From Streptomyces sp. NBC_01142 (GTDB taxonomy: Bacteria; Actinomycetota; Actinomycetes; Streptomycetales; Streptomycetaceae), in assembly GCF_026341125.1 (NCBI RefSeq), contig NZ_JAPEOR010000002.1, positions 1,116,001 through 1,180,000 on the forward strand: a stretch of 64,000 nt of DNA, read 5' to 3'. This document shows, piece after piece, positions 1 through 64,000 of this stretch. Made by a program: the position numbers and the translations under genes. Positions within the stretch are counted from its first letter, which is position 1. The number at the start of each line of letters is the position of its first letter. A model generated the notes under the pieces. It saw nothing but the letters and a program-made list of their open reading frames with translations, did not search any database and was not told the origin of the DNA.

Positions 1-1
1 G

Positions 2-868
2 CTCCTTGGCGACCGCACCGCTCCGGACGGCCTGGCGGCACTCGCCGAGGGAGAGTGGGACGTGGTCGTCGACACCTGGTCGGCCGCGCCGTCGGTGGTA
101 CGGGATGCGGCCAGGCTGCTGGCGGGACGGGCCGGTCGCTATGTCTATGTGTCGAGCTGTTCGGTCTACGCCTGGCCCCCGGGCTACGGCTACGACGAAA
201 CAGCCCCGGTGGTGGAGGGTTCGGCGGACGCGGGCGAGGTCCCCTATCCGCAGGCCAAGCGGGGCGGGGAGCTGGCCGTCCTCGACGCCTTCGGCGAGGA
301 CCGCTCGCTGCTGGTGCGCGCGGGGCTGATCATCGGCCCCTGGGAGAACATCGGCCGGCTGCCGTGGTGGCTGGGCCGTGCGGCGCGCGGCGGCCCCGTC
401 CTGGCGCCGGGGCCGCGGGACACCCCGCTGCAGTACATCGACGTTCGCGACCTGGCCGACTGGATCCTGCACTCGGCGCAGACCGGGCTGAACGGCCCGT
501 ACAACCTCGTGAGCGAGCCTGGCCACGCGACGATCGGCGAGCTGCTGGAGTCCTGCGTACGTGTCACCGGCTCGGACGCGGAGCTGCGCTGGACGCCGGC
601 GGAGGCGATCCTGGCGGCGGGCATCGAGCCCTGGTCGGACCTGCCGATCTGGATCCCCCGGGCGGAACAGCGCGATCTCCACAACGCGATCCACGGCAGC
701 TGTGTCACCAAGGCCCTGGCGGCGGGCCTGCGTTGCCGCCCGGTCGAGGAGACGGTGACGGACACCTGGACCTGGCTCCAGTCCATCGGCGGCACCCCGC
801 CCCAACGCCCGGACCGCCCGACGGTGGGCCTGGCCCCGGAGAGGGAGGCGAAGCTCCTGGAAGGGTAG
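2..868 (+). CDS. NAD-dependent epimerase/dehydratase-family protein, 5' truncated
   Basis: The reading frame is open to the left edge, so the N-terminal Rossmann glycine motif lies outside the window. What remains (288 codons) reads like an extended short-chain dehydrogenase: a WDVVVDTW strand, a VSSCSVYAW segment giving the active-site Ser region, then YPQAK fitting the YxxxK catalytic pair, followed by a substrate domain with the typical YIDVRDLADWIL and GPYNLVSEPG segments. Family members act on nucleotide sugars or reduce small carbonyls; the substrate cannot be told from this fragment. It ends at a TAG followed by a strong convergent terminator shared with the MMPL gene downstream. Confidence 0.8.
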   Translation, partial: LLGDRTAPDGLAALAEGEWDVVVDTWSAAPSVVRDAARLLAGRAGRYVYVSSCSVYAWPPGYGYDETAPVVEGSADAGEVPYPQAKRGGELAVLDAFGEDRSLLVRAGLIIGPWENIGRLPWWLGRAARGGPVLAPGPRDTPLQYIDVRDLADWILHSAQTGLNGPYNLVSEPGHATIGELLESCVRVTGSDAELRWTPAEAILAAGIEPWSDLPIWIPRAEQRDLHNAIHGSCVTKALAAGLRCRPVEETVTDTWTWLQSIGGTPPQRPDRPTVGLAPEREAKLLEG

Positions 869-894
869 GGGAGGGACGGGAACGGGCGGGGAAG

Positions 895-957
895 GGGCGG
901 GGAAGGGGCGGGGCGAGGCTTGTTGCTTGCCTCGGCCCCGCCCCTTCCCGTCCCCTG
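895..957. terminator. Bidirectional terminator hairpin between convergent genes
   Basis: Arms 901-919 and 929-948 pair almost perfectly (one extra G) around a nine-base loop, making a very GC-rich stem between the epimerase stop and the convergent MMPL gene. A second hairpin (GACGGGC/GCCCGTC, about 988-1013) sits directly at the MMPL stop. Confidence 0.7.
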
Positions 958-1017
958 ACGGGGGCACGCCCCCCAGACCCTCGGGCGCCGGACGGGCTGC
1001 TGTGCGGCCCGTCGGCG

Positions 1018-3180
1018 TTACCGGCCCGCGCCCACCGGGGACGCGTGGCGGCCCGCAGTCGTCGGCGCCGGGACGTCCGCGTCGCCGTGCTCCAGTTGCG
1101 GCAGCCACCGCAGGCCCCTCGGCGTACGCCAGTTCCGCTCGCCGAGCAGCGCCATCACCGACGGCAGCAGCACCATCCGTACGATCGTCGCGTCCAGCAG
1201 CACCGCCACCGCGAGGCCCACACCCATCTGCTGCATGTCCTGCATCGACAGCGTCCCGAAGACCGCGAACACCGCGACCATGATCGCGGCCGCGCCCGTC
1301 ACCGCGCCCGCCGTACGGCGGATGCCCTCGCGGATCGCCGCGCGCGTGTCCGCCCCCCGGTCACGCGCCTCGCGGATCCGCGACACCACGAAGACGTGGT
1401 AGTCCATCGACAGGCCGAACAGCACCACCAGCACGAACAGCGGCATCCAGCCCTCGATCGCGCCCACCGCCTCCGTGCCCAGCAGCGAGGCACCCCAGCC
1501 GTGCTGGAAGACCGCGACCATCACCCCGTAGGCGGCGGCCACCGAGAGCAGGTTGAGCAGGATCGACGTCACCGCGATGACGTACGACCGGAAGCAGAAC
1601 AGCATCAGCAGGAACGTCACCGCCGTGATGAACACGAACACCGGCACGATGCCGCGCTTCAGCTGGTCGTTGAAGTCGACCGATCCCGCCAGCTCACCGC
1701 CCACATAGACCTGCGCCCCCGTGCCGTCGAACGCCGCCGGCAGCCGCTTCTCGCGCAGGTCCGCCAGCGCGTCCTTGGAGCGGTCGTCGCTGCCGTTGCC
1801 CGCCAGCGGCACCTCGATCTGCGCGACGTTCTGCGCCTTGTGAACCGTCACCTTGTCGAACTTCGCGAGCGCGTCCCGCATCGGCTTCGCGTCGATGTCG
1901 TCCGCCTTGACCACCACCGGCGCCGGCTCGGGACCACCGGGGAAGGCTTCGGTGATCCGCTTGTACGCCACCGAGAGCGACGCATCGGAGCCGAACTGCT
2001 TCTCCATCCCCAGCTGTTCGGTCTTCATGCCCAGCGCGGGCGCCGCCAGCGCCAGCAGCACCGCGACCGCCCCGAACGCGAACAGTTTCGGCATCGCCAG
2101 TACGGGCCGCAGCACCGCCCCCGCCACCGCACCGCTCTCGTGCGCGCCCTTCTTGCCGCGCCGGTTCAGGAACGGGATCCGCCCCGCGTCGATCCGGTCC
2201 CCCAGCCACGCCAGCAGCGCCGGCAGCACCGTCACCGAGCCGAGCATCGCGATGAAGACCACGATGATCGTGGCGAGCGCGAAGCCCTTGAAGAGCATCA
2301 GCCCGGACAGGAACATCCCGGCCATCGCGAGCATCACCGTCACGCCGGAGACCAGGACGGCCCGTCCGCTCGTCGCGGCCGCGATCCGCAGGGCTGTCTC
2401 GGCGTCGTGCCCCGCGGCCCGCTCGTCACGCTCGCGCCGCAGATAGAACAGGCAGTAGTCGACACCGACAGCGAGCCCCATCAGGAACATCACGGAGTAC
2501 GTCGTCTGGAACAGATGCAGCTGGTGGCTGGCGAGCGACAGCAGACCGAAGGCCGCCAGGCACGCGGTCAGCGCGAGACCGACCGGCAGCAGCGCCGCGA
2601 CCACGGCCCCGAAGGCGACCAGCAGAATGCCCAGCGCCAGCGGTACGGCGGTGAACTCGGCCTTCTTGAAGTCCTCGGAGAGCAGATCCCCGAGCCACTT
2701 CTCCGAGCTGGCCTGCCCGAACTGGTGCACCTCGACGCCCGGTCGGGTCCTGCCCGTGTCCTTGACCACGTCCAGCACGGGCTGCACCCGGTCGGCGGCG
2801 GTCTTCGAATCGCCCTTGATCTGGAAGCGGATCAGGGCTTCCTTGCCGCTCTTGGAGGCGAGCGGCGGCTCGACCTTGTGGGTCTCGCCCGTCTTCTCGA
2901 TCGCCACGGCCAGCTCGCGCGCCGCGTCCTTCCAGCCACCCGCCGTCCTGCTGCTGACCATGACGAGTTCGCCGGCAGGCTGGTCCAGGCCCGCATCGTC
3001 GAGAATCTTCTCGGCCCGCGCGGAGTCGCCCGTGCCCTGCTCGGACGCGGACATCTCGACCATCCCCGATGCCCCGCCGACGGCCGTGGCCAGGACGACG
3101 AAGAGCAGCCAGCCGATGATCGCCGTTTTACGGTGGTGTGCGCTCCACACACCGATACGTGCCGCGAGGTTACGCCTCAT
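1018..3180 (-). CDS. MMPL/RND-family transporter
   Basis: A 720-residue integral membrane protein with the MmpL layout: one N-terminal TM helix (IIGWLLFVVLATAVG), a large extracytoplasmic loop, a five-to-six helix block, a second loop starting near FGSDASLSVAYKRI, and a second helix block. GLAVGVDYCLFYLRRERDE and FGLSMDYHVFVVSRIREARD carry the paired Asp-Tyr residues of the proton-relay helices in this family. The start MRRNLAAR was chosen over two upstream Met codons because it puts the first TM helix at the usual distance. Such proteins export lipids or drugs; the substrate is unknown. It is divergent from the two-component pair at 3409, which may regulate it (inference). Confidence 0.9.
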   Translation of the reverse strand: MRRNLAARIGVWSAHHRKTAIIGWLLFVVLATAVGGASGMVEMSASEQGTGDSARAEKILDDAGLDQPAGELVMVSSRTAGGWKDAARELAVAIEKTGETHKVEPPLASKSGKEALIRFQIKGDSKTAADRVQPVLDVVKDTGRTRPGVEVHQFGQASSEKWLGDLLSEDFKKAEFTAVPLALGILLVAFGAVVAALLPVGLALTACLAAFGLLSLASHQLHLFQTTYSVMFLMGLAVGVDYCLFYLRRERDERAAGHDAETALRIAAATSGRAVLVSGVTVMLAMAGMFLSGLMLFKGFALATIIVVFIAMLGSVTVLPALLAWLGDRIDAGRIPFLNRRGKKGAHESGAVAGAVLRPVLAMPKLFAFGAVAVLLALAAPALGMKTEQLGMEKQFGSDASLSVAYKRITEAFPGGPEPAPVVVKADDIDAKPMRDALAKFDKVTVHKAQNVAQIEVPLAGNGSDDRSKDALADLREKRLPAAFDGTGAQVYVGGELAGSVDFNDQLKRGIVPVFVFITAVTFLLMLFCFRSYVIAVTSILLNLLSVAAAYGVMVAVFQHGWGASLLGTEAVGAIEGWMPLFVLVVLFGLSMDYHVFVVSRIREARDRGADTRAAIREGIRRTAGAVTGAAAIMVAVFAVFGTLSMQDMQQMGVGLAVAVLLDATIVRMVLLPSVMALLGERNWRTPRGLRWLPQLEHGDADVPAPTTAGRHASPVGAGR

Positions 3181-3305
3181 GGCGTGTTCGCCCCCAGAGT
3201 CCATCGAGTCAAGCGCCGAATGTGTCGAGTACGACGCTAGGAATCCGCGGCCCCGCGCCCCAGCCGTCAAAGCCCCCACCCGTGGAGCCATAAGGCGAGT
3301 TCATA

Positions 3306-3327
3306 GGGGTGTTGCCAGGTACACCCC
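3306..3327. promoter_or_regulatory. Inverted repeat in the MMPL/histidine kinase divergent region
   Basis: GGGGTGT (3306-3312) and ACACCCC (3321-3327) are perfect 7-bp arms separated by 8 bp, in the 228-bp region between the divergent MMPL and kinase genes. This could be an operator, for instance for the response regulator encoded at 4662, or a hairpin in the kinase leader. The link to a regulator is inference. Confidence 0.35.
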
Positions 3328-3408
3328 CACTCGGTGTCGGGGCCCAGTGCCGTCGCCCATGCACTCCCGCCACACTTGTGCCAGACACCGGACAACGAGG
3401 GGGACCCC

Positions 3409-4677
3409 ATGATGGCGACGAAGGCACGTGACGCGGTGACGGCCGGCGCACAGGGACTTGCGCTGGCGCTGATGGCGCTGATCGGCTCGATCACGCTCTT
3501 CGTCCTGGCGGTGGTCTCCATCGCGCTCATCACCATCGGTGTGGGGGTGTTCACCACTCCGGCGGTACTGACCCTGGTGCGGGCCCATGTGAATCAGCGG
3601 CGGCTGCTGGCGGGCACCTGGTCGGCGGTGCGGATTCCCGTCCCGTACCGCCCCTTCCCCCGCGACATGCGCACCGGCTTCACCGGCCAGGTGGAGCGCT
3701 GCACACTGATGCTGAAGGACCCGGCGACCTGGCGTGATCTGCAGTGGCTGCTGGTGGACATGACGGCGGGAGCGGTCAGCGCCATCATCGCGCCGGCCCT
3801 GGTCCTGGACGGCATCTTCGGTCTGCTGCTCGTCACGGGACTGTGGAAGCCGATCGTCGACGCCGGGGGCACGTACTGGTACGCGTTCGTCCCGGTGACC
3901 AGCTGGGGGACGGCGGGGCTCGCCGCGCTGCTCGGCCTCGTCTGGCTCGCCATCGCCCCCAAGGTCAACCCCCTTCTGGTGCGCACCCACTTCAGGCTCG
4001 CCCGCGCCGTGCTCGCCCCGGACCGCGAGGTCGAGCTGGAGCAGCGCATCGACCGGCTCACCGAGACCCGCCACGACGCCCTGGACACCTCCGCCGCCGA
4101 ACTGCGCCGTATCGAGCGCGACCTGCACGACGGCGCACAGGCCCGGCTGGTCGCCATGGGTATGAACCTGGGCACCATCGAGGCGCTCATCGAGAAGGAC
4201 CCGGCGCAGGCCAAGGCGCTCATCTCCAAGGCCCGCGAGTCCTCCGCCGAGGCGCTGACCGAGCTGCGCGACCTGGTCCGCGGCATCCATCCGCCGGTTC
4301 TGGCGGAGCGCGGCCTGGGGGATGCGGTCAAGGCTCTGGCGCTGCGCCTGCCGTTGAAGACCGAGGTCGCCGTGGAACTGTCCGGCCGCCCGGACGCCCC
4401 CGTCGAGTCGGCGGCGTACTTCGCGGTCAGCGAGTCCCTCACCAACGCGGTCAAGCACTCGGGTGCGGACCGGATCTGGGTCGATGTGACGTACTCGGAC
4501 GGGTCGCTGCGCGTCGCGGTCACGGACAACGGGAAGGGCGGGGCGACGACCGGAAGCGGCTCCGGCCTGAGCGGCATCGAACGCCGACTCGGTACATTCG
4601 ACGGCGTCCTGGCCGTCAGCAGTCCCGCGGGCGGTCCCACCATGGTCACCATGGAGATCCCTTGCGAGTTGTCCTAG
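3409..4677 (+). CDS. Sensor histidine kinase, NarL/DesK-type (HisKA_3)
   Basis: A 422-residue kinase. Residues 1-190 form the membrane sensor: an N-terminal hydrophobic hairpin (about 18-50), a 70-residue loop, then two more TM segments (about 120-145 and 168-183). A coiled region leads to the HisKA_3 dimerisation box ELRRIERDLHDGAQARL, with phospho-accepting His near 240. The HATPase N-box is ESLTNAVKHSG, followed by VTDNGKGG and GSGLSGIERRL. The start ATG at 3409 has an ACGAGGGGGA ribosome binding site; the frame opens further upstream without one. The response regulator start overlaps its stop, so the two are translationally coupled. The signal is unknown. Confidence 0.92.
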   Translation: MMATKARDAVTAGAQGLALALMALIGSITLFVLAVVSIALITIGVGVFTTPAVLTLVRAHVNQRRLLAGTWSAVRIPVPYRPFPRDMRTGFTGQVERCTLMLKDPATWRDLQWLLVDMTAGAVSAIIAPALVLDGIFGLLLVTGLWKPIVDAGGTYWYAFVPVTSWGTAGLAALLGLVWLAIAPKVNPLLVRTHFRLARAVLAPDREVELEQRIDRLTETRHDALDTSAAELRRIERDLHDGAQARLVAMGMNLGTIEALIEKDPAQAKALISKARESSAEALTELRDLVRGIHPPVLAERGLGDAVKALALRLPLKTEVAVELSGRPDAPVESAAYFAVSESLTNAVKHSGADRIWVDVTYSDGSLRVAVTDNGKGGATTGSGSGLSGIERRLGTFDGVLAVSSPAGGPTMVTMEIPCELS

Positions 4678-5309
4678 CCGAAGACCTGTTCCTGCTGCGC
4701 GACGGCCTGGTCCGCATGCTCGAGGCATACGACTTCGAGATCCTGGCGGCCGTCGAGAGCGGGCCCGAACTCACCAAAGCGCTCGCGGAGCTGGAGCCGG
4801 ACGTCGCCGTCGTCGACGTCCGGCTTCCGCCGTCGCACACCGACGAGGGTCTGCAGTGCGCCCTGGCGGCCCGGCGGGCCAGACCGGGGCTGCCGGTGCT
4901 CGTACTCTCGCAGCACGTGGAGCAGTTGTACGCGCGCGAGCTGCTGGCCGACGGGAACGGCGGGGTGGGGTATCTGCTCAAGGACCGGGTCTTCGACGCC
5001 GAGCAGTTCGTGGACGCGGTACGGCGGGTGGCGGGCGGCGGTACGGCGATGGATCCGCAGGTGATCTCCCAGCTGCTGTCGCGGCGGGCCCAGGACAAGC
5101 CGATGGGCGGTCTGACCCCGCGCGAGCTGGAGGTCATGGAGCTGATGGCGGAGGGCCGTTCCAATGCGGCGATCGCCGCGCAGCTCGTGGTCACTGAGCG
5201 GGCGGTGGCCAAGCACACGTCGAACATCTTCGGGAAGCTGGGCCTGCCGGTGTCGGACGACGACAACCGCCGGGTGCTGGCGGTGCTGGCGTACCTCGAC
5301 CGCGGCTAG
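4662..5309 (+). CDS. LuxR/NarL-family response regulator
   Basis: A 215-residue two-domain regulator. The receiver domain has the acidic pocket at Asp8, phosphoacceptor Asp52 in AVVDVRLPP and the conserved Lys107 in YLLKDRV. The LuxR helix-turn-helix starts at LTPRELEVMELMAEG and runs to KHTSNIFGKLGL (about 151-194). The start is a TTG at 4662, inside the end of the kinase gene; GGAG at 4653 is correctly spaced and the protein begins exactly where receiver domains do (MRVVLAED). The 16-nt overlap with the kinase indicates one operon and a cognate pair. Targets are unknown; the divergent MMPL gene is the obvious candidate. Confidence 0.92.
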   Translation: MRVVLAEDLFLLRDGLVRMLEAYDFEILAAVESGPELTKALAELEPDVAVVDVRLPPSHTDEGLQCALAARRARPGLPVLVLSQHVEQLYARELLADGNGGVGYLLKDRVFDAEQFVDAVRRVAGGGTAMDPQVISQLLSRRAQDKPMGGLTPRELEVMELMAEGRSNAAIAAQLVVTERAVAKHTSNIFGKLGLPVSDDDNRRVLAVLAYLDRG

Positions 5310-5365
5310 CCGAGACGGGGATGCGAGGAGTCGGGCGACGTGGGAAACCGGGGCCGTCCGCCGCG

Positions 5366-5518
5366 CCACGGGCGGCCTGTCCGGCCCCGACAGGCGGTCC
5401 CGGCGGGGGCGGCCTCGGGCCCGGACAGGCCGGCCTCGGGTCGGTCCGGCAGCCTTGGGCCTGGGCAGGCGGCCTCGGGTCGGACAGGCGGCCTCGGGCC
5501 CGGACAGCGGTCCCGTCA
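5366..5518. repeat. Imperfect GC-rich repeat array between convergent genes
   Basis: Between the response regulator stop and the GNAT stop, degenerate units related to GGCCTCGGGCCCGGACAGGC recur about five times. A 7-bp stem (GCCTGTC at 5375, GACAGGC at 5389) opens the array and probably acts as a terminator. No convincing gene is present in 5310-5515. Confidence 0.5.
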
Positions 5519-6049
5519 GGCCTGGAACTCCGTGAGGTCGATCGCGTACACGCCCAGCGCGAAGCCGTACACCGGGTGCGTCGTCTCGCGTTCCAGCTCC
5601 ATGCCGAGCTTGCGCATCACGTTCTCGGAAGCCTCGTGGCCCACCCGGCAGATGCTGATCACCCGGTCGAGGCCGCGGTCCTCGAGTGCGAACTCCAGTG
5701 CGGCATGGGCAGCCTCGGAGGCATAGCCCTGGCCCCAGAACTGCCGGCCCAGCCGCCAGCTGATCTCCACGGCCGGCAGCACCTCCGGCAGGAAGGCGGG
5801 CACGGACAGGCCCACGAAGCCGATCAGTTCGCCCGAGGCGAGCAGTTCGACGGCGAAGAGGCCGAAGCCCTCCTCGTCCCACTCCTCCTCCCACTGCTCG
5901 ATGGCCTCGGCCGTCTGCTCGAGGTCACGGACCGAGCCGTCCCCGATCATCTGCATGACCTCCCGGTCCGCGTTGATCTCGGCCATCGGGACGAGGTCGT
6001 CGTCGTGCCAGCGGCGGAGGAGGAGTCGGGGAGTCTGGATCTCGGTCAT
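5516..6049 (-). CDS. GNAT-family N-acetyltransferase (RimJ/RimL-like)
   Basis: A 177-residue acetyltransferase beginning MTEIQTPRLLLRRW, the standard opening of the RimJ/RimL-type GNAT branch. The acetyl-CoA binding segment lies around WGQGYASEAAHAAL, followed by RVGHEASENVMRKLGMELE, which matches the conserved N-x-AS-x-xV/M-x-KLG pattern with an unusual EASENV variant. The ATG at 6049 is preferred because an AGGATGG element precedes it; an in-frame ATG at 6058 is possible. The gene is divergent from the DUF1996 gene. Substrate unknown, probably a small amine or a protein N-terminus. Confidence 0.85.
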   Translation of the reverse strand: MTEIQTPRLLLRRWHDDDLVPMAEINADREVMQMIGDGSVRDLEQTAEAIEQWEEEWDEEGFGLFAVELLASGELIGFVGLSVPAFLPEVLPAVEISWRLGRQFWGQGYASEAAHAALEFALEDRGLDRVISICRVGHEASENVMRKLGMELERETTHPVYGFALGVYAIDLTEFQA

Positions 6050-6129
6050 GGCGCCCATCCTGCCACCCCGGCCGCCGCCCGACTTCGGCGCACTGCGCCG
6101 GATTTGCTCATGGAGTTTTCTACGAATTC

Positions 6130-6168
6130 CCATACGGGCTGAACACCCCATGAGCCACACCCGTATGG
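6130..6168. promoter_or_regulatory. Inverted repeat upstream of the DUF1996 gene
   Basis: CCATACGGG (6130-6138) and CCCGTATGG (6160-6168) are perfect 9-bp arms 21 bp apart, in the divergent region between the GNAT gene and the DUF1996 gene. It could be an operator or an mRNA hairpin 66 bp before the DUF1996 start. Confidence 0.35.
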
Positions 6169-6234
6169 AACGACGCGCTTCTCCCTCTGCCGGGACCCAC
6201 CTAACCCACCCCGGCAACGAAGCAGAGGAGTTCC

Positions 6235-7809
6235 ATGGGACGCACAAGAAAACGCTCGACGCTGGCGAACCGGGCGATAGTTGCCTCGGCCGCATTGATC
6301 CTGGGCGGGGGTGGGCTGGTCGCAGTCAATTCGTATGCATCCGCAGGCGAAGGCTGGTCCTGGCCCGGTCAGCAGAACGAGCAGCAGAACCAGACACAGA
6401 GTGCTGGACAGGTAATGTCCACCATCGACTGCCCCGAGGCCGCGAACGGCCTTCCGGACGTGCCCGAGCAGGCACGTCCGGAAGTCGACCGGGAACTGGC
6501 AACGATGGACAGCCAGATCACCGATGCGTATCAGAAGTTCGCAGACCAGAGGGAGCAGATCGAACAAGATCCCCAACTGGCCCGGAATGCGATTCTCAAT
6601 CCGCTGAAGGACAAGCGGACGGCGAGCATCGATCGCATTTCCGTGGCCATCGGCCGGTCCGGTCAGCAGCCGCAGGGGCTCGATTCCCTCGCGACCTGCA
6701 CCATGCGCGCCGACGACAACGTCAACGCCGACGACGGTGGCAATGACAACGGCGACAATCAGCAGGGCGACGGACAGGGAGACGGACAGGACGGCAACGA
6801 GCAGGGTGACGGTCAAGGTGACGGCCAGGGTGACGGTCAGAACGATGGCCAGAACGAAGGCCAGGATGGCGGTCAGGGCGACGGTCAGGGCGGTGACCAG
6901 GGCAACGGTCAGGGCCAGGCCGGAAACGGCCCCGAAGCCGGCGACTTTGTCGACATTCAGTCCATCCAGCCGAATGTCCAGCAGCCCCAGCAGCAAAACG
7001 GCGGCTCCCAGGGCACCTTCACCACCGAGTGCGGGCAGAACGAGAACGGGCTGTTCAACCCGGACAATGTCATCGTCGCCCCCGGTGTGAGCAACGGCGC
7101 GCACCATATGCACGATTACGTCGGTAACCAGGCCAATGACGCATTCGCCAGTGACGACGATCTCGCAAACGGTGACACCAGCTGCCAGAACCAGGGCGAC
7201 AAGTCCACGTACTACTGGCCCGTCCTGCGCCTGCAGAACGGTCAGGCCGAGAACGACGCGAACGCCGACGGCGGCGGCAACGACCAGAACGTCGGAGAGA
7301 TCCAGACTCCGTCCCAGGTCACGCTGAACTTCGTCGGCAATCCGACGAGCAAGGTCACCGCGATGCCCCGTTTCCTGCGGATCATCACCGGTGACGCCAA
7401 GGCATTCACCAACGGTGACGCGAATGCCAACGCCTCCTGGAGCTGCACCGGTTTCGAGGACCGCCAGCTGAAGGACAAGTACCCGATCTGCCCCGAGGGC
7501 AGCCAGGTGGTGCGCTCGTTCAAGTTCCAGAGCTGCTGGGACGGCCAGAACACCGACAGTGCGAATCACCGCACCCATGTGGCCTTTGCCGACAACAACG
7601 GCAACTGCCAGAACGGTTTCCAGGCGATCCCGCAGCTCGTCCAGCGCATCGTCTATGACGTTCCGCCGGGGCCCGGCTTCGCAGTGGACTCCTTCCCCGA
7701 GCAGCTGCACAAGCCGATCACCGACCATGGCGACTTCATCAACGTCTTCGACGAGAACCTGATGAACCAGGTGGTGAACTGCATCAACACAGGACAGAAG
7801 TGCACGTGA
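6235..7809 (+). CDS. Secreted DUF1996 domain protein with Gln/Gly/Asp-rich linker
   Basis: A 524-residue exported protein. A signal peptide ([20 protein letters not shown] followed by a GGGGL hydrophobic core, cleavage near ASA-GEG) is followed by a short helical region (about 55-160) and a low-complexity linker (about 160-240) of repeated GDGQ/GNGQ units. The DUF1996 domain then runs from about residue 261 to the end. It has the family's His-rich HHMHDYVGN segment, the GDTSC and YYWPVLR motifs and WSCTGFEDR. The ribosome binding site GAGGAG precedes ATG 6235. DUF1996 is common in fungi and actinomycetes and has no firm function; a cell-wall role is only a guess. A strong terminator follows. 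Confidence 0.88.
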
Positions 7810-7823
7810 TCCACTGATCCGAT

Positions 7824-7857
7824 CGGGACGGCCCCCCATGCGTGGGGGGCCGTTCCG
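7824..7857. terminator. Terminator hairpin after the DUF1996 gene
   Basis: CGGGACGGCCCCCC and GGGGGGCCGTTCCG form a nearly perfect stem with a short loop, 15 nt after the TGA of the DUF1996 gene. It lies between convergent genes, so it probably serves both. Confidence 0.75.
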
Positions 7858-7891
7858 ATGCGGGACGGCCCCCCACCCCAGACCTGCGCGG

Positions 7892-8359
7892 TCAGCTCCC
7901 GTGGTGCCCCGAGTGGCCCTCCTCGCTCCCCCCACTGCTGCCACTGTTCCCCGAGTGGTGCTGCGAGCCGGTCTCCACCTCGCCACCGAGCCGGCCGCGC
8001 AGCGCTGTGACCACCTTCGCCTCGCCCACCGCGACCCACTTCCTGCCGACGAGATACGAGCCGCCATAGTCATTGGCCTCGTTTATCCACTCGCGCTGGC
8101 CGCGGTCGGTGGCGAACGTGGCCAGCACATACTTGCCGTCGTCCGTCGTGCAGTTGGCCTGCCGCAGCTCATCCGCATCCGTCTGGATGTTCGGTTTGCA
8201 CTCGACCTTCTTGGCCAGCTGTTCCAGGCTGCCCGTCGCCGTCGCGGGCACCTTGGCGTCGTCGCCACGCCCGTCGCCGTCATCGCCGGACCCGCACGCC
8301 GCCACAAGGGCCAGCGCCAGCACCGCCAGTCCTGCCCGGGCGTTCCGCTTCACACTCAT
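7892..8359 (-). CDS. Small lipoprotein of unknown function
   Basis: A 155-residue protein starting MSVKRNARAGLAVLALALVA followed by the lipobox cysteine (LVAAC-GSG), so it is a predicted lipid-anchored surface protein. The mature part has an acidic linker (GSGDDGDGRGDDAK), then a folded segment with two cysteines (VECKPN and ANCTTDD) and a His/Ser/Gly-rich C-terminus ending GHSGHHGS, which could bind metal. ATG 8359 is preferred to longer options because AAGGACGAG precedes it. I recognise no family with certainty. Confidence 0.75.
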   Translation of the reverse strand: MSVKRNARAGLAVLALALVAACGSGDDGDGRGDDAKVPATATGSLEQLAKKVECKPNIQTDADELRQANCTTDDGKYVLATFATDRGQREWINEANDYGGSYLVGRKWVAVGEAKVVTALRGRLGGEVETGSQHHSGNSGSSGGSEEGHSGHHGS

Positions 8360-8479
8360 GCTCGTCCTTGTACGCATTCGGCCATCGTGCCCTCTCCGCC
8401 CCCTTTCGCGCGGGCGAACGGGGGGTAACCTGCGCTCCGCACGCACCTGTTGTCACGTGAGCAACATGGAGGAGCGCTG

Positions 8480-11400
8480 ATGAAAGACCTGTCGAGACGC
8501 ACATTACTGGGCACCGCGGGCGTGATCGGGGCCGGAGCGGCTCTCGCCGCGCACACTCCCGCAGCCGCCGCCGCACCTCTCGCGGCCCAGCCGGAATCCG
8601 CCGCGACACCCGCCCACGCGGCGCTCCGGCGGCTGCTGCCCCGCCACGCGGATCAGTTCCGCTTGCGGGTGCTGACCGGCCCCGAGCGCTTCCGTGTCAC
8701 CGGCTCCACCGGCCGTATCGAGGTGGCCGGCACCAGCCCCGCCGTACTCCTGACCGGAGTGCACTGGTACCTCAAGTACGTCTGCCGGGCGCACATCTCC
8801 TGGTCGGGCACCCAGCTCGACCTGCCCCACCGGCTGCCCGCCCCCCGCCGCGAGCTCGAGCGGTCGGCGACCGTCCCGCACCGGTTCGCGTACAACGACA
8901 CACACGACGGCTATACCGCCCCCTACGCGGACTGGCCCCGCTGGGAGCACCTCCTGGACGTCCTCGCCCTGCACGGCTGCAACGAGGTGCTGGTCACCCC
9001 CGGCCAGGAAGCCGTCTACCACCGGCTCCTCACGGACTTCGGCTACTCCGACACGGAAGCCCGTACCTGGCTGCCCGCCCCCTCCCACCAGCCGTGGTGG
9101 CTGCTGCAGAACATGAGCGAGTACGGCGGCCCGCTCTCCCCGGAACTCATCGAACGGCGTGCGGACCTCGGCAGACGGATCGCCGACCGGATGCGCGAGC
9201 TCGGTATGCACCCGGTCCTGCCCGGCTACTTCGGGACGGTTCCGGACGGCTTTGCCACCCGCAACCCGGGCGACGCCCGGGTCGTCCCGCAGGGCAGCTG
9301 GAACGGCCTGCGCCGCCCCGACTGGCTGGACCCGCGCACCCGGGCCTTCGCCGACGTCGCAGCGGCCTTCTACCGGCACCAGGGAGAACTGTTCGGTGAG
9401 GTCGGCCACTTCAAGATGGATCTCCTGCACGAGGGCGGCACCGCCGGGGACGTCCCGGTGCCGGATGCCGCCCGCGCCGTAGAAACGTCCCTGCAGACCG
9501 CCCGCCCCGGCGCGACCTGGGTGATCCTCGGCTGGCAGTCCAACCCGCGCCCCGCGCTCCTGGACGCCATCGACACCGACAAGGTGCTGATCGTCGACGG
9601 ACTGTCCGACCTGGACACGGTCACCGACCGGGAGAAGGAGTGGGGCGGGACTCCGTACGCCTTCGGCACCATCCCCAACTTCGGCGGACGGACGACGATC
9701 GGCGCCAACACCGACCGGTGGACCGAGAAGTTCACGGCCTGGCGCGACAGGCCGGGCAGCACGCTGGCCGGCACCGCGTACATGCCGGAGGCCGCCGAGC
9801 GCGACCCCGCCGCGCTCGAGCTGTTCAGCGAGCTCGCCTGGCGCGAGGAGAAGATCGACCGGGACGCGTGGTTCCGTGAGTACGCCGGGGTCCGCTACGG
9901 CGGCGAGGACGGCTCGGCGCGCACCGCCTTCGCCGCGCTGGCCGCGACCGCGTACAAGCTCACCAGCACCGACGGCCGCCCGTACGACTCCCTCTTCTCC
10001 CGCCGCCCGGGCATGACGTCCTCCATCGGCACCGCCTTCGACCCGGCGGGCTTCGACCGGGCCTTTGCCGCACTGCTGGACGTACGCCCGTCGCTGCGCG
10101 ACAGCGACGCCTACCGCCACGATCTGACCGACCTGGCCCGCCAGGCCCTCGCCAACCGCTCACGCACCCTCCAGCTCCCCCTGCGCGCCGCCCATGAGAA
10201 CAAGGACGTGGAGACCTACCGCGCCGTGTCCGCGCTCTGGCTGAAGCTGATGCGGCTGAGCGACACGATGGCCGGCTGCCACCGGCTGTTCCTGCTCGGC
10301 CCGTGGCTGGAGGACGCCAAACGGCTGGCCACCAGCCCTCCGGAGGCGGTGGAGCTGGAGCGCACCGCCCGGGCGCTCGTCACCACATGGGCGGACCGGG
10401 CCGCGGCGGGCCAGCTCAGCAACTACGCCAACCGCGACTGGCAGGGGCTGATGAACGACGTCCATGTGCCGCAGTGGGAGGCGTATCTGGACGAGCAGGC
10501 CGCCGCCCTGGCGGAGGGCCGCGCTCCCAGGTCCTTCGACTGGTATCCGGCAGAGGAGGCGTGGACCAAGGACCGGAGCGCCTATCCGGTCCGGCCGACG
10601 GGGGACGCCTACCGCACGGCCCGGCGTGTGTACGACACCCTGGCACGCGCGCCCTACCAGGGCTCGGCGACAGCCACCGTGGACCCGCCGGCCTTCACCC
10701 CCGGCAGCACCGGGACCGTCACCGCCGCCTTCCGCAACGTCAACGGGCTGCGCTCCACCGGCCGTGTCGACTTCGAGCTGACCGGCCTGGACGCCGAGGC
10801 GCAGGGCCCGACGTTCCTCGAGAGCGTGGCGGCCGGAGGCACCGGCACGGTCTCCTGGCGGGTGACGGCTCCTTCCGGCCCTCCCCCGACCGACGGCCGG
10901 GGTGACCCCCCTCTCGCTTCGCTCGCCGAGCCGCTGCGCGCCATGCCGTACACGCTGCGGACGCAGTACGGCCCACGGGGCGAGGAGCGGGTGGCCGTCA
11001 CCCAGAAGAGCTCGTTCTATCTCGCCTCGCCGCTGAACCCGCAGTGGCGCACCTTCACCAGCAACGCGGCCGTCTTCGGACAGGCCGGCGACCGCTTCGC
11101 GATCAACGGCGCGGGCAGTGACCTGTGGCGCGGCACCACGCACTTCGGCACTGCCTACCGGGAACGCGCGCTGACGCAGGGCGCGAGCGTGGTGGTGCGC
11201 GTGGACTCCCAGGAGAACACCAGCAGTTGGGCACGGTCGGGCATCGTCGTACGCAACAGCCTCGCCACGCCCGGTGACGCCGGGTTCCTCAACCTGGCGA
11301 CCACGCCCGGCCAGGGCATCGTGCTGTCGTACGACACGAACACCGACGGCACTCTGGACACCTACCGGCGCGTCACCGGCATCAGGGCCCCAGTGCTGCT

Positions 11401-11602
11401 GCGGCTCACCAGGAACGCCGGGACCTCGTTCACCGGTGCGTGCTCGACGGACGGCGGCACCACCTGGCGCACGGTCGCCACCGTGTCCGTGCCGGGGGCC
11501 GCCGCCGCCCAGGACGTGGGGTTCTTCATGAGCGCCACCAACGGCGGCAGCGGAACCCGGGGCACGGTGCACTTCAGCGGGTGGTCGATCACGACGGGAT
11601 GA
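8480..11602 (+). CDS. Alpha-N-acetylglucosaminidase (GH89), Tat-exported
   Basis: A 1040-residue secreted glycosidase. The N-terminus MKDLSRRTLLGTAGVIGAGA is a twin-arginine signal. A NAGLU N-terminal domain (about 50-135) is followed by the GH89 barrel: LHGCNEVLVTPGQEAVYHRL carries the putative acid/base Glu near residue 177, and HFKMDLLHEGGTAG the second catalytic Glu near 319. The helical C-terminal GH89 domain continues to about 730. Downstream are an NPCBM-associated-like beta domain (about 735-850) and a C-terminal lectin-like sandwich of about 190 residues starting NPQWRTFTSNAAV. GGAGG precedes ATG 8480; the frame opens earlier without a site. The family releases terminal alpha-GlcNAc, for example from mucin-type glycans or heparan-type polymers. 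Confidence 0.9.
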   Translation: MKDLSRRTLLGTAGVIGAGAALAAHTPAAAAAPLAAQPESAATPAHAALRRLLPRHADQFRLRVLTGPERFRVTGSTGRIEVAGTSPAVLLTGVHWYLKYVCRAHISWSGTQLDLPHRLPAPRRELERSATVPHRFAYNDTHDGYTAPYADWPRWEHLLDVLALHGCNEVLVTPGQEAVYHRLLTDFGYSDTEARTWLPAPSHQPWWLLQNMSEYGGPLSPELIERRADLGRRIADRMRELGMHPVLPGYFGTVPDGFATRNPGDARVVPQGSWNGLRRPDWLDPRTRAFADVAAAFYRHQGELFGEVGHFKMDLLHEGGTAGDVPVPDAARAVETSLQTARPGATWVILGWQSNPRPALLDAIDTDKVLIVDGLSDLDTVTDREKEWGGTPYAFGTIPNFGGRTTIGANTDRWTEKFTAWRDRPGSTLAGTAYMPEAAERDPAALELFSELAWREEKIDRDAWFREYAGVRYGGEDGSARTAFAALAATAYKLTSTDGRPYDSLFSRRPGMTSSIGTAFDPAGFDRAFAALLDVRPSLRDSDAYRHDLTDLARQALANRSRTLQLPLRAAHENKDVETYRAVSALWLKLMRLSDTMAGCHRLFLLGPWLEDAKRLATSPPEAVELERTARALVTTWADRAAAGQLSNYANRDWQGLMNDVHVPQWEAYLDEQAAALAEGRAPRSFDWYPAEEAWTKDRSAYPVRPTGDAYRTARRVYDTLARAPYQGSATATVDPPAFTPGSTGTVTAAFRNVNGLRSTGRVDFELTGLDAEAQGPTFLESVAAGGTGTVSWRVTAPSGPPPTDGRGDPPLASLAEPLRAMPYTLRTQYGPRGEERVAVTQKSSFYLASPLNPQWRTFTSNAAVFGQAGDRFAINGAGSDLWRGTTHFGTAYRERALTQGASVVVRVDSQENTSSWARSGIVVRNSLATPGDAGFLNLATTPGQGIVLSYDTNTDGTLDTYRRVTGIRAPVLLRLTRNAGTSFTGACSTDGGTTWRTVATVSVPGAAAAQDVGFFMSATNGGSGTRGTVHFSGWSITTG

Positions 11603-11736
11603 CCGTCCCGGTCGTCGCACCGGCGCAGCACGCCCGCCGGCCGCGCGTGTCCTCGACCCGGGACAGGAACACCGGACGGAAACCCGGGGCCGGGCACCCC
11701 GGCCGCGAACACCGGGCGTGACCCCGGGCCCGGGCA

Positions 11737-11785
11737 CCCCGGACGGGCTGCATCGTGCAGCCCGTCCGGGGTGCTGCCCGGGGTC
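11737..11785. terminator. Long GC-rich hairpin after the GH89 gene
   Basis: The sequence around 11737-11758 (CACCCCGGACGGGCTGCA core) pairs with 11754-11776 around a minimal loop (TCG), with only a small bulge near the base. It is the strongest hairpin in the 278-bp region 11603-11880 and separates the GH89 gene from the phosphatase gene. Other G/C-rich repeats (ACCGGGC/CCCCGGGC units) lie just before it; no gene was seen there. Confidence 0.65.
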
Positions 11786-11880
11786 ACGACGGGTGTGGTG
11801 GTGGTCGACTACCGTTCCATGTCAAACAGGTGCATCCGAGAGATTTCGACCGTCCGATCCGTCAGGGAGCCGCCCCCGCC

Positions 11881-12681
11881 ATGAACGCGATCCCCGCCAT
11901 CACCGTCGCCAACCTCCGCGACCTCGGCTCCACGCCCCTGACGGACGGCAGATCCGTACGCCCCGGCCTCCTCTTCCGGTCCGGCCGGCTCGACCAGCTG
12001 GACCCCGCCGTCGATCCGGCCGTCGCCGCGCTCGGGATCACCACGATCGTCGACTTCCGCACCGAGGGCGAGCGCCGCACCCGCCCCGACCGCATCCCCG
12101 AGGGCGGCCGGCTCCTGCTCGCCGATGTACTCGCCGACCAGGTCGCCTCCGGGCGGCTGCCGGCCGCCGCCCGGCTGAGCCAGGTACTGGCCGATCCTGC
12201 CGTCGCCGAACAGGAGTTGGGCGGCGGAAAGGCACAGACCCTCTTCACCGACACCTACCGCTCGTTCGTCACCACCGACTCCGCGCGCGCCGCCTACCGG
12301 GCCTTTCTCAACGAGCTCGCCGAACCCGACGTGGGCCCGCTGCTCTTCCACTGCACGGCGGGCAAGGACCGCACCGGCTGGGCCGCGGCGATCGTTCTCA
12401 CCCTCCTCGGCGCGGCCCCCGAGACGGTCGAGGCCGAGTACCTCGCCGTCAACCCGGCCGTACGGCAGGCCTTCGCGCCGCTGATCGAGGGCTTCACCGC
12501 GCAGGGCGGCGACCCCGAGATCGCCCTCGCGATCATCGGTGTCGTGCCCGAGTACCTCGCCGCGGCCCTGGACGAGGTCGACGCCCGCTACGGCTCGATG
12601 GAGAAGTACGTACGCGATGGCCTCGGCGTCCCGGCAGCGGCGATCGCGCGGAACCGCGAGCGGCTGACCGTGAAGGGGTGA
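11881..12681 (+). CDS. Tyrosine-protein phosphatase (PtpB/DUF-type lipid/tyrosine phosphatase)
   Basis: A 266-residue cytoplasmic phosphatase. It opens with NLRDLGSTPLTDGRSVRPG, LLFRSGRLDQL and TTIVDFRTEGER, as in the PtpB-like tyrosine/phosphoinositide phosphatase family. The P-loop HCTAGKDRTGWA has the nucleophilic Cys near residue 159 and the Arg six residues later, with the extra Lys and Asp typical of this branch. ATG 11881 was chosen because the conserved region begins right after it; the frame extends upstream into the terminator, which is unlikely to be coding. Family members dephosphorylate phosphotyrosine or phosphoinositides; the substrate here is unknown. Confidence 0.85.
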   Translation: MNAIPAITVANLRDLGSTPLTDGRSVRPGLLFRSGRLDQLDPAVDPAVAALGITTIVDFRTEGERRTRPDRIPEGGRLLLADVLADQVASGRLPAAARLSQVLADPAVAEQELGGGKAQTLFTDTYRSFVTTDSARAAYRAFLNELAEPDVGPLLFHCTAGKDRTGWAAAIVLTLLGAAPETVEAEYLAVNPAVRQAFAPLIEGFTAQGGDPEIALAIIGVVPEYLAAALDEVDARYGSMEKYVRDGLGVPAAAIARNRERLTVKG

Positions 12682-12758
12682 AGCTCCGGTGGTCGGTGGA
12701 CGCCCATCACGGCGGCACCAGTTGGTGACCATAAGACGATTCGCTCGTTCTGCTGAAC

Positions 12759-14708
12759 GTGCGCCCACAGGATGTCGTCACCACCGCCGCCCCGCCCGCC
12801 CCCTCCCCCGGCCGTGTCGAGGTCGAACAGGCCGAGGCGGCCCTTGTCGAGCACTACCCGCGGCTTGTCCGGATCGCGTATCTCGTGCTGCCCCCGTCCC
12901 TCGGCCGCAACCGCCGGGTGCTGACCGCGCACGCCCTCGCACAGCGCTCGCTGCCGCGCGGCCGCACCACCCCCGCCGGCGCCGAGGACACCGCGGTCCC
13001 GGCCGCCCGCCGCGCGGCGGGCGCACCCGGCCCCGGGTATGCGTATGTACGGGGACGGGTGCTGCGCCAGGCCCTGGACGCCGGTCTTCCACTCAGGCGC
13101 GCCGCCTGGCCCAAGCGCTCCCAGCTGCCGCCGCTGCTGCCCCATGTGTGGGGGCTGCGGGTCTTCCCGCGCTCCGGCGGCGCCGATGAACTCGCCCTGG
13201 ACCAGCGTCTTTCCGCGCTCTCCGGTCCGGGCAGGGCAGCGTTTGTGCTGCGCGGACTGGAGCGGCTGGCCGACTCCGAGGTGCGCCACGTGCTGACCGC
13301 CGCCGGGGTCGAGGACGCGCACGCGGCGCTGGCGGAGGCGGACGGGGTGCTGCCGCAGTACGGGCTGCTGGACTCCGCCGAATTCGACCCGTGCTCGCTG
13401 CAGGCGCGTCCCACCGATCTGATACGCCGCCGTCAGCATGTCAAGGCCGGTCTGGTGGCTGCCGCCGCGCTCGCCGTGTGCGGGGCGCTGCTCGGACTGC
13501 CGGGCGACGGCTGGGGTCCCGACGGTGCGGCCGCGCCGGTGTACGCGCGCAACCCCGCCGCCGAGGCCGCCCTGGATCCGGCCAAGTTGACGCGGGTCTC
13601 CCCCACGGTCTGGCAGCACTCGACCCGTACGGACTTCTCCGTCTGGCCCGCCCGCGGCGCTCTCACCGGAGACCATGCCCTGCTGCGTCGCGCGCTCGCC
13701 GTCTGGGCCAGGCCCGGCAGCGCGGTCCAGGTCTCCGCGACCCCCGGCACGCCGCCGGGCCCGCCGATGGGCTCACCGCAACTGCTGTACGCGGGCGAGG
13801 TCGACCAGGCGCGCGTGGTGCTCCTGCACGACGGGCTGCGTGTGGTCCGGTACGCCGAACCAAAGGAGGGCACCGGCGGGGTGGCGCTCGACTTCGCGCG
13901 TACGGACGCGGCCGACGCGGCCTCGTCGGGTGCGCTCGTGGCCGGCCGCACGGACGGCAACGTCCGCTATCTGACGGCACCCTGGGTGCGGGCCGTCTCC
14001 GTGCGCGACCTGCTCGCCCCGCACGGCGGCCCACGCGCCCTCTCGCGCGGCGCGGACGGGGTCACGGCTCCGCTGCCCAGCCCGGCGCAGGCGCGGGACT
14101 GCCGCACCTGGGAGGTTCTCGAGCTGCGCGACGGCACGTCCGCCCGGCTGCTGACCGACCTCGGCGAACTGACCCCGGCCCGGCTCACCTCCGGCCCGCC
14201 GTCCGCACCGAAGGACGTCACCGCGCGTGCGGCCCGCGCCTCGTGGGCGCGTACGGCCTGTCTGCTGCCCGGGGTGCGCGCGAGCGGTGTGCGCAGCGTC
14301 AACTCGTGGCAGTACGCCGCGCAGCCGCTGCCCGAGGCGAACGGCACGGCGGCCTGGCTGTGCACCCGGGCGGAGACCTGGCGGGGCAGAGGGAGCCGGG
14401 TCATGGCCCAGTTCCAGGCCCCCGGCCCGCAGGACAACGCCCCCGGCGCGGTCGTGGCCCGGTCGCAGGACACGGCGTCGTGCGGGGTGCGGGATCCGCG
14501 AGTGCTCGCGGGCGTGCTGTGGAAGTCGCGGGCGGGCCGGTGGTACGTGCTCGCGGCGGGCAGTGAGCAGTTCGTTTCCCTGACCACGTCGGGCGGGGTG
14601 AAGGGCAGCGCGCAGGGCAGTCTGCTGGCGGTCCCGGCGAAGGCGGGTGCGCGGGCGGAGCTGAACGGCCGACTGACGGACGGCAGTCGCGTGGGCGCCC
14701 TGCGCTGA
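12759..14708 (+). CDS. Membrane-anchored protein with sigma-factor-like N-terminal region
   Basis: A 649-residue protein from a GTG at 12759 (no clear ribosome binding site, so the start is uncertain). Residues 25-215 look like a degenerate ECF sigma factor: VEHYPRLVRIAYLVLPP resembles region 2.1 and LSGPGRAAFVLRGLERLADS resembles region 4, but the -10 recognition region is not recognisable. One TM helix (VKAGLVAAAALAVCGALLG) follows at about 228-247. The remaining 400 residues are predicted extracytoplasmic, with paired cysteines (DCRTWEVLEL, TACLLPG, AWLCTRAE, ASCGVRD). So the topology is inside helical domain, one TM, outside sensor-like domain. I do not know a named family; anti-sigma or signalling roles are guesses. 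Confidence 0.7.
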   Translation: MRPQDVVTTAAPPAPSPGRVEVEQAEAALVEHYPRLVRIAYLVLPPSLGRNRRVLTAHALAQRSLPRGRTTPAGAEDTAVPAARRAAGAPGPGYAYVRGRVLRQALDAGLPLRRAAWPKRSQLPPLLPHVWGLRVFPRSGGADELALDQRLSALSGPGRAAFVLRGLERLADSEVRHVLTAAGVEDAHAALAEADGVLPQYGLLDSAEFDPCSLQARPTDLIRRRQHVKAGLVAAAALAVCGALLGLPGDGWGPDGAAAPVYARNPAAEAALDPAKLTRVSPTVWQHSTRTDFSVWPARGALTGDHALLRRALAVWARPGSAVQVSATPGTPPGPPMGSPQLLYAGEVDQARVVLLHDGLRVVRYAEPKEGTGGVALDFARTDAADAASSGALVAGRTDGNVRYLTAPWVRAVSVRDLLAPHGGPRALSRGADGVTAPLPSPAQARDCRTWEVLELRDGTSARLLTDLGELTPARLTSGPPSAPKDVTARAARASWARTACLLPGVRASGVRSVNSWQYAAQPLPEANGTAAWLCTRAETWRGRGSRVMAQFQAPGPQDNAPGAVVARSQDTASCGVRDPRVLAGVLWKSRAGRWYVLAAGSEQFVSLTTSGGVKGSAQGSLLAVPAKAGARAELNGRLTDGSRVGALR

Positions 14709-14774
14709 GTGCCCGCCCCCTGCTGACCGGGCAGCCGGAGAATCCGGCCGCGCACCCCTGTGGTGGCTGCTACC

Positions 14775-14790
14775 CGTCAGTACATTGACG
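14775..14790. promoter_or_regulatory. Possible TetR operator
   Basis: CGTCA (14775-14779) and TGACG (14786-14790) form a short palindrome, 110 bp before the TetR gene, with TTGACG at its right end resembling a -35 box. TetR proteins often autoregulate through such sites; this one is weak evidence. Confidence 0.25.
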
Positions 14791-14900
14791 CAACGTCTCC
14801 TGCGCATCCGGCGCCCATGGCGGAGGAGCGCATTCCGTCGGCTGGTGCCGGACCACCACGCCGTGTGCCGTGTGCATCGCACGGCCGTTAGGGTGTTCGT

Positions 14901-15623
14901 ATGACGACCGGGGTACGACGAAGGATGGGCGTCGAGGAGCGCAGGCAGCAGCTGATCGGTGTGGCGCTGGAGCTGTTCAGCCACCGCTCCCCCGACGACG
15001 TGTCGATCGATGAGATCGCCGCGGCAGCCGGTATTTCACGGCCGCTGGTCTACCACTACTTCCCCGGCAAACAGAGCCTGTACGAGGCGGCGCTGCGGCG
15101 GGCCGCCGACGAGCTGGCCGGTCGCTTCCAGGAGCCGCACGAAGGGCCGCTCGGGGCGCGCCTGCTGCGGGTGATGGGGCGGTACTTCGACTTCGTGGAC
15201 GACCATGGGCCCGGGTTCTCCGCGCTGATGCGGGGCGGCCCCGCCGTCGGCTCCTCCACGACCAACGGGATGATCGACGACGTCCGGCAGGCGGCGTACG
15301 AGCAGATCCTGGCCCATCTGGGGATCGACAAGCCCTCGGCGCGGCTGGGGCTGATCGTACGGTCGTGGGTGTCGCTCGCGGAGTCCACGGCGCTGCTCTG
15401 GCTGGACGGGCGCCGTATACCGCGCGCCGAGCTGGAGTTGCAGCTGGTGCACGACTTCGCGGCGCTGTCGGCGGTGAGCGCGGCGTACGACGAGGAGATG
15501 GCGGGCATCCTGCTCCGCATTCTCGTGGACGAGCCGGCCGACGGCCCGTTCGGCGATCTGGTCGGCCGGCTCATGTCGCTGGCGCCCACGCTGGCCAAGG
15601 TGCCCGCTCAGCGCTTGCGGTAG
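14901..15623 (+). CDS. TetR/AcrR-family transcriptional regulator
   Basis: A 240-residue regulator. The N-terminal TetR DNA-binding domain runs from RRQQLIGVALELFSH through VSIDEIAAAAGISRPLVYHY to FPGKQSLYEAALRRAADEL (about 15-75), the canonical three-helix unit. The remainder is the ligand/dimer domain (TetR_C-like, with GRYFDFVDDHGPGFSALMRG). ATG 14901 is the natural start; AGGG lies about 10 nt upstream. Its target is not obvious: the tautomerase and GNAT genes that follow are in the opposite orientation or have their own promoter. Confidence 0.9.
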   Translation: MTTGVRRRMGVEERRQQLIGVALELFSHRSPDDVSIDEIAAAAGISRPLVYHYFPGKQSLYEAALRRAADELAGRFQEPHEGPLGARLLRVMGRYFDFVDDHGPGFSALMRGGPAVGSSTTNGMIDDVRQAAYEQILAHLGIDKPSARLGLIVRSWVSLAESTALLWLDGRRIPRAELELQLVHDFAALSAVSAAYDEEMAGILLRILVDEPADGPFGDLVGRLMSLAPTLAKVPAQRLR

Positions 15624-15958
15624 GAGGGCTCCAGGTCCCGCACCTCGGCGGAGACGACGGGAGTGACACCGTCGGCCGGCTTGAGGTACTCGGCCAGGAG
15701 ATCGAGAACGGTCTCCGAGAGCTGCGCCTTGAGCTCGGGGGCGCGACCGGGCAGCAGGGCGATGCCGATGTGGACGACCGCGTCGGAGGGCGTGCCCCCG
15801 GCGACGAGCGTCTCGACGACACGGCGGAAACGGGACTTGCAGGCGGCGAGCTGGGTGTCGATCGTCTCGACGATCAACGGGTGCAGGGCGAGCGCGAAGC
15901 CCTGGCGGTCGAAGGAGGACTCCAGGCTCTCGGAGTAGTCGACGGTGATCTGGGGCAT
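15608..15958 (-). CDS. 5-carboxymethyl-2-hydroxymuconate isomerase-like tautomerase
   Basis: A 116-residue protein starting MPQITVDYSESLESSFDRQG. The proline directly after the initiator Met is the catalytic base of tautomerases once Met is removed, and the rest (FALALHPLIVETIDT, RVVETLVAGGTPSDAVVHIG) matches the CHMI branch in length and pattern. CHMI works in homoprotocatechuate degradation, but isolated copies are widespread in Streptomyces and no other catabolic gene is nearby, so the true substrate is unclear. The stop overlaps the end of the convergent TetR gene by 16 nt. CGGAG precedes the ATG. Confidence 0.75.
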   Translation of the reverse strand: MPQITVDYSESLESSFDRQGFALALHPLIVETIDTQLAACKSRFRRVVETLVAGGTPSDAVVHIGIALLPGRAPELKAQLSETVLDLLAEYLKPADGVTPVVSAEVRDLEPSYRKR

Positions 15959-16009
15959 CGGAGGGCTCCGTTGAGGTGGTCGGTCGGGCGGACGGCCATA
16001 ATCGCCTCC

Positions 16010-16624
16010 ATGATCCCTGATTCCACGATCCCGGCCCCTGCCGTTCGGCCCGCTGCCGACGATGATGTGGAGAGCCTTGTCGCCCTGTACGACGGGGCAG
16101 CCCGCTGGATGCGGCGCAACGGCATCGACCAGTGGAAGCCCGGCGACAAGGACACCGCTCACTTCCGGCTCCGGATCAAGGAGGGCGAGGTCTGGATCGC
16201 GGAGACCGGCGGCCGCCCCGTCGGGGCGTACGAGCTGTGGTGGGAGGACCTGCCGGCGTGGGGAATTCAGGCTCCCGTCGCCGGGTATGTGCACCGGCTC
16301 ATGACCGACCGGGCCACCGCGCCCTGTGGCCTCGGCCGCGTCCTGCTTGCGCATGCCGAGCAGCGGATCGCCGACGCCGGGCGGGAGTTCGTGCGGCTCG
16401 ACTGTCTGTCGGGCAATTCCCGGCTCCGGGCGTACTACGAGGCCGTCGGCTACCGCGTCGTCGGTGAGGAGCCGGGCAAGGTGGCCAAGGACGGGAGCCT
16501 TTACGCAGTGACCTTGCTGGAGAAGCCTGCCGCCGCGGCGGCCGGCGGCGCACCGGCCGTGAGCCCCGTATCGAGCTCGGCCGGTGCGCCGCCGGCGCGC
16601 GCGGCGGGGATCACCCCCGCTTGA
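16010..16624 (+). CDS. GNAT-family N-acetyltransferase
   Basis: A 204-residue acetyltransferase starting MIPDSTIPAPAVRPAADDDV. The acetyl-CoA binding region is at GYVHRLMTDRATAPCGLGRV, with the alpha4 segment FVRLDCLSGNSRLRAYYEAV typical of this GNAT group. There is no ribosome binding site, but a CATAAT -10-like element ends 7 nt before the ATG, so the mRNA is probably leaderless (inference). The last 30 codons (Ala/Gly/Pro-rich) are encoded by a perfect 19-bp inverted repeat and look like terminator sequence read as protein. The gene overlaps the convergent pullulanase stop by 14 nt. Confidence 0.85.
   Translation: MIPDSTIPAPAVRPAADDDVESLVALYDGAARWMRRNGIDQWKPGDKDTAHFRLRIKEGEVWIAETGGRPVGAYELWWEDLPAWGIQAPVAGYVHRLMTDRATAPCGLGRVLLAHAEQRIADAGREFVRLDCLSGNSRLRAYYEAVGYRVVGEEPGKVAKDGSLYAVTLLEKPAAAAAGGAPAVSPVSSSAGAPPARAAGITPA
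16541..16596. terminator. Perfect 19-bp inverted repeat, bidirectional terminator inside a coding end
   Basis: Arms 16541-16559 and 16578-16596 are exact reverse complements with an 18-nt loop. The hairpin lies inside the last 30 codons of the GNAT gene and just beyond the convergent pullulanase stop, so it can end transcription from both sides. Confidence 0.75.
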
Positions 16625-19600
16625 AGACGGCGACGGTACGCCCCGGGACGGTGAAGCTGCCCGAACTCCCTTCGTAGGAGGACTTCTTGGCAGTGGAGTC
16701 CGCGCCCGCGGCCTGGACGGGGTGCAGGGCGTACGACCGCCCCGCCAGCGGTTCGGCGCGCTGGGTCTGCGTCTTGGGTGTCGCGTTGAAGACCACCACC
16801 AGATCACCGAGGGCCATGGTGATCACGCCCGGCGTCTCGTCCTTTCCGGAGAGCGGGAAGGAGAGCCGGTCCTGGACCTGGTCCGCGGACGCCAGACCAA
16901 AGGCCTTCTCGGTGGTACGGATCGTCAGCAGATCCCGGTAGGCGGCCGAGGCACCATTGATCTGCGGGCAGCCGACCGTGAGCGCCGGTGCCGTCAGCAG
17001 CGGCTTGCCGAAGGGCCACTTGGGCTTGTTGTCGGCCGCCGGCGGGAGTCCGCGGCCGAAGCCGTTGCCGTCCCGGCAGTCCCAGTGGATCGCGTTGAAC
17101 CAGTCGCCGCTGTCGTACGAATTGCGGTCCAGCGACTTGGAGCGCAGCAGGTCCGTCCCCGCCTGGGAGAGCGCGGGCCCCTGCGAGAGCGCCGCGGTCG
17201 CCATCGCCAGCACCTGCATCCGCGCCCGGTCGGCCGGTGAGGTGGCCTGCGGGAGCTTGAAGGCGAGGGCGTCGTACAAGGACTCGTTGTCGTGGGCGTC
17301 CGCGTAGGCGAGGGCGTCGCCGGGGGCGGCCGCGTAACCGGCGGGAGCACCGTTGTAGTCGACCTCGGAGCCCTTGACGCTGCGGCCGGAGCTGTCGGTG
17401 AAGGAGTAGCCGGCGAGATTGCCCGACAGACCCACCTTGATCAGGTCCTGGTAGTGCAGCAGCCGGGCCCTCTGCTGGGCCTCGGTGCCGTTCGCCGCGG
17501 AGGAGTTGGGGTCGGTGAACAGGCCGGAGGCGAAGCCCTGCACGCCCGGGTCCTCGTCGAAGGGGCCGCCGCCGCGCACCGCGTCCCGGGCCCGGTCGGA
17601 GAAGGTCGGGATCCCCGTACCTGCCATGTTCTTCTGGGTGGCCTGGACGAAGCGGGCGTCGTCGGCGATCTCTCCGAAGTTCCAGCCCTCCCCGTAGAGG
17701 ATGATCTTCTTCCCGTCCACGCCGTCCTTCGCGACGGTCAGCGCGTCGAGCGCCTTGCGGACGGCCAGGATGTTGGCCTTCGGATGGTGACCCATCAGGT
17801 CGAAGCGGAAGCCGTCGACCTTGTACTCCTTTGCCCAGGTGACGACCGAGTCGACGACGAGCTTGCCCATCATGGCGTTCTCGGGCGCGGTGTTCGCGCA
17901 GCAGGTGGAGGTGGCGACGGTTCCGTCGGCGAGCAGCCGCTGGTAGTAGCCGGGGACGATCTTGTCCAGGACGGACTTGTCCGCCTGTCCGCTCGCCACG
18001 GTGTGGTTGTAGACGACGTCCATGACGGTGCGCAGGCCGGCGGCGTTCAGGCCCTGGACCATGCGACGGAACTCGACCGTGCGCCTGGTGCCCTCGGGGT
18101 CGCTCGCGTACGAGCCCTCGGGGACGGTGTAGTGCAGCGGGTCGTAGCCCCAGTTGTACGCGTCCTTCGCGGCGGCCTTGGCGATGCACGCCTGCTGCTC
18201 GTCAGAGTCGGGGGCGTACACCTTCAGGTCGCAGGCAGGTGTGGCCTGGCCGGACTTCTTCTCCGGGATGGTGCCGATGTCGAAGGCGGGCAGGAGATGG
18301 ACGTAGGAGGTGCCGGAGGCGGACAGCGCGCGCAGGTGCTTCATGCCCTGCGAGTCGCGGTCGGTGAACGCCAGGTACTGGCCCGGGTGTTTCGCCGTGC
18401 GGTCCGCGACCGAGAAGTCACGGATGTGCAGCTCCTGGATCTGCGCGTTCCGCAGCGGCGTCGCGGCCGGCTTCTTCAGCCCCGCCCAGCCCGCCGGGGC
18501 GAGCTTCGGGTCGGCGAGGTCGACGACGAGGCTGCGGGCCGAGTCGGTGGTCAGGGCGGTGGAGTAGGGGTCGGTGACCTTGTTGGTGACGAGTCGCTGG
18601 ACGCTGGGCGCCCAGACCTTCACCGCGTACCGGTACTGCTTTCCGGCCCAGGACTGCTTGCCGGTGACCGACCAGACGCCGCTCCTGCCGTCCCGCTTCA
18701 TCGGGACGGTCTTCCCGTCGAGTTCGAGGGCCACGTGCTGTGCGGTGGGGGCCCAGAGGGAGAGGGTGGGGCCGCCCCGGGAGAAGACCGGGAAGACCGG
18801 CCCCAGCTTCGCCCCGGTCGCGTCGTACAGGTCGTCGAGGACACCCGGGATCTGCACGCCGGTGGCGGCGAGCAGCGCGCCGTTGGCGGCGCGCTGGGTG
18901 GCGATCAGCTGGCCACGCAGGGACTGGCGCACCCGGTCGCGGTCGCGTGCGTCGACGGTGAAGGCCGGATAGTCCTTGAGGTGCGGGTGCGTGGCCTTCT
19001 GGGCGTCGGTCAGGGCTGAGGGCGTGAGGCGCAGCCAGCGCCCCTCGTCGCTCAGGGCTCCGCCGACGACGGAGATGCCGCCGTCCGGCGCGTACACCAG
19101 CTGCTGGCTGGTCGCGTCGGTCGCCTTCACCTTCCAGACGACGGTGTCCCGGTCGATCCACTGGGCCTCGGCCTTGGCCAGGTCGAGCGAGGGCGCGCCG
19201 CCGGTCTGGGGCAGCAGATACTCAGGCTGCCCGGCCAGCAGCCAGACCTCGTTCGTATACGTCGCGAGGTCCAGGGACCGGTCGTTGGGCAGGTCCTTCT
19301 CGTCGCCCTTGTGGAGGATGTAACTGAGCGAGGTGGCACCCGCGGCGAGCGGCACCTCGAAGGTCGCTCCGTACGCGTCCTTCTTCACCGGCATCAGCGG
19401 CTTGGACCAGTCGGTCGGGTCCTTGGCCCCGGTCCAGGTGTGCAGACCCCAGCCGTCGTAGTTGCCGTCGGGCCGGTGGTAGTGGAGCACGGCCTTGGTC
19501 TTGTCCTGCGGCGGGTAGGCGCCGTCGGGCGCGGTGTCCGACTGGCCGTCCTTGCCCTGCGCGATCCAGACCTCGCCGGTGCGGCCCAGATCGACGGTGC

Positions 19601-21929
19601 GCTGCGGGCCGTCCGCCGTGCCGTTCTTCTCCACCGTGTACGGGAGGGTCGCGGCGTCCTCGGCGAGCTTGACCCAGGCGAAGGCGCCGTACGCGTCACG
19701 GCCGGTGAAGGCCGCGGTGCCGTCCCCGGTCTTCAGTTCCACGCCGTCGTAGTCGCCGTCGGGACGCTGGTAGTGGACGACCGCGTAGTCGCGCTCGACC
19801 GCCACCGGCTTCTCGGGCGGCGGAGCCTGCCCGGCGGTCGTCGCCGCCCGGTCACTGGCGGTCCGTCCCGCGCTGTCCACCACAACTGCCTTGTAACGCA
19901 AGGGCGTTCCCGCCGCCACCTTCGCATCGAGATACTGGGTGACCTTGTACGGGGCGTGGTCGGCAGAGCCGAGAGTGCGCCACTTGCCGTTGCCCGTCTG
20001 GGCGGCGAAGACCACGCGGTTGAGCTGTCCTCCGTCGGTGTCCGCCGTGATCTCGACGGTGCCGGTGGCACCCGCGGCCGGGGCCTTGAGGGTGATCGAC
20101 GGCTTCGCGGCGGGCTTGGCCAGGGGCTTCGCGGCCTGGAGGACCACCGAGGAGAGCGCGGGCACGGTGACCTCGATCCTGCCGTCGGTGGCGTGCACCG
20201 CGCCCGAACCGCCGTAGAGCGTACGGAAGTCGGTGGCATCCGCCGGGAGGGTCACGGTCCTGGGCGCGGTGCCGTTGTTGGCGGCGACGACGTACTCGGT
20301 ACGCGTCCTGGTGTCCGTGCGGGAGAAGGCGTACACGGAGTCCGCCGCGTACCGCTGCCGCTGCACGCCGTCGCGCAGCGCCGGGTGGTCCTTGGTGAGC
20401 TTCGACAGCGCGGCGATCGAACGGTAGACAGGGTGCCCGGTGTCGTACGCGTCGGAGGCGTGCGTACGGTCCGTGCCCAGCTGGTCGTCGTCCAGATAGT
20501 CGGCGGTCCTGGAGGCGAAGAGGCTCTGGCGGGCGTCCTTGTCGCCGCCCGCGCCGGTGAAGCCCTGCTCGTCGCCGTAGTAGATCACCGGGTTGCCGCG
20601 GGACAGGAACATCAGCTCGTTGGCAAGTCGTGCGCGCTTCAGCAGCTCGGCGTCGTCGGCCTTCGGGTTGTCCTGCTTGAGGAAGGTGCCGATGCGGCCC
20701 ATGTCGTGGTTGCCGAGGAAGCTCACCTGCTCATAGGCGTTGGCCTTGTCGGTGGTGTAGCGGTAGTCGTCGGCGAACACCTTGGCGAGCCTGTCGGCCG
20801 GGGCGCCCTGGGAGGCGTAGGCGCGGGCCGCGTCCTGGAGGGGGAAGTCGAGCGTGGAGTCCAGCCGGCCGCGCGTGACATACGGCGAGGTGATCGCCGT
20901 GTCCGCCGAGAAGACCTCGCCGAACATGAAGAAGTCGTCGCGGCCGCGCTCGGCCGCGTAGGCGTCCAGGGCGGTCGCCCACTGGGTCCAGAAGTCCATG
21001 TCGACGTGCTTGACGGTGTCGATGCGGAAGCCGTCGATGTCGAAGTCGCGGACCCACTTCTCGTAGATCTTCTCCATGCCCGTGACGACCTCGGGGCGCT
21101 CGGTCCACAGGTCGTCGAGGCCGGAGAAGTCCCCGTACTCCGAGCTCTCGCCCGCGAAGGTCGAGTCACCGCGGTTGTGGTACATGGTCGGGTCGTTGAG
21201 CCAGGCGGGAACCTTCCGGCCGGTGGCCTCGGGGGTGTACGGGAAGGAGTCGGCGTCGACCTTGCCGGCCCCCGCCCGGTCGTCAAAGGGGCGGCCGCTG
21301 CTGTCGAGGAAGGGGTAGGCGCCCTTGGGGCGGTAGCCGTACTTCTTCTCCGCGTAGTCGACGGTGTCGGCGGTGTGGTTGGTGATGACGTCGAAGAAGA
21401 CCTTCATGCCCTTGCCATGGGCCTTGTCGATCAGCTTCTCGAGGTCGGCATTGGTCCCGAAGTGGGGGTCGACCTGGGTGAAGTCGGTGATCCAGTAGCC
21501 GTGGTAGGCGGCCGAGGCGTCCTTGCCGGTGCCCTGGACGGGCCGGTTCTTGAAGATCGGGGCGAGCCAGATGGCGGTGGTGCCGAGGCCCTTGATGTAG
21601 TCGAGCTTCTGGGTGAGCCCCTTGAGGTCCCCGCCCTGGTAGAAGCCCTTGTCGGTGGGGTCGTAGCCGGTCTCGAGGCGTGAACCGGCAAGGCCGCCGC
21701 GGTCGTTGGCGCGGTCGCCGTTGGCGAACCGGTCGGGCAGAACGAAGTAGAACTGCTCCCGGGTCAGATCGTGCCGCGCGGGCTGGCGCGCGAGCGCGCT
21801 GTCGGACGGGGGCGGCGGGGGCGACGTCGCCCCGGCGGGCACGCCGGGTATGAGCGCCGCGCAGAGGGCGCCCACGACGACGGCGGCGGCGGCGGCGACG
21901 CGTCTGCGGGGCGGGGAGGTACTGGTCAC
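16611..21929 (-). CDS. pulA: Secreted bifunctional alpha-amylase/pullulanase (GH13-CBM41-GH13)
   Basis: A 1772-residue exported enzyme. After a signal peptide (RRRVAAAAAVVVGALCAALI, cleavage near AGA) comes a GH13 amylase domain (about 40-520) with DGFRIDTVKHVD (nucleophile Asp), MFGEVF (acid Glu) and SFLGNHD. A beta domain follows, then two tandem CBM41/PUD starch-binding modules opening with VVHYQRPDGDYDG and VLHYHRPDGNYDG. A pullulanase half follows with the diagnostic YNWGYDPLHYTVPEG, VDGFRFDLMGHH, GEGWNFGE and YADAHDN, then a C-terminal beta domain. GTG 21929 is preferred over an ATG 18 nt upstream because GAAGGAG lies 8 nt before it. It debranches and hydrolyses starch outside the cell, feeding the malEFG importer encoded nearby. 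The symbol follows usual Streptomyces practice. Confidence 0.92.
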   Translation of the reverse strand: MTSTSPPRRRVAAAAAVVVGALCAALIPGVPAGATSPPPPPSDSALARQPARHDLTREQFYFVLPDRFANGDRANDRGGLAGSRLETGYDPTDKGFYQGGDLKGLTQKLDYIKGLGTTAIWLAPIFKNRPVQGTGKDASAAYHGYWITDFTQVDPHFGTNADLEKLIDKAHGKGMKVFFDVITNHTADTVDYAEKKYGYRPKGAYPFLDSSGRPFDDRAGAGKVDADSFPYTPEATGRKVPAWLNDPTMYHNRGDSTFAGESSEYGDFSGLDDLWTERPEVVTGMEKIYEKWVRDFDIDGFRIDTVKHVDMDFWTQWATALDAYAAERGRDDFFMFGEVFSADTAITSPYVTRGRLDSTLDFPLQDAARAYASQGAPADRLAKVFADDYRYTTDKANAYEQVSFLGNHDMGRIGTFLKQDNPKADDAELLKRARLANELMFLSRGNPVIYYGDEQGFTGAGGDKDARQSLFASRTADYLDDDQLGTDRTHASDAYDTGHPVYRSIAALSKLTKDHPALRDGVQRQRYAADSVYAFSRTDTRTRTEYVVAANNGTAPRTVTLPADATDFRTLYGGSGAVHATDGRIEVTVPALSSVVLQAAKPLAKPAAKPSITLKAPAAGATGTVEITADTDGGQLNRVVFAAQTGNGKWRTLGSADHAPYKVTQYLDAKVAAGTPLRYKAVVVDSAGRTASDRAATTAGQAPPPEKPVAVERDYAVVHYQRPDGDYDGVELKTGDGTAAFTGRDAYGAFAWVKLAEDAATLPYTVEKNGTADGPQRTVDLGRTGEVWIAQGKDGQSDTAPDGAYPPQDKTKAVLHYHRPDGNYDGWGLHTWTGAKDPTDWSKPLMPVKKDAYGATFEVPLAAGATSLSYILHKGDEKDLPNDRSLDLATYTNEVWLLAGQPEYLLPQTGGAPSLDLAKAEAQWIDRDTVVWKVKATDATSQQLVYAPDGGISVVGGALSDEGRWLRLTPSALTDAQKATHPHLKDYPAFTVDARDRDRVRQSLRGQLIATQRAANGALLAATGVQIPGVLDDLYDATGAKLGPVFPVFSRGGPTLSLWAPTAQHVALELDGKTVPMKRDGRSGVWSVTGKQSWAGKQYRYAVKVWAPSVQRLVTNKVTDPYSTALTTDSARSLVVDLADPKLAPAGWAGLKKPAATPLRNAQIQELHIRDFSVADRTAKHPGQYLAFTDRDSQGMKHLRALSASGTSYVHLLPAFDIGTIPEKKSGQATPACDLKVYAPDSDEQQACIAKAAAKDAYNWGYDPLHYTVPEGSYASDPEGTRRTVEFRRMVQGLNAAGLRTVMDVVYNHTVASGQADKSVLDKIVPGYYQRLLADGTVATSTCCANTAPENAMMGKLVVDSVVTWAKEYKVDGFRFDLMGHHPKANILAVRKALDALTVAKDGVDGKKIILYGEGWNFGEIADDARFVQATQKNMAGTGIPTFSDRARDAVRGGGPFDEDPGVQGFASGLFTDPNSSAANGTEAQQRARLLHYQDLIKVGLSGNLAGYSFTDSSGRSVKGSEVDYNGAPAGYAAAPGDALAYADAHDNESLYDALAFKLPQATSPADRARMQVLAMATAALSQGPALSQAGTDLLRSKSLDRNSYDSGDWFNAIHWDCRDGNGFGRGLPPAADNKPKWPFGKPLLTAPALTVGCPQINGASAAYRDLLTIRTTEKAFGLASADQVQDRLSFPLSGKDETPGVITMALGDLVVVFNATPKTQTQRAEPLAGRSYALHPVQAAGADSTAKKSSYEGSSGSFTVPGRTVAVFKRG

Positions 21930-22114
21930 CAGTGGTAACTCCTTCATTGAGTGCGGGGCGCCTGCGGCGCGGTCCCGGTTTCGGTACGGGTCGCCTGCGG
22001 CGCGGGTTCTTGTGCTGGTGCGGGTCGCCTGCGGCGCGGGTTCTTGTCTGGTGCGGGTCGCCTGCGGGCACGTGGCCCGTGGTGCGGGGTCCTGTTTGGT
22101 GCGGGTCCGTGTGG

Positions 22115-22271
22115 CTCGGGCCTGTGGTGCGGGGTCCTGCTTTAGTGCGGGTTCCGGGGCCCCTCCGGGCTCGACTCCTCGGGGTCGGCGGCATACAGGG
22201 TCCCGTTTTCGTGGGCCGGGCCTTGCCGCCAATCCCCTGCGGGGACGACCCTGCACGGCCCCTCCCCAGCG
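22115..22271. repeat. 157-bp direct repeat, copy 1
   Basis: Starts CTCGGGCCTGTGGTGCGGGG and ends CCTCCCCAGCG. It matches copy 2 at 22318-22474 base for base except for roughly a dozen substitutions, with no length change. Confidence 0.85.
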
Positions 22272-22317
22272 CAACGCCACACAGGGGCGGGCCCTGCCTG
22301 AGTGCGGGTGCGGGTGA

Positions 22318-22474
22318 CTCGGGCCTGTGGTGCGGGGTCCTGCTTTGGTGCGGGTTCCGGGGCCCCTCCGGGCTCGACTCCTCGGGGTCGGCGGCATACA
22401 GGGTCTTGTTGAGGTGGGCCAGGTCCTGCCGCCAATCCCCTGCGGGGACGACCCTGCACGGCTCCTCCCCAGCG
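22318..22474. repeat. 157-bp direct repeat, copy 2
   Basis: Second copy, offset exactly 203 bp from copy 1. Differences are clustered (for example around 22401-22425). Both copies contain the internal self-complementary piece CCGGGGCCCCTCCGG. Confidence 0.85.
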
Positions 22475-22538
22475 GGACGGGGCGGGCGTGGCCCCGCCCC
22501 GTCCCGTCCTGGCCGAGCCGGACCCGGCAGCCCCCGGG

Positions 22539-23960
22539 TCAGGGGCGGAACGCGCCCGCCGCGACCGGGCCCCCGCCGCAGGTGCGGGCGTTCGCATGCA
22601 GCGCCACGGCCGTGTTGGATCCCAGCGTCGCCGTGAACCGGCCCGAGCCGTCCACCGTGACGCCGTTGCCGCTCTGTACGTCGCAGTACTCTCCCGCGGG
22701 CAGCGACGTCTGGAACGTCCTGCTCAGCGAGGACCCCTCATGGTTGATGGCCACGTACGCCTTGGTACCGCGCCCGAAGGCGATCTGGTCGCCCCCGTTG
22801 TCCCACCAGTTCACGACGCCCTGACCGCGCGCCGTGTTCCGGAAGGCCACCATCGAGGAGATCTCGCGCCAGGCGTGCTGGCACTTCCACCCGTCGCTGT
22901 AGCACGCGTTCACCGTCCCGCCGCCCGGCGGCCCCGCGTCCTTGTCGGACCACTCGTAGCCGGAGTGGACATCCGGGGAGCCGTACGGCCAGGCCAGCAT
23001 GAAGACGTTGGCGAGCGTGTAGTTCGCCCCGTCCTTGTAGCTGAGGGTGTCGCCGCCGCGCTCGGTGTCGTGGTTGTCCACGAAGACGGCCGACTTGCCG
23101 GACTCCATGTATCCCCACCCCTCGCCGTAGTTCTTCAGGTAAGCGAGGTTCTCGTTGTGGAAGACGCGCTTGAGATCGCGGGCGTACCGGAATTCCTGTA
23201 CGTCGCCGGTGCCCAGGTACTCGCTCGGTGAGACCGCCTCGCCCGCGCCGTGGATCGCCTCCTGCTTCCAGTAGACGTTCGGGTTGCTCAGCCGGCTCTT
23301 GATGCTGGCGAGGTCGCCGGCGGGCATGTGCTTGGCGGCGTCGATGCGGAAGCCGTCGACACCGAGCGAGAGAAGATCGTTGAGGTATGCGGCTATGCGA
23401 CCGCGTACGTACTCCTCGCCGGTGTCGAGATCGGCGAGCCCGACCAGCTCGCAGTTCTGGACGTTGGCCCGGTCGCCGTAGTTGTTGCCGATCTGCGAGC
23501 GGCAGTCGTCCATGTCGGCGCCGGAGTAGGTGCCGGGGTAGGTGTACTTCTCGTACGACGAGCCGCCCGTGCCGGTGCCGGACGCGGATGCCATGTGATT
23601 TATGACACTGTCGGCGACGACCTTGACGCCCGCGGCGTGGCAGGTGCTCACCATGCCGGCGAACGCGGCACGGTCGCCGAGACGGCCGGCGATCTTGTAG
23701 CTGACGGGCTGGTACGAGGTCCACCACTGGTCGCCCCGGACATGCTCCTGCGGCGGCGAAACCTGGACATATCCATAGCCCGCCGGTCCGAGCTGGTCGG
23801 TGCACGCCTTGGCCACCGAGTCGAAGCGCCACTCGAAGAGAACGGCGGTGACGTCCTTGCCTCCGGGCGGCGCCGCCCGAGCGGCGCCGGGTGGGGCGAT
23901 CACTGCGACCGCCGCGCCCGCCACGAGGGCGAGCGCGGCAGCCAGAGGTCTGCTGGCCAT
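22539..23960 (-). CDS. Secreted alpha-amylase (GH13_32 type)
   Basis: A 473-residue exported amylase, similar in size to the classical Streptomyces enzymes without a starch-binding domain. It has a signal peptide ([20 protein letters not shown], cleavage near ARA-APP), then [19 protein letters not shown] and [13 protein letters not shown] as in animal-like amylases. Catalytic motifs are [25 protein letters not shown] (nucleophile Asp), a candidate acid Glu in WKQEAIHG and [12 protein letters not shown]-terminal beta domain ends the protein. Disulfide-type cysteines occur throughout. AGGAGA precedes ATG 23960. It is divergent from malE across an operator-rich region, so both are probably repressed by MalR and induced by maltodextrins. 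Confidence 0.92.
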
Positions 23961-24070
23961 GTTTTCTCCTGCACGTGGGGAAGGTGCGGGGGCGGGTGAC
24001 AGAGCAGCCTCGTAAGACAACGCGCCTTGCCCGAAAGGCTCTTGAAGTGTCCTGAAAAGTTCTTGCGGCT

Positions 24071-24081
24071 CTTGCAGCAAG
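24071..24081. promoter_or_regulatory. Putative MalR operator, amylase side
   Basis: CTTGCAGCAAG is a palindrome apart from its central base and matches the inverted CTTGC/GCAAG element associated with glucose/maltose control of Streptomyces amylase genes. It lies 110 bp upstream of the amylase ATG. Confidence 0.55.
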
Positions 24082-24183
24082 CGATTGACGCATACTGCGC
24101 AGCAGACCGTAGGAGCCCTGCCCTCCGCGGTCAAGCCCCAGGACACGAGGAGGTCACAACCTGGAAATCTTGCCGTTTTCTTT

Positions 24184-24211
24184 CTGCAAGGTCTTTCGCA
24201 AGGTCTTGCAG
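24184..24211. promoter_or_regulatory. Putative MalR operator pair, malE side
   Basis: CTGCAAG (24184-24190) and CTTGCAG (24205-24211) are perfect inverted arms, and GCAAGGTCTT occurs twice as a direct repeat inside (24186 and 24198). The cluster sits about 73-100 bp before the malE ATG. Confidence 0.55.
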
Positions 24212-24283
24212 GACTGTTAGCTTCACGCCGCAGCAGCCCGGCCCGAGGACAGGTCAGGGCCTGACCTCAACGAGGAGATCAAG

Positions 24284-25582
24284 ATGCGCAAGGGCATATC
24301 GGTCGCCGCGGTCGTCGGCGTACTGGCTCTTACCGCCAGCGCGTGCGGGGGCAGCGACGGCGCCACCGACAGCAGCGGCAAGAAGGCCGCGGAGGACCCG
24401 AAGAGTGTGACCGGGTCCATCACGTGGTGGGACACCTCCAACGAGGCCGAGGGCCCGACGTACGACAAGCTGGTCAAGGACTTCCAGGCGGAGTACCCGA
24501 AGATCAAGGTGACGCGTACGTCGGTCTCCTTCGACCAGGCGGAGCAGAAGTTCAAGACGGCGGCCCAGAACGGCAAGGGCGCGCCGGATGTCATCCGTAC
24601 CGATGTCGGCTGGTCGGCCGGGTTCGCCAACCTCGGCTACCTCCAGCCGCTGGACAACACCCCTGCGCTCGACAATGTCGAGGACTTCCTCCCCGGTCCG
24701 CTCTCCACCGCCAAGTGGAAGAACGAGACGGTCGGCGTCCCCCAGGTCACCGACACCCTGGGTCTCCTCTACAACAAGGAGATCTTCAAGAAGGCCGGCA
24801 TCGCCAAGCCGCCGGCCACGTGGGACGAGTTCATCGCCACCGCCAAGACGATCAAGGAGAAGACGGGGATCACGGGCACTCAGCTCAACCCCGAGGGCTA
24901 CTTCTCCCTGCCGTTCCTGTACGGCGAGGGCGGCGACATGCTCGACGTCGAGGGCAAGAAGATCACCGTCAACTCCCCCGAGGCCGTCAAGGCCATGGAG
25001 ACGGCGCTGAAGCTGTCCAAGTCCGACGTCGCCCTCAAGCCCGCCACCACCGACGGATACGTCGCGGCCCAGACGTCCTTCAAGGACGGCAAGATCGCCA
25101 TGGTCGTCAACGGCCCCTGGTCGGTCTCCGACGACTACAGCGGCAAGGCCTTCAAGGACAAGAACAACCTGGGCATCGCCAACATCCCGACCGGCTCCTC
25201 CGGCAAGGCGGGGGCCCCCATCGGCGGTCACAACTACTCGGTCTACCGCGGCTCCAAGAACAAGGACGCCTCGTACCTCTTCGTGAAGTTCATGTCTTCC
25301 GCCAAGAGCCAGGAGTTCACGGCCAAGGAGATCAACACCCTGCCGACCCGGAAGTCCGCCTACACCTCCGCGGTCACCGCGGACCCGGCGAAGAAGGCCT
25401 TCCAGGACGCGCTGTCCGTGTCCAGGTCCCGTCCGATGATCCCCGGCGTCGGTGACCTCTTCGTCGCCTACGACCAGCACTACGTGAAGATCCTGCGCGG
25501 TGACGTCTCGGCCAAGGAGGGCCTGGACGCGCTGGCCGAGGAGTGGAACACCAAGCTCCTGAAGGACTACAAGATCGGCTGA
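24284..25582 (+). CDS. malE: Maltose/maltodextrin ABC transporter substrate-binding lipoprotein
   Basis: A 432-residue lipoprotein: a signal with lipobox LTASAC (Cys21), a Gly/Asp/Ser linker, then an extracellular solute-binding protein family 1 fold starting GSITWWDTSNEAEGPTYDKL. APDVIRTDVGWSAGFA and TDTLGLLYNKEIFKKAGI are conserved in maltose/maltodextrin binders. GAGGAGATC precedes ATG 24284. It is first in malE-malF-malG-aglA, downstream of MalR-type operators. No mal ATPase gene is present; in Streptomyces the ATPase is supplied in trans by MsiK (known for the group). A large hairpin follows the stop. Confidence 0.92.
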   Translation: MRKGISVAAVVGVLALTASACGGSDGATDSSGKKAAEDPKSVTGSITWWDTSNEAEGPTYDKLVKDFQAEYPKIKVTRTSVSFDQAEQKFKTAAQNGKGAPDVIRTDVGWSAGFANLGYLQPLDNTPALDNVEDFLPGPLSTAKWKNETVGVPQVTDTLGLLYNKEIFKKAGIAKPPATWDEFIATAKTIKEKTGITGTQLNPEGYFSLPFLYGEGGDMLDVEGKKITVNSPEAVKAMETALKLSKSDVALKPATTDGYVAAQTSFKDGKIAMVVNGPWSVSDDYSGKAFKDKNNLGIANIPTGSSGKAGAPIGGHNYSVYRGSKNKDASYLFVKFMSSAKSQEFTAKEINTLPTRKSAYTSAVTADPAKKAFQDALSVSRSRPMIPGVGDLFVAYDQHYVKILRGDVSAKEGLDALAEEWNTKLLKDYKIG

Positions 25583-25596
25583 CGCCGGCCCAGTCT

Positions 25597-25670
25597 CCGG
25601 CTCGGCCGGCCGGGGGATCTGTCCCCGCTTCGCGTGGGGCAGACCCCACGCGCCCGGCCGGCCGAGCCGG
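25597..25670 (+). terminator. Long intercistronic hairpin between malE and malF
   Basis: Perfect 18-bp arms (25597-25614 and 25653-25670, core CGGCTCGGCCGGCCGGG) enclose a second perfect 9-bp stem (CGCGTGGGG 25631-25639, CCCCACGCG 25644-25652). It fits an attenuator or mRNA-stabilising structure that makes the binding protein in excess over the permeases. Confidence 0.8.
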
Positions 25671-25710
25671 TCTCCTTCACCTTCACGTTCACGCCGCCGT
25701 ACGGAGAGAG

Positions 25711-26652
25711 ATGAGCACCCTCGTAGTCAGGACCAGAAGGTCCTTCACCACCCACTGGTACGCCTGGGCCATGGTCCTGCCCGTGGTCGTGGTACTGGCC
25801 GTGCTCGTCGGCTATCCGCTCGGCCGCGGCATCTACCTCTCCTTCACCGACGCCAACGAGGCCAACATCGGCCGCACCATCGGTGACTTCGAGGTCCCGG
25901 CGACGTACCAGTTCATCGGCCTCGAGAACTACTGGAACATCCTCTCCGGCAAGGAGGGGTCGTTCTATCCGCGGCTCACCTGGACGGTCATCTGGACCGC
26001 GAGCTGCGTCTTCCTGCACTACACGGTCGGTCTCGCGCTCGCGATGCTGCTCAACCGGAAGATGCGCGGCCGCTCCCTCTACCGCGTGCTGCTGATCCTG
26101 CCCTGGGCGGTTCCGGCCTTCGTCGCCGCCTTCGCCTGGAAGCTGATGTACAACACCGACAACGGTGTGCTGAACGGGCTGCTGGCCAAGGTCGGCATCG
26201 GCGCGGTCGACTGGCTGGGCGACCCGACCATCCAGAAGCTCTCGGTCATCGCGGTCAACACCTGGCTCGGTGTGCCGTTCATGATGGTGGCGATCCTCGG
26301 CGGACTGCAGTCCATCCCCCGGGAGCTGCACGAGGCGGCCGAGATGGACGGCGCCTCCCCCTGGCAGCGGTTCTGGAACGTGACGATGCCGGGCCTCAAG
26401 CCCGTCAGCTCCACCGTCATCCTGCTGGGCACCATCTGGACCTTCAACATGTTCCCGATCATCTACCTCGTGATCGGGCAGGCCGGCGGCACCGAGAGCG
26501 AGATCCTGGTGACGTACGCCTACCGCCTCGCCTTCCAGGGCGTACGGGACTACGCGGGCTCCGCCTCGTACGGCATCGTGATCCTCTCCCTGCTCCTGGT
26601 CTTCTCCATCGTCTACCGCAAGATGCTCGGCCGCCAGGAGGTCGCCAAGTGA
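25711..26652 (+). CDS. malF: Maltose/maltodextrin ABC transporter permease
   Basis: A 313-residue inner-membrane permease with six predicted TM helices. The first follows a short cytoplasmic N-terminus (WYAWAMVLPVVVVLAVLVGY). The ATPase-contacting EAA loop is ELHEAAEMDGASPWQRFWNV followed by TMPGLKP, correctly placed before the fourth core helix. GGAGAGAG precedes ATG 25711. The gene overlaps malG by 4 nt (GTGA). It forms the membrane channel with malG. Confidence 0.93.
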   Translation: MSTLVVRTRRSFTTHWYAWAMVLPVVVVLAVLVGYPLGRGIYLSFTDANEANIGRTIGDFEVPATYQFIGLENYWNILSGKEGSFYPRLTWTVIWTASCVFLHYTVGLALAMLLNRKMRGRSLYRVLLILPWAVPAFVAAFAWKLMYNTDNGVLNGLLAKVGIGAVDWLGDPTIQKLSVIAVNTWLGVPFMMVAILGGLQSIPRELHEAAEMDGASPWQRFWNVTMPGLKPVSSTVILLGTIWTFNMFPIIYLVIGQAGGTESEILVTYAYRLAFQGVRDYAGSASYGIVILSLLLVFSIVYRKMLGRQEVAK

Positions 26653-27554
26653 GCACCGTAAGCAAGACGGTACGCACTCCGGTCCGCACGTCGGCACCCA
26701 CCGCACCGGTCCGCGCATCGGTACGGGCCCGGGAGGAGCGCTCCAGGGGCGCGTCGATCGCCCTGCACGCCGCCCTGGTCCTCGCCTCCCTCATCGCGCT
26801 GTTCCCGATTGTCTTCATCGTGCTGGTCTCCGTCCGCGGTGAGAACGGCTGGACGCACCCGCTGGAGATGACCGGCTTCACCTTCGCCAACTACAGCCAT
26901 GTGCTGGGCGACACCGAGTTCGTGACCTGGTTCATCAACTCCGCGGTCGTCGCCGGCGGCACCATGCTGGTGGGTGTGTTCATCTCGGCGAGCGCCGGCT
27001 ACGCGGTCTCGCGGATGCGCTTCCCGGGACACAAGTCGCTGATGTGGTCGTTCCTGCTCTGCCAGATGTTCCCGGTCGCGGTGCTGATCGTGCCGCTCTA
27101 CAACATCCTCGGCAGGCTGGGTCTCCTTGACAGCTACGGCGGCCTGATCATCACCTACTGCTCGGTGTCCGTGCCGTTCTGCGCGTGGATGCTGAAGGGG
27201 TACTTCGACACCATCCCGACCGAGATCGACGAGTCCGGGCGGGTCGACGGACTCACCCCGTTCGGCACCTTCTGGCGGCTGATCATCCCGCTCGCCCGGC
27301 CCGGTCTGGCCGTCACCGCCTTCTACACCTTCCTCACCGCCTGGGGCGAAGTCGCCTTCGCGTCCTCCTTCATGAGCAGCGAGGGGAAGTACACGCTCGC
27401 GGTCGGCCTGCAGACGTTCGTGGGTCCGCACCGTGCCGAGTGGGGCCTGATGACGGCTTCGTCCGTACTGATCATGATTCCGGCCGGCCTGCTCTTCTTC
27501 TTCGCGCAGCGGCACCTGGTGGCCGGTCTGACCGCCGGCGGCACGAAGGGCTGA
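26649..27554 (+). CDS. malG: Maltose/maltodextrin ABC transporter permease
   Basis: A 301-residue permease starting with a GTG that overlaps the malF stop. A basic, Thr/Arg-rich cytoplasmic N-terminus of about 35 residues precedes six TM helices (first IALHAALVLASLIALFPIVF). The EAA loop is EIDESGRVDGLTPFGTFWRL then IIPLARPG, and the C-terminus ends AQRHLVAGLTAGGTKG as in MalG proteins. It pairs with malF; the ATP-binding subunit is not encoded in the cluster. Confidence 0.93.
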   Translation: MSTVSKTVRTPVRTSAPTAPVRASVRAREERSRGASIALHAALVLASLIALFPIVFIVLVSVRGENGWTHPLEMTGFTFANYSHVLGDTEFVTWFINSAVVAGGTMLVGVFISASAGYAVSRMRFPGHKSLMWSFLLCQMFPVAVLIVPLYNILGRLGLLDSYGGLIITYCSVSVPFCAWMLKGYFDTIPTEIDESGRVDGLTPFGTFWRLIIPLARPGLAVTAFYTFLTAWGEVAFASSFMSSEGKYTLAVGLQTFVGPHRAEWGLMTASSVLIMIPAGLLFFFAQRHLVAGLTAGGTKG

Positions 27555-27637
27555 CTGACGCCGATCCTCGTATCCGGTCCACGCACGGCGCGTTGACCCA
27601 GCAGTAACGACGTCTGACGACCAAAAAGGGAACGTAC

Positions 27638-29239
27638 ATGACCCAGGAGCTCGCTCCCACCCTCCGCAACCAGCCTGCCGCACACTCCGCGGGCTGGTGG
27701 CGGGACGCCGTCATCTACCAGGTGTACGTCCGCTCCTTCGCCGACAGCGACGGGGACGGCATCGGCGATCTGCGGGGTATCAGAGAGCGGCTGCCCTACC
27801 TTGCGGGCCTTGGCGTGGACGCGGTCTGGCTCACCCCCTTCTATGCGTCTCCGCAGGCCGACGGCGGCTACGACGTCGCCGACTACCGTGCCGTGGACCC
27901 GCTGTTCGGCGATCTGTCGGACGCCGACGACCTGGTGCGCGAGGCACACCGGCTCGGTCTGCGGGTCATCGTGGACATCGTGCCCAACCACACCTCCGAC
28001 CGGCATGTGTGGTTCCAGGCGGCGCTGGCCGGCGGCAAGGAACGGGAGCTCTACCACTTCCGTCCCGGCAAGGGCGTGGACGGCGAACTGCCGCCCAACG
28101 ACTGGGAGTCCGTCTTCGGCGGCCCGGCCTGGACGCGCACCGCGGCCGGCGACTGGTATCTGCACCTGTTCGCGCCCGAGCAGCCGGACCTCAACTGGGA
28201 CCACCCCGCGGTGCGCGAGGAGTTCGAGTCGATCCTGCGCTTCTGGCTGGACCTGGGCGTCGACGGCTTCCGTATCGATGTCGCGCACGGCATGGTCAAG
28301 GCCGAGGGGCTGCCGGACATCGGGCTGAGCGAGCAGGCGAAGCTGATCGGCGCGCAGGTGCTGCCCTTCTTCGACCAGGACGGCGTCCACGAGATCCACC
28401 GCTCCTGGCGCCGGCTGCTGGACAGTTACGACGGCGAGCGCATCGGCGTCGCCGAGGCCTGGGCACCCTCCTCCGAGCGGCTGGCCATGTACGTGCGCCC
28501 CGACGAGCTGCACCAGGCCTTCAACTTCCAGTTCCTGACGTGCGACTGGGAGGCGGAGGCGATGCGCGCGGTCATCGACGATTCGCTGGCCGCGACGACC
28601 TCGGTGGGCGCCCCCACCACCTGGGTGCTCTCCAACCACGACGTCGTACGCCACACCACCCGCTACGGCGGCGGCGAGCGCGGTCTGCGCCGGGCCCGTG
28701 CCGCCGCGCTGCTGACACTGGCGCTGCCCGGGTCCACGTACATCTACCAGGGCGAGGAGCTCGGCCTGCCGGAGGTCGAAAACCTGCCGGACGCGGTGCG
28801 CCAGGACCCGGCCTTCTTCCGCGGGGACGGCCAGGACGGTATGCGGGACGGCTGCCGCGTGCCGCTGCCGTGGTCCGGCGAGGCGGCTCCGTACGGCTTC
28901 GGCCCGGGCTCCAGCTGGCTGCCGCAGCCCGCCTCCTGGAAGGATCTTTCGGTCGAGGCCCAGACCGGCGATCCGCGCTCCACGCTGGAGCTGTACCGCT
29001 CGGCGCTCGCACTGCGCCAGGACCTGCCGGGCCTCGGTGACGGGGAGATGGAGTGGCTGGACGGCCCCGCGGGCGTGCTGGTCTTCCGCCGCCCCGGTCT
29101 GCTCTGCACGCTCAACACGCTGGCCGTCGAGGCCGAACTGCCCGTCCCCGGGCGACCGGTGCTCGCCACCGCCGCGCTGGAGTTCACCGGCGGTACGGTC
29201 CGCATTCCCGGCGAGACCTGCGTCTGGTGGGCAGTCTGA
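27638..29239 (+). CDS. aglA: Alpha-glucosidase (GH13, oligo-1,6/maltase type)
   Basis: A 533-residue cytoplasmic enzyme (no signal peptide) opening WWRDAVIYQVYVRSFADSDG, the hallmark of GH13 alpha-glucosidases. Conserved regions are [28 protein letters not shown] (nucleophile Asp), RIGVAEAW (acid Glu) and WVLSNHDVVRH. AAAGGGAACG precedes ATG 27638. It lies 83 nt after malG and would split imported maltose and maltodextrins to glucose. The next gene, a LacI regulator, starts 1 nt after its stop. The symbol follows the equivalent Streptomyces gene. Confidence 0.88.
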   Translation: MTQELAPTLRNQPAAHSAGWWRDAVIYQVYVRSFADSDGDGIGDLRGIRERLPYLAGLGVDAVWLTPFYASPQADGGYDVADYRAVDPLFGDLSDADDLVREAHRLGLRVIVDIVPNHTSDRHVWFQAALAGGKERELYHFRPGKGVDGELPPNDWESVFGGPAWTRTAAGDWYLHLFAPEQPDLNWDHPAVREEFESILRFWLDLGVDGFRIDVAHGMVKAEGLPDIGLSEQAKLIGAQVLPFFDQDGVHEIHRSWRRLLDSYDGERIGVAEAWAPSSERLAMYVRPDELHQAFNFQFLTCDWEAEAMRAVIDDSLAATTSVGAPTTWVLSNHDVVRHTTRYGGGERGLRRARAAALLTLALPGSTYIYQGEELGLPEVENLPDAVRQDPAFFRGDGQDGMRDGCRVPLPWSGEAAPYGFGPGSSWLPQPASWKDLSVEAQTGDPRSTLELYRSALALRQDLPGLGDGEMEWLDGPAGVLVFRRPGLLCTLNTLAVEAELPVPGRPVLATAALEFTGGTVRIPGETCVWWAV

Positions 29240-29240
29240 G

Positions 29241-30323
29241 ATGCGCCCGGTACAGTCCAATCCTGTGACCGCACCCGCACGACTGGCAGACATCGCAGCC
29301 CAGGCGGGGGTCAGCGAAGCGACGGTGAGCCGGGTTCTCAACGGAAAGCCCGGCGTCGCCGCGACCACCCGCCAGTCCGTACTCGCCGCGCTCGACGTCC
29401 TTGGATACGAGCGTCCGGTACGGCTGCGCCAGCGCAGCGCGGGTCTGGTCGGACTGATCACGCCGGAGCTGGAGAACCCGATATTCCCGGCGCTCGCCCA
29501 GGTCATCGGGCAGGCGCTGACCCGTCAGGGCTACACCCCCGTGCTCGCCACCCAGACCCCCGGCGGGTCCACGGAGGACGAACTCACCGAAATGCTGGTG
29601 GACCGGGGCGTGGCCGGCATCATCTACGTCTCCGGGCTGCACGCGGACACCTCCGCCGATATGGAGCGTTACGAGCAGCTGCGCGCCCAGGGAGTCCCTT
29701 TCGTCCTGGTGGACGGATTCTCCCCGAAGGTGCAGGCGCCCTTCATCTCGCCCGACGACCGGGCGGCGATGCGGCTGGCGGTGACGCATCTGGCGTCGCT
29801 CGGTCACACACGGATCGGTCTGGCGCTCGGCCCCAAGCGGTTCGTGCCGGTGCTGCGCAAGATCGAGGGCTTCGTCCAGGCGATCCAGGACGAGTTCGGT
29901 ACGGACCCCGAGGAGATCGCGTCGGAGCTGATCCAGCACTCGCTCTTCAGCCTGGAGGGCGGCCAGGCGGCCGCCACCGCGCTGATGAACGGCGGCTGTA
30001 CGGCAGTGGTGTGCGCGAGCGACATGATGGCTCTGGGGGCGATACGGGCGGCGCGGCAGCGCGGCCTGGAGGTGCCCGACGACATCTCGGTCGTGGGCTT
30101 CGACGACTCCCCGCTGATCGCCTTCACCGATCCTCCGCTGACCACGGTCCGCAAGCCGGTGCCCGCGATGGGCCAGGCGGCGGTCCGTACGCTCCTCGAG
30201 GAGATCGGCGGCACTCCCGCCCCGCACAGCGAATTCGTCTTCATGCCGGAACTGGTGGTTCGCGGTTCAACGGCTTCGGGACCCGGATACGGGCCAGGGG
30301 CCGGGGTCGTCCCCAAGGACTAG
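29241..30323 (+). CDS. malR: LacI-family repressor of maltose/amylase genes (MalR/Reg1 type)
   Basis: A 360-residue LacI/GalR regulator. The HTH is ARLADIAAQAGVSEATVSRV followed by the hinge LNGKPGVAATTRQSV. The sugar-binding domain has LITPELENPIFPALAQ, PFISPDDRAAMRLAVTHLAS, VVCASDMMALGA and SVVGFDDSPLIAF. The sequence strongly recalls Streptomyces MalR/Reg1, which represses malEFG and amylases. ATG 29241 begins MRPVQSNPV; there is no obvious ribosome binding site, and GTG 29265 is an alternative. It is co-directional with the mal operon, which differs from the divergent malR-malE arrangement I recall for S. coelicolor. Confidence 0.88.
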   Translation: MRPVQSNPVTAPARLADIAAQAGVSEATVSRVLNGKPGVAATTRQSVLAALDVLGYERPVRLRQRSAGLVGLITPELENPIFPALAQVIGQALTRQGYTPVLATQTPGGSTEDELTEMLVDRGVAGIIYVSGLHADTSADMERYEQLRAQGVPFVLVDGFSPKVQAPFISPDDRAAMRLAVTHLASLGHTRIGLALGPKRFVPVLRKIEGFVQAIQDEFGTDPEEIASELIQHSLFSLEGGQAAATALMNGGCTAVVCASDMMALGAIRAARQRGLEVPDDISVVGFDDSPLIAFTDPPLTTVRKPVPAMGQAAVRTLLEEIGGTPAPHSEFVFMPELVVRGSTASGPGYGPGAGVVPKD

Positions 30324-30390
30324 CAGGGGTGCCCCGAACCCGACCGGGGGATGATCAGTTGGGAGACGGCATCTGGCAGACTCTCGTCCC

Positions 30391-31278
30391 ATGGGTGAAA
30401 CGACCGTGAAGACTGTGGAAGGCCGGACGGCCACTCCGTCACCCATGCCGGACGAGGCCGCCGACGCACCTTCGCGTACCCGGCTGCAGAAACTACGGTC
30501 GCCCCGCCACCCGCGGATCTGGTTCGAAATACTGCTCATTGCGGTCAGTTACTGGACATATTCCCTGATCCGCAATGCCGTACCGGAGCAGAAGGCGCAG
30601 GCACTGCGCAATGCGGACTGGATCTGGGACGCCGAGAAGTCGATGGGCCTGGCGGTGGAGCAGTCGGTCAACCATGCCGTGAACTCCGTCACATGGCTGA
30701 TAGTGTCGATGAACTACTACTACGCCACCCTGCACTTCATTGTGACGATCGGCGTGCTGGTGTGGCTCTACCGCTGGCACCCGGGCCGCTATGCGGCTGC
30801 CCGTCTTGTCCTGTTCGCCACGACCGGCGTGGCTCTGGTCGGTTACTACCTGTATCCGCTCGCGCCGCCCCGGCTGATGAACGGGCAGGCCTTCATCGAC
30901 ACGGTCCTGGTCCACAAGACCTGGGGGTCGATGGCCTCGGGCAACTTCAAGAACATGTCGAACCAGTACGCCGCGATGCCGTCGATGCACATCGGCTGGT
31001 CGCTCTGGTGCGGACTTGTCATCTGCGCGGTCGCCGCCGCGCCCTGGGCGAAGATCCTCGGCATCCTCTACCCGACGGTGACGCTGGTCGTCATCGTGGC
31101 CACGGCGAACCACTTCTGGCTGGACGCGGTGGGCGGCATGATCTGCCTGGCGTTCGGCTTCGCGCTCTCGTACGCCTGGTACGGGGCCCTGCCGCACACC
31201 CTGCCGAAGCTGGTGGCGGAGCCGGCCGAGCCCCGCCGCGGCACGCTCGCCCGGTTCAGCACCCGGTCCCTCTCCTGA
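30391..31278 (+). CDS. PAP2-superfamily membrane protein (inositol phosphotransferase/Aur1-like)
   Basis: A 295-residue polytopic protein with about six TM helices. The catalytic PAP2 motifs are present: SMNYYYATLHF, then MPSMHIGWSLWCGL (first catalytic His) and ANHFWLDAVGG (second His and Asp). This spacing is that of the PAP2_3 branch, which includes inositolphosphotransferases and lipid phosphatases. The lipid substrate is unknown. ATG 30391 follows a region without a clear ribosome binding site; TTGGGA and CAGACT resemble a promoter just upstream, so it may be leaderless. It has its own transcription unit 67 nt after malR and converges on glnE. Confidence 0.85.
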   Translation: MGETTVKTVEGRTATPSPMPDEAADAPSRTRLQKLRSPRHPRIWFEILLIAVSYWTYSLIRNAVPEQKAQALRNADWIWDAEKSMGLAVEQSVNHAVNSVTWLIVSMNYYYATLHFIVTIGVLVWLYRWHPGRYAAARLVLFATTGVALVGYYLYPLAPPRLMNGQAFIDTVLVHKTWGSMASGNFKNMSNQYAAMPSMHIGWSLWCGLVICAVAAAPWAKILGILYPTVTLVVIVATANHFWLDAVGGMICLAFGFALSYAWYGALPHTLPKLVAEPAEPRRGTLARFSTRSLS

Positions 31279-31817
31279 CTCCTCGGCCCCGGTAGGTGAG
31301 GCGGCCGCCGGTCGTGGCCGGCCGCACCGGCGCCTGTGCCGACTCGTTGGCCGGGGCCCGTACCGCCCGTCCGTTCGGGGCCCCCGTACCGGATCCAGGC
31401 CCAGCGCCGTCGGATCGGATCGGCCCGGTGGCCGGGCGCGACGGGGTCCGCGATGTTCCTGCTCTCCGCCCGTTCCTGCTCTCCCGCCGTTCCTGCTCTC
31501 CCGCCGTTCCTTCTCTCTCGCCGCGAGTGCCGCGTCCGTGGTGCGGCCCTCCAGCGCTCGCGCCGGTCAGTCCCTGCCCGGGCCCGGCGGCGCGGGGCAC
31601 CAGCGCCGTGGCCGGGACCTGGAGTACGTCGTAGGGGCGATCGGCCGGCCCGAGCCCAGTGCCGGCACCGCCCCCGCGTCGCGCAGATCGCGGCACCGCC
31701 AGGCGCGGACCGCCGCCCGTTCACCGCCGAGCACGGCACGGTCACGCCGGAGGCGAGCAGCTCCGGCGCGTCGCTTTCGAGGTCCCTCAGATGGGCGCGC
31801 GCCGGTCGGTCCAGTCC
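31279..31817. other. 539-bp gap between PAP2 and glnE without a supported gene
   Basis: Several frames are open here on both strands but all encode Arg/Pro/Ser/Gly-rich low-complexity sequence with no recognisable start, domain or conservation pattern. The only structured element is the four-copy 17-bp repeat at 31455-31522. A non-coding, repeat-decayed spacer is the best description. Confidence 0.6.
31455..31522. repeat. Tandem 17-bp repeat, four copies
   Basis: Units of GTTCCTGCTCTCCCGCC begin at 31455, 31472, 31489 and 31506. The second and third are identical; the first and fourth carry small changes. There are no spacers, so this is not a CRISPR. Confidence 0.85.
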
Positions 31818-34800
31818 CTACGCGCCGTAGAACAGCTCCTCCACGACCGCCCGCGCCCTGCGCGTGATGCGCCGGTAGTCGTCGAGCATGTCACCGACGC
31901 GTCCGGGGCCGTACCCCAAGTACCGTCCCACTGCCCCCAGTTCGCGGCTGTCCGAGGGGAAGGTGTCCCCCGGACGGCCGCGCACCAGCATCACTCCGTT
32001 GCGCACCCGGGTCGCCAGCACCCACGCCTCGTCCAGGATCTGGGCGTCCTCCGTGGTGATCAGCTGCGCCGCGTGCGCGGCGGCCAGGGCCTCGCGCGTA
32101 CGGGTCGTGCGCAGGCCGGGTTCCGCCCAGCCGTGCCGCATCTGGAACAGCTGGACCGTCCACTCGACATCGCTGAGTCCGCCGCGGCCCAGCTTGGTGT
32201 GGAGCGTGGGGTCCGCACCCCGAGGCAGCCGCTCGGTCTCCATCCGGGCCTTGAGCCGGCGGATCTCGCGTACGGCGTCGTCGCCCAGGCCCTCGGCCGG
32301 ATAGCGCAGCGGGTCGACCAGATCGATGAAGCGGCCGGCCAGGTGCGGGTCGCCCGCCATCGGCTCCGCACGCAGCAGCGCCTGGCTCTCCCAGACCAGT
32401 GACCAGCGGCGGTAGTACGCCTCGTAGGAGGCGAGGCTGCGGACCATGGGTCCGCTCTTGCCTTCCGGGCGCAGATCCGCGTCGATCAGCAATGGCGGGT
32501 CCGTGGTGGGCAGTTGGAGGAGCCTGCGCATCTCCGTGACGACCGTGTTCGCCGCGCGCGCCGCCTCCTGGTCGTCCACGCCCTCGCGCGGCTCATGGAC
32601 GAAGAGCACATCCGCGTCGGAGCCGTAGCTGAGCTCGCGCCCGCCGAAGCGGCCCATACCGATGACCGCGAACCGGGTCGGCAGGGTGTCTCCCCACTGC
32701 TCCCGCACGGCCGCCCTGAGCGCGCCCGTGAGCGTGGCGGCGTTGAGGTCGGTGAGCGCGTTGCCGACCCGGTCCACCAGCGCGCCGGGGTCCGCCTCGG
32801 CCGGGCTGTCCTCGGTGCCGTACGAGCCGATGAGGTCCGCGGCGGCGGTACGGAACAGCTCCCGGCGGCGTACTCCACGGGCCGCGGCGACCGCGGCCTC
32901 GGCGGTGTCCGCGCGCCCCACGGCGGCGAGCACCTCCTGCTCCAGATGATCCCGGCCGCGCGGCTTCAGGCCCTCCGGGTCGCCGAGGATGGCCACCGCC
33001 TCGGGGGCACGCAGCAGCAGGTCGGGGGCGAGCCGGCCGGCCGACAGCACCCGGGCCAGATTCTCGGCGGCAGCGCCCTCGTCCCGCAGCAGCCGCAGAT
33101 ACCAGGGGGTCTTGCCGAGTGCGTCGGAGACCTTGCGGAAGCCGAGCAGGCCCGCGTCCGGGTCGGCGGAGTCCGCGAACCAGCCGAGCAGTACGGGCAG
33201 CAGGGTGCGCTGGATCGCGGCCTTGCGGGACACCCCGGAGGCGAGCGCCTCCAGATGCCGGAGCGCGGCGGTGGGGTCCGCGTAGCCCAGCGCCTCCAGC
33301 CGCTGGCCGGCCGCCTTGGGGCTGAGCCGGGTCTCGCCGGGGGTGAGCTGGGCAACGGCGTCGAGCAGCGGCCGGTAGAAGAGCTTCTCGTGCAGCCTGC
33401 GTACGACCGATGCGTGCCGCTTCCACTCCTTGTTGAGCTCGGCGACCGGGTCCGTACGCAGTCCGAGCGAACGGCCGAGGCGGCGCAGATCGGCCTCCTC
33501 CTCCGGCACCAGATGCGTACGCCGCAGCCGGTACAGCTGGATGCGGTGCTCCATGGCGCGCAGGAAGCGGTACGCCTCGTCCAGCTGGGCCGCGTCCGCC
33601 CGCCCCACATAGCCGCCGGCCGCGAGCGCCTTGAGAGCCTCCAGGGTGGTGCCGCTGTGCAGGGACGCGTCGCTGCGCCCGTGCACCAGCTGCAGCAGCT
33701 GTACGGCGAACTCGACGTCCCGCAGCCCGCCGGGGCCGAGTTTGAGCTCGCGCTCCACCTCGGCGACCGGGATGTTGTCGACAACACGGCGACGCATCTT
33801 CTGCACGTCCGGGACGAAGTTCTCCCGCTCGGCGGCCTGCCACACCAGGGGCGAGACGGCCTCGACGTACGCCTCGCCGAGTGCGGGGTCCCCGGCGACC
33901 GGCCGGGCCTTGAGGAGGGCCTGGAACTCCCAGGTCTTGGCCCAGCGCTGGTAGTAGGCGAGATGGCTGGACAGGGTCCGCACGAGCGGGCCGTTTCTGC
34001 CCTCGGGACGCAGATTGGCGTCGACCGGCCAGATGGTGCCCTCGACCGTCGCATCGGAGCAGATCCGCATCAGATGGGAGGCCAGCCGGGTCGCGGCCTG
34101 CAGGGCCTTGGCCTCGTCGGCTCCGCCGGAGCCCGAACCGGAACCGGAACCGGCGGCGCCGATGGCGCCCTCGGACGCCTCACCCACGAAGATCACGTCC
34201 ACGTCGGAGACGTAGTTCAGTTCATGACCGCCGCACTTGCCCATCGCGATGACCGCGAGGCGGCAGGCCGCCGCGTCCTCGGGCGCGGCGCCACGTGCGA
34301 TGGCGAGCGCGGCGCGCAGGGTCGCGGTGGCCAGGTCGGCGAGTTCGGCGGCGGTCTGGGCGACATCGATGGTGCCGCACACGTCTCGGGCCGCAATGGA
34401 CAGCAGACAGCGGCGGTAGGCGACCCGCAGCGAGACGGGGTCGGTGGCCTCGGCGAGACCGCGCTCGAACTCCTCGACGCCCGGGTGCAGATCGACCGCC
34501 TCGTAGGTGATGAGCTCCTGCCAGTCGTCCGGATGGCGGGCCAGATGGTCACCGAGCGCCTCGGAGGCGCCGAGCACCCCGAGCAGCCGGTCGCGCAGCG
34601 GCTTGGAGCTGATGAGGGTGGCGAGGAGACTCTGGCGCGCGTCCGGGTTCTGCGCCTCCACCAGTCGCACGAGACCGCGCAGCGCGAGGTCGGGGTCGGC
34701 GGTGGCGCCGAGCGCGTCGAGGAGTACGGGGTCGCTGCGCGCGGGCGACATGTCGGGGAGGTGGAGGAGCCGTTCGGCGGCGGAAGGATCGGTGAAGCCG

Positions 34801-34853
34801 TGCCGCAGCAGACGGGTGAAGGTACTGCTCCTGCGCCCCGGCACCGCCGTCAT
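31818..34853 (-). CDS. glnE: Bifunctional glutamine-synthetase adenylyltransferase/deadenylyltransferase
   Basis: A 1011-residue enzyme with the duplicated GlnE layout. The N-terminal nucleotidyltransferase (deadenylylase) has AVIAMGKCGGHELNYVSDVD and VDANLRPEGRNGPLVRTL; the C-terminal one (adenylylase) has AVIGMGRFGGRELSYGSDAD and DADLRPEGKSGPMVRSL. GS-x(n)-D-x-D metal sites are intact in both, and each is followed by a GlnD_UR_UTase-like helical domain. A (GS)n insert (GSGSGSGSGGADEAK) sits in the first catalytic domain, longer than usual. GGGAG precedes ATG 34853. It modifies glutamine synthetase I by adenylylation in response to nitrogen; the glnA2-type enzyme in this window is not its expected target. 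Confidence 0.95.
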   Translation of the reverse strand: MTAVPGRRSSTFTRLLRHGFTDPSAAERLLHLPDMSPARSDPVLLDALGATADPDLALRGLVRLVEAQNPDARQSLLATLISSKPLRDRLLGVLGASEALGDHLARHPDDWQELITYEAVDLHPGVEEFERGLAEATDPVSLRVAYRRCLLSIAARDVCGTIDVAQTAAELADLATATLRAALAIARGAAPEDAAACRLAVIAMGKCGGHELNYVSDVDVIFVGEASEGAIGAAGSGSGSGSGGADEAKALQAATRLASHLMRICSDATVEGTIWPVDANLRPEGRNGPLVRTLSSHLAYYQRWAKTWEFQALLKARPVAGDPALGEAYVEAVSPLVWQAAERENFVPDVQKMRRRVVDNIPVAEVERELKLGPGGLRDVEFAVQLLQLVHGRSDASLHSGTTLEALKALAAGGYVGRADAAQLDEAYRFLRAMEHRIQLYRLRRTHLVPEEEADLRRLGRSLGLRTDPVAELNKEWKRHASVVRRLHEKLFYRPLLDAVAQLTPGETRLSPKAAGQRLEALGYADPTAALRHLEALASGVSRKAAIQRTLLPVLLGWFADSADPDAGLLGFRKVSDALGKTPWYLRLLRDEGAAAENLARVLSAGRLAPDLLLRAPEAVAILGDPEGLKPRGRDHLEQEVLAAVGRADTAEAAVAAARGVRRRELFRTAAADLIGSYGTEDSPAEADPGALVDRVGNALTDLNAATLTGALRAAVREQWGDTLPTRFAVIGMGRFGGRELSYGSDADVLFVHEPREGVDDQEAARAANTVVTEMRRLLQLPTTDPPLLIDADLRPEGKSGPMVRSLASYEAYYRRWSLVWESQALLRAEPMAGDPHLAGRFIDLVDPLRYPAEGLGDDAVREIRRLKARMETERLPRGADPTLHTKLGRGGLSDVEWTVQLFQMRHGWAEPGLRTTRTREALAAAHAAQLITTEDAQILDEAWVLATRVRNGVMLVRGRPGDTFPSDSRELGAVGRYLGYGPGRVGDMLDDYRRITRRARAVVEELFYGA

Positions 34854-35173
34854 CCGTCGACTCCCGTCCGTGCCCTGTGCTGTGTGCGCAAGGTTCTGAT
34901 CAAGGTCCGTGCCCGAGCCTAGCCGCAGGTGCCCGTGCGAGACCCCTGTGATCCGCCGCGGTTCCCGGCACCCCTCCAGCTCTGTTCCGGCTCTGTTCCG
35001 GCAGGGTGCCGCGGAACGGGCCGTGGATGACGTGACATTCGCCATGTTGTTCGACCTTTGGCGCCAATGAACCGCATGCTCGATATTTCCGTCTTCACGG
35101 ACGATCGCAGTGATCAACACCGATCAATGCTGGTCAGAACCTTTAACCCCTGAATATCCGAAGGCACTCCAGC
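34854..35173. promoter_or_regulatory. Divergent glnE/PIG-L intergenic region
   Basis: This 320-bp region has no gene. It contains an imperfect inverted repeat (GTTCCCGGCACCC at 34961-34973 against 35004-35017), a direct repeat TCTGTTCCGGC (34981 and 34992), and an unusually AT-rich stretch at 35037-35160. That stretch holds repeated GATCAA elements (35112 and 35123) and probably the PIG-L promoter. Confidence 0.45.
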
Positions 35174-37303
35174 ATGCTGTCGTCCGGGTCCCGCCGCCCT
35201 GCCCTGCTGTCCCGTCGTGGCCTGACGGCGACCCTGATCCTGGCCCCGCTCGTGGGCTTCGCCTACCTGGCCGGTACCGAGAGGGCCAGCTCCGACGCCC
35301 AGGAGGCGCCGATCCAGCCGGCCCGCCCCACGGGCGCGTCCGTGATGCAGATCCTGTCCCACCCGGACGACGACCTTTTCTTCATGAACCCGGACACCAG
35401 CCACTCGGTCGGCTCCGGTCGCAGCATCACCTCGGTGTACCTCACGGCGGGCGAGTCCGACGGCGTCAACGCCGCGAGCAAGGGCCCGCTGGCTCCCCGG
35501 AAGCGGCCCGCCGCGAACCGGGCCCGCTATGCGGAGGCCCGCCAGAACGGCATCCGCGCCGCCTACGCGGAGATGGCCACCGGCTCCCGCACCAGCCCCT
35601 GGCAGCGCACCACGATCCCCACCGCCGGCGGCGGCAGCGCCGAGCTGGACACCCTCAGGGCCCGGCCCGAGGTGAATCTGGTGTGGGTGCAACTGCACGA
35701 GGCGGGCTCCATAGTCGGCGACCGGCCGGACAGCCTGCACGGCCTGTGGGACGGCCGGGTGGAACGCCTCGGCTCGCAGCTCGCCTCCAGTACGCCGGTC
35801 GAAGAGGACTTCACGTACACCAAGGGGCAGGTCGTCGACACGATCGCCGGGCTGCTGGAGCGGTTCGGCCCCACCCACGTCCGGACGCTCGACCCGACGC
35901 CGGGCCGCAATGCCAGGACGGGCAAGCCCTCGGACCACCAGGACCACACGTACGGGGCCCGGTTCGCACAGGCCGCGCTCGCGCAGTACGCCCAGTCGCC
36001 CGGCCGCCCGAGGTTCAGCGTCCAGAACTACATGGGCTACGTCACCGGCGGACTGCCGCACACCCTCGACCCGGCCGGCGCCGAGGCCAAGCTGCGCACC
36101 CTGAAGACGTACGCCTGGCTGGACAACGACAACTACTGCGGCGACAAGGCCGGCTGCGGCGACCGCAAGGTGGCCGCCCGCCCCGCCGGGCACGGCTGGG
36201 CACAGTCCATCCGCTACACCCGCGGCGAGTCCACGTCCTGGCTCCAGCCGGACAGGGACGGCGGGCTCTGGGCGTTCTCGGTGCTCGACAACCGGCTCGC
36301 CGTCTGGCACCGGGAGGCCGGGGCGAAGGGCGAGTGGAGCGGTCCGACACTGCTGGCCGGCACCGGGATCGACAGCGGGGTCAGCTCGGTGAGGCTGCCC
36401 GACGGGCGGATCGCCGTGTTCGCCACCCGTACGACCATCGGCCGCGGCCCCGACGGCTACCGCAGGGACGTCGTCACCGCGGTGCAGCGCACGCCCGACG
36501 GCCTGTTCGGGCCGTGGCGCTCGCTGGGCACCCCCGAGCGCGGTGACGCCTCCGCGTCCTCCGACATCAGCGCTCCGGCAGTGGCCGCGGACAGCGCCGG
36601 CCGGATGACGGTCTATCTGCGCAACGGCCGCCACTCGCTCAGCGCCATCGCCCAGCGGTCGGACGGCTCCTGGGGCCGGTGGAGGGCGCTGGGCGGCCGT
36701 GATCTGCACGGCGACCCGGTCGTCGCGTCGGACGCGACGGGCCGCCGGCAGGTGTTCGCCGGTACGCCGCGATCGGTGCTCACCTGGCACCAGCCGACGC
36801 CGGGCGCGCCGCTGAGCGGCCCGGCCGACACGGGGCTGCCGCCGACCACGCTCGCCCTGAGCGCGGGCACGGACGGCGACGGAATACGGCTCTGGTTCCG
36901 CAAGCCCGACTCGGGCGCGGTCCGCACGGTCCTGTTCACCGATGGGCACGCCTCCCCCCTCCGGGAGCTGGGCGGCCCGGCCGGCTTCGGCCCGGTCAGC
37001 GCCTCGGGCCCGGACAACTCGCTGCTCGCCGCCCGCTCCCGTACCGGCATGCCGGGCACGGCGGTGGTCGCTCCGGGCGCGCCCGGAAGCGCGGGCAGGT
37101 CGGCGCAGACGCCCGGGCCGGTCACCTGGCGGGCGGGCGGTTCGCTGTTCGCCGGTGCGCCCGCGGGCGTACGGACCGGGGCGGGCGCCGGGCAGATCTC
37201 CGCGTCGAGCACCGGGCTGGCCGCCGTGGGCCTGGACGGCCGCCTGTACTGGGCGCAGCCGGACGGCCGCGGTTCCGTCACCGCCTGGCATCCGGTGGGC
37301 TGA
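35174..37303 (+). CDS. Secreted PIG-L-family deacetylase with C-terminal beta-propeller
   Basis: A 709-residue exported protein. A signal/anchor (RRGLTATLILAPLVGFAYLA) is followed by a PIG-L/LmbE domain (about 50-340): MQILSHPDDDLFFMNPD has the zinc ligands His63, Asp66 and the catalytic Asp, and SDHQDHTYGARF the second zinc-binding His cluster near 255-258. Residues 345-709 consist of repeated WxR/VFxxxR...W blades (RMTVYLRNGRHSLSA, GLAAVGLDGRLYWAQ), like fucose-lectin or PQQ-type propellers. PIG-L enzymes de-N-acetylate GlcNAc-containing glycolipids or thiols; secretion with a propeller suggests an extracellular glycan. GAAGG precedes ATG 35174. Confidence 0.85.
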   Translation: MLSSGSRRPALLSRRGLTATLILAPLVGFAYLAGTERASSDAQEAPIQPARPTGASVMQILSHPDDDLFFMNPDTSHSVGSGRSITSVYLTAGESDGVNAASKGPLAPRKRPAANRARYAEARQNGIRAAYAEMATGSRTSPWQRTTIPTAGGGSAELDTLRARPEVNLVWVQLHEAGSIVGDRPDSLHGLWDGRVERLGSQLASSTPVEEDFTYTKGQVVDTIAGLLERFGPTHVRTLDPTPGRNARTGKPSDHQDHTYGARFAQAALAQYAQSPGRPRFSVQNYMGYVTGGLPHTLDPAGAEAKLRTLKTYAWLDNDNYCGDKAGCGDRKVAARPAGHGWAQSIRYTRGESTSWLQPDRDGGLWAFSVLDNRLAVWHREAGAKGEWSGPTLLAGTGIDSGVSSVRLPDGRIAVFATRTTIGRGPDGYRRDVVTAVQRTPDGLFGPWRSLGTPERGDASASSDISAPAVAADSAGRMTVYLRNGRHSLSAIAQRSDGSWGRWRALGGRDLHGDPVVASDATGRRQVFAGTPRSVLTWHQPTPGAPLSGPADTGLPPTTLALSAGTDGDGIRLWFRKPDSGAVRTVLFTDGHASPLRELGGPAGFGPVSASGPDNSLLAARSRTGMPGTAVVAPGAPGSAGRSAQTPGPVTWRAGGSLFAGAPAGVRTGAGAGQISASSTGLAAVGLDGRLYWAQPDGRGSVTAWHPVG

Positions 37304-37375
37304 TCCCGACCGATGAGTACCGGCGCCCGGCGCGGTCAACACATTCGGTGGCCCCGAATGCGAGAGGACCGCGCC

Positions 37376-37948
37376 ATGCCGCAGAACACATCGCAGAACA
37401 CCCCACAGAACAAACCACAGCACAACCCACAGAACAAACCACAGCTCAAACCGTCGGCCGAGCTCGACGCCCGGTACAGCGATGCGAAGGCCGAAGCAGT
37501 CGGCTGGTCCGAGGCGGTCACCCGCCTGGAGGCCGCGAAGGTCTTCTGGCTGTCGACCGTACGACCCGAGGGGCGTCCGCACGTCACCCCGCTGATCGCC
37601 GTCTGGCAGGACGGCGGGCTGCACTTCTGCACCGGCGCCGACGAGCGCAAGGCCAAGAACCTCCGCGACAATCAGGAGGTGATCCTCACCACCGGCGCCG
37701 ACAGCCTGACCGAAGGCTGCGACCTGGTGCTCGAGGGCGAGGCCGTACGAGTGACGGACGGGACGCGGCTGCGCGCCCTCGCCGGCGCGTACGTCGAAAA
37801 GTACGGTCCGGAGTGGACCTTCGACGTCCGCGACGGGGTCTTCGTGGGCGACGGCGGCGAGGCACTGGTTTTCCGGGTGGCCCCGCGCACGGCGTTCGGC
37901 TTCGCCAAGGATCCGTACGGCCAGACCCGCTGGCAGTTCACCCAGTGA
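37376..37948 (+). CDS. Pyridoxamine 5'-phosphate oxidase-family protein
   Basis: A 190-residue FMN/F420-binding split-barrel protein. After a repeat-derived Gln/Asn/Pro N-terminus (QNTSQNTPQNKPQHNPQNKP, from direct repeats of CCACAGAACAAA), the domain starts near WSEAVTRLEAAKVFWLSTVR. It continues GRPHVTPLIAVWQDGGLHF and RKAKNLRDNQEVILTT, the PPOX pattern. Cofactor and substrate are unknown; F420-dependent reductases of this type are common in actinomycetes. GAGAGGA precedes ATG 37376. The VOC gene follows after 14 nt and its ribosome binding site overlaps this stop, so they form an operon. Confidence 0.85.
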   Translation: MPQNTSQNTPQNKPQHNPQNKPQLKPSAELDARYSDAKAEAVGWSEAVTRLEAAKVFWLSTVRPEGRPHVTPLIAVWQDGGLHFCTGADERKAKNLRDNQEVILTTGADSLTEGCDLVLEGEAVRVTDGTRLRALAGAYVEKYGPEWTFDVRDGVFVGDGGEALVFRVAPRTAFGFAKDPYGQTRWQFTQ

Positions 37949-37962
37949 AGGGAACACCATCG

Positions 37963-38394
37963 ATGGAAATGACGCTCGAAGTCGTCTTCCTCCCGGTCAC
38001 GGACCTGGACCGGGCAAAGAAGTTCTACGAGGAAACGTGCGGCTTCAAGGTCGACACCGACACACAGATCACGGATACGGCCCGCATCATCCAGCTGACC
38101 CCGCCCGGCTCCCGCTGCTCGATCGCCTTCGGCAGCGGTCTGCCTCCCGCGCCCGGCCAGAAGGAACCGGAGCCCGGCTCGACCCAGGGCCTCCAGCTGT
38201 GCGTGACGGACATCGAAGCGGCCCACGCCGCCCTCACCGCCCGCGGCCTGAACATCAGCAAGGTCCAGCATCTCGGCGCGACAGGGTGGGAGGACGGGCG
38301 CGGGGAGACCTGGAACGCGTTCATGTACTTCAACGATCCCGACGGCAACGGCTGGGTGGTCCAGGAGGCACCGGCACCGCTCTCCCAACGCTGA
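37963..38394 (+). CDS. VOC/glyoxalase-family protein
   Basis: A 143-residue vicinal-oxygen-chelate protein with the paired beta-alpha-beta-beta-beta modules: MTLEVVFLPVTDLDRAKKFY opens the first and QLCVTDIEAAHAALTARGLN the second, which ends with FNDPDGNGWVVQE as in glyoxalase/bleomycin-resistance-like proteins. The metal ligands of true glyoxalase I are not obvious. AAGGGA overlaps the stop of the PPOX gene, so the two are translationally coupled and may act in one detoxification or redox step (inference). Confidence 0.88.
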   Translation: MEMTLEVVFLPVTDLDRAKKFYEETCGFKVDTDTQITDTARIIQLTPPGSRCSIAFGSGLPPAPGQKEPEPGSTQGLQLCVTDIEAAHAALTARGLNISKVQHLGATGWEDGRGETWNAFMYFNDPDGNGWVVQEAPAPLSQR

Positions 38395-38419
38395 GCACCG
38401 AGTTCTCCCGCACGGGAGT

Positions 38420-38815
38420 TCAGGTGCGCCGAAGCACCAGGGACGTCTGCGGCCGGAAGGAGAAACGCCGGTAGAACGCTGCGTTCTCCGGTTCGGTGGT
38501 GAGCGCGACGTAGCACTCGGGCGAGGCATTCCGCTCCAGCCACAGGCTGAGCCGGTCGACCACTTCGGTGCCGATACCCCGGGACTGGTACGCGGGCAGT
38601 ACGACGACGTCCTGAACATAGAAATAGAGACCGTCACCGATGATCCGCCCCATCCCCACCGCTCGCATTCCGATATCGGCGCAGACGGCATAGCGGGTGG
38701 CACCAAGTGCCGCGGCAACGTATGGCTCTTCAGCGGTGTCCCAGCCGACCGCTGCCCTGATTCCGCGGAATTCCTCAACGGTCGGTGTGCGTTCCGCGTA
38801 CGTCACCGTGTCCAC
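38420..38815 (-). CDS. GNAT-family N-acetyltransferase, small
   Basis: A 131-residue acetyltransferase. The core is IGDGLYFYVQDVVVLPAYQS followed by RGIGTEVVDRLSLWLE, the acetyl-CoA pyrophosphate-binding loop (Q/R-x-x-G-x-G), then NAAFYRRFSFRPQ. The start is a GTG at 38815 with GAGGGG upstream. It converges on the VOC gene and is divergent from the small-peptide/NB-ARC locus, so its promoter shares the 93-bp region 38816-38908. Confidence 0.85.
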   Translation of the reverse strand: MDTVTYAERTPTVEEFRGIRAAVGWDTAEEPYVAAALGATRYAVCADIGMRAVGMGRIIGDGLYFYVQDVVVLPAYQSRGIGTEVVDRLSLWLERNASPECYVALTTEPENAAFYRRFSFRPQTSLVLRRT

Positions 38816-38874
38816 GCGGTACCCCTCGTCCCCCGGGATCTTTTTCCTGCTGGTGGGGCAGCCGGTCGAAAGCC

Positions 38875-38903
38875 TTGGCCGCCGACTCGGCCTGCCCTAG
38901 CAT
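38875..38903 (+). promoter_or_regulatory. Putative promoter for the small-peptide/NB-ARC operon
   Basis: TTGGCC (38875-38880) and TAGCAT (38898-38903) are 17 bp apart. The expected transcription start falls on or next to the A of the ATG at 38909, which would make a leaderless mRNA and explains the absence of a ribosome binding site before that ATG. Confidence 0.45.
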
Positions 38904-38908
38904 GAACT

Positions 38909-39031
38909 ATGGCAGACGTTCTGGACGGGCGGGGGCCTATGGATCCGCTGTCAATATCCTCGATCTTGAGCGCCCTTGTCAGCGGCGTGGACGCCATCAA
39001 CGTGCCGATGCCTGCCCAGGGTGGGAAGTGA
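38909..39031 (+). CDS. 40-residue peptide preceding the NB-ARC/TPR gene
   Basis: A short ORF of 41 codons including the stop. The product begins MADVLDGRGPMDPLSISSIL, continues SALVSGVDAINVPMPA and ends QGGK. The centre is a Ser/hydrophobic stretch that could be a helix. Its TGA overlaps the GTG of the next gene (GTGA, 4 nt), a strong sign that it is translated, and a -35/-10 pair places the transcription start at its ATG. It has no cysteine and no recognised family. It may be a RiPP precursor for the radical SAM enzyme two genes on, a regulatory adaptor of the NB-ARC protein, or only a coupling ORF. Confidence 0.5.
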   Translation: MADVLDGRGPMDPLSISSILSALVSGVDAINVPMPAQGGK

Positions 39032-41172
39032 CCGGGGGCGCCTCCGGCGGTACGCCATCGCCTGCCACCAACGCCCTCGCAGGCAACGCGTCGACCGTCA
39101 TCCAGGCAGGCACCGTCATGGGCGGTGTCCATATGCAGGGGACCGGCGGCTTCGCCCTGCCCCGCCCCCGTCAGGTCCCCATGACCGTATCCCGCTTCGT
39201 CAACAGAGCGAGTGAATTACGGGAGTTGAACGAGTTCGCCAAGGATACGGCTCCCGGCTCCGCCGCCTCCCGCATTCTCGTCATCTGCGGATCACCGGGA
39301 ATCGGCAAGACGGCCCTCGCCATCTGGTGGGCGTGCACGTACAAGGGCGGATTTGCCGACGGCGTGCTCTACGCCGACATGCACGGATACGACTCCGTGA
39401 GCCCGGCGAGGGCCGGTGAAGTCCTCGAATCGTTTCTCCGCGCCCTGGGCGTCTCGGCACACGAACTGCCCACCACTCTCGACCATCAGATCGGCCTCTA
39501 CAGAACGCTCATGGCACATCGGCGCTGCCTGGTACTGATCGACAATGCCGATTCGGCCGAAGCGGTACGCCCCCTGCTCGGAGTGGCCGAGAACCTCACC
39601 CTGATCACCAGCAGAAGCAGGCTGTCGGGATTAGTGGTGCGCGAGGGAGCACAGCGCATGACTCTGGACACTCTGAGCCCGAGCGAGGCATTCGCCCTGC
39701 TCTCGAGAATCATCGGCGGCGAGCGGGTCCAGCACGAACCCGAGGCGGCAGCGGAAATCGCGAGGCTGTGTGCGTATCTCCCGCTCGCCCTGCGTGTCAG
39801 CGCCGAGCGGATCTCCCGGGATCGGCACATGCTGCTGATCCACGCCGTGGAGGAGCTGTCGGCACAGGGGGAGCGGCTGGACGCACTGGCCACCGAGGAC
39901 GACGAGTCGACCGCCGTACGCGCCGTCTTCTCCTGGTCCTACTTCCGCCTCGCGGAGTCGGAAGCCCGGATCTTCCGCACGCTCGGGCTGATGCCCGGCC
40001 GGGACATGGATCTCGACTGCGTGGCAGCCGTGACCGGAAGCAGCCGGCGCGAGGCGCGGCTCGCACTGACCGCGCTCGCCAATCTGCACATGATCGAAGA
40101 GGCTGGACGTCATCGCTACTCCTTCCATGACCTCTTGCGCGCCTACGCCGTCGACCAGGCGGGGATCGAGGATCCTGTGGAAATGCGGCAGCAGACCCTG
40201 TTCAAGATGATCAACTGGTACACCGCTTCGGCCGCGGCGGCGGACCGGTTCATCTCCCCCGGCTTCACCGCACGGCAGCCCACGGACGACACGGATCAGC
40301 CCCGGCGCTCGTTCGTGTCCTTCGACGACGCCCTCGGCTGGTTCGAGACCGAGCGGGCGAACCTCCTCGAAGTGGTCCGCAAGGCCAAGGACGCCGGCCG
40401 GTTCACCGCGGCCGCCGACATCGCGATCTTCATGTGGGGGTACTTCAACACCTCCAAGTACTGGGCCGACTGGATCGCCTGCACGGAGATCGGCACCGAG
40501 GCGGCCCACGCCGGACAGGACGCCGACGCCGAGGCATGGCTGCTGACCAGTCGCGGGACCGCTCTGCGTAATCTGCGCCGTTTCGAGGAGGCGAAGTCGT
40601 GCCACCTGCGCGCCGTCGAGTTGTTCGATCAGGCGGACAGCCCCGTGGGCACCGGGTACGCGCGCCAGAACCTTGCGGTCGTCGCCACCGACGAGCGTGA
40701 CTTCCCCAGCGCGCTCGAGCAGTTCACCCTGGCCCTGTCCGCCTTCCGGCGTGATGCACAGGGACTGCGGGGCCAGGCCGTCGCCCTCAACTCGATGGCC
40801 ATCACCCTGCACGACGTGGAGGACTTCGGCGCGGCGATCGAGCACGCCCAGCAGGCGCTCGAGATCTGCCGCCGGCTCAGCGACCTGCAGGGCGAGGCGT
40901 TCTCGCTGCACAGCCTGGGGCGGACCACGTGCGCTCTCGGGGCGCTGCCGGAGTCCATCGAGTACTACGAGCAGGCCCTCGCCCTGCGCACCAGGGCCAA
41001 GGACCGCCACGGCGAGGCGCTCACCCGCAGCGCGCTCGGCGATGTCCATCGGCAACTGGGCGACGAACCGAGCGCACGAGAGCAATGGCACTGCGCCTTC
41101 GAGATCCTGAGCACTCTGGAGGCTCCGGAGGCGCGGGAGGTACAGCACAAGCTCGACAACGGCACAGCCTGA
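39028..41172 (+). CDS. NLR-like NB-ARC ATPase with TPR repeats and N-terminal amyloid-like motif
   Basis: A 714-residue STAND ATPase from GTG 39028. Residues 15-36 (NALAGNASTVIQAGTVMGGV) match the N-x-G...VIQAG...GGV pattern of RHIM-like signalling motifs described in actinomycete NLR-type proteins (recalled, not searched). The NB-ARC domain follows: FVNRASELREL, Walker A GSPGIGKT (88-95), Walker B RRCLVLIDNAD, sensor LITSRSR, LPLALRVSAERI and a winged-helix part (FSFHDLLRAYAVD-like). At least four TPRs occupy about 480-700, for example SIEYYEQALALRTRAKDRHG. Unlike AfsR there is no N-terminal SARP domain. The upstream peptide overlaps by 4 nt. It resembles the TPR partner of FxSxx-COOH peptide systems. 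Confidence 0.85.
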   Translation: MTGGASGGTPSPATNALAGNASTVIQAGTVMGGVHMQGTGGFALPRPRQVPMTVSRFVNRASELRELNEFAKDTAPGSAASRILVICGSPGIGKTALAIWWACTYKGGFADGVLYADMHGYDSVSPARAGEVLESFLRALGVSAHELPTTLDHQIGLYRTLMAHRRCLVLIDNADSAEAVRPLLGVAENLTLITSRSRLSGLVVREGAQRMTLDTLSPSEAFALLSRIIGGERVQHEPEAAAEIARLCAYLPLALRVSAERISRDRHMLLIHAVEELSAQGERLDALATEDDESTAVRAVFSWSYFRLAESEARIFRTLGLMPGRDMDLDCVAAVTGSSRREARLALTALANLHMIEEAGRHRYSFHDLLRAYAVDQAGIEDPVEMRQQTLFKMINWYTASAAAADRFISPGFTARQPTDDTDQPRRSFVSFDDALGWFETERANLLEVVRKAKDAGRFTAAADIAIFMWGYFNTSKYWADWIACTEIGTEAAHAGQDADAEAWLLTSRGTALRNLRRFEEAKSCHLRAVELFDQADSPVGTGYARQNLAVVATDERDFPSALEQFTLALSAFRRDAQGLRGQAVALNSMAITLHDVEDFGAAIEHAQQALEICRRLSDLQGEAFSLHSLGRTTCALGALPESIEYYEQALALRTRAKDRHGEALTRSALGDVHRQLGDEPSAREQWHCAFEILSTLEAPEAREVQHKLDNGTA

Positions 41173-41229
41173 TCATTCTCCGGATGCCACGCCGCCACCT
41201 CCCTCGCGGGGGTGAGACAGGAGCAGGAA

Positions 41230-42375
41230 GTGAAACCTGTACTCCGTGCCGAGCAGGTAAGCCACGCCGTCGCGGCGCTTCTCAGGCCGGAGGAGGTGAC
41301 GGGCGCTCGACTGCCGGCCGACGAGGCGGCCGGGCAGCTCGACCGGTGGCGGAGCCGACTGCCCCCGGCCTCCTTGTCACTGCCCGGCGGCGGGATGGAC
41401 AACTGCCCCGCAGCCTGCAGCCGGCCCGAAGCCGCGGACACCGGCTTCGAGATCTGGCTGGAGCTGGTCGAAGAGTGCAATCTCGACTGCCTGTTCTGCT
41501 ACAATCCCTGGCGCGGGAGGTCCACTCCCGCTGATGGTGCGGCCCGCACCCTCCCGCTGCAGCGCACAGTGGAGGTGCTCGGCATCATCTGCGACACGGT
41601 GAGCGTCAGCCATCTCACCGTCTCCGGCGGCGAGCCGCTGATGTATCCGGATCTGCCGTCGCTGGTGTCGCGGATCTCCCCCGCCATCCCCTCCATCGGC
41701 ATCACGACCAACGGGCGCAGCGGCACGCGCACGAGGCTGGAGGCGCTCAAGAGCTCGGGAGTGGGCCGGCTCAGTGTCCCCGTGCACTCCCACAGTCCGC
41801 TGACGCACGACCACCTGGCGAACGGCCGCTCCTGGCACGCGGCGGTCCGCTGTCTGGCGCTGGCTCAGGAGACGGGCTACCAGACGACCATGAGTGCCGT
41901 GGTGACCGGCACCAACGGGACCCATGTACCCCGGGTGGCGGAGATCGCGCTGCTGCTCGGCATCCCCCGGCTCGTACTCAACTGCTTCCACAGCACCGGG
42001 CAGGGGCTTGCGCACGATCGCAGGTTGGCGCTGCCCGCAGGGCGCTTCGGCGACATCGTACGAGACATCAGGGACACCTTCGGCGACCGGCTGGAGATCA
42101 CGGTGGGCTCTCCGGAGGAACACGCCGCTTCCGACGCGCCGATGGCTCCCGCTCAGGGCGGGGTGAGCCGGGTGAGCCGTCTGGTGCTGTCGCCCCAGGG
42201 GGAGATCAAGTTCTGCAACCAGTCGGAGACCGGCCTGCTCAACGTGCTCGAATGCGGGGACTCGAGGCTGCGTGCCCTCCTCGATGAGCTGGCGGCGGGC
42301 CAGTACGACAGGGCGCTCGCGTCGATCGACAACTGCACCTGTCGCGCGGCTCCAGTAGTATCGAAGGCCGTTTGA
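41230..42375 (+). CDS. Radical SAM protein with SPASM-like C-terminal cysteines
   Basis: A 381-residue radical SAM enzyme. The SAM-binding cluster motif is CNLDCLFC (Cys83, Cys87, Cys90; CX3CX2C), followed by LTVSGGEPLMYPDL (GGE motif) and SIGITTNGR. The C-terminus has four more cysteines: Cys329 (EIKFCNQSE), Cys342 (LECGDS) and Cys369/371 (DNCTCRA), fitting a shortened SPASM/Twitch region that binds an auxiliary cluster, as in peptide-modifying enzymes. An N-terminal extension of about 70 residues precedes the barrel. GTG 41230 has AGGAG six bases upstream; GTG 41212 is an alternative. It lies 57 nt after the NB-ARC gene, so probably one operon. Substrate unknown; the 40-residue peptide is the local candidate. 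Confidence 0.85.
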   Translation: MKPVLRAEQVSHAVAALLRPEEVTGARLPADEAAGQLDRWRSRLPPASLSLPGGGMDNCPAACSRPEAADTGFEIWLELVEECNLDCLFCYNPWRGRSTPADGAARTLPLQRTVEVLGIICDTVSVSHLTVSGGEPLMYPDLPSLVSRISPAIPSIGITTNGRSGTRTRLEALKSSGVGRLSVPVHSHSPLTHDHLANGRSWHAAVRCLALAQETGYQTTMSAVVTGTNGTHVPRVAEIALLLGIPRLVLNCFHSTGQGLAHDRRLALPAGRFGDIVRDIRDTFGDRLEITVGSPEEHAASDAPMAPAQGGVSRVSRLVLSPQGEIKFCNQSETGLLNVLECGDSRLRALLDELAAGQYDRALASIDNCTCRAAPVVSKAV

Positions 42376-42378
42376 ATC

Positions 42379-42425
42379 GTGAACCGGGTTGCGGTGCGTC
42401 GACATGACCTCACTGACGAGGAGTT
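42379..42425 (+). pseudogene. Possible 5' remnant of an IS5-type transposase gene
   Basis: GTG 42379 encodes NRVAVRRHDLTDEELAF, which resembles the start of IS5-family transposases (typically VRRHDLTDEEW...). After about 16 codons the similarity ends. It lies directly after the radical SAM stop, in the 104-bp spacer before the next cassette. Too short for certainty. Confidence 0.25.
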
Positions 42426-42479
42426 GGCATTCCCTGGCGGCCAGGTGGCAGGGGGCCGGTCACGCACGAAGGGGGAAGT

Positions 42480-42947
42480 GTGTCGTTCGAGGCCGAGTGG
42501 GCTCAGCTCAAGGTCAACGCCCAGGCTCAGCAGTCCACAAGCATGCAGCTCAATCAGGTACCGGCCGACCCAGGTGGCGGATCGGGCCCTGCAGGCGGCG
42601 CGCCGGGAGCGAACGGGACACTTCACGCCAACGCCACATCCATCAACGGAAGTTCGCACCTGCTGATCGAGATCGCGGGATTTCTCCACGAGGGCAGGCC
42701 GGACGGCGACTTGTGCACCATGGCCAGGAAACCCAGAGCGCACGCTGATGTCGCCGCACAGGTCGATCGTTTCGCTCGCTTCGCCGATGACCAGTTCCTC
42801 GACACGGTTGCCTTCTTCGCGGCCCTTGCCACGAACCTCAAGTCCGCGGGAAACGACGTCGTGACGGTCGATGACGCCAACGCACGGAGGTTCCTGGAAA
42901 GCGTTCTTCAGTACGGCGAGTACGTCGCTCCGGAGGCGAAGAAGTGA
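42480..42947 (+). CDS. Small ESX/type VII-associated protein
   Basis: A 155-residue protein from GTG 42480, preceded by GAAGGGGGAA. It opens MSFEAEWAQLKVNAQAQQST and then has a Gly/Pro/Ala-rich spacer followed by an all-helical segment (ISISGSSHLLIEI-like, HADVAAQVDRFARFADDQFL). The opening resembles Streptomyces WXG100-associated proteins that sit beside ESX substrates; a WXG motif itself is not visible. Its stop overlaps the start of the next gene (GTGA), so the two are coupled and may form a complex or a chaperone/effector pair (inference). Confidence 0.65.
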   Translation: MSFEAEWAQLKVNAQAQQSTSMQLNQVPADPGGGSGPAGGAPGANGTLHANATSINGSSHLLIEIAGFLHEGRPDGDLCTMARKPRAHADVAAQVDRFARFADDQFLDTVAFFAALATNLKSAGNDVVTVDDANARRFLESVLQYGEYVAPEAKK

Positions 42948-44335
42948 GCGAGCTGAGCCACCGGAAGGACGTCGAGTTCCTCGAGGACTGCAATCCTGCG
43001 CTCGTCGAACGGAACGCGGATGAGTTCAAGCGGATCCGCGACATGCTGGTGGAGGTCGAGCAGCCCGCCAAACGGGCGGAGACGCGTACGGAATGGCACA
43101 GCGAGGGAAGTAAGCACTACGAAGCCCGAGTCGGCGAGGCCCACGATCTTCTGGTGAATCTCGCCGAGGGTTACAACAAGGCCAGTAGTGCACTGCGCAG
43201 TTACTCCTACGCACTCGTGACCGCCAAACGTCACTACTCCGACGGAAAGACGTCCGAGAGGTCGCTGGCCACCCTGATCGCCACCAAGGGCACCGCGATC
43301 ACCCGCGAGGCGCAGGACGCGGAACCCATGCGTCAGTGGGAGGACATGAGAGGAACCACGGGAGTCCTCGACTGGCTCGCAGAATCCACGATGGACATCG
43401 ACGACATCAAGGAGGAGGCGAACCGGCTGCACGACGATGCCGGCAGCGACTTCCACCTGGCCAAAACCACGGAGAAGGAAGCGCGCGACACCTGCGTCCG
43501 CGGCCTCAAGGAGGCCTACGACCTGCTGCCCGAGTTCCGCCTGGGATTCATCGAGCGCGTCGACATCCACGAGGCCATCGCCGCCATGCAGCGAGAGGCC
43601 ACAGAGGCTCGGGGCAACCCGCTCACTCGGCTGCCCGGCAGCGGCCCGAAGCAGGACTTCGACGCCCGCGTCGGGGACACCGCCGTTTCGCCTGCGCTCC
43701 GCAACATCCGGATGCAGGTGGCCGGCCTTCCGGCGGCGAAGGACAACTACTGGGATCCGCCGTCGTCGGACCAGGAGCGGGCGGAGTGGATCGCGGCGAA
43801 CAAGGAGATCATCCAGGCCGCGGCGAAGAACTCGGGCCTGCCCGCGGACATGGTCGCGGGGATAGCCTGGTCGGAGATCGCCGGCCAGCCCGGATACTCG
43901 GACGACATCGTCGACACGATCCGCGAGCAGGCCGATGCCCCATGGGGGCTGAGTCCCATCGCGCCGGAGAACCTCCCCTCGCGTCTCGGCGGAAAGCCCG
44001 ACGAAACGTCCTTCGGCCCGATCGCGATTCAGATACGGCGCGGTGCCGAAGTTCTCGGCTACGATCCGGAGAATCTCACCACGGCGCAACGGTCGGTCGT
44101 GGAGGAATCCCTTCAGGACCCGGCGCAGAACATCTTCATCGCCTCCGAGTACTTGGCGCAGCTGAAGGCCGAGAGTGAGTTCGCGAAGGTTCCGGCGGAA
44201 CAGATGACACCCGATCAGTACAAGGAACTGGCGGCCCGTTACAACGGTGGACCGTACTGGGCAGGGCCGGACGCCCAGCGATACGGCGAGAGGTTCGGCG
44301 GTCACCTCCCGCACGCAAGGGATGCGCTGGGATGA
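42944..44335 (+). CDS. Helical protein with C-terminal lytic transglycosylase-like domain
   Basis: A 463-residue protein from GTG 42944. Residues 1-200 are charged and helical, resembling long WXG/LXG-type regions of type VII substrates (VERNADEFKRIRDMLVEVEQ, YALVTAKRHYSDGK). No Sec signal peptide is present. About residue 285 on resembles lysozyme-like transglycosylases: AAAKNSGLPADMVAGIAWSE gives the likely catalytic Glu near 311, SFGPIAIQI, NIFIASEYLAQL, and ARYNGGPYWAGPDAQRYGER matches the terminal NGG...Y...Y pattern. It may cut peptidoglycan, as an export-associated hydrolase or as a toxin effector. It overlaps both neighbours by 4 nt. Confidence 0.75.
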   Translation: MSELSHRKDVEFLEDCNPALVERNADEFKRIRDMLVEVEQPAKRAETRTEWHSEGSKHYEARVGEAHDLLVNLAEGYNKASSALRSYSYALVTAKRHYSDGKTSERSLATLIATKGTAITREAQDAEPMRQWEDMRGTTGVLDWLAESTMDIDDIKEEANRLHDDAGSDFHLAKTTEKEARDTCVRGLKEAYDLLPEFRLGFIERVDIHEAIAAMQREATEARGNPLTRLPGSGPKQDFDARVGDTAVSPALRNIRMQVAGLPAAKDNYWDPPSSDQERAEWIAANKEIIQAAAKNSGLPADMVAGIAWSEIAGQPGYSDDIVDTIREQADAPWGLSPIAPENLPSRLGGKPDETSFGPIAIQIRRGAEVLGYDPENLTTAQRSVVEESLQDPAQNIFIASEYLAQLKAESEFAKVPAEQMTPDQYKELAARYNGGPYWAGPDAQRYGERFGGHLPHARDALG

Positions 44336-44652
44336 TCGACCACTCCGAAACCGAGCAGACCGACGACCGTGGCTGCCTGCGCTGGGTCGTGGGCATCCCT
44401 CTCGTGATCCTCTACGTGCTCGCGGCCGGCCTCTGCTACACCGCGCTGACCATCCGCCCCACGGGACCCTGGGACGATGGCGCCTACGCCGGAATCATCT
44501 CCTCGTGCCTCCTCGCCATCGCCGTCAGCACCGTCGCGCTGCTCATCACGGTCGTCCCGTCGTCCGTGAGGCTCGCGATGGGCCGATGGTGGCTCGCCCC
44601 GCCCCTGATCCTGGCTGCGGTTGCCACGCTCCGCTGGATCTTCGTCCCCTGA
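44332..44652 (+). CDS. Small three-TM membrane protein
   Basis: A 106-residue protein whose ATG overlaps the stop of the transglycosylase-like gene (ATGA). A short acidic N-terminus is followed by three hydrophobic segments: VVGIPLVILYVLAAGLCY, IISSCLLAIAVSTVALLITV and WWLAPPLILAAVATLRWIF. No family is recognised. As the last gene of the three-gene cassette it could protect the producer against the transglycosylase (immunity-like) or anchor the complex; both are inference. It ends 15 nt before the convergent SDR gene. Confidence 0.75.
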   Translation: MIDHSETEQTDDRGCLRWVVGIPLVILYVLAAGLCYTALTIRPTGPWDDGAYAGIISSCLLAIAVSTVALLITVVPSSVRLAMGRWWLAPPLILAAVATLRWIFVP

Positions 44653-44667
44653 CGAGCTCGTGAGCGC

Positions 44668-45429
44668 TCAGCTCACCCGCTCGGCCAGAAAGTCCTCCCA
44701 GGTCCGCTTGCCCACAGCGGTCCCCTCGAAGGACAGGTTCTCGCCTGCCCGGTACGCACGGCCGGCCTTTCCGGGCATGCGGACCGGCATCATCAGCCGG
44801 CGCTTGCCGCGCACCTTCAGGTATGCGCGGCTCAGATCGGCCATCCCGTACACCTTCGGCCCGGCAAGGTCGGGCACCAGGCCGGCCGGCTCGCCGAGCG
44901 TCAGTTCCACGAGCCGGGCCGCCACCTCACGCGCATCGACGGGCTGGAACCGGAGTCCACCGGGGACCGGTATCACCGGCAGCTTCGCCATCGTCTGCAC
45001 CACGTTCAGGGCCAGGTCATGGAACTGGGCGGCGCGCAGTGTGGTCCAGGGCAGGCCGGAGTCGGCGATGGCCCGCTCGGCGCCGAGCTTGGACGTGAAC
45101 CAGCCGAGGGGGACGGTGTCCGCCCCGATGGCCGAGATGTACACCAGGTGCCGCACCCCTGCTCGCGACGCGGCCCGCACCAGGTTCCGGGTCGCCTCGT
45201 CATCGCCCTTGGGGCCACCCGCGAGGTGCAAGACGATGTCGACCCCGTCCACCGCGGCCTCGATCCCCTCGCCCTTGAGCAAGTCACCGGCCACGTACTC
45301 GATGCCGTCCGCGGACTCACGGCTGTGCCGGCTGAGGACCCGCACGTCGCGGCCGGCCGCCCGCAGCAGGGGGACGATGTGTCCCCCCAGCGTGCCCGTG
45401 CCGCCGGTGACCAGGATGGGAGACGTCAT
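44668..45429 (-). CDS. SDR-family NAD(P)-binding oxidoreductase (NmrA/atypical SDR)
   Basis: A 253-residue atypical SDR. It starts MTSPILVTGGTGTLGGHIVP with the GGTGTLGG dinucleotide loop, then VRVLSRHSRE (Arg typical for NADP), DIVLHLAGGP, HLVYISAIGAD and LPWTTLRAAQFHDL, the NmrA-like pattern lacking a strict YxxxK. It is divergent from an ECF41 sigma factor gene; ECF41 genes are typically paired with carboxymuconolactone decarboxylase, oxidoreductase or epimerase genes, so this is the likely target. GGAG precedes ATG 45429. Confidence 0.9.
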   Translation of the reverse strand: MTSPILVTGGTGTLGGHIVPLLRAAGRDVRVLSRHSRESADGIEYVAGDLLKGEGIEAAVDGVDIVLHLAGGPKGDDEATRNLVRAASRAGVRHLVYISAIGADTVPLGWFTSKLGAERAIADSGLPWTTLRAAQFHDLALNVVQTMAKLPVIPVPGGLRFQPVDAREVAARLVELTLGEPAGLVPDLAGPKVYGMADLSRAYLKVRGKRRLMMPVRMPGKAGRAYRAGENLSFEGTAVGKRTWEDFLAERVS

Positions 45430-45504
45430 GGCTACTCCGAAACTCGTACGGTCCGGGAGTCGGCCTCCCGGTACCTTCAGCGGGGTTTGTGGATCTACTG
45501 CTAT

Positions 45505-45531
45505 GACCCCCGGCGACGAAGGAATGTGACA
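45505..45531 (-). promoter_or_regulatory. Putative ECF41-type promoter for the SDR gene
   Basis: Read on the minus strand, TGTCACA (45531-45525), 16 bp, then GGTC (45508-45505) matches the ECF41 consensus TGTCACA-N16-CGTC except for one base. It points at the SDR gene and overlaps the ribosome binding region of the sigma gene. Confidence 0.5.
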
Positions 45532-45533
45532 CG

Positions 45534-46418
45534 GTGGACGAACGCGCAGGACTGGCAGAGCGGTTCGAGGAACATCGACCCCATCTGCGAGCGGTGGCGT
45601 ACCGGATGCTCGGCTCGGTGAGTGAGGCCGATGACGCCGTTCAGGACGCCTGGATACGACTCAGTCGCGCCGACACCGCCGGCGTGGAGAACCTCGGTGG
45701 ATGGCTGACAACAGTGGTGGCGCGCGTGTGCCTGAACATGCTGCGCTCGCGCGAGCATCGGCGCGAGGAGCCTCTCGAGGTGTATGTGCCCGACCCGATC
45801 ATCAGCCCCGAGTCCGGGGCCGACCCCGAGCAGGAAATGCTGCTGGCCGACTCGGTCGGGCTGGCGCTGCTGGTGGTGCTCGAGACGCTTTCGCCGGCCG
45901 AGCGGCTTGCCTTCGTGCTGCACGACATGTTCGCCGTGCCCTTCGACGAGATCGCCCCGATGATCGAGCGGTCCCCGGCTGCGACGAGGCAACTCGCGAG
46001 CCGCGCACGCCGCCGCGTGCAGGGACAGGCTCCGGCTCCCGAACCTGATCTCACGCGCCAGCGTGAGGTCGTCGACGCCTTCTTCGCCGCCGCTCGCGAC
46101 GGCGACTTCGACGGGCTCGTCGCTGTGCTGGACCCCGACGTCGTGCTGCGGTCCGACGGTGGGCTCGCGCGCCCGCGCCAGACGGTGGTGATCTCCGGCG
46201 CACGGACCGTGGCCGGGCAGGCGATCACCTTCGGACAGCTCTCCCCGTTCGCACGGCCGGCACTGATCAACGGAGCCGCCGGAGTCGTGGTCGCCGCCGA
46301 CGGACGACCGTTGTCCGTCATGGGCTTCACCGTCGCAGACGGGAAGATCCTCGCCATCGACGTGCTGGCTGATCCCGAACGGCTGCACAAGCTCGACCTC
46401 ACGGTCCTCGACCACTGA
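45534..46418 (+). CDS. ECF41-family RNA polymerase sigma factor (SigJ type)
   Basis: A 294-residue ECF sigma factor with a fused C-terminal SnoaL-like domain. Region 2 is FEEHRPHLRAVAYRMLGSVS followed by EADDAVQDAWIRLSRAD; region 4 is LSPAERLAFVLHDMFAVPFD and SPAATRQLASRARRRVQ. The C-terminal domain (about 175-290, VVDAFFAAARDGDFDGLVAV) is the ECF41 extension that modulates activity in place of a separate anti-sigma. GTG 45534 has AAGGAA upstream. It is divergent from the SDR gene. The signal is unknown. Confidence 0.93.
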   Translation: MDERAGLAERFEEHRPHLRAVAYRMLGSVSEADDAVQDAWIRLSRADTAGVENLGGWLTTVVARVCLNMLRSREHRREEPLEVYVPDPIISPESGADPEQEMLLADSVGLALLVVLETLSPAERLAFVLHDMFAVPFDEIAPMIERSPAATRQLASRARRRVQGQAPAPEPDLTRQREVVDAFFAAARDGDFDGLVAVLDPDVVLRSDGGLARPRQTVVISGARTVAGQAITFGQLSPFARPALINGAAGVVVAADGRPLSVMGFTVADGKILAIDVLADPERLHKLDLTVLDH

Positions 46419-46449
46419 CATCAGCCCCCTGGACCGAATCCGGCACGAA

Positions 46450-46490
46450 GGCCGCCGTCGGCCGCGCCCCCACCATCGCCGACGGCGGCC
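46450..46490 (+). terminator. Perfect 13-bp hairpin after the ECF41 sigma gene
   Basis: GGCCGCCGTCGGC (46450-46462) and GCCGACGGCGGCC (46478-46490) are exact reverse complements with a 15-nt loop, 32 nt after the sigma stop. Confidence 0.8.
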
Positions 46491-46669
46491 ACCTCGGCAC
46501 CAGCTCTCGGGTCCGAAACCGGGCCGTTGGGTGATCAACAGGGATCAGTGGCGTCTTATGGACATCTCCACAGGAAGCGCTTGCCCCGCGCTCACGGCCC
46601 CCGAGAGACTCGTTGGCATGCCCGCCGCAAGAGCGCGGGTATCAGCTCGACCAGTTGGGGGAGACACGC

Positions 46670-47242
46670 ATGGCGTTACACAAGCTGACCGCGTCCCTGT
46701 TCGCGGTCATGGCACTCATCGCCGCAGCGGTAATCGGACTCACCGGCACGGCCTCCGCCGCGACGGCCGACAACGGCCACCAGAGCTTCGCCGCCCAGGC
46801 GAAGCAGGCGGGACTGACCAGCACCGAGGCGAAGCAACTGCAGTCGAAGGTCGACGGCTACCTCGCCACCCAGGGCGGCAAGCAGGTCGCCGCCAACAAG
46901 ATCGAACTGGCGGGCAAGGGCGAGATCGTCGTCTCCCTGCCCGGAGAGCGCTACGCCCGCGACCTGACCAGCGCGGCGGGCACCAGGGCCGCCTGTCCGT
47001 ACGAGAACTTCTGTATGTGGACCGGCACCGGCTTCACCGGTACGCAGTACAACCTCTGGCAGTGCCAGACCTACGCCCTGTCGAACTGGAACGGCCCCGG
47101 ATCCTGGAGCAACAACCAGACCCCGGGCACCAGGGCCAGGTTCCTGGACCGTTACCGGAACACCATCTACACGACGCCCGGCGCGTACGCCAACAACGGC
47201 AACTACAACTGGGCCCCGGTCTGGTACGTCGTCCCGTGCTAG
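46670..47242 (+). CDS. Secreted peptidase inhibitor family I36 protein
   Basis: A 190-residue exported protein. A signal peptide (LHKLTASLFAVMALIAAAVI, cleavage near ASA-ATA) is followed by a helical propeptide-like region (SFAAQAKQAGLTSTEAKQLQ) and a C-terminal domain with cysteines (CPYENFCMWTGTGFTG, NLWQCQTYAL, WYVVPC). The domain is typical of the I36 (SMI-like, beta/gamma-crystallin fold) inhibitors of Streptomyces metalloproteases. GGGGGAGA precedes ATG 46670. The TAG stop falls in the first unit of a 14-bp tandem repeat. Confidence 0.88.
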   Translation: MALHKLTASLFAVMALIAAAVIGLTGTASAATADNGHQSFAAQAKQAGLTSTEAKQLQSKVDGYLATQGGKQVAANKIELAGKGEIVVSLPGERYARDLTSAAGTRAACPYENFCMWTGTGFTGTQYNLWQCQTYALSNWNGPGSWSNNQTPGTRARFLDRYRNTIYTTPGAYANNGNYNWAPVWYVVPC

Positions 47243-47295
47243 CACTTCCCGCGTAGCACTTCCCGCGTAGCACTTCCCGCGTAGCACTTGCCGGG
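47240..47295. repeat. Tandem 14-bp repeat, four units, starting in the I36 stop codon
   Basis: TAGCACTTCCCGCG occurs at 47240, 47254 and 47268, and a variant (TAGCACTTGCCGGG) at 47282. The first unit supplies the stop codon of the I36 gene. Confidence 0.85.
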
Positions 47296-47330
47296 CAGCA
47301 GTCCCGGGGCACTCCGGGGCAGCACTCCCG

Positions 47331-47505
47331 TAAGACGGCTCCGGGCCGGCGGCGGACAGCCACCGGCCCGGACGCCATTCACCGGCGCCTCCAGCAGCGG
47401 CAGGTTCTTCCGCAGCTCGAAAGCCGTGACCTCGCCGCGGTACTCCTCCCGCCCCCCGCTACCCGAGGACTCGCCCAGTGAGATGGCCTGGAAGACCGGG
47501 GCGCG
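47331..47505 (-). pseudogene. Glutamine synthetase C-terminal remnant, copy A
   Basis: On the minus strand this reads QAISLGESSGSGG, then REEYRGEVTAFELRKNLPLL. It matches the glnA2 C-terminus (EAISLMERSE... and EEYRSEVTAFELRKNLPVL) but lacks about 25 codons in between. The frame runs past the normal stop (EAPVNGVRAGG). There is no start, so it is a non-functional fragment. It fills most of the 429-bp gap 47243-47671; the rest holds the 14-bp repeats and the MFS upstream region. Confidence 0.7.
47333..47450. repeat. 118-bp direct repeat flanking the MFS gene, left copy
   Basis: Begins AGACGGCTCCGGGCCGGCGG and ends GGTACTCCTCCC. It is identical to 49253-49370 apart from two adjacent bases (47435-47436). 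Offset is exactly 1920 bp. It contains the glutamine synthetase 3'-end fragment plus about 60 bp beyond it. Confidence 0.9.
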
Positions 47506-47671
47506 CGAGCGCCGTCCGACGAGCGTGGGTCGCTGACGGCATGGGTCAGGGCGAGCTGTATAGGGTCGTGGCAACCGTCCTTCTCGGCGAGGCACACACG
47601 CCCGCCCGCATCGGACGGACTTTCCCGGCAGGCCGTAAGTCCAGACGTGACCGATCATCAGGAGTGCTGCC

Positions 47672-49138
47672 GTGCGCCCCAGAGAGACATCATCTGCGCC
47701 CGGCAGCCTCGGCTGGAACCGTGAGACGGCGACGCTGGCGCTCCTGTCCTTCGCCATGCTGATCGTTTCGCTCGACCAGTACATCGTGGTCGTGGCACTC
47801 CCCGACATCGCACGCGACCTCGGCTATTCCGCGCAGACGCTCCAGTCGGTCATCAGCGCCTATGCAGTGGTCTCGGCCGGCTTCCTGCTGTTCGGCGGGC
47901 GTGCCGCCGACCTTCTCGGACGACGCCGCATCCTGGCCACCGGCCTCGCGCTCTATGCCGGGGCAGCGCTCGTGGGAGGACTCGCGACCGGCCCCGGAAC
48001 GCTCCTCGCCGCCCGCGCATTCCAAGGTCTCGGCGGAGCCCTCGTCTTCCCCACCACGCTGGCACTCATCAACACCACCTTCGCCGAAGGCCGCGCCCGC
48101 AACCGCGCATTGGGAGTCTGGGGAGGGTCGGGCGCGGCGGGACTCGTCATCGGTGTGCTGCTCGGCGGTCTTCTGACGCAGGCGTTCGGCTGGGAAGCGG
48201 TCTTCCTCGTCAACGTGGCCCTGGCCTGCCCTGCGCTGCTGCTCGCGTTCGTATTGATCCCCCGGGACCGTGAACGCGAAAAAGGCCGCACGTTCGACCT
48301 GCCCGGTGCGCTCAGCGTCACTCTCGGTGTCACGCTCATCGTGTTCGCCCTCGTGCAAGGCCCCGGACTGGGCTGGCTTTCGCCGGGCATCCTGGTGAGC
48401 GCGGCGGCGGGCCTGCTGCTGCTCGGAGCTTTCGTCATCATCGAGCGGCGCAGCGACGACCCACTCATGCCACCCGGGCTGCTCTCCAACCCCAACCTGA
48501 TCACGGGCGTCGTCATCGCGTTCATGTTCATGGCGACCTTCGGCTCCGTGCTCTACTTCCTGTCCCTCTACTTCCAGGAAATTCTGGGCTACGACGCTTT
48601 GCAGACCGGCGTCGGCTTCCTCATCCCCACGGCAGTGGTGGTGGCCGGTTCGACGACCGCGGGTCAGCTCGTGACGCGGTTCGGTCTCAGGCGCACGCTG
48701 GCAGCGGCCCTCGCCGTCGGTGCGCTCGGTGCGGTCGCACTCGGCCTCACGATCTCGCCGGACGGCACATACATCGAGCTCGTCCCCGGCCTCGTGGCGC
48801 TCAGCATCGGCGACGGGGTGGTCTTCACCACCATGTTCATCGCCGCCGCCACCGGAGTCTCCGACCGGCAACAAGGCACCGCCTCCGGCATTGCCTCCAC
48901 CGGCTCGGGCGCGGGCGCGGCTGTCGGCCTCGCCCTCCTCGTCCTCGTAGCGACTGCCGGCCTCGACGGCCTCTCCGGTGAACAGCTTCGCGTCGCCACC
49001 GCCGACGGGATCAGCACCACGCTCTTCGTCGTGGCGGGCGGAATCGTGCTGACCTTCCTCGTCGCCCTGCACCGGTGCCCGACACCGCCCGAAGGGGAAC
49101 AACCCGCCCCCGTGCCGTACCAGACCCGTCGCTGCTGA
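47672..49138 (+). CDS. MFS drug transporter, DHA2 (14-TM) family
   Basis: A 488-residue exporter. Motif A is [13 protein letters not shown] after TM2, and the N-terminal helix has [20 protein letters not shown] (DHA2 motif D1, LDxTIVNVALP-like). Motif C is in the [20 protein letters not shown] segment. Fourteen hydrophobic segments are visible. It starts with GTG 47672 after AGGAG. DHA2 pumps export antibiotics, dyes or quaternary amines; the substrate is unknown. The gene is flanked by 118-bp direct repeats derived from a glutamine synthetase 3' end, suggesting it arrived or was rearranged as a unit. Confidence 0.93.
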
Positions 49139-49252
49139 CGGCAGCCAGAACCTGCCTGGACGAGAAAGGCGGCTCGCAGCGAGGCTCTCGCGCGCAGGCC
49201 GCAGGCCGCAGGCCCGGTGCGCCGGACGGCGCGCAGACGGCCCGGGCGAATG

Positions 49253-49370
49253 AGACGGCTCCGGGCCGGCGGCGGACAGCCACCGGCCCGGACGCCATTC
49301 ACCGGCGCCTCCAGCAGCGGCAGGTTCTTCCGCAGCTCGAAAGCCGTGACCTCGTTGCGGTACTCCTCCC
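49253..49370. repeat. 118-bp direct repeat flanking the MFS gene, right copy
   Basis: Right copy of the repeat at 47333-47450; two mismatches in 118 bp. The glutamine synthetase similarity continues beyond its right end to about 49400 in this copy only. Confidence 0.9.
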
Positions 49371-49400
49371 ACTCCCGCTGCTGGTTGCGCAGGAAGTCAT
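49253..49400 (-). pseudogene. Glutamine synthetase C-terminal remnant, copy B
   Basis: Read on the minus strand from 49399 it gives HDFLRNQQREWEEYRNEV, then TAFELRKNLPLLEAPVNG. This parallels glnA2 (FFLRNKKQEWEEYRSEV...) over about 30 residues without gaps. It shares the LLEAPVNG extension with copy A rather than the VL-stop of glnA2. It has no start and no upstream coding part. Confidence 0.72.
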
Positions 49401-49700
49401 GCCCCCCCTCGGCCCATCAGGCAGGTCACCCTCCACCCCGCCCCAACGGGCATCCAAACGGCCGTCATTGGCCGTTGCCGGTGACCGCCGGCCACCCTCC
49501 GACGGTCCAGCGACGGCCCGGCTCAAAACCTCATCCGACGGCGCCGGAGGACAAGCTCGGCTGCCAGCCCACCGCCGTCACCAGCCAGAGGATCCAAGCC
49601 CGGCGACCGGTCGGGGCGGATCCGCTCGGCCTGCCCCGCCGCTGCCCCACCGATATCCTGAAATCGACATCGGGGGCTTCCTTTCATGGAGGGCAGCACG

Positions 49701-50447
49701 ATGAACTGGCATCGCAGTCTCATGCTCCTCGCCGCCCCGCTCTTCGCCTCCTCGGTCGCCCTCACCCCCGCCCTCGCGGCCCCGGTCGCATCGGCGGGGG
49801 CGGGCGCTGCGTCGGCGGCCCGCCCCGCCCTCTTCTGCGAGCTGGTTCCGAGCGAGTCCGGCGAGCCGGACGGGGACACCACGTACGACCTCCTGCTGAG
49901 CGGGTTCGCGCCGCGCCAGTCGGTCAAGATCGAAGGGCCGCGGACGAACTTCCAGGCCCGGGTGGACGACCAGGGCAAGTCCGACGAGAAGGACGTCCGC
50001 TACGGCAAGTACAGCGTCAGCTACAAGGAGAGCGGAGCGAAGCAGGGCAAGCGCATCGGGTGCGTCACACCGCCCCGGGAGAAGCCGGGCGGCGGCAAGC
50101 AGAAGGTGAAGGTCACCAAGGTCGAGGTCATCACCCTCACCAAGCCGGGCACCGTGGTCGACTGCACCAAGCCGAACAAGGTGGAATTCGACGGCAAGAT
50201 CACCGGCGTGGGGAAGGGAGACGTCGACTACCACTGGACGTTCGCGTCCAGCGCCGACCCCGTCGACGCGGGCAAAGTCACGTTCACCCTCGGCACCACG
50301 CAGAGCCACTCCATCCTCAGGGTGGTCGAGGTGCCGCGGGCCGGGAACCCAACCAATTCACTGAGCGTGTTCACGACCCTGCACGTCCCGTCGCAGAACC
50401 TGAGCGCCCGGAGCGAGCAGGTGCAGCTCACGTGCGCGAAGCCTTGA
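49701..50447 (+). CDS. Secreted protein of unknown function
   Basis: A 248-residue exported protein. A signal peptide (MNWHRSLMLLAAPLFASSVA, cleavage near ALA-APV) precedes an Ala-rich linker and two beta-rich segments. One (CELVPSESGEPDGDTTYDLL) resembles an Ig-like domain; the second (VVDCTKPNKVEFDGKITGVG) has the feel of a PKD/Ig fold. A Lys/Gly-rich linker (REKPGGGKQKVKVTKVEV) joins them. Cysteines: FCEL, GCVTPP, DCTKP, LTCAKP. GGAGGG precedes ATG 49701; an ATG at 49686 is possible. I recognise no named family. Confidence 0.78.
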   Translation: MNWHRSLMLLAAPLFASSVALTPALAAPVASAGAGAASAARPALFCELVPSESGEPDGDTTYDLLLSGFAPRQSVKIEGPRTNFQARVDDQGKSDEKDVRYGKYSVSYKESGAKQGKRIGCVTPPREKPGGGKQKVKVTKVEVITLTKPGTVVDCTKPNKVEFDGKITGVGKGDVDYHWTFASSADPVDAGKVTFTLGTTQSHSILRVVEVPRAGNPTNSLSVFTTLHVPSQNLSARSEQVQLTCAKP

Positions 50448-50632
50448 ACCTGCCCGCCTACCGCGGTCAGGCTGCGGCGGACAAGAGGGAGGTCATCACC
50501 CGACGCGCCGTCGCCGCGCCGCGCCCCCCGGGCGGCCCACTGCGGGAGCCGACCCCGCAGCACTCCGGGCCGACGGGCAGTGACCCCTTCGGCCCGGAAG
50601 GGTGAAGCGCGCGGTAGGGCTCTGACCTGTGC

Positions 50633-51994
50633 TTACAGCACCGGCAGGTTCTTCCGCAGCTCGAAGGCCGTGACCTCGCTGCGGTACTCCTCCCACTCCT
50701 GCTTCTTGTTGCGCAGGAAGAAGTCGAAGACATGCTCGCCCAGCGTCTCGGCCACCAGCTCACTGCGCTCCATCAGCGAGATCGCCTCGCCCAGGTTCTG
50801 CGGCAGCGGCTCGATGCCCATCGCGCGGCGCTCGGCGTCCGAGAGTGCCCACACGTCGTCGTCCGCGCCGGCCGGGAGTTCGTAGCCCTCCTCGATGCCC
50901 TTGAGGCCCGCCGCCAGCAGCACGGCGTACGTGAGGTAGGGGTTGGCGCCGGAGTCGATGGAGCGGACCTCGACGCGGGCCGAGCCGGTCTTGCCCGGCT
51001 TGTACATCGGGACGCGGATGAGCGCGGAGCGGTTGTTGTGGCCCCAGCAGATGTACGAAGGGGCTTCGCCGCCCGCGCCCGCGCTGCGGGCCGAGCCGCC
51101 CCAGATGCGCTTGTAGGAGTTGACCCACTGGTTGGTGACGGCCGAGATCTCCGCCGCGTGCGTGAGCAGGCCCGCGATGAAGGAGCGGCCGACCTTGGAG
51201 AGCTGGTACTCGGCGCCCGACTCGTAGAAGGCGTTCCGGTCGCCCTCGAAGAGCGAGAGGTGGGTGTGCATACCGGAGCCGGGGAACTCGCTGAACGGCT
51301 TCGGCATGAACGTGGCCTGGACGCCCTGTTCCAGCGCGACCTGCTTCATGACCAGGCGGAAGGTCATGATGTTGTCGGCGGTGGAGAGCGCGTCCGCGTA
51401 CCGCAGGTCGATCTCCTGCTGGCCCGGCGCGCCCTCGTGGTGGCTGAACTCCACCGAGATGCCCATGGATTCGAGCATCGTGATCGCCTGGCGGCGGAAG
51501 TCCATGCCGACGTTCTGCGGGGTGTGGTCGAAGTAGCCGGAGTTGTCGGCCGGGGTCGGCCGGGTGCCGTCGAGCGGCTTGTTCTTCAGCAGGAAGAACT
51601 CGATCTCCGGGTGCGTGTAGAAGGTGAAGCCCAGGTCAGAGGTCTTGGCGAGGATCCGCTTCAGCACATAGCGCGGGTCCGCGAAGGACGGGGAGCCGTC
51701 GGGCATCAGGATGTCGCAGAACATCCGCGCCGTGCCGGGGGCCTCGGCACGCCAGGGCAGGATCTGGAAGGTACTCGGGTCCGGCTTGGCGATCATGTCG
51801 GACTCGTAGACCCGCGCGAAGCCCTCGATCGCGGACCCGTCGAAGCCGATGCCCTCGTCGAAGGCCTGCTCGAGCTCGGCGGGAGCCACCGCGACCGACT
51901 TCAGGAAGCCGAGCACATCGGTGAACCACAGGCGCACGAAGCGGATGTCGCGCTCCTCGAGCGTGCGGAGCACGAATTCCTGCTGCTTATCCAT
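50633..51994 (-). CDS. glnA2: Glutamine synthetase-like enzyme, GlnA2 type (gamma-glutamylpolyamine synthetase)
   Basis: A 453-residue type I glutamine synthetase fold. The N-terminal beta-grasp has VRLWFTDVLGFLKSVAVAPA and GIGFDGSAIEGF; the catalytic domain has THPEIEFFLL, GQQEIDLRYADAL, MHTHLSLF and NNRSALIRVPMY. Context (close to glnE and nadE) and sequence recall Streptomyces GlnA2, which gamma-glutamylates polyamines rather than ammonia (literature knowledge). EEGYELPAG occupies the place of the adenylylation loop, and a Tyr is present, though whether it is modified is unknown. GGTGGAA precedes ATG 51994. Two degraded copies of a related 3' end lie downstream. It is divergent from an ArsR regulator. 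Confidence 0.85.
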   Translation of the reverse strand: MDKQQEFVLRTLEERDIRFVRLWFTDVLGFLKSVAVAPAELEQAFDEGIGFDGSAIEGFARVYESDMIAKPDPSTFQILPWRAEAPGTARMFCDILMPDGSPSFADPRYVLKRILAKTSDLGFTFYTHPEIEFFLLKNKPLDGTRPTPADNSGYFDHTPQNVGMDFRRQAITMLESMGISVEFSHHEGAPGQQEIDLRYADALSTADNIMTFRLVMKQVALEQGVQATFMPKPFSEFPGSGMHTHLSLFEGDRNAFYESGAEYQLSKVGRSFIAGLLTHAAEISAVTNQWVNSYKRIWGGSARSAGAGGEAPSYICWGHNNRSALIRVPMYKPGKTGSARVEVRSIDSGANPYLTYAVLLAAGLKGIEEGYELPAGADDDVWALSDAERRAMGIEPLPQNLGEAISLMERSELVAETLGEHVFDFFLRNKKQEWEEYRSEVTAFELRKNLPVL

Positions 51995-52142
51995 TTCCAC
52001 CCAATCCTTGCTGGTCAAGCCGCCTGCTCCACACGAGCATCCCACCACAGAGTTTCAGGCGCGTTGCGAAACCGCCGCTGAGCCCATTGTGGGTCAGGGG
52101 CTACCCCGAGACGACCCTGAGTCCCCCTCAATCCACCCCGAC

Positions 52143-52166
52143 ATGTGTCAGGATTCTTTGACACAT
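52143..52166. promoter_or_regulatory. Putative ArsR operator overlapping a -35 box
   Basis: ATGTGTCA (52143-52150) and TGACACAT (52159-52166) are perfect 8-bp arms spaced by 8 bp. TTGACA (52158-52163), a consensus -35, lies inside the right arm. The site is 52 bp before the ArsR start, where binding would block transcription. Confidence 0.55.
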
Positions 52167-52217
52167 ATCGAGGGGTGCGTCAGCCTGAACTGACAGATAC
52201 GACGGAAGGGGGCCGCG

Positions 52218-52583
52218 ATGGGCGAGGTCCCAGCCTCGGAGCCGACGGGCGACGAGTTGCTGAAGGTCCTCACGGCCCTCGGCAATCCGCACCGGATGCG
52301 GATCGTCGAGGCACTGCTCGAGGGCCGCAACTACGTCAGCAAGCTCGCCCGCGACCTCGGCATCGGCCGCCCGCTGCTGCATATGCATCTGCAGCGACTG
52401 GAGGCGGCCGGGCTGGTCGCCGGGAAGCTGGAGCTGTCGCAGGGCGGCAAGGCGATGAAGTACTTCGAGCTCACGCCCTTCTGCTTCGCGCTGACTCCCG
52501 AGGTCGTCGCGGCAGCGGCTCGGACGCTCAGCGGGGACGCGAAAGAGAAAGAGAAAGACACGATGAAGGAGACGTCTCAATGA
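52218..52583 (+). CDS. ArsR-family winged-helix regulator
   Basis: A 121-residue regulator: ELLKVLTALGNPHRMRIVEA, then LLEGRNYVSKLARDLGIGRP and LLHMHLQRLEAAGLVAGKLE form the HTH_20/ArsR winged helix, with GKAMKYFELTPF as the wing. No metal-binding Cys pair (CxC) is present, so the signal is probably not a metal sensed through the classical site. The C-terminus is charged (KEKEKDTMKE). GGAAGGGGG precedes ATG 52218. The next small membrane-protein gene overlaps its stop by 4 nt (ATGA). Confidence 0.9.
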   Translation: MGEVPASEPTGDELLKVLTALGNPHRMRIVEALLEGRNYVSKLARDLGIGRPLLHMHLQRLEAAGLVAGKLELSQGGKAMKYFELTPFCFALTPEVVAAAARTLSGDAKEKEKDTMKETSQ

Positions 52584-52834
52584 ACGCGGAATGGGTGGGA
52601 GCGGTCGGAGCCGGCGGGTTCTTTCTCCTCCTCATCGTGATCGTCTGGCAGATCGCCGCGACCTGGCGGGCCCGCATGCTCGCCGCCCGCGAGGAGCAGT
52701 ACCGGCAACTCTCCGCGAAGTACGCGCAGTTGCTGGAGGACAACGTCGAGCTGCACCGGCGCACCCTCGAGGAGCTGACACAGACCCGCACCTCCCTCAC
52801 CTCGATGGAGAAGATGATGCGCGAGATCGACTAG
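52580..52834 (+). CDS. Small membrane protein with cytoplasmic coiled coil
   Basis: An 84-residue protein coupled to the ArsR gene by an ATGA overlap. It has one TM helix (GAGGFFLLLIVIVWQIAATW) and a coiled-coil tail (AREEQYRQLSAKYAQLLEDN, VELHRRTLEELTQTRTSL). No family is recognised. It may assist the MMPL transporter encoded next or signal to the ArsR protein (inference). Confidence 0.8.
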   Translation: MNAEWVGAVGAGGFFLLLIVIVWQIAATWRARMLAAREEQYRQLSAKYAQLLEDNVELHRRTLEELTQTRTSLTSMEKMMREID

Positions 52835-52920
52835 CGCCACCGCCGGCACCCATCCGCCGGCACCCCCCGCGCGCACAACCGGCGCCACCGCACGCACAGG
52901 CGGTCGGCCCGCACGCACAA

Positions 52921-52957
52921 GCGGTACGGCCGGGAGCGGTAACTCCCGACCGTACGC
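52921..52957 (+). terminator. Hairpin between the small membrane-protein gene and the MMPL gene
   Basis: GCGGTACGGCCGGGAG pairs with CTCCCGACCGTACGC (one bulge, one mismatch) around a short loop. It lies 86 nt after the stop, in the 233-bp spacer before the MMPL gene, so the transporter may have its own promoter or be attenuated. Confidence 0.5.
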
Positions 52958-53067
52958 ATGGAGATCTCATCCAGGCACCACCACCCGTACGCCACGGCAG
53001 GTCGGCAAACCATCACGCCGTGGTGCGGGTCCCGTGCGCCCCGAACTCCACACACAGGAGATTACTC

Positions 53068-55317
53068 ATGAAAGCGCTGCTCAAGCGCCTGGCCAGTGCG
53101 CCCGGCGGCAGTCGCACCAAATGGTTCGTCCTCGTCGGCTGGCTGATCCTCGCCGCCGCGCTCGGCCCGCTCGCCGGGAAGCTCGGCGAGGTCGAGGAGT
53201 CAGGACCGAACGCCTTTCTGCCGCGCGCCGCCGAATCCGCGCAGGTCAACACGGAGCTGGAGAAGTTCCGTACGGGCACGGACGCGGACGCTCTGATGCC
53301 GGTCGTCATCGTCTACAGCAGTGACCGTGCGGTCGGCCAGGACGCACGGGCCAAGGCCGCGGCGGACCGGACGGCCTTTGCTCCGCACGCCGCCGAGGGC
53401 CGGCGGATCGCGCCGGCCGTCCCGTCCGAGGACGGCAAGGCCCTGATGCTCGTCGTCCCGCTCTCCTCCGAGGAGGGGATCAGCGACAGAGTCGGGGAGA
53501 TCCGGGACATCGCGGGCGCCCACGCCCCGCCCGGACTGGACATCGAGGTCGGCGGCCCCGCCGGGTCGCTGGTCGACCAGATCGCCGTCTTCAGCACCCT
53601 CGACTCCACCCTCATGATCGCCACCGGACTGGTGGTGGCCGTACTGCTGCTGATCACCTACCGCAGCCCGATCCTGTGGCTGTTCCCGCTGCTGTCCGTC
53701 GGCTTCGCCGCGGTCCTCACCCAGGTCGGCACGTATCTGCTGGCCAAGCACGCCGGCCTGCCCGTCGACCCGCAGAGCGCGGGCATCCTGATGGTGCTCG
53801 TCTTCGGTGTCGGAACGGACTACGCCCTGCTGCTCATCGCCCGCTACCGCGAGGAGCTGCACCGCCACGAGGACCGGCACACGGCGATGAAGCTCGCGCT
53901 GCGCCGCTCGGGACCGGCGATCCTCGCCTCGGCCGGCACCATCGCCGTCGGCCTCGCCTGCCTCTCCCTCGCCGACATCAACTCCTCGCGCTCCATGGGC
54001 CTGGTGGGCGCGGTCGGTGTGATCTGCGGTTTCCTCGCGATGATCACGATCCTGCCGGCGCTGCTCGTCATCGCGGGCCGCTGGGTCTTCTGGCCCTTCG
54101 TGCCGCGTTTCACGGTGACATCGGCGGCTGACTCCACGGGCCCGCTGCCCAGGACCACCACTGTGTGGGCCCGGATCGGATCGGCCGTCGCCCGGCGGCC
54201 GCGCTGGTCCTGGATGATGTCCGTCGCCGTCACCGGCGTACTCGCGCTCAGCGCGATCGGCATCAACATGGGCCTGCAGCAGTCGGAGATGTTCCAGGAC
54301 AAGCCCGAGTCGGTGCGCGCCCAGGAGCGGATCTCGGCGCACTATCCGTCGGGCGCCTCCGACCCCGCGAAGATCGTCACCCGTGCCGACCGGACCACCG
54401 AGGTCGAAGCCGCCGTGTCCGGTGTGCCCGGTGTCGCCCGGGTCGAGGACGGCGAACGCACCCGGGACGGGCGGCTGGCCACGCTCTCCGTCGTACTGAA
54501 GGACGCCCCGGACAGCCGGGCCGCCAAGGACACCGTCGACCGGCTGCGCGACGCGGTCCGTACGGTCGAGGGCGCGGACGCCCTGGTGGGCGGCACCACC
54601 GCACAGACTCTCGACACCCAGCGGGCCGCCGACCGCGATCTGAGGACCGTCATCCCGGTCGTCCTGCTCGTGGTCCTGCTGGTGCTGATCTGGCTGCTGC
54701 GGGCGATCGTCGCCCCGGTGCTGCTGCTGGCCACGGTCGTGCTCTCGTACTTCGCTGCGCTCGGCGCCTCGAACCTCCTGTTCGAGCACGTCCTCGGCCA
54801 TGCCGGAGTCGACTGGTCGATCCCGCTGATGGGCTTCGTCTTCCTGGTCGCCCTCGGCATCGACTACAACATCTTCCTGATGCACCGGGTCAGGGAGGAG
54901 GCCGTCCGGCTGGGCCACGCACGCGGTGTGCTGGAGGGCCTGACGACCACCGGCGGCGTCATCACCAGCGCGGGCATCGTGCTCGCCGCGACGTTCGCGG
55001 TCTTCGCCGGGCTGCCACTGGTGACCATGGCGCAGATGGGGGTGCTCGTCGGCATCGGCGTCCTGCTGGACACGTTCCTGGTGCGTACGGTCCTGGTGCC
55101 GGCCCTCGCCCTCGATCTGGGCCGCTGGTTCTGGTGGCCGGGACGGCTCTTCCGGGCGGGCACGGAAGACGCAGGCACGGCAGGCACGGCGGGCTCGGTG
55201 GGCTCGGTGGGCTCGGCGGGCTCGGCGGGCACGGAAGACGCAGGCACGGCAGGCGCGCCGCAGCGGGGCACGGCTCCGTCGCCCTCCGAGCAGGAACCGG
55301 CGCCCGAGCGCGTCTGA
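53068..55317 (+). CDS. MMPL/RND-family transporter
   Basis: A 749-residue transporter with two six-TM bundles and two extracytoplasmic loops. VFGVGTDYALLLIARYREEL and LGIDYNIFLMHRVREE carry the Asp-Tyr proton-relay residues. Loop 1 begins ESGPNAFLPRAAESAQVNTE, as in actinomycete MMPL drug/lipid exporters. CAGGAG precedes ATG 53068. The last 55 residues are low complexity: a 28-bp repeat encodes GTEDAGTAG twice, separated by four 9-bp units (GSV/GSA), an expansion that probably has no structural role. The ArsR regulator upstream is a likely controller. Substrate unknown. Confidence 0.92.
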   Translation: MKALLKRLASAPGGSRTKWFVLVGWLILAAALGPLAGKLGEVEESGPNAFLPRAAESAQVNTELEKFRTGTDADALMPVVIVYSSDRAVGQDARAKAAADRTAFAPHAAEGRRIAPAVPSEDGKALMLVVPLSSEEGISDRVGEIRDIAGAHAPPGLDIEVGGPAGSLVDQIAVFSTLDSTLMIATGLVVAVLLLITYRSPILWLFPLLSVGFAAVLTQVGTYLLAKHAGLPVDPQSAGILMVLVFGVGTDYALLLIARYREELHRHEDRHTAMKLALRRSGPAILASAGTIAVGLACLSLADINSSRSMGLVGAVGVICGFLAMITILPALLVIAGRWVFWPFVPRFTVTSAADSTGPLPRTTTVWARIGSAVARRPRWSWMMSVAVTGVLALSAIGINMGLQQSEMFQDKPESVRAQERISAHYPSGASDPAKIVTRADRTTEVEAAVSGVPGVARVEDGERTRDGRLATLSVVLKDAPDSRAAKDTVDRLRDAVRTVEGADALVGGTTAQTLDTQRAADRDLRTVIPVVLLVVLLVLIWLLRAIVAPVLLLATVVLSYFAALGASNLLFEHVLGHAGVDWSIPLMGFVFLVALGIDYNIFLMHRVREEAVRLGHARGVLEGLTTTGGVITSAGIVLAATFAVFAGLPLVTMAQMGVLVGIGVLLDTFLVRTVLVPALALDLGRWFWWPGRLFRAGTEDAGTAGTAGSVGSVGSAGSAGTEDAGTAGAPQRGTAPSPSEQEPAPERV
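55158..55254 (+). repeat. Coding repeats in the MMPL C-terminal tail
   Basis: A 28-bp repeat (55158-55185 and 55227-55254) flanks four 9-bp units GGGCTCGGT/GGGCTCGGC (55191-55226). All units are in frame multiples or shift within Gly/Ala/Ser/Thr codons. Confidence 0.8.
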
Positions 55318-55432
55318 TCCGTACGACCGTCCCGCAGGGCCCTGCCGTCATCGTCATCGCGGCGGGGCCCTGCGGCCGGATTATCGCCCCGTATGAAGCA
55401 TGCCGCCCCCGCGCCTACTACCATCTGCGGCC

Positions 55433-55801
55433 ATGGGGGGTTCACGGTTCAACCGCCTCGCGCGCACCGCGCGTCCCATGGCACTGGTGAGTGCCATGGC
55501 GACGCTCCTCGGCGCGCTCTTCCTCTGTCTGAGTCCGACGGGACCCCACCACACCCCCCACACCGACCTCACCGGCACAGACGTCACGACCGCGTACAGC
55601 TGTCCGTACGACAGAGGAGACTGCGGGCTCCTTCCTGCGCTGACTCCGGCCGTGCTCACCGCGCCACCGGTGGACGCCCCGCCCCTGGCCGGCGTACAGC
55701 CCCCGCATTTCGCCCCGCCGCCCGCCACCGGCCGGCTGCACCGCTCCGGAGCGCTCCCGCGCGCCCCGGACCTTCACGTCCTTCAAGTGCTGCGGACGTA
55801 A
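55433..55801 (+). CDS. Small exported or membrane protein, His/Pro-rich
   Basis: A 122-residue protein starting MGGSRFNRLARTARPMALVS. A hydrophobic segment (MALVSAMATLLGALFLCLSP) is a signal or anchor. The rest is low in secondary structure: a GPHHTPHTDLTG His cluster, a CPYDRGDC pair and a Pro-rich stretch ending APDLHVLQVLRT. No ribosome binding site is seen, but TACTAC lies 10 nt upstream like a -10 box, so it may be leaderless. It precedes the DUF3105/DUF305 pair; the His and Cys clusters hint at metal binding (inference). Confidence 0.6.
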   Translation: MGGSRFNRLARTARPMALVSAMATLLGALFLCLSPTGPHHTPHTDLTGTDVTTAYSCPYDRGDCGLLPALTPAVLTAPPVDAPPLAGVQPPHFAPPPATGRLHRSGALPRAPDLHVLQVLRT

Positions 55802-55878
55802 CAGGGCCCGCGCCCACCTCATTCGCTTTCCGCAGACTTCCGCAGACTTTCGCAGACTCACGAAGGACGACAACCACC

Positions 55879-56520
55879 ATGGCTTCCCACAACAACGACC
55901 GCCGGGCCCGAATAGAGCAGCTGCGCCGCGCCGAGCATGCCCGCGAGCGCCGCAACCGCATCATCACGATCACCGTCAGCGGTGTCGTCGTTGCCGGACT
56001 CGTCGGCTTCGGCGTCTTCGTCCTCAACAAGGAGTCGGAGAAGAAGGAGCAGCGGGTCCAGGAGGCCAAGGCTCCCATCACCGACGAGAAGTCCTGGGAC
56101 GCCAAGAAGCTGGGCCGCAACCATGTCGACAAGCAGGTCAAGTACCCGATGAAGCCGCCGGTCGGCGGTGACCACCACCAGGCGTGGATGAACTGCGACC
56201 GCGACGTCTACACGGAAGAGATCCCCGAGGTGAACGCCGTCCACTCGCTGGAGCACGGCGCGGTCTGGGTGACGTACAACGACAAGGCTCCGGCGGCCGA
56301 TGTGGCCAAGCTCGGTGCACTGGTCAAGAAGACCTCGTACTCCCTGATGAGTCCGGTCAAGGACCAGAAGGGGGCGATCATGCTGAGCGCCTGGGGCAAG
56401 CAGGTCACCGTCGACGGCGCCGACGACCCGCGCGTGAAGCAGTTCTTCACCAAGTACGTGCAGGGCGCGCAGACGCCCGAGCCGGGCGCGGCGTGTGCGG
56501 GCGGACTGAGCGCCAAGTGA
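55879..56520 (+). CDS. DUF3105 membrane protein
   Basis: A 213-residue protein. A basic cytoplasmic N-terminus (RRARIEQLRRAEHARERRNR) and one TM helix (ITITVSGVVVAGLVGFGVFV) precede the DUF3105 domain: YPMKPPVGGDHHQAWMNCDR, NAVHSLEHGAVWVTY and SAWGKQVTVDGADDPRVKQF. The His-rich pattern DHH...H...H suggests a metal site facing outside. Function is unknown. The DUF305 gene overlaps its stop, as commonly seen in actinomycetes. Confidence 0.9.
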   Translation: MASHNNDRRARIEQLRRAEHARERRNRIITITVSGVVVAGLVGFGVFVLNKESEKKEQRVQEAKAPITDEKSWDAKKLGRNHVDKQVKYPMKPPVGGDHHQAWMNCDRDVYTEEIPEVNAVHSLEHGAVWVTYNDKAPAADVAKLGALVKKTSYSLMSPVKDQKGAIMLSAWGKQVTVDGADDPRVKQFFTKYVQGAQTPEPGAACAGGLSAK

Positions 56521-57179
56521 CCGGTATGACCCGTACGCACTGGGCGGCGATCACCGCGGTCGTGCTCGCGCTGCTGTTCGCGGGGGCGGCCACGGTGGCC
56601 TCCGCCGGGAGCAACGACGCCCCCACGTCCCGTACACCGTCGGTCGATTCGGCGGATGCGGGCTTCGCGCGCGACATGTCGGTCCATCACCAGCAGGCGG
56701 TGGAGATGTCCTTCACCGTCCGGGACCGTACGCAGGACGAAGAGGTGCGCCGCCTCGCGTACGACATCGCCAACACGCAGGCCAACCAGCGCGGGATGAT
56801 GCTGGGCTGGCTGGACCTGTGGGGGCTGCCGAAGGTCTCCGCCGGCAGTGAGCCGATGGCCTGGATGAACAGGGACGGCGGGCACGGCGGACACGGCGGC
56901 GGCCATCAGGTCGAGGACGGCTCGCTGATGCCGGGCATGGCGACCACGGCGAGCCTGGAGCGGCTGCGCAAGGCCAGTGACAAGCAGGCCGAGATCCTCT
57001 ATCTCCAGCTGATGATCGCCCACCACAACGGCGGCGTCGCGATGGCCGAGGGCTGTGTGCAGCTCTGCGGCGTCGGTACGGAGCGGGATCTGGCCCAGGG
57101 CATGGTGGACGCCCAGCGCTCGGAGGTCGAGCTGATGCTCGATCTGCTGCACAAGCGGGGCGCGGAAGCCCTCGCCTGA
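56517..57179 (+). CDS. DUF305 (ferritin-like) secreted protein
   Basis: A 220-residue exported protein. A signal peptide (THWAAITAVVLALLFAGAAT) is followed by the DUF305 four-helix domain: FARDMSVHHQQAVEMSFTVR carries the HHQQA motif, and LMIAHHNGGVAMAEGCV the second HH motif. A GGHGGHGGGH insert lies between the two halves. DUF305 proteins are linked to copper handling in several bacteria. GTG 56517 overlaps the DUF3105 stop (GTGA); ATG 56526 is the alternative start. The pair probably works together at the cell surface. Confidence 0.88.
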   Translation: MTGMTRTHWAAITAVVLALLFAGAATVASAGSNDAPTSRTPSVDSADAGFARDMSVHHQQAVEMSFTVRDRTQDEEVRRLAYDIANTQANQRGMMLGWLDLWGLPKVSAGSEPMAWMNRDGGHGGHGGGHQVEDGSLMPGMATTASLERLRKASDKQAEILYLQLMIAHHNGGVAMAEGCVQLCGVGTERDLAQGMVDAQRSEVELMLDLLHKRGAEALA

Positions 57180-57213
57180 CCCGCCGGGCCGTGGCCCGGC
57201 CCGCCACGCCCTG

Positions 57214-57651
57214 TCAGCCGTCCGCCCCGGAGAACCGCCAGGTGATCCGGGGCGGACGGACGGCGGCGCAGAGCGGCATGCCCCGGCCGTCGGTCAGCCC
57301 GAGCCCGGTCTCGGCCGAGCCGCCCGCGAGGGCCTCTTCCGGCAGGTCCGCGAGGAAGAACTTGGCCCGGCGGAACATCGCGAACTCACCGCCCGGCGGC
57401 ATTTCGCCCCAGGTCAGGTAGATGAAGCGCTCGCCACGGCGTCCCTGGACGTACGGACCGCGGAAGTCGGCCGTACCGTCGGGCGCGGTGACGGTCTCGA
57501 CGGGGATCTCGAAGACCGCCTCGGCCGCGTCGGCGGGCACCAGCTGGTCGGGCTCCCTGCCGCGCTGCGTGCCGACGTGGATGTCCTTGTACTCGCCGCA
57601 GGCGCTGCCCGGCAGCTCGCGGCCGGTGATGCGCAGGTTCAGCCGTGCCAT
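57214..57651 (-). CDS. DUF5990-family protein
   Basis: A 145-residue soluble protein starting MARLNLRITGRELPGSACGE. It has the features of the DUF5990 group: HVGTQRGREPDQLVPADAAE, then DFRGPYVQGRRGERFIYLTW and FRRAKFFLADLP. No catalytic motif is visible and the function is unknown. It is convergent with the DUF305 gene and followed upstream by the hydrolase gene on the same strand, 88 nt away. Confidence 0.8.
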   Translation of the reverse strand: MARLNLRITGRELPGSACGEYKDIHVGTQRGREPDQLVPADAAEAVFEIPVETVTAPDGTADFRGPYVQGRRGERFIYLTWGEMPPGGEFAMFRRAKFFLADLPEEALAGGSAETGLGLTDGRGMPLCAAVRPPRITWRFSGADG

Positions 57652-57739
57652 GCCTCAGAACTCCCCTTACCTTGCCACCCGTTCACCGCTCATCCGTTCA
57701 TCCAGTCCACCTGCAACGGTCGCACCACCGCCGAAGACA

Positions 57740-58609
57740 TCATGCACCCCGCGGCTCAGGGGTCTGCGCGAGCAGCTGACGCGGCTGCGCCAGGACGGCA
57801 CCGGCCACCACCTCGGGGCAGTCCAGCATCATCAGATGGCCCGACGGTTCGACCGCCTCGAAGCGGGCGGCGAGCCGCCGGGCCAGTGCGCGCTGCCGCT
57901 CCACCCAGCGCGTGCCGCCCACCCCGCCCGCCGCGGCGAGCACGGTGAACGGCACGCCGTCCGGCAGGGCGTGGCGCTCGCGCAGGGCGAGGAGTTCGGC
58001 GGCGACCGCGCGGTAGTGGGTGTTCTCCAGCAGCGCTCCCTGCAGCACCCGGGAGGTGGCGTAGCAGCGGCGTACGAGAGCGGCCGGGGCCGGGTCGCCG
58101 CCGCCGGTGCGGGAGAGGCGGACCACGGCGCGACGGGTGAGCGGCCCGAGCGCGGCGGGCATCCCGGCGGCGCTGAGCACAGTGCCGACGCCGCGTGACA
58201 CGGCGGTACGAACCGCGGGCGCGGCGGGCACGCGCGCGTGCTCCTCGATGCTGGAGTCGACCAGAACGACGGCCGCGCTGCGGGAGGGGTGGAGGCGGGC
58301 GAACGCCTCGGCGTGGAACCCGGCGATCGAGTGCCCGACGACGGACGCGGGCCCGTCCAGGCCGAGCGTGTCGAGTACGCCCGCGATCCGGTGGGCCTCC
58401 CCGGCGGCCGACGGGGGTACGGCGGCGGGGCCGCTGAGCCCGTGTCCCGGCCGGTCGAAGCGGACGACGGTACGGTGCGGGGTGAGCAGCGGCACGACGG
58501 GGTCCCAGTCGAACCAGCTCATCGCGAGCCCGGAGCTCAGTACGCAGACCGGACCGCTGCCCTCGACGACCACATGGTGCGGTACGCCTCCCACCCGTAC
58601 GAAGGTCAT
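57740..58609 (-). CDS. Alpha/beta hydrolase
   Basis: A 289-residue hydrolase. VEGSGPVCVLSSGLAMSWFD forms the oxyanion region, RFDRPGHGLSG the conserved strand-loop, SVVGHSIAGFHAEAFA the nucleophile elbow (GHSIAG, Ser), and VEPSGHLMMLDCPE carries the catalytic His. The acid is likely in the GVPFTVLAAAGG region. GGCGGAAAG precedes ATG 58609. Substrate unknown (ester, lactone or epoxide-like). Confidence 0.9.
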   Translation of the reverse strand: MTFVRVGGVPHHVVVEGSGPVCVLSSGLAMSWFDWDPVVPLLTPHRTVVRFDRPGHGLSGPAAVPPSAAGEAHRIAGVLDTLGLDGPASVVGHSIAGFHAEAFARLHPSRSAAVVLVDSSIEEHARVPAAPAVRTAVSRGVGTVLSAAGMPAALGPLTRRAVVRLSRTGGGDPAPAALVRRCYATSRVLQGALLENTHYRAVAAELLALRERHALPDGVPFTVLAAAGGVGGTRWVERQRALARRLAARFEAVEPSGHLMMLDCPEVVAGAVLAQPRQLLAQTPEPRGA

Positions 58610-59147
58610 GTGCTTTCCGCCTCTTCCCTCTCGCACCGGGGACAGCGCGAGCACCGCCGACCAGCCTGCCACGAACAGCACTTGGAGCCGCTGCCCGGCC
58701 CCAGGGACCACGTGCCGCGGCCCGCCCTGAACGCGGCGGCGGCGACTGCCAGGGCCGTGCGTGGCGGCCGGTTCGAGCCCGGCGAGATCCGCAAGACACC
58801 TCCTGGGGGCACGGCCACACCTTCGCTCTGACGAAGGTGGCACGCGGTGCCCGCAAGGACACCGCGATCCTCCTGCCGAACCGCAAGCTGACGGTGGATC
58901 TCGACGCGGGCAACCCGGCCTGTGGATGACGCACTGCCACAGCGTCTACCACGCGGAGACGGGCATGATGACCGTCCTCGGCTACCGCCGCTGACCATCA
59001 CCCCCCGAGAGGGGTACGAGCCCTGGGACATTCCATCTCAGGGCTTCCTTTTCGTGCCATTTGAAGTCGGCTTCCACACGTAAAGAGCACATAAAAACCA
59101 CTGTTAATGTAAATCGATTCTCCCGCTCTCCATGAAGGACACAGAGA
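58610..59147. other. 538-bp gap containing a multicopper oxidase remnant
   Basis: No intact gene. 58610-58795 has no recognisable coding signal on either strand. 58800-58994 is the decayed oxidase 3' end listed separately. 58995-59147 is AT-richer and holds the promoter region of the DUF4190 gene (TAAAGAGCACATAAAAACCA near 59082). Confidence 0.6.
58800..58994 (+). pseudogene. Frameshifted C-terminal remnant of a multicopper oxidase
   Basis: The plus strand encodes GHGHTFALTKVARGARKDTA, then ILLPNRKLTVDLDAGNPACG and a stop. In the next frame the sequence continues LWMTHCHSVYHAETGMMTVL, then GYRR and a stop. The HGHTF and THCHSVYHAETGMM segments are the two type 1/type 3 copper-binding regions at the C-terminus of multicopper oxidases. 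One missing base near 58918 (CCGGCC for CCGGGCC) accounts for the frame change. The first 400 or so residues are absent. Confidence 0.7.
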
Positions 59148-60017
59148 ATGACCATGCCCCCGAACGCTCCGGGCCAGCCGCCCCAGTGGAGCCCGCCACC
59201 CAGCTACCCAGGGGCGCCCTACTCTCCTGTGCCGCAGGCCAGAAACGGCCTGGGCATAGCAGCCATGGTCACCGGCATCGTCGGCGCCGTCTTCGGCATC
59301 ATCCCGTTTCTGTTCTGGCTTGCCGGAATTCTCGGCATATTGGCTCTCATATTCGGCCTGATCGGTCACGGTCGCGCCCGAAAGGGCGAGGCGACGAACA
59401 AGGGGATGGCCCTCACCGGCATCATCCTCGGTGGCCTCTCGATCGTGCTCGCGATCGTCTGGCTGGTCGTCGTCGTACTGGCCGTCAAGGACGTCGCGGA
59501 CGACATCAAGAAGGAGGTCGACAAGCAGGAGGTCACCTCCAGCGCCGCCGAGGAGACCGCCCCCTCCGACGGCTCCAACCCGTTTGACGACTCCGGCGAC
59601 TCCGGCTCCGACAGCGTCGAGCCGCTGAAGTTCGGTGAGACCCACGCGTACGAGGACGGGGTGAAGGTCACCATCGCCAAGCCCGCGTCGTACAAGCCGG
59701 ACGAATTCGCCATCGGCCACAAGGACGGCAACGTCGCCGTCCAGCTGAAGATCACGATCGTCAACGGCAGCGACAGGACGATCGACATCGGCACCGCCCT
59801 GCCGACCGCCAAGGACGCCAACGGCGCCGAGAGCGAGGGCATCTTCGACGGCAAGCAGGCCACGAGGCCGTTCTCCGGGAAGCTGCTCCCCGGCAAGCAG
59901 GCCGTGAGCCAGTTCGCCTTCTCCGTCCCCGCCGACGCGGCCAAGGAGCTCCAGGTCGAGTTCGGGCCCGAGGTGCTCGAGTACGAGGACGCCATCTGGA
60001 CCGGCCCGGCCAAGTAA
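59148..60017 (+). CDS. DUF4190/DUF4352 membrane lipoprotein-like protein
   Basis: A 289-residue protein: a Pro/Gln/Ser-rich N-terminus (PPNAPGQPPQWSPPPSYPGA), a DUF4190 two-TM hairpin (GLGIAAMVTGIVGAVFGIIP through GHGRARKGEATNKGMALTGI), an acidic linker (SAAEETAPSDGSNPFDDSGD) and an extracytoplasmic DUF4352 beta-sandwich (VAVQLKITIVNGSDRTIDIG). AAGGA precedes ATG 59148. Function unknown; such proteins are common in Streptomyces and may be cell-envelope associated. Confidence 0.9.
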   Translation: MTMPPNAPGQPPQWSPPPSYPGAPYSPVPQARNGLGIAAMVTGIVGAVFGIIPFLFWLAGILGILALIFGLIGHGRARKGEATNKGMALTGIILGGLSIVLAIVWLVVVVLAVKDVADDIKKEVDKQEVTSSAAEETAPSDGSNPFDDSGDSGSDSVEPLKFGETHAYEDGVKVTIAKPASYKPDEFAIGHKDGNVAVQLKITIVNGSDRTIDIGTALPTAKDANGAESEGIFDGKQATRPFSGKLLPGKQAVSQFAFSVPADAAKELQVEFGPEVLEYEDAIWTGPAK

Positions 60018-60034
60018 CCGGCCCGCACGGACAC

Positions 60035-60060
60035 GGGGCGCCCCCGGAGTGGGGCGCCCC
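60035..60060 (+). terminator. Terminator after the DUF4190/DUF4352 gene
   Basis: GGGGCGCCCC occurs at 60035-60044 and 60051-60060. Each copy is self-complementary and they pair with each other around a 6-nt loop. Confidence 0.75.
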
Positions 60061-60095
60061 ACACCCCTGCACCAGGACATCGCGTCAGAAAGACG

Positions 60096-60110
60096 ATTAC
60101 ACTGGGCCGC
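60096..60110 (+). promoter_or_regulatory. Candidate -10 box for a leaderless nadE mRNA
   Basis: TACACT lies about 8 nt before the GTG start of nadE, and there is no ribosome binding site. The transcription start would fall on or next to the start codon. Confidence 0.4.
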
Positions 60111-61868
60111 GTGCCTCAACTACGCCTCGCCCTGAATCAGATCGACTCGACCGTCGGCGATCTCGCCGGCAATGCCGAGGCGATCGTGCACTGGACCCGG
60201 CACTCCGCGGAGCAGGGGGCGCATCTTGTCGCCTTCCCCGAGATGGTGCTGACCGGCTACCCCGTCGAGGACCTGGCCCTGCGGTCGTCCTTCGTGGAAG
60301 CGTCCCGCGCAGCCCTGCGTGCGCTCGCCGCGCGCCTGGACGACGAAGGGTTCGGGGAGCTGCCGGTCGTCGTCGGCTATCTCGACCGTTCCGAGCGGGC
60401 CCAGCCCCGCTACGGGCAGCCCGCCGGGTCGCCGCAGAACGCGGCCGCCGTCCTGCACCGCGGCGCGGTGGTGCTGACCTTCGCCAAGCATCATCTGCCC
60501 AACTACGGCGTCTTCGACGAGTTCCGCTACTTCGTGCCCGGTGACACCATGCCCGTGATCCGTGTGCGCGGCGTCGACGTCGCGCTCGCGATCTGCGAGG
60601 ACCTCTGGCAGGACGGCGGCCGCGTCCCGGCCACCCGGTCCGCCGGGGCCGGGCTGCTGATCTCCATCAACGCCTCGCCGTACGAGCAGGACAAGGACGA
60701 CACCCGCCTGGAACTGGTGCGCAAGCGCGCCCAGGAGGCCGGGTGCACCACCGCGTACCTGGCCATGATCGGCGGGCAGGACGAGCTGGTCTTCGACGGT
60801 GACTCGATCGTCGTCGGCGCCGACGGTGAAGTCGTGGCGCGTGCCCCGCAGTTCGCGGAGGGCAGCGTCGTCCTAGACCTGGAGCTTCCCGCGGCCTCCG
60901 CCGAGCCGCCGACGGGCCTGGTCGACGACGGGCTGCGGATCGAGCGCGTCGTCCTCTCCGAGGAGCCGCTGCCCGCGTACGACGCCGAGCTGTCCGGCGG
61001 CTACGCCGACCGGCTCGACGACGACGAGGAGGTCTACTCGGCGCTGGTCGTGGGCCTGCGCGCGTACGCCGCGAAGAACGGCTTCCGGTCCGTGCTGATC
61101 GGACTCTCCGGCGGCATCGACTCGGCCCTGGTCGCGGCGATCGCCTGCGACGCCCTCGGCGCGCAGAACGTGTACGGCATCTCCATGCCGTCGAAGTACT
61201 CGTCCGACCACTCCAAGAGCGACGCGGCCGAGCTGGCCGACCGTACCGGGCTCAACTTCCGCACCGTGCCGATCGAGCCGATGTTCGACGCGTACATGGC
61301 CTCGCTGGGTCTGACCGGTCTCGCCGAGGAGAACCTGCAGTCGCGGCTGCGCGGCACCACGCTGATGGCCGTCTCCAACCAGGAGGGCCACATCGTGCTC
61401 GCGCCGGGCAACAAGTCCGAGCTGGCGGTGGGGTACTCGACGCTGTACGGCGACTCCGTCGGCGCGTACGGGCCGATCAAGGACGTCTACAAGACGACGG
61501 TCTTCCGCCTCGCGAAGTGGCGCAACCGCGCCGCCGAGGAGCGCGGCCAGACCCCGCCGATCCCCGAGGCCTCCATCACCAAGCCGCCCAGCGCGGAACT
61601 GCACCCCGGCCAGGTCGACACCGACTCCCTGCCGGACTACGACGTACTGGACCGGATTCTGGAGCTGTACGTCGACCGGGACCAGGGCAAGGACGCGATC
61701 GTCGCGGCCGGCTTCGGCGAGGAGCTGGTGGCGAAGACGCTGCGCATGGTGGACACGGCGGAGTACAAGCGGCGCCAGTACCCGCCGGGCACCAAGATCT
61801 CGGCCAAGGGTTTCGGCAAGGACCGGCGGCTGCCGATCACGAACCGCTGGCGGGAGACGACGAGCTGA
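60111..61868 (+). CDS. nadE: Glutamine-dependent NAD+ synthetase
   Basis: A 585-residue two-domain enzyme making NAD+ from nicotinic acid adenine dinucleotide, ATP and glutamine. The N-terminal nitrilase-type glutaminase has the Glu44 (AFPEMVLTGY), Lys126 (TFAKHHLPN) and Cys162 (LAICEDLWQD) triad. The synthetase domain has the P-loop IGLSGGIDSALVAAI (about 330-345), then SSDHSKSDAAELADR and APGNKSELAVGYSTLYGD. GTG 60111 fits the family start MPQLRLALNQ. The gene converges on the MFS transporter, overlapping by 32 nt. Confidence 0.95.
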   Translation: MPQLRLALNQIDSTVGDLAGNAEAIVHWTRHSAEQGAHLVAFPEMVLTGYPVEDLALRSSFVEASRAALRALAARLDDEGFGELPVVVGYLDRSERAQPRYGQPAGSPQNAAAVLHRGAVVLTFAKHHLPNYGVFDEFRYFVPGDTMPVIRVRGVDVALAICEDLWQDGGRVPATRSAGAGLLISINASPYEQDKDDTRLELVRKRAQEAGCTTAYLAMIGGQDELVFDGDSIVVGADGEVVARAPQFAEGSVVLDLELPAASAEPPTGLVDDGLRIERVVLSEEPLPAYDAELSGGYADRLDDDEEVYSALVVGLRAYAAKNGFRSVLIGLSGGIDSALVAAIACDALGAQNVYGISMPSKYSSDHSKSDAAELADRTGLNFRTVPIEPMFDAYMASLGLTGLAEENLQSRLRGTTLMAVSNQEGHIVLAPGNKSELAVGYSTLYGDSVGAYGPIKDVYKTTVFRLAKWRNRAAEERGQTPPIPEASITKPPSAELHPGQVDTDSLPDYDVLDRILELYVDRDQGKDAIVAAGFGEELVAKTLRMVDTAEYKRRQYPPGTKISAKGFGKDRRLPITNRWRETTS

Positions 61869-63063
61869 TCCTCCGCTCCGTACGGGGGCTTCCCGCGGCA
61901 ATCACGCGGGAGGCCCCCGTTTGCGTACGGTCGAGCAGTCCCGCCGTCACCGCGATCGCCAGACCGGCGGCCGCGAGGACCGCACCGACCAGGGCCGGGG
62001 ATGTCCAGCCCCAGCCCGCCGCGATGGCCGCGCCGCCGAGCCAGGCGCCGCCCGCGTTGGCGAGGTTGAAGGCCGAGTGGTTGGAGGCGGAGGCGAGGGT
62101 GGGGGCGTCCTGCGCCTTGTTCATGACCAGCATCTGCAGCGGTGTGGTGGTCATGAAGCCGACCGCGCCCAGGACCACGACCGTGACGAGGGCCAGCCAC
62201 GGGATGTGCACGGTGAAGCGGAAGGCGACCAGCACCAGCGCGAGGGCGGCGAGCGAGCCGTACAGCGTGGGGCGCAGCGCCCGGTCGGTCAGGGGTCCGG
62301 CCGCCAGTGCGCCCAGTGTCATGCCGATGCCGAAGAGGGCGAGGACCAGAGTCACCGAGGGCTCGCCGAAGCCCATGACCTCGGTCGTCATGGAGGCGAG
62401 GTAGGAGTACACCGCAAAGACTCCGGCGAAGCCGAAGACCGCGGTGAGCAGTCCGAGCAGCACCTGCCGGCCGGCCAGCGCGCGCAGCTCGCGTCCCACG
62501 CTCTGGTGCGCGTCGACGGGTACGTACGGAATGAGCCGGGCGAGCGCGGCCATCGCGACCAGTCCGATGACGGTGACGACGAGGAAGGTGGCCCGCCAGC
62601 CGAGGTGCTGGCCGAGCAGGGTCGCGGCCGGTACGCCGATGATGTTGGCGACCGTGAGGCCGAGGAACATCGTCGCCACGGCTCGTGCCTGCCGCCCGTC
62701 CGCGACCAGCCGCGCCGCGACGACCGCGCCGACGCCGAAGAAGGCACCGTGCGGCAGCCCGGCGAGCACCCGGCCGGCGATCAGCCAGCCGAAGCCGGGG
62801 GCGAGCGCGGAGGCGAGGTTGCCGACGACGAAGAGCGCCATCAGGAGCAGGAGCATCCGCTTGCGCGGGATACGGGAGCCGAGGGCGGTGAGCAGCGGGG
62901 CGCCGATGACGACGCCGATCGCATAGGCCGAGACCAGATGTCCGGCGGTGGGGACGGAGGTGCCGAGGTCGTCGGCGACGTTGGGCAGCAGGCCCATCAT
63001 CACGAACTCGGTGGTGCCGATGCCGAAGGCGGACACGGCGAGCGCGAGCAGCGCGAGGGGCAT
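61837..63063 (-). CDS. MFS transporter (arabinose-efflux/DHA1-like, 12 TM)
   Basis: A 408-residue exporter with twelve hydrophobic segments. It opens LALLALAVSAFGIGTTEFVM and has GSRIPRKRMLLLLM (motif A after TM2), RVLAGLPHGAFFGVGAVVAA and the central loop VDAHQSVGREL. This is the AraJ/Cmx/NepI-type DHA1 pattern. GGAAAGG precedes ATG 63063. The last 25 residues are encoded by terminator hairpin sequence and by the end of nadE on the other strand, so the tail is probably not conserved. Substrate unknown. Confidence 0.92.
   Translation of the reverse strand: MPLALLALAVSAFGIGTTEFVMMGLLPNVADDLGTSVPTAGHLVSAYAIGVVIGAPLLTALGSRIPRKRMLLLLMALFVVGNLASALAPGFGWLIAGRVLAGLPHGAFFGVGAVVAARLVADGRQARAVATMFLGLTVANIIGVPAATLLGQHLGWRATFLVVTVIGLVAMAALARLIPYVPVDAHQSVGRELRALAGRQVLLGLLTAVFGFAGVFAVYSYLASMTTEVMGFGEPSVTLVLALFGIGMTLGALAAGPLTDRALRPTLYGSLAALALVLVAFRFTVHIPWLALVTVVVLGAVGFMTTTPLQMLVMNKAQDAPTLASASNHSAFNLANAGGAWLGGAAIAAGWGWTSPALVGAVLAAAGLAIAVTAGLLDRTQTGASRVIAAGSPRTERRISSSSPASGS
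61882..61920. terminator. Bidirectional terminator within the MFS coding end
   Basis: Arms 61882-61897 and 61905-61920 pair with one mismatch around a 7-nt loop, 13 nt after the nadE stop. The hairpin lies inside the 3' end of the convergent MFS frame. Confidence 0.75.
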
Positions 63064-63280
63064 GGAGTGCCTTTCCGAAGTTAGTTCTCCTTCGAAACAA
63101 ATGCTCGCACGCCGAATGTTCCCGCGGATGAACGGGTGGTTGCCGTCACATCACTGGGGCTCCACCCCCGACGCACGGGGCCGGCCCGAGGCGCGCCCGT
63201 CCGGCAATCGAGGACAACGCCCGCAGAGTGCTCCGGGACTGGGGGCCTGCCCCTCGGTCCGGAGGCAAGGTCGCGTCTCC

Positions 63281-63360
63281 GGGGAAGATCACCTCGGCCC
63301 GGGGAAGATCGCCTCGGCCCGGGGAAGGTCACCTCGGCCCGGGGAAGATCACATCCTGAT
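63281..63360. repeat. Tandem 20-bp repeat, four copies
   Basis: Units of GGGGAAGATCACCTCGGCCC begin at 63281, 63301, 63321 and 63341; two have one substitution each, the last diverges at its end. The final unit contains the stop codon of the endonuclease/phosphatase-family gene. There are no spacers, so this is not a CRISPR. It fills part of the 285-bp gap 63064-63348. Confidence 0.88.
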
Positions 63361-64000
63361 GCGTGCCGCGATCGGGAGGTGGTCGCTGTCCGTCCGCGGC
63401 AGCGTCCAGGAGGAGGCCGGCTCGACGCCCCTGACCATGATCTGGTCGATACGGGCCATCGGGAACGCCGCGGGCCAGCTGAAGCCGAAGCCGTCACCCG
63501 CCGCACCCTGGGTGGAGCGCATCTGGGAGGTGACGGCGTTCAGCGAGCGGTCGTTCATCGTGCCGTTGAGGTCGCCGAGCAGGACGACCTTGCGAACCGG
63601 CTCGCGGGCGATCGCCTCGCCCAGTGCGTCCGCGCTGTTGTCGCGCTGATTGGCGGTGAAGCCGGCGTTGAGCTTGACGCGTACGGACGGCATGTGGGCG
63701 ACGTACACGGCGACTTCACCCTCGGGCGTGGTCACCGTGGAGCGCATGGCGCGCGTCCAGCCCATCCGGATGTCGACGGGCGCGATGTCGGTCATCGGGT
63801 ACTTGCTCCACAGCCCGACCGTGCCCTGCACCGAGTGGTACTTGTACGTCCCGGCCAGCGCCTGTTCGTACGTCGACACCTGACCGCCGGGCAGCTCCTG
63901 CAGCGCCAGTACGTCCGCGCCCGAGGCGACCACCTGCTCGGCCGTGCCCGCCGGGTCCGGGTTGTCGGCGTTGACGTTGTGCGTGGCGACGGTCAGATTG
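63349..64000 (-). CDS. Endonuclease/exonuclease/phosphatase-family protein, 5' truncated
   Basis: The frame is open to the right edge. The visible 217 codons hold the EEP fold: LTVATHNVNADNPDPAGTAE (Asn of the first strand), ADVLALQELPGG (metal-binding Glu), VVLLGDLNGTMND (GDxN) and the C-terminal ARIDQIMVRGV and TDSDHLPIAARI (SDH catalytic His). The missing N-terminus probably contains TM helices or a signal peptide, as in many actinomycete EEP proteins. Substrate unknown: nucleic acid, phospholipid or phosphoester. Confidence 0.88.
   Translation of the reverse strand, partial: NLTVATHNVNADNPDPAGTAEQVVASGADVLALQELPGGQVSTYEQALAGTYKYHSVQGTVGLWSKYPMTDIAPVDIRMGWTRAMRSTVTTPEGEVAVYVAHMPSVRVKLNAGFTANQRDNSADALGEAIAREPVRKVVLLGDLNGTMNDRSLNAVTSQMRSTQGAAGDGFGFSWPAAFPMARIDQIMVRGVEPASSWTLPRTDSDHLPIAARIRM

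Follow-up and report, generated by a model that had tools for sequence, protein, structure and literature searches.

A candidate two-gene module pairing an NB-ARC/TPR protein with a rare radical-SAM enzyme in Streptomyces

Organization of the locus

The locus lies in a window of 64,000 nucleotides (G000:C2:1116001-1180000) taken from a 10.1-Mb Streptomyces genome, and its genes are all on the plus strand. An ORF of 40 codons (P0001; 38909..39031), or of 30 codons if translation begins at the alternative start at 38939, overlaps by 4 nt (GTGA) the GTG start of a gene for a 714-residue NB-ARC/TPR protein (39028..41172), a STAND NTPase with Pfam NB-ARC and TPR_12 domains and, near its N-terminus, a VIQAGTVMGGV motif (39097..39129) recognized as a sequence pattern. 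The radical-SAM gene follows (41230..42375), identified by Pfam Radical_SAM (PF04055, 80.8 bits), family alignments and a structure model. Its longest ORF begins at 41212 and would encode 387 residues; a start at 41230 is likelier because it gives 381 residues, the same length as the database copy (P0009), and it leaves a gap of 57 nt after the NB-ARC/TPR gene. Encoded in order are an N-terminal helical extension with a WR motif and C65 (41230..41436, without a Pfam match), the CX3CX2C motif CNLDCLFC (41476..41499), and a C-terminal region with conserved C335, C375 and C377 (42214..42342) that is a candidate auxiliary-cluster (Twitch-like) region; cysteines are numbered from 41212. The original prediction had described much of this arrangement, and our reading of the frames and translations agrees with it on the 4-nt overlap, on a 40-residue product that lacks FxSxx and ends in QGGK, on the 57-nt spacing and CX3CX2C motif (for the start at 41230), and on four C-terminal cysteines in the enzyme (C335, C348, C375 and C377).

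Scanning 38700-42600 for sigma-70 promoters and terminators gave no promoter-like site on the plus strand, one on the minus strand within the region of the short ORF, and a single terminator-like site, which falls in the NB-ARC gene; this is a yield close to that of shuffled sequences. The first gene upstream is a divergently oriented GNAT gene (38420-38815), and beyond it lie a glyoxalase-like ORF and glnE. Downstream lies a plus-strand unit of three genes (P0004, P0005 and P0006; 155, 463 and 106 aa; 42480-44652), with a weak, sub-threshold transglycosylase match in P0005. The three genes also occur together in other Streptomyces. P0005 was matched in 14 of 100 genomes at E<=1e-20, our own included, and in each of five genomes fetched from the other 13 (15.7-19.9 kb each) the trio occurred with no match to the NB-ARC protein, the enzyme or the GNAT protein. 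We therefore treat 42480-44652 as a separate unit and have rejected it as part of the module.

The enzyme family and its NB-ARC/TPR partner

Sequence profile searches with the enzyme gave PqqE as the best match (96 bits), followed by SkfB (78 bits), and comparison of its structure model, which was graded confident, placed the predicted fold closest to SkfB, then MoaA, SuiB, BlsE and, close behind, viperin. These matches do not single out one substrate. Like sactipeptide maturases of the SkfB type, it combines a radical-SAM core with a predicted C-terminal auxiliary-cluster region, and it is 17-20% identical to SkfB and other Twitch/SPASM RiPP maturases. Sactipeptide maturases of this type bear an N-terminal RRE (PqqD-like) domain; neither Pfam nor the model revealed one in the enzyme. 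Unlike those maturases, it has an N-terminal extension, modeled as two helices with no strand before residue 79, and no peptide-recognition domain was seen by Pfam or in the model. Family alignments of 15 (A1) and 27 (A2) rows, from which the enzyme's own database copy (P0009) and a 310-aa fragment (P0017) were excluded, show that the three cysteines of the CX3CX2C motif, C335 and C375 are kept in 27/27 rows, with C377 in all but one of them; C65 occurs in 21 of the 27, or in 21 of the 22 rows having a residue there, and C348 is present in the window's enzyme only. With its hallmark CYNPWR and terminal NCxC motifs, the protein is apparently a Twitch-type radical-SAM enzyme of an undescribed family.

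This family is rare. In a set of ~5.8 billion proteins, searches that scored ~8000 candidates each found at least 28 proteins at E<=1e-40 with an alignment query (own copy included) and at least 16 at E<=1e-20 with a single query; members among the matches listed come from Streptomyces (xiamenensis, griseoloalbus, specialis, tubercidicus and others), Amycolatopsis, Crossiella, Micromonospora and a Pseudonocardiaceae MAG, and the closest among them, from S. xiamenensis, is 50% identical. Four genome samples, which overlap one another, gave a similar picture: the enzyme was found in two of 392 Streptomyces genomes at E<=1e-50 (our own and S. specialis, G121), in one of 394 genomes of the class (our own), in one of 248 relatives of S. 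specialis (G121 itself), and at E<=1e-40 in one of 392 Streptomyces genomes of completeness 100 (our own). The E-value limits of the protein-set and genome-sample searches were of our choosing. When 150 Streptomyces genomes were searched with the single query, 148 matched at E<=0.001, and of these our own and S. specialis (E<=1e-72) exceeded the general radical-SAM background (1e-16 and weaker). A genome-contig scan returned general radical-SAM relatives only.

One alternative is a defense-like module, in which the NB-ARC/TPR protein would detect infection and the enzyme would make a toxic or antiviral small molecule, working like viperin. We consider this unlikely. At 40.4 bits, the viperin equivalog score falls below the cut-off of 180 and rejects membership; PqqE and SkfB match better by profile, and SkfB, MoaA, SuiB and BlsE by modeled fold. 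The family also differs from prokaryotic viperins (pVips) in its extra conserved C-terminal cysteines, which viperin is not known to carry. No relatives were found in the phages and viral contigs scanned, and the 15 plasmid records matched (25-29% identity, none spanning 80% of the enzyme) were likewise general radical-SAM matches. PADLOC, run on P0001-P0005, reported no known system beyond pVip and TPR matches.

The partner protein has the features of a STAND NTPase: Pfam NB-ARC (35 bits, cut-off 23.5) and TPR_12 (88 bits), an intact P-loop with the Walker A sequence GSPGIGKT, and an HD motif, FHDLLRAY. Its gene lies directly upstream of the enzyme gene, on the same strand, in all three loci with readable context, which represent two species: the window and two loci of S. 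specialis, one with the NB-ARC/TPR gene at 5488-7926 and the enzyme at 7974-9038 (L039) and one on the minus strand with the two genes at 8111-10258 and 6980-8098 (L040). The three NB-ARC proteins are one another's best hits and form one clade among 33 rows (SH-aLRT 100) in a quick tree that includes one wrongly framed ORF on a long branch (L101). When 29 further NB-ARC loci of 4.2-5.1 kb, each with ~1 kb of flank, were searched with queries that detect both S. specialis copies, none held the enzyme. Had the radical-SAM gene sat mostly in unrelated contexts, the original prediction would have been refuted; instead an NB-ARC gene precedes it in 3/3 readable loci. After one S. specialis pair, a transposase-like pair of ORFs (L039, 9307-10637) was noticed by eye and hints at mobility.

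An ordinary regulator-enzyme pair, in which an AfsR-like NB-ARC/TPR protein would govern transcription beside a small-molecule enzyme, has to be weighed here. AfsR is the best-scoring NCBIfam model for the window's NB-ARC protein, and HTH_31 was detected in the L039 partner (43 bits, above the cut-off of 27), a domain that suits a plain transcription regulator equally well. The AfsR score of 325 bits, however, falls short of the cut-off (1430), which rejects membership, Pfam finds no DNA-binding domain in the window's protein or in the L040 partner, and no biosynthetic family was recognized in the three window ORFs that follow the enzyme. On balance we regard such a pair as improbable.

The N-termini of the three partners differ: L039 has HTH_31, and the window's protein and L040 have a VIQAGTVMGGV-like motif, a pattern that also matches five of 30 other NB-ARC rows. 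Judged by its sequence, this may be a candidate bacterial amyloid-signaling motif, a class for which the portions available to us of PMC8086366, PMC7889193 and PMC7885112 give background; the BASS3 example printed in the first of these, as far as that portion goes, differs from it by eye, and a literature search with the letters of the motif gave no match. Sister NB-ARC/TPR proteins at five other loci (L106, L107, L110, L112 and L122) share an N-terminal VVQAxxVxGGVHFH-like motif, and upstream of each lies a related gene of ~200-250 aa with an S/G-WKLER or SWKFER motif.

The short ORF and peptide-maturation systems

According to the sections of PMC7159879 available to us, proteins of the AP-ATPase/TPR kind are coupled to peptide-processing systems, which in the FxSxx case include a radical-SAM/SPASM enzyme. 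Like the window, FxSxx/FxsB systems place a radical-SAM enzyme near an NB-ARC/TPR protein in actinobacteria. The original prediction noted that the locus recalls FxSxx-COOH systems; closer comparison shows that it is not one of them. The window does have an NB-ARC/TPR partner; unlike FxSxx/FxsB systems, it has no FxSxx peptide and its enzyme is not FxsB. P0001 ends in QGGK and lacks Phe, and within 35001-46000 of the window none of the ORFs of 25-119 aa terminates in FxSxx. Searching our own genome with the FxsB model (TIGR04269, E<=0.001) matched two places, C2:504927-506006 with 588 bits against a cut-off of 370, and C2:613187-613540 with 30.5 bits; the window's radical-SAM gene was absent from these matches. 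In the 14 neighboring ORFs scanned, no zincin-like metallopeptidase was found. The genome also holds a genuine FxSxx-COOH pair, on the minus strand of G000:C2:498000-514000 (L160), where the same ORF scan finds, as a positive control, a 54-residue ORF ending in STFNSAL just upstream of the FxsB gene (a 762-aa ORF).

P0001 is devoid of Cys, Phe, Trp, Tyr and His, and the chemistries of FxSxx peptides, cyclophanes and sactipeptides each need residues that it lacks: a cyclophane RiPP precursor needs an aromatic residue, and a sactipeptide precursor a cysteine. The short ORF thus differs from SkfB-type substrates (no Cys) and from HaaA/HaaT cyclophane loci (NF041717; no F, W, Y or H), although the window's NB-ARC/TPR protein aligns to HaaT over residues 48-694; at 292 bits against a cut-off of 1125, membership in that family is rejected. 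Among radical-SAM peptide chemistries, epimerization requires neither cysteine nor aromatic residues in its substrate. A RiPP locus can be imagined in which P0001 is the precursor and the enzyme modifies it, for example by epimerization, while the NB-ARC/TPR protein serves as its regulator or sensor. Consistent with this are the GTGA overlap and the position of the short ORF, the fold of the enzyme, predicted to be nearest to SkfB, and the company that NB-ARC/TPR proteins keep with radical-SAM peptide systems, so far as the accessible parts of PMC7159879 and the NCBIfam description of HaaT relate. Also consistent is a codon score of 0.06 per codon for the P0001 frame, the best of four compared (three forward, one reverse; -0.42 to -0.85 for the rest).

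That score, however, falls where true and wrong frames overlap, 8% of true 40-codon windows being lower and 16% of wrong-frame windows higher, and 1139 of 5000 dinucleotide shuffles (23%) of the 213 nt upstream produced an ORF of 40 codons or more that uses this stop. The enzyme shows no visible peptide-recognition domain, and no Pfam transporter or peptidase was recognized in a scan of 14 neighborhood ORFs, several of them without any Pfam match. P0001 itself has no Pfam match and no relative in a protein database search, though short ORFs are often unannotated. Nothing similar was found in the two S. specialis loci, which belong to one species: for five short ORFs near the NB-ARC starts, 42 to 313 of 500 shuffles scored as high against P0001, and further short ORFs upstream of these genes were compared with it by eye. 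The expectation that an ORF of about 40 codons would be kept in related loci thus failed in both. We consider the RiPP reading quite improbable.

In tblastn searches of 150 Streptomyces genomes, P0001 had matches in 39 at E<=0.1, its own included, the best other being 5e-4. A recurring sequence, GEGPMKPMSI or a close variant of it, accounts for 20 of the 29 other loci read, and the remaining nine lie in different, longer ORFs; we read the likeness as chance and rejected these matches as support for a peptide. The recurring frame (GEGPMKPMSI..ALSASISEGPALNV, in 20 of loci L071-L099) occurs in many Streptomyces, is weakly like the 40-aa ORF, and looks antisense to a conserved gene. The idea that P0001 derives, as a remnant, from the gene found upstream of sister NB-ARC proteins was likewise rejected, 27 to 293 of 300 shuffles scoring as high in the seven of eight loci that gave a row. 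Given the conservation, shuffle and codon-score results, P0001 may be translated and is without support as a conserved substrate; most likely it is a translational-coupling leader or spurious, rather than a conserved precursor.

A possible STAND-controlled radical-SAM enzyme

The proposal that NB-ARC/TPR protein, radical-SAM enzyme and peptide form one system thus holds in part: the gene pair is kept in all three loci with partners from a single NB-ARC clade, and the peptide half fails in the two related loci of S. specialis. As far as contexts are readable, sequence comparison suggests that the conserved unit is the NB-ARC/TPR and radical-SAM pair, exclusive of the peptide gene. Because the two genes share order, spacing and ancestry in three loci, we tentatively propose, at a little less than even confidence, a two-gene module: a STAND NTPase would control a Twitch-type radical-SAM enzyme that is dedicated to it and encoded by the next gene. 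The STAND protein, with its C-terminal TPRs, would sense some cue and, in the NTP-bound state, switch the enzyme; it may act on the enzyme itself rather than on its transcription alone, and the N-terminal helical extension of the enzyme is a possible docking site for it. The substrate might be a peptide or protein, which we slightly prefer over a nucleotide in view of the likeness to SkfB and the precedents of the FxSxx and Haa systems.

A more specific form of the idea, which we find rather doubtful, is a stand-alone NLR-radical-SAM effector pair, in which an immune-type STAND switch would directly gate an enzyme of a new Twitch-type family that has no peptide precursor, and NTP-driven assembly would activate radical chemistry directed at a host or phage molecule.

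Where a radical-SAM enzyme adjoins an NB-ARC/TPR protein, the arrangement has hitherto been read as a peptide-maturation system of the FxSxx kind. The association as such is known from those systems; what is apparently novel here is the enzyme family and a pair without a conserved peptide, and our literature search, within the portions of the sources that it covered, found no published description of such a pair. The rare family marked by CYNPWR and terminal NCxC represents a radical chemistry without an assignment so far. Since the pair persists where no conserved peptide was found, the NB-ARC protein may be the true partner of the enzyme.
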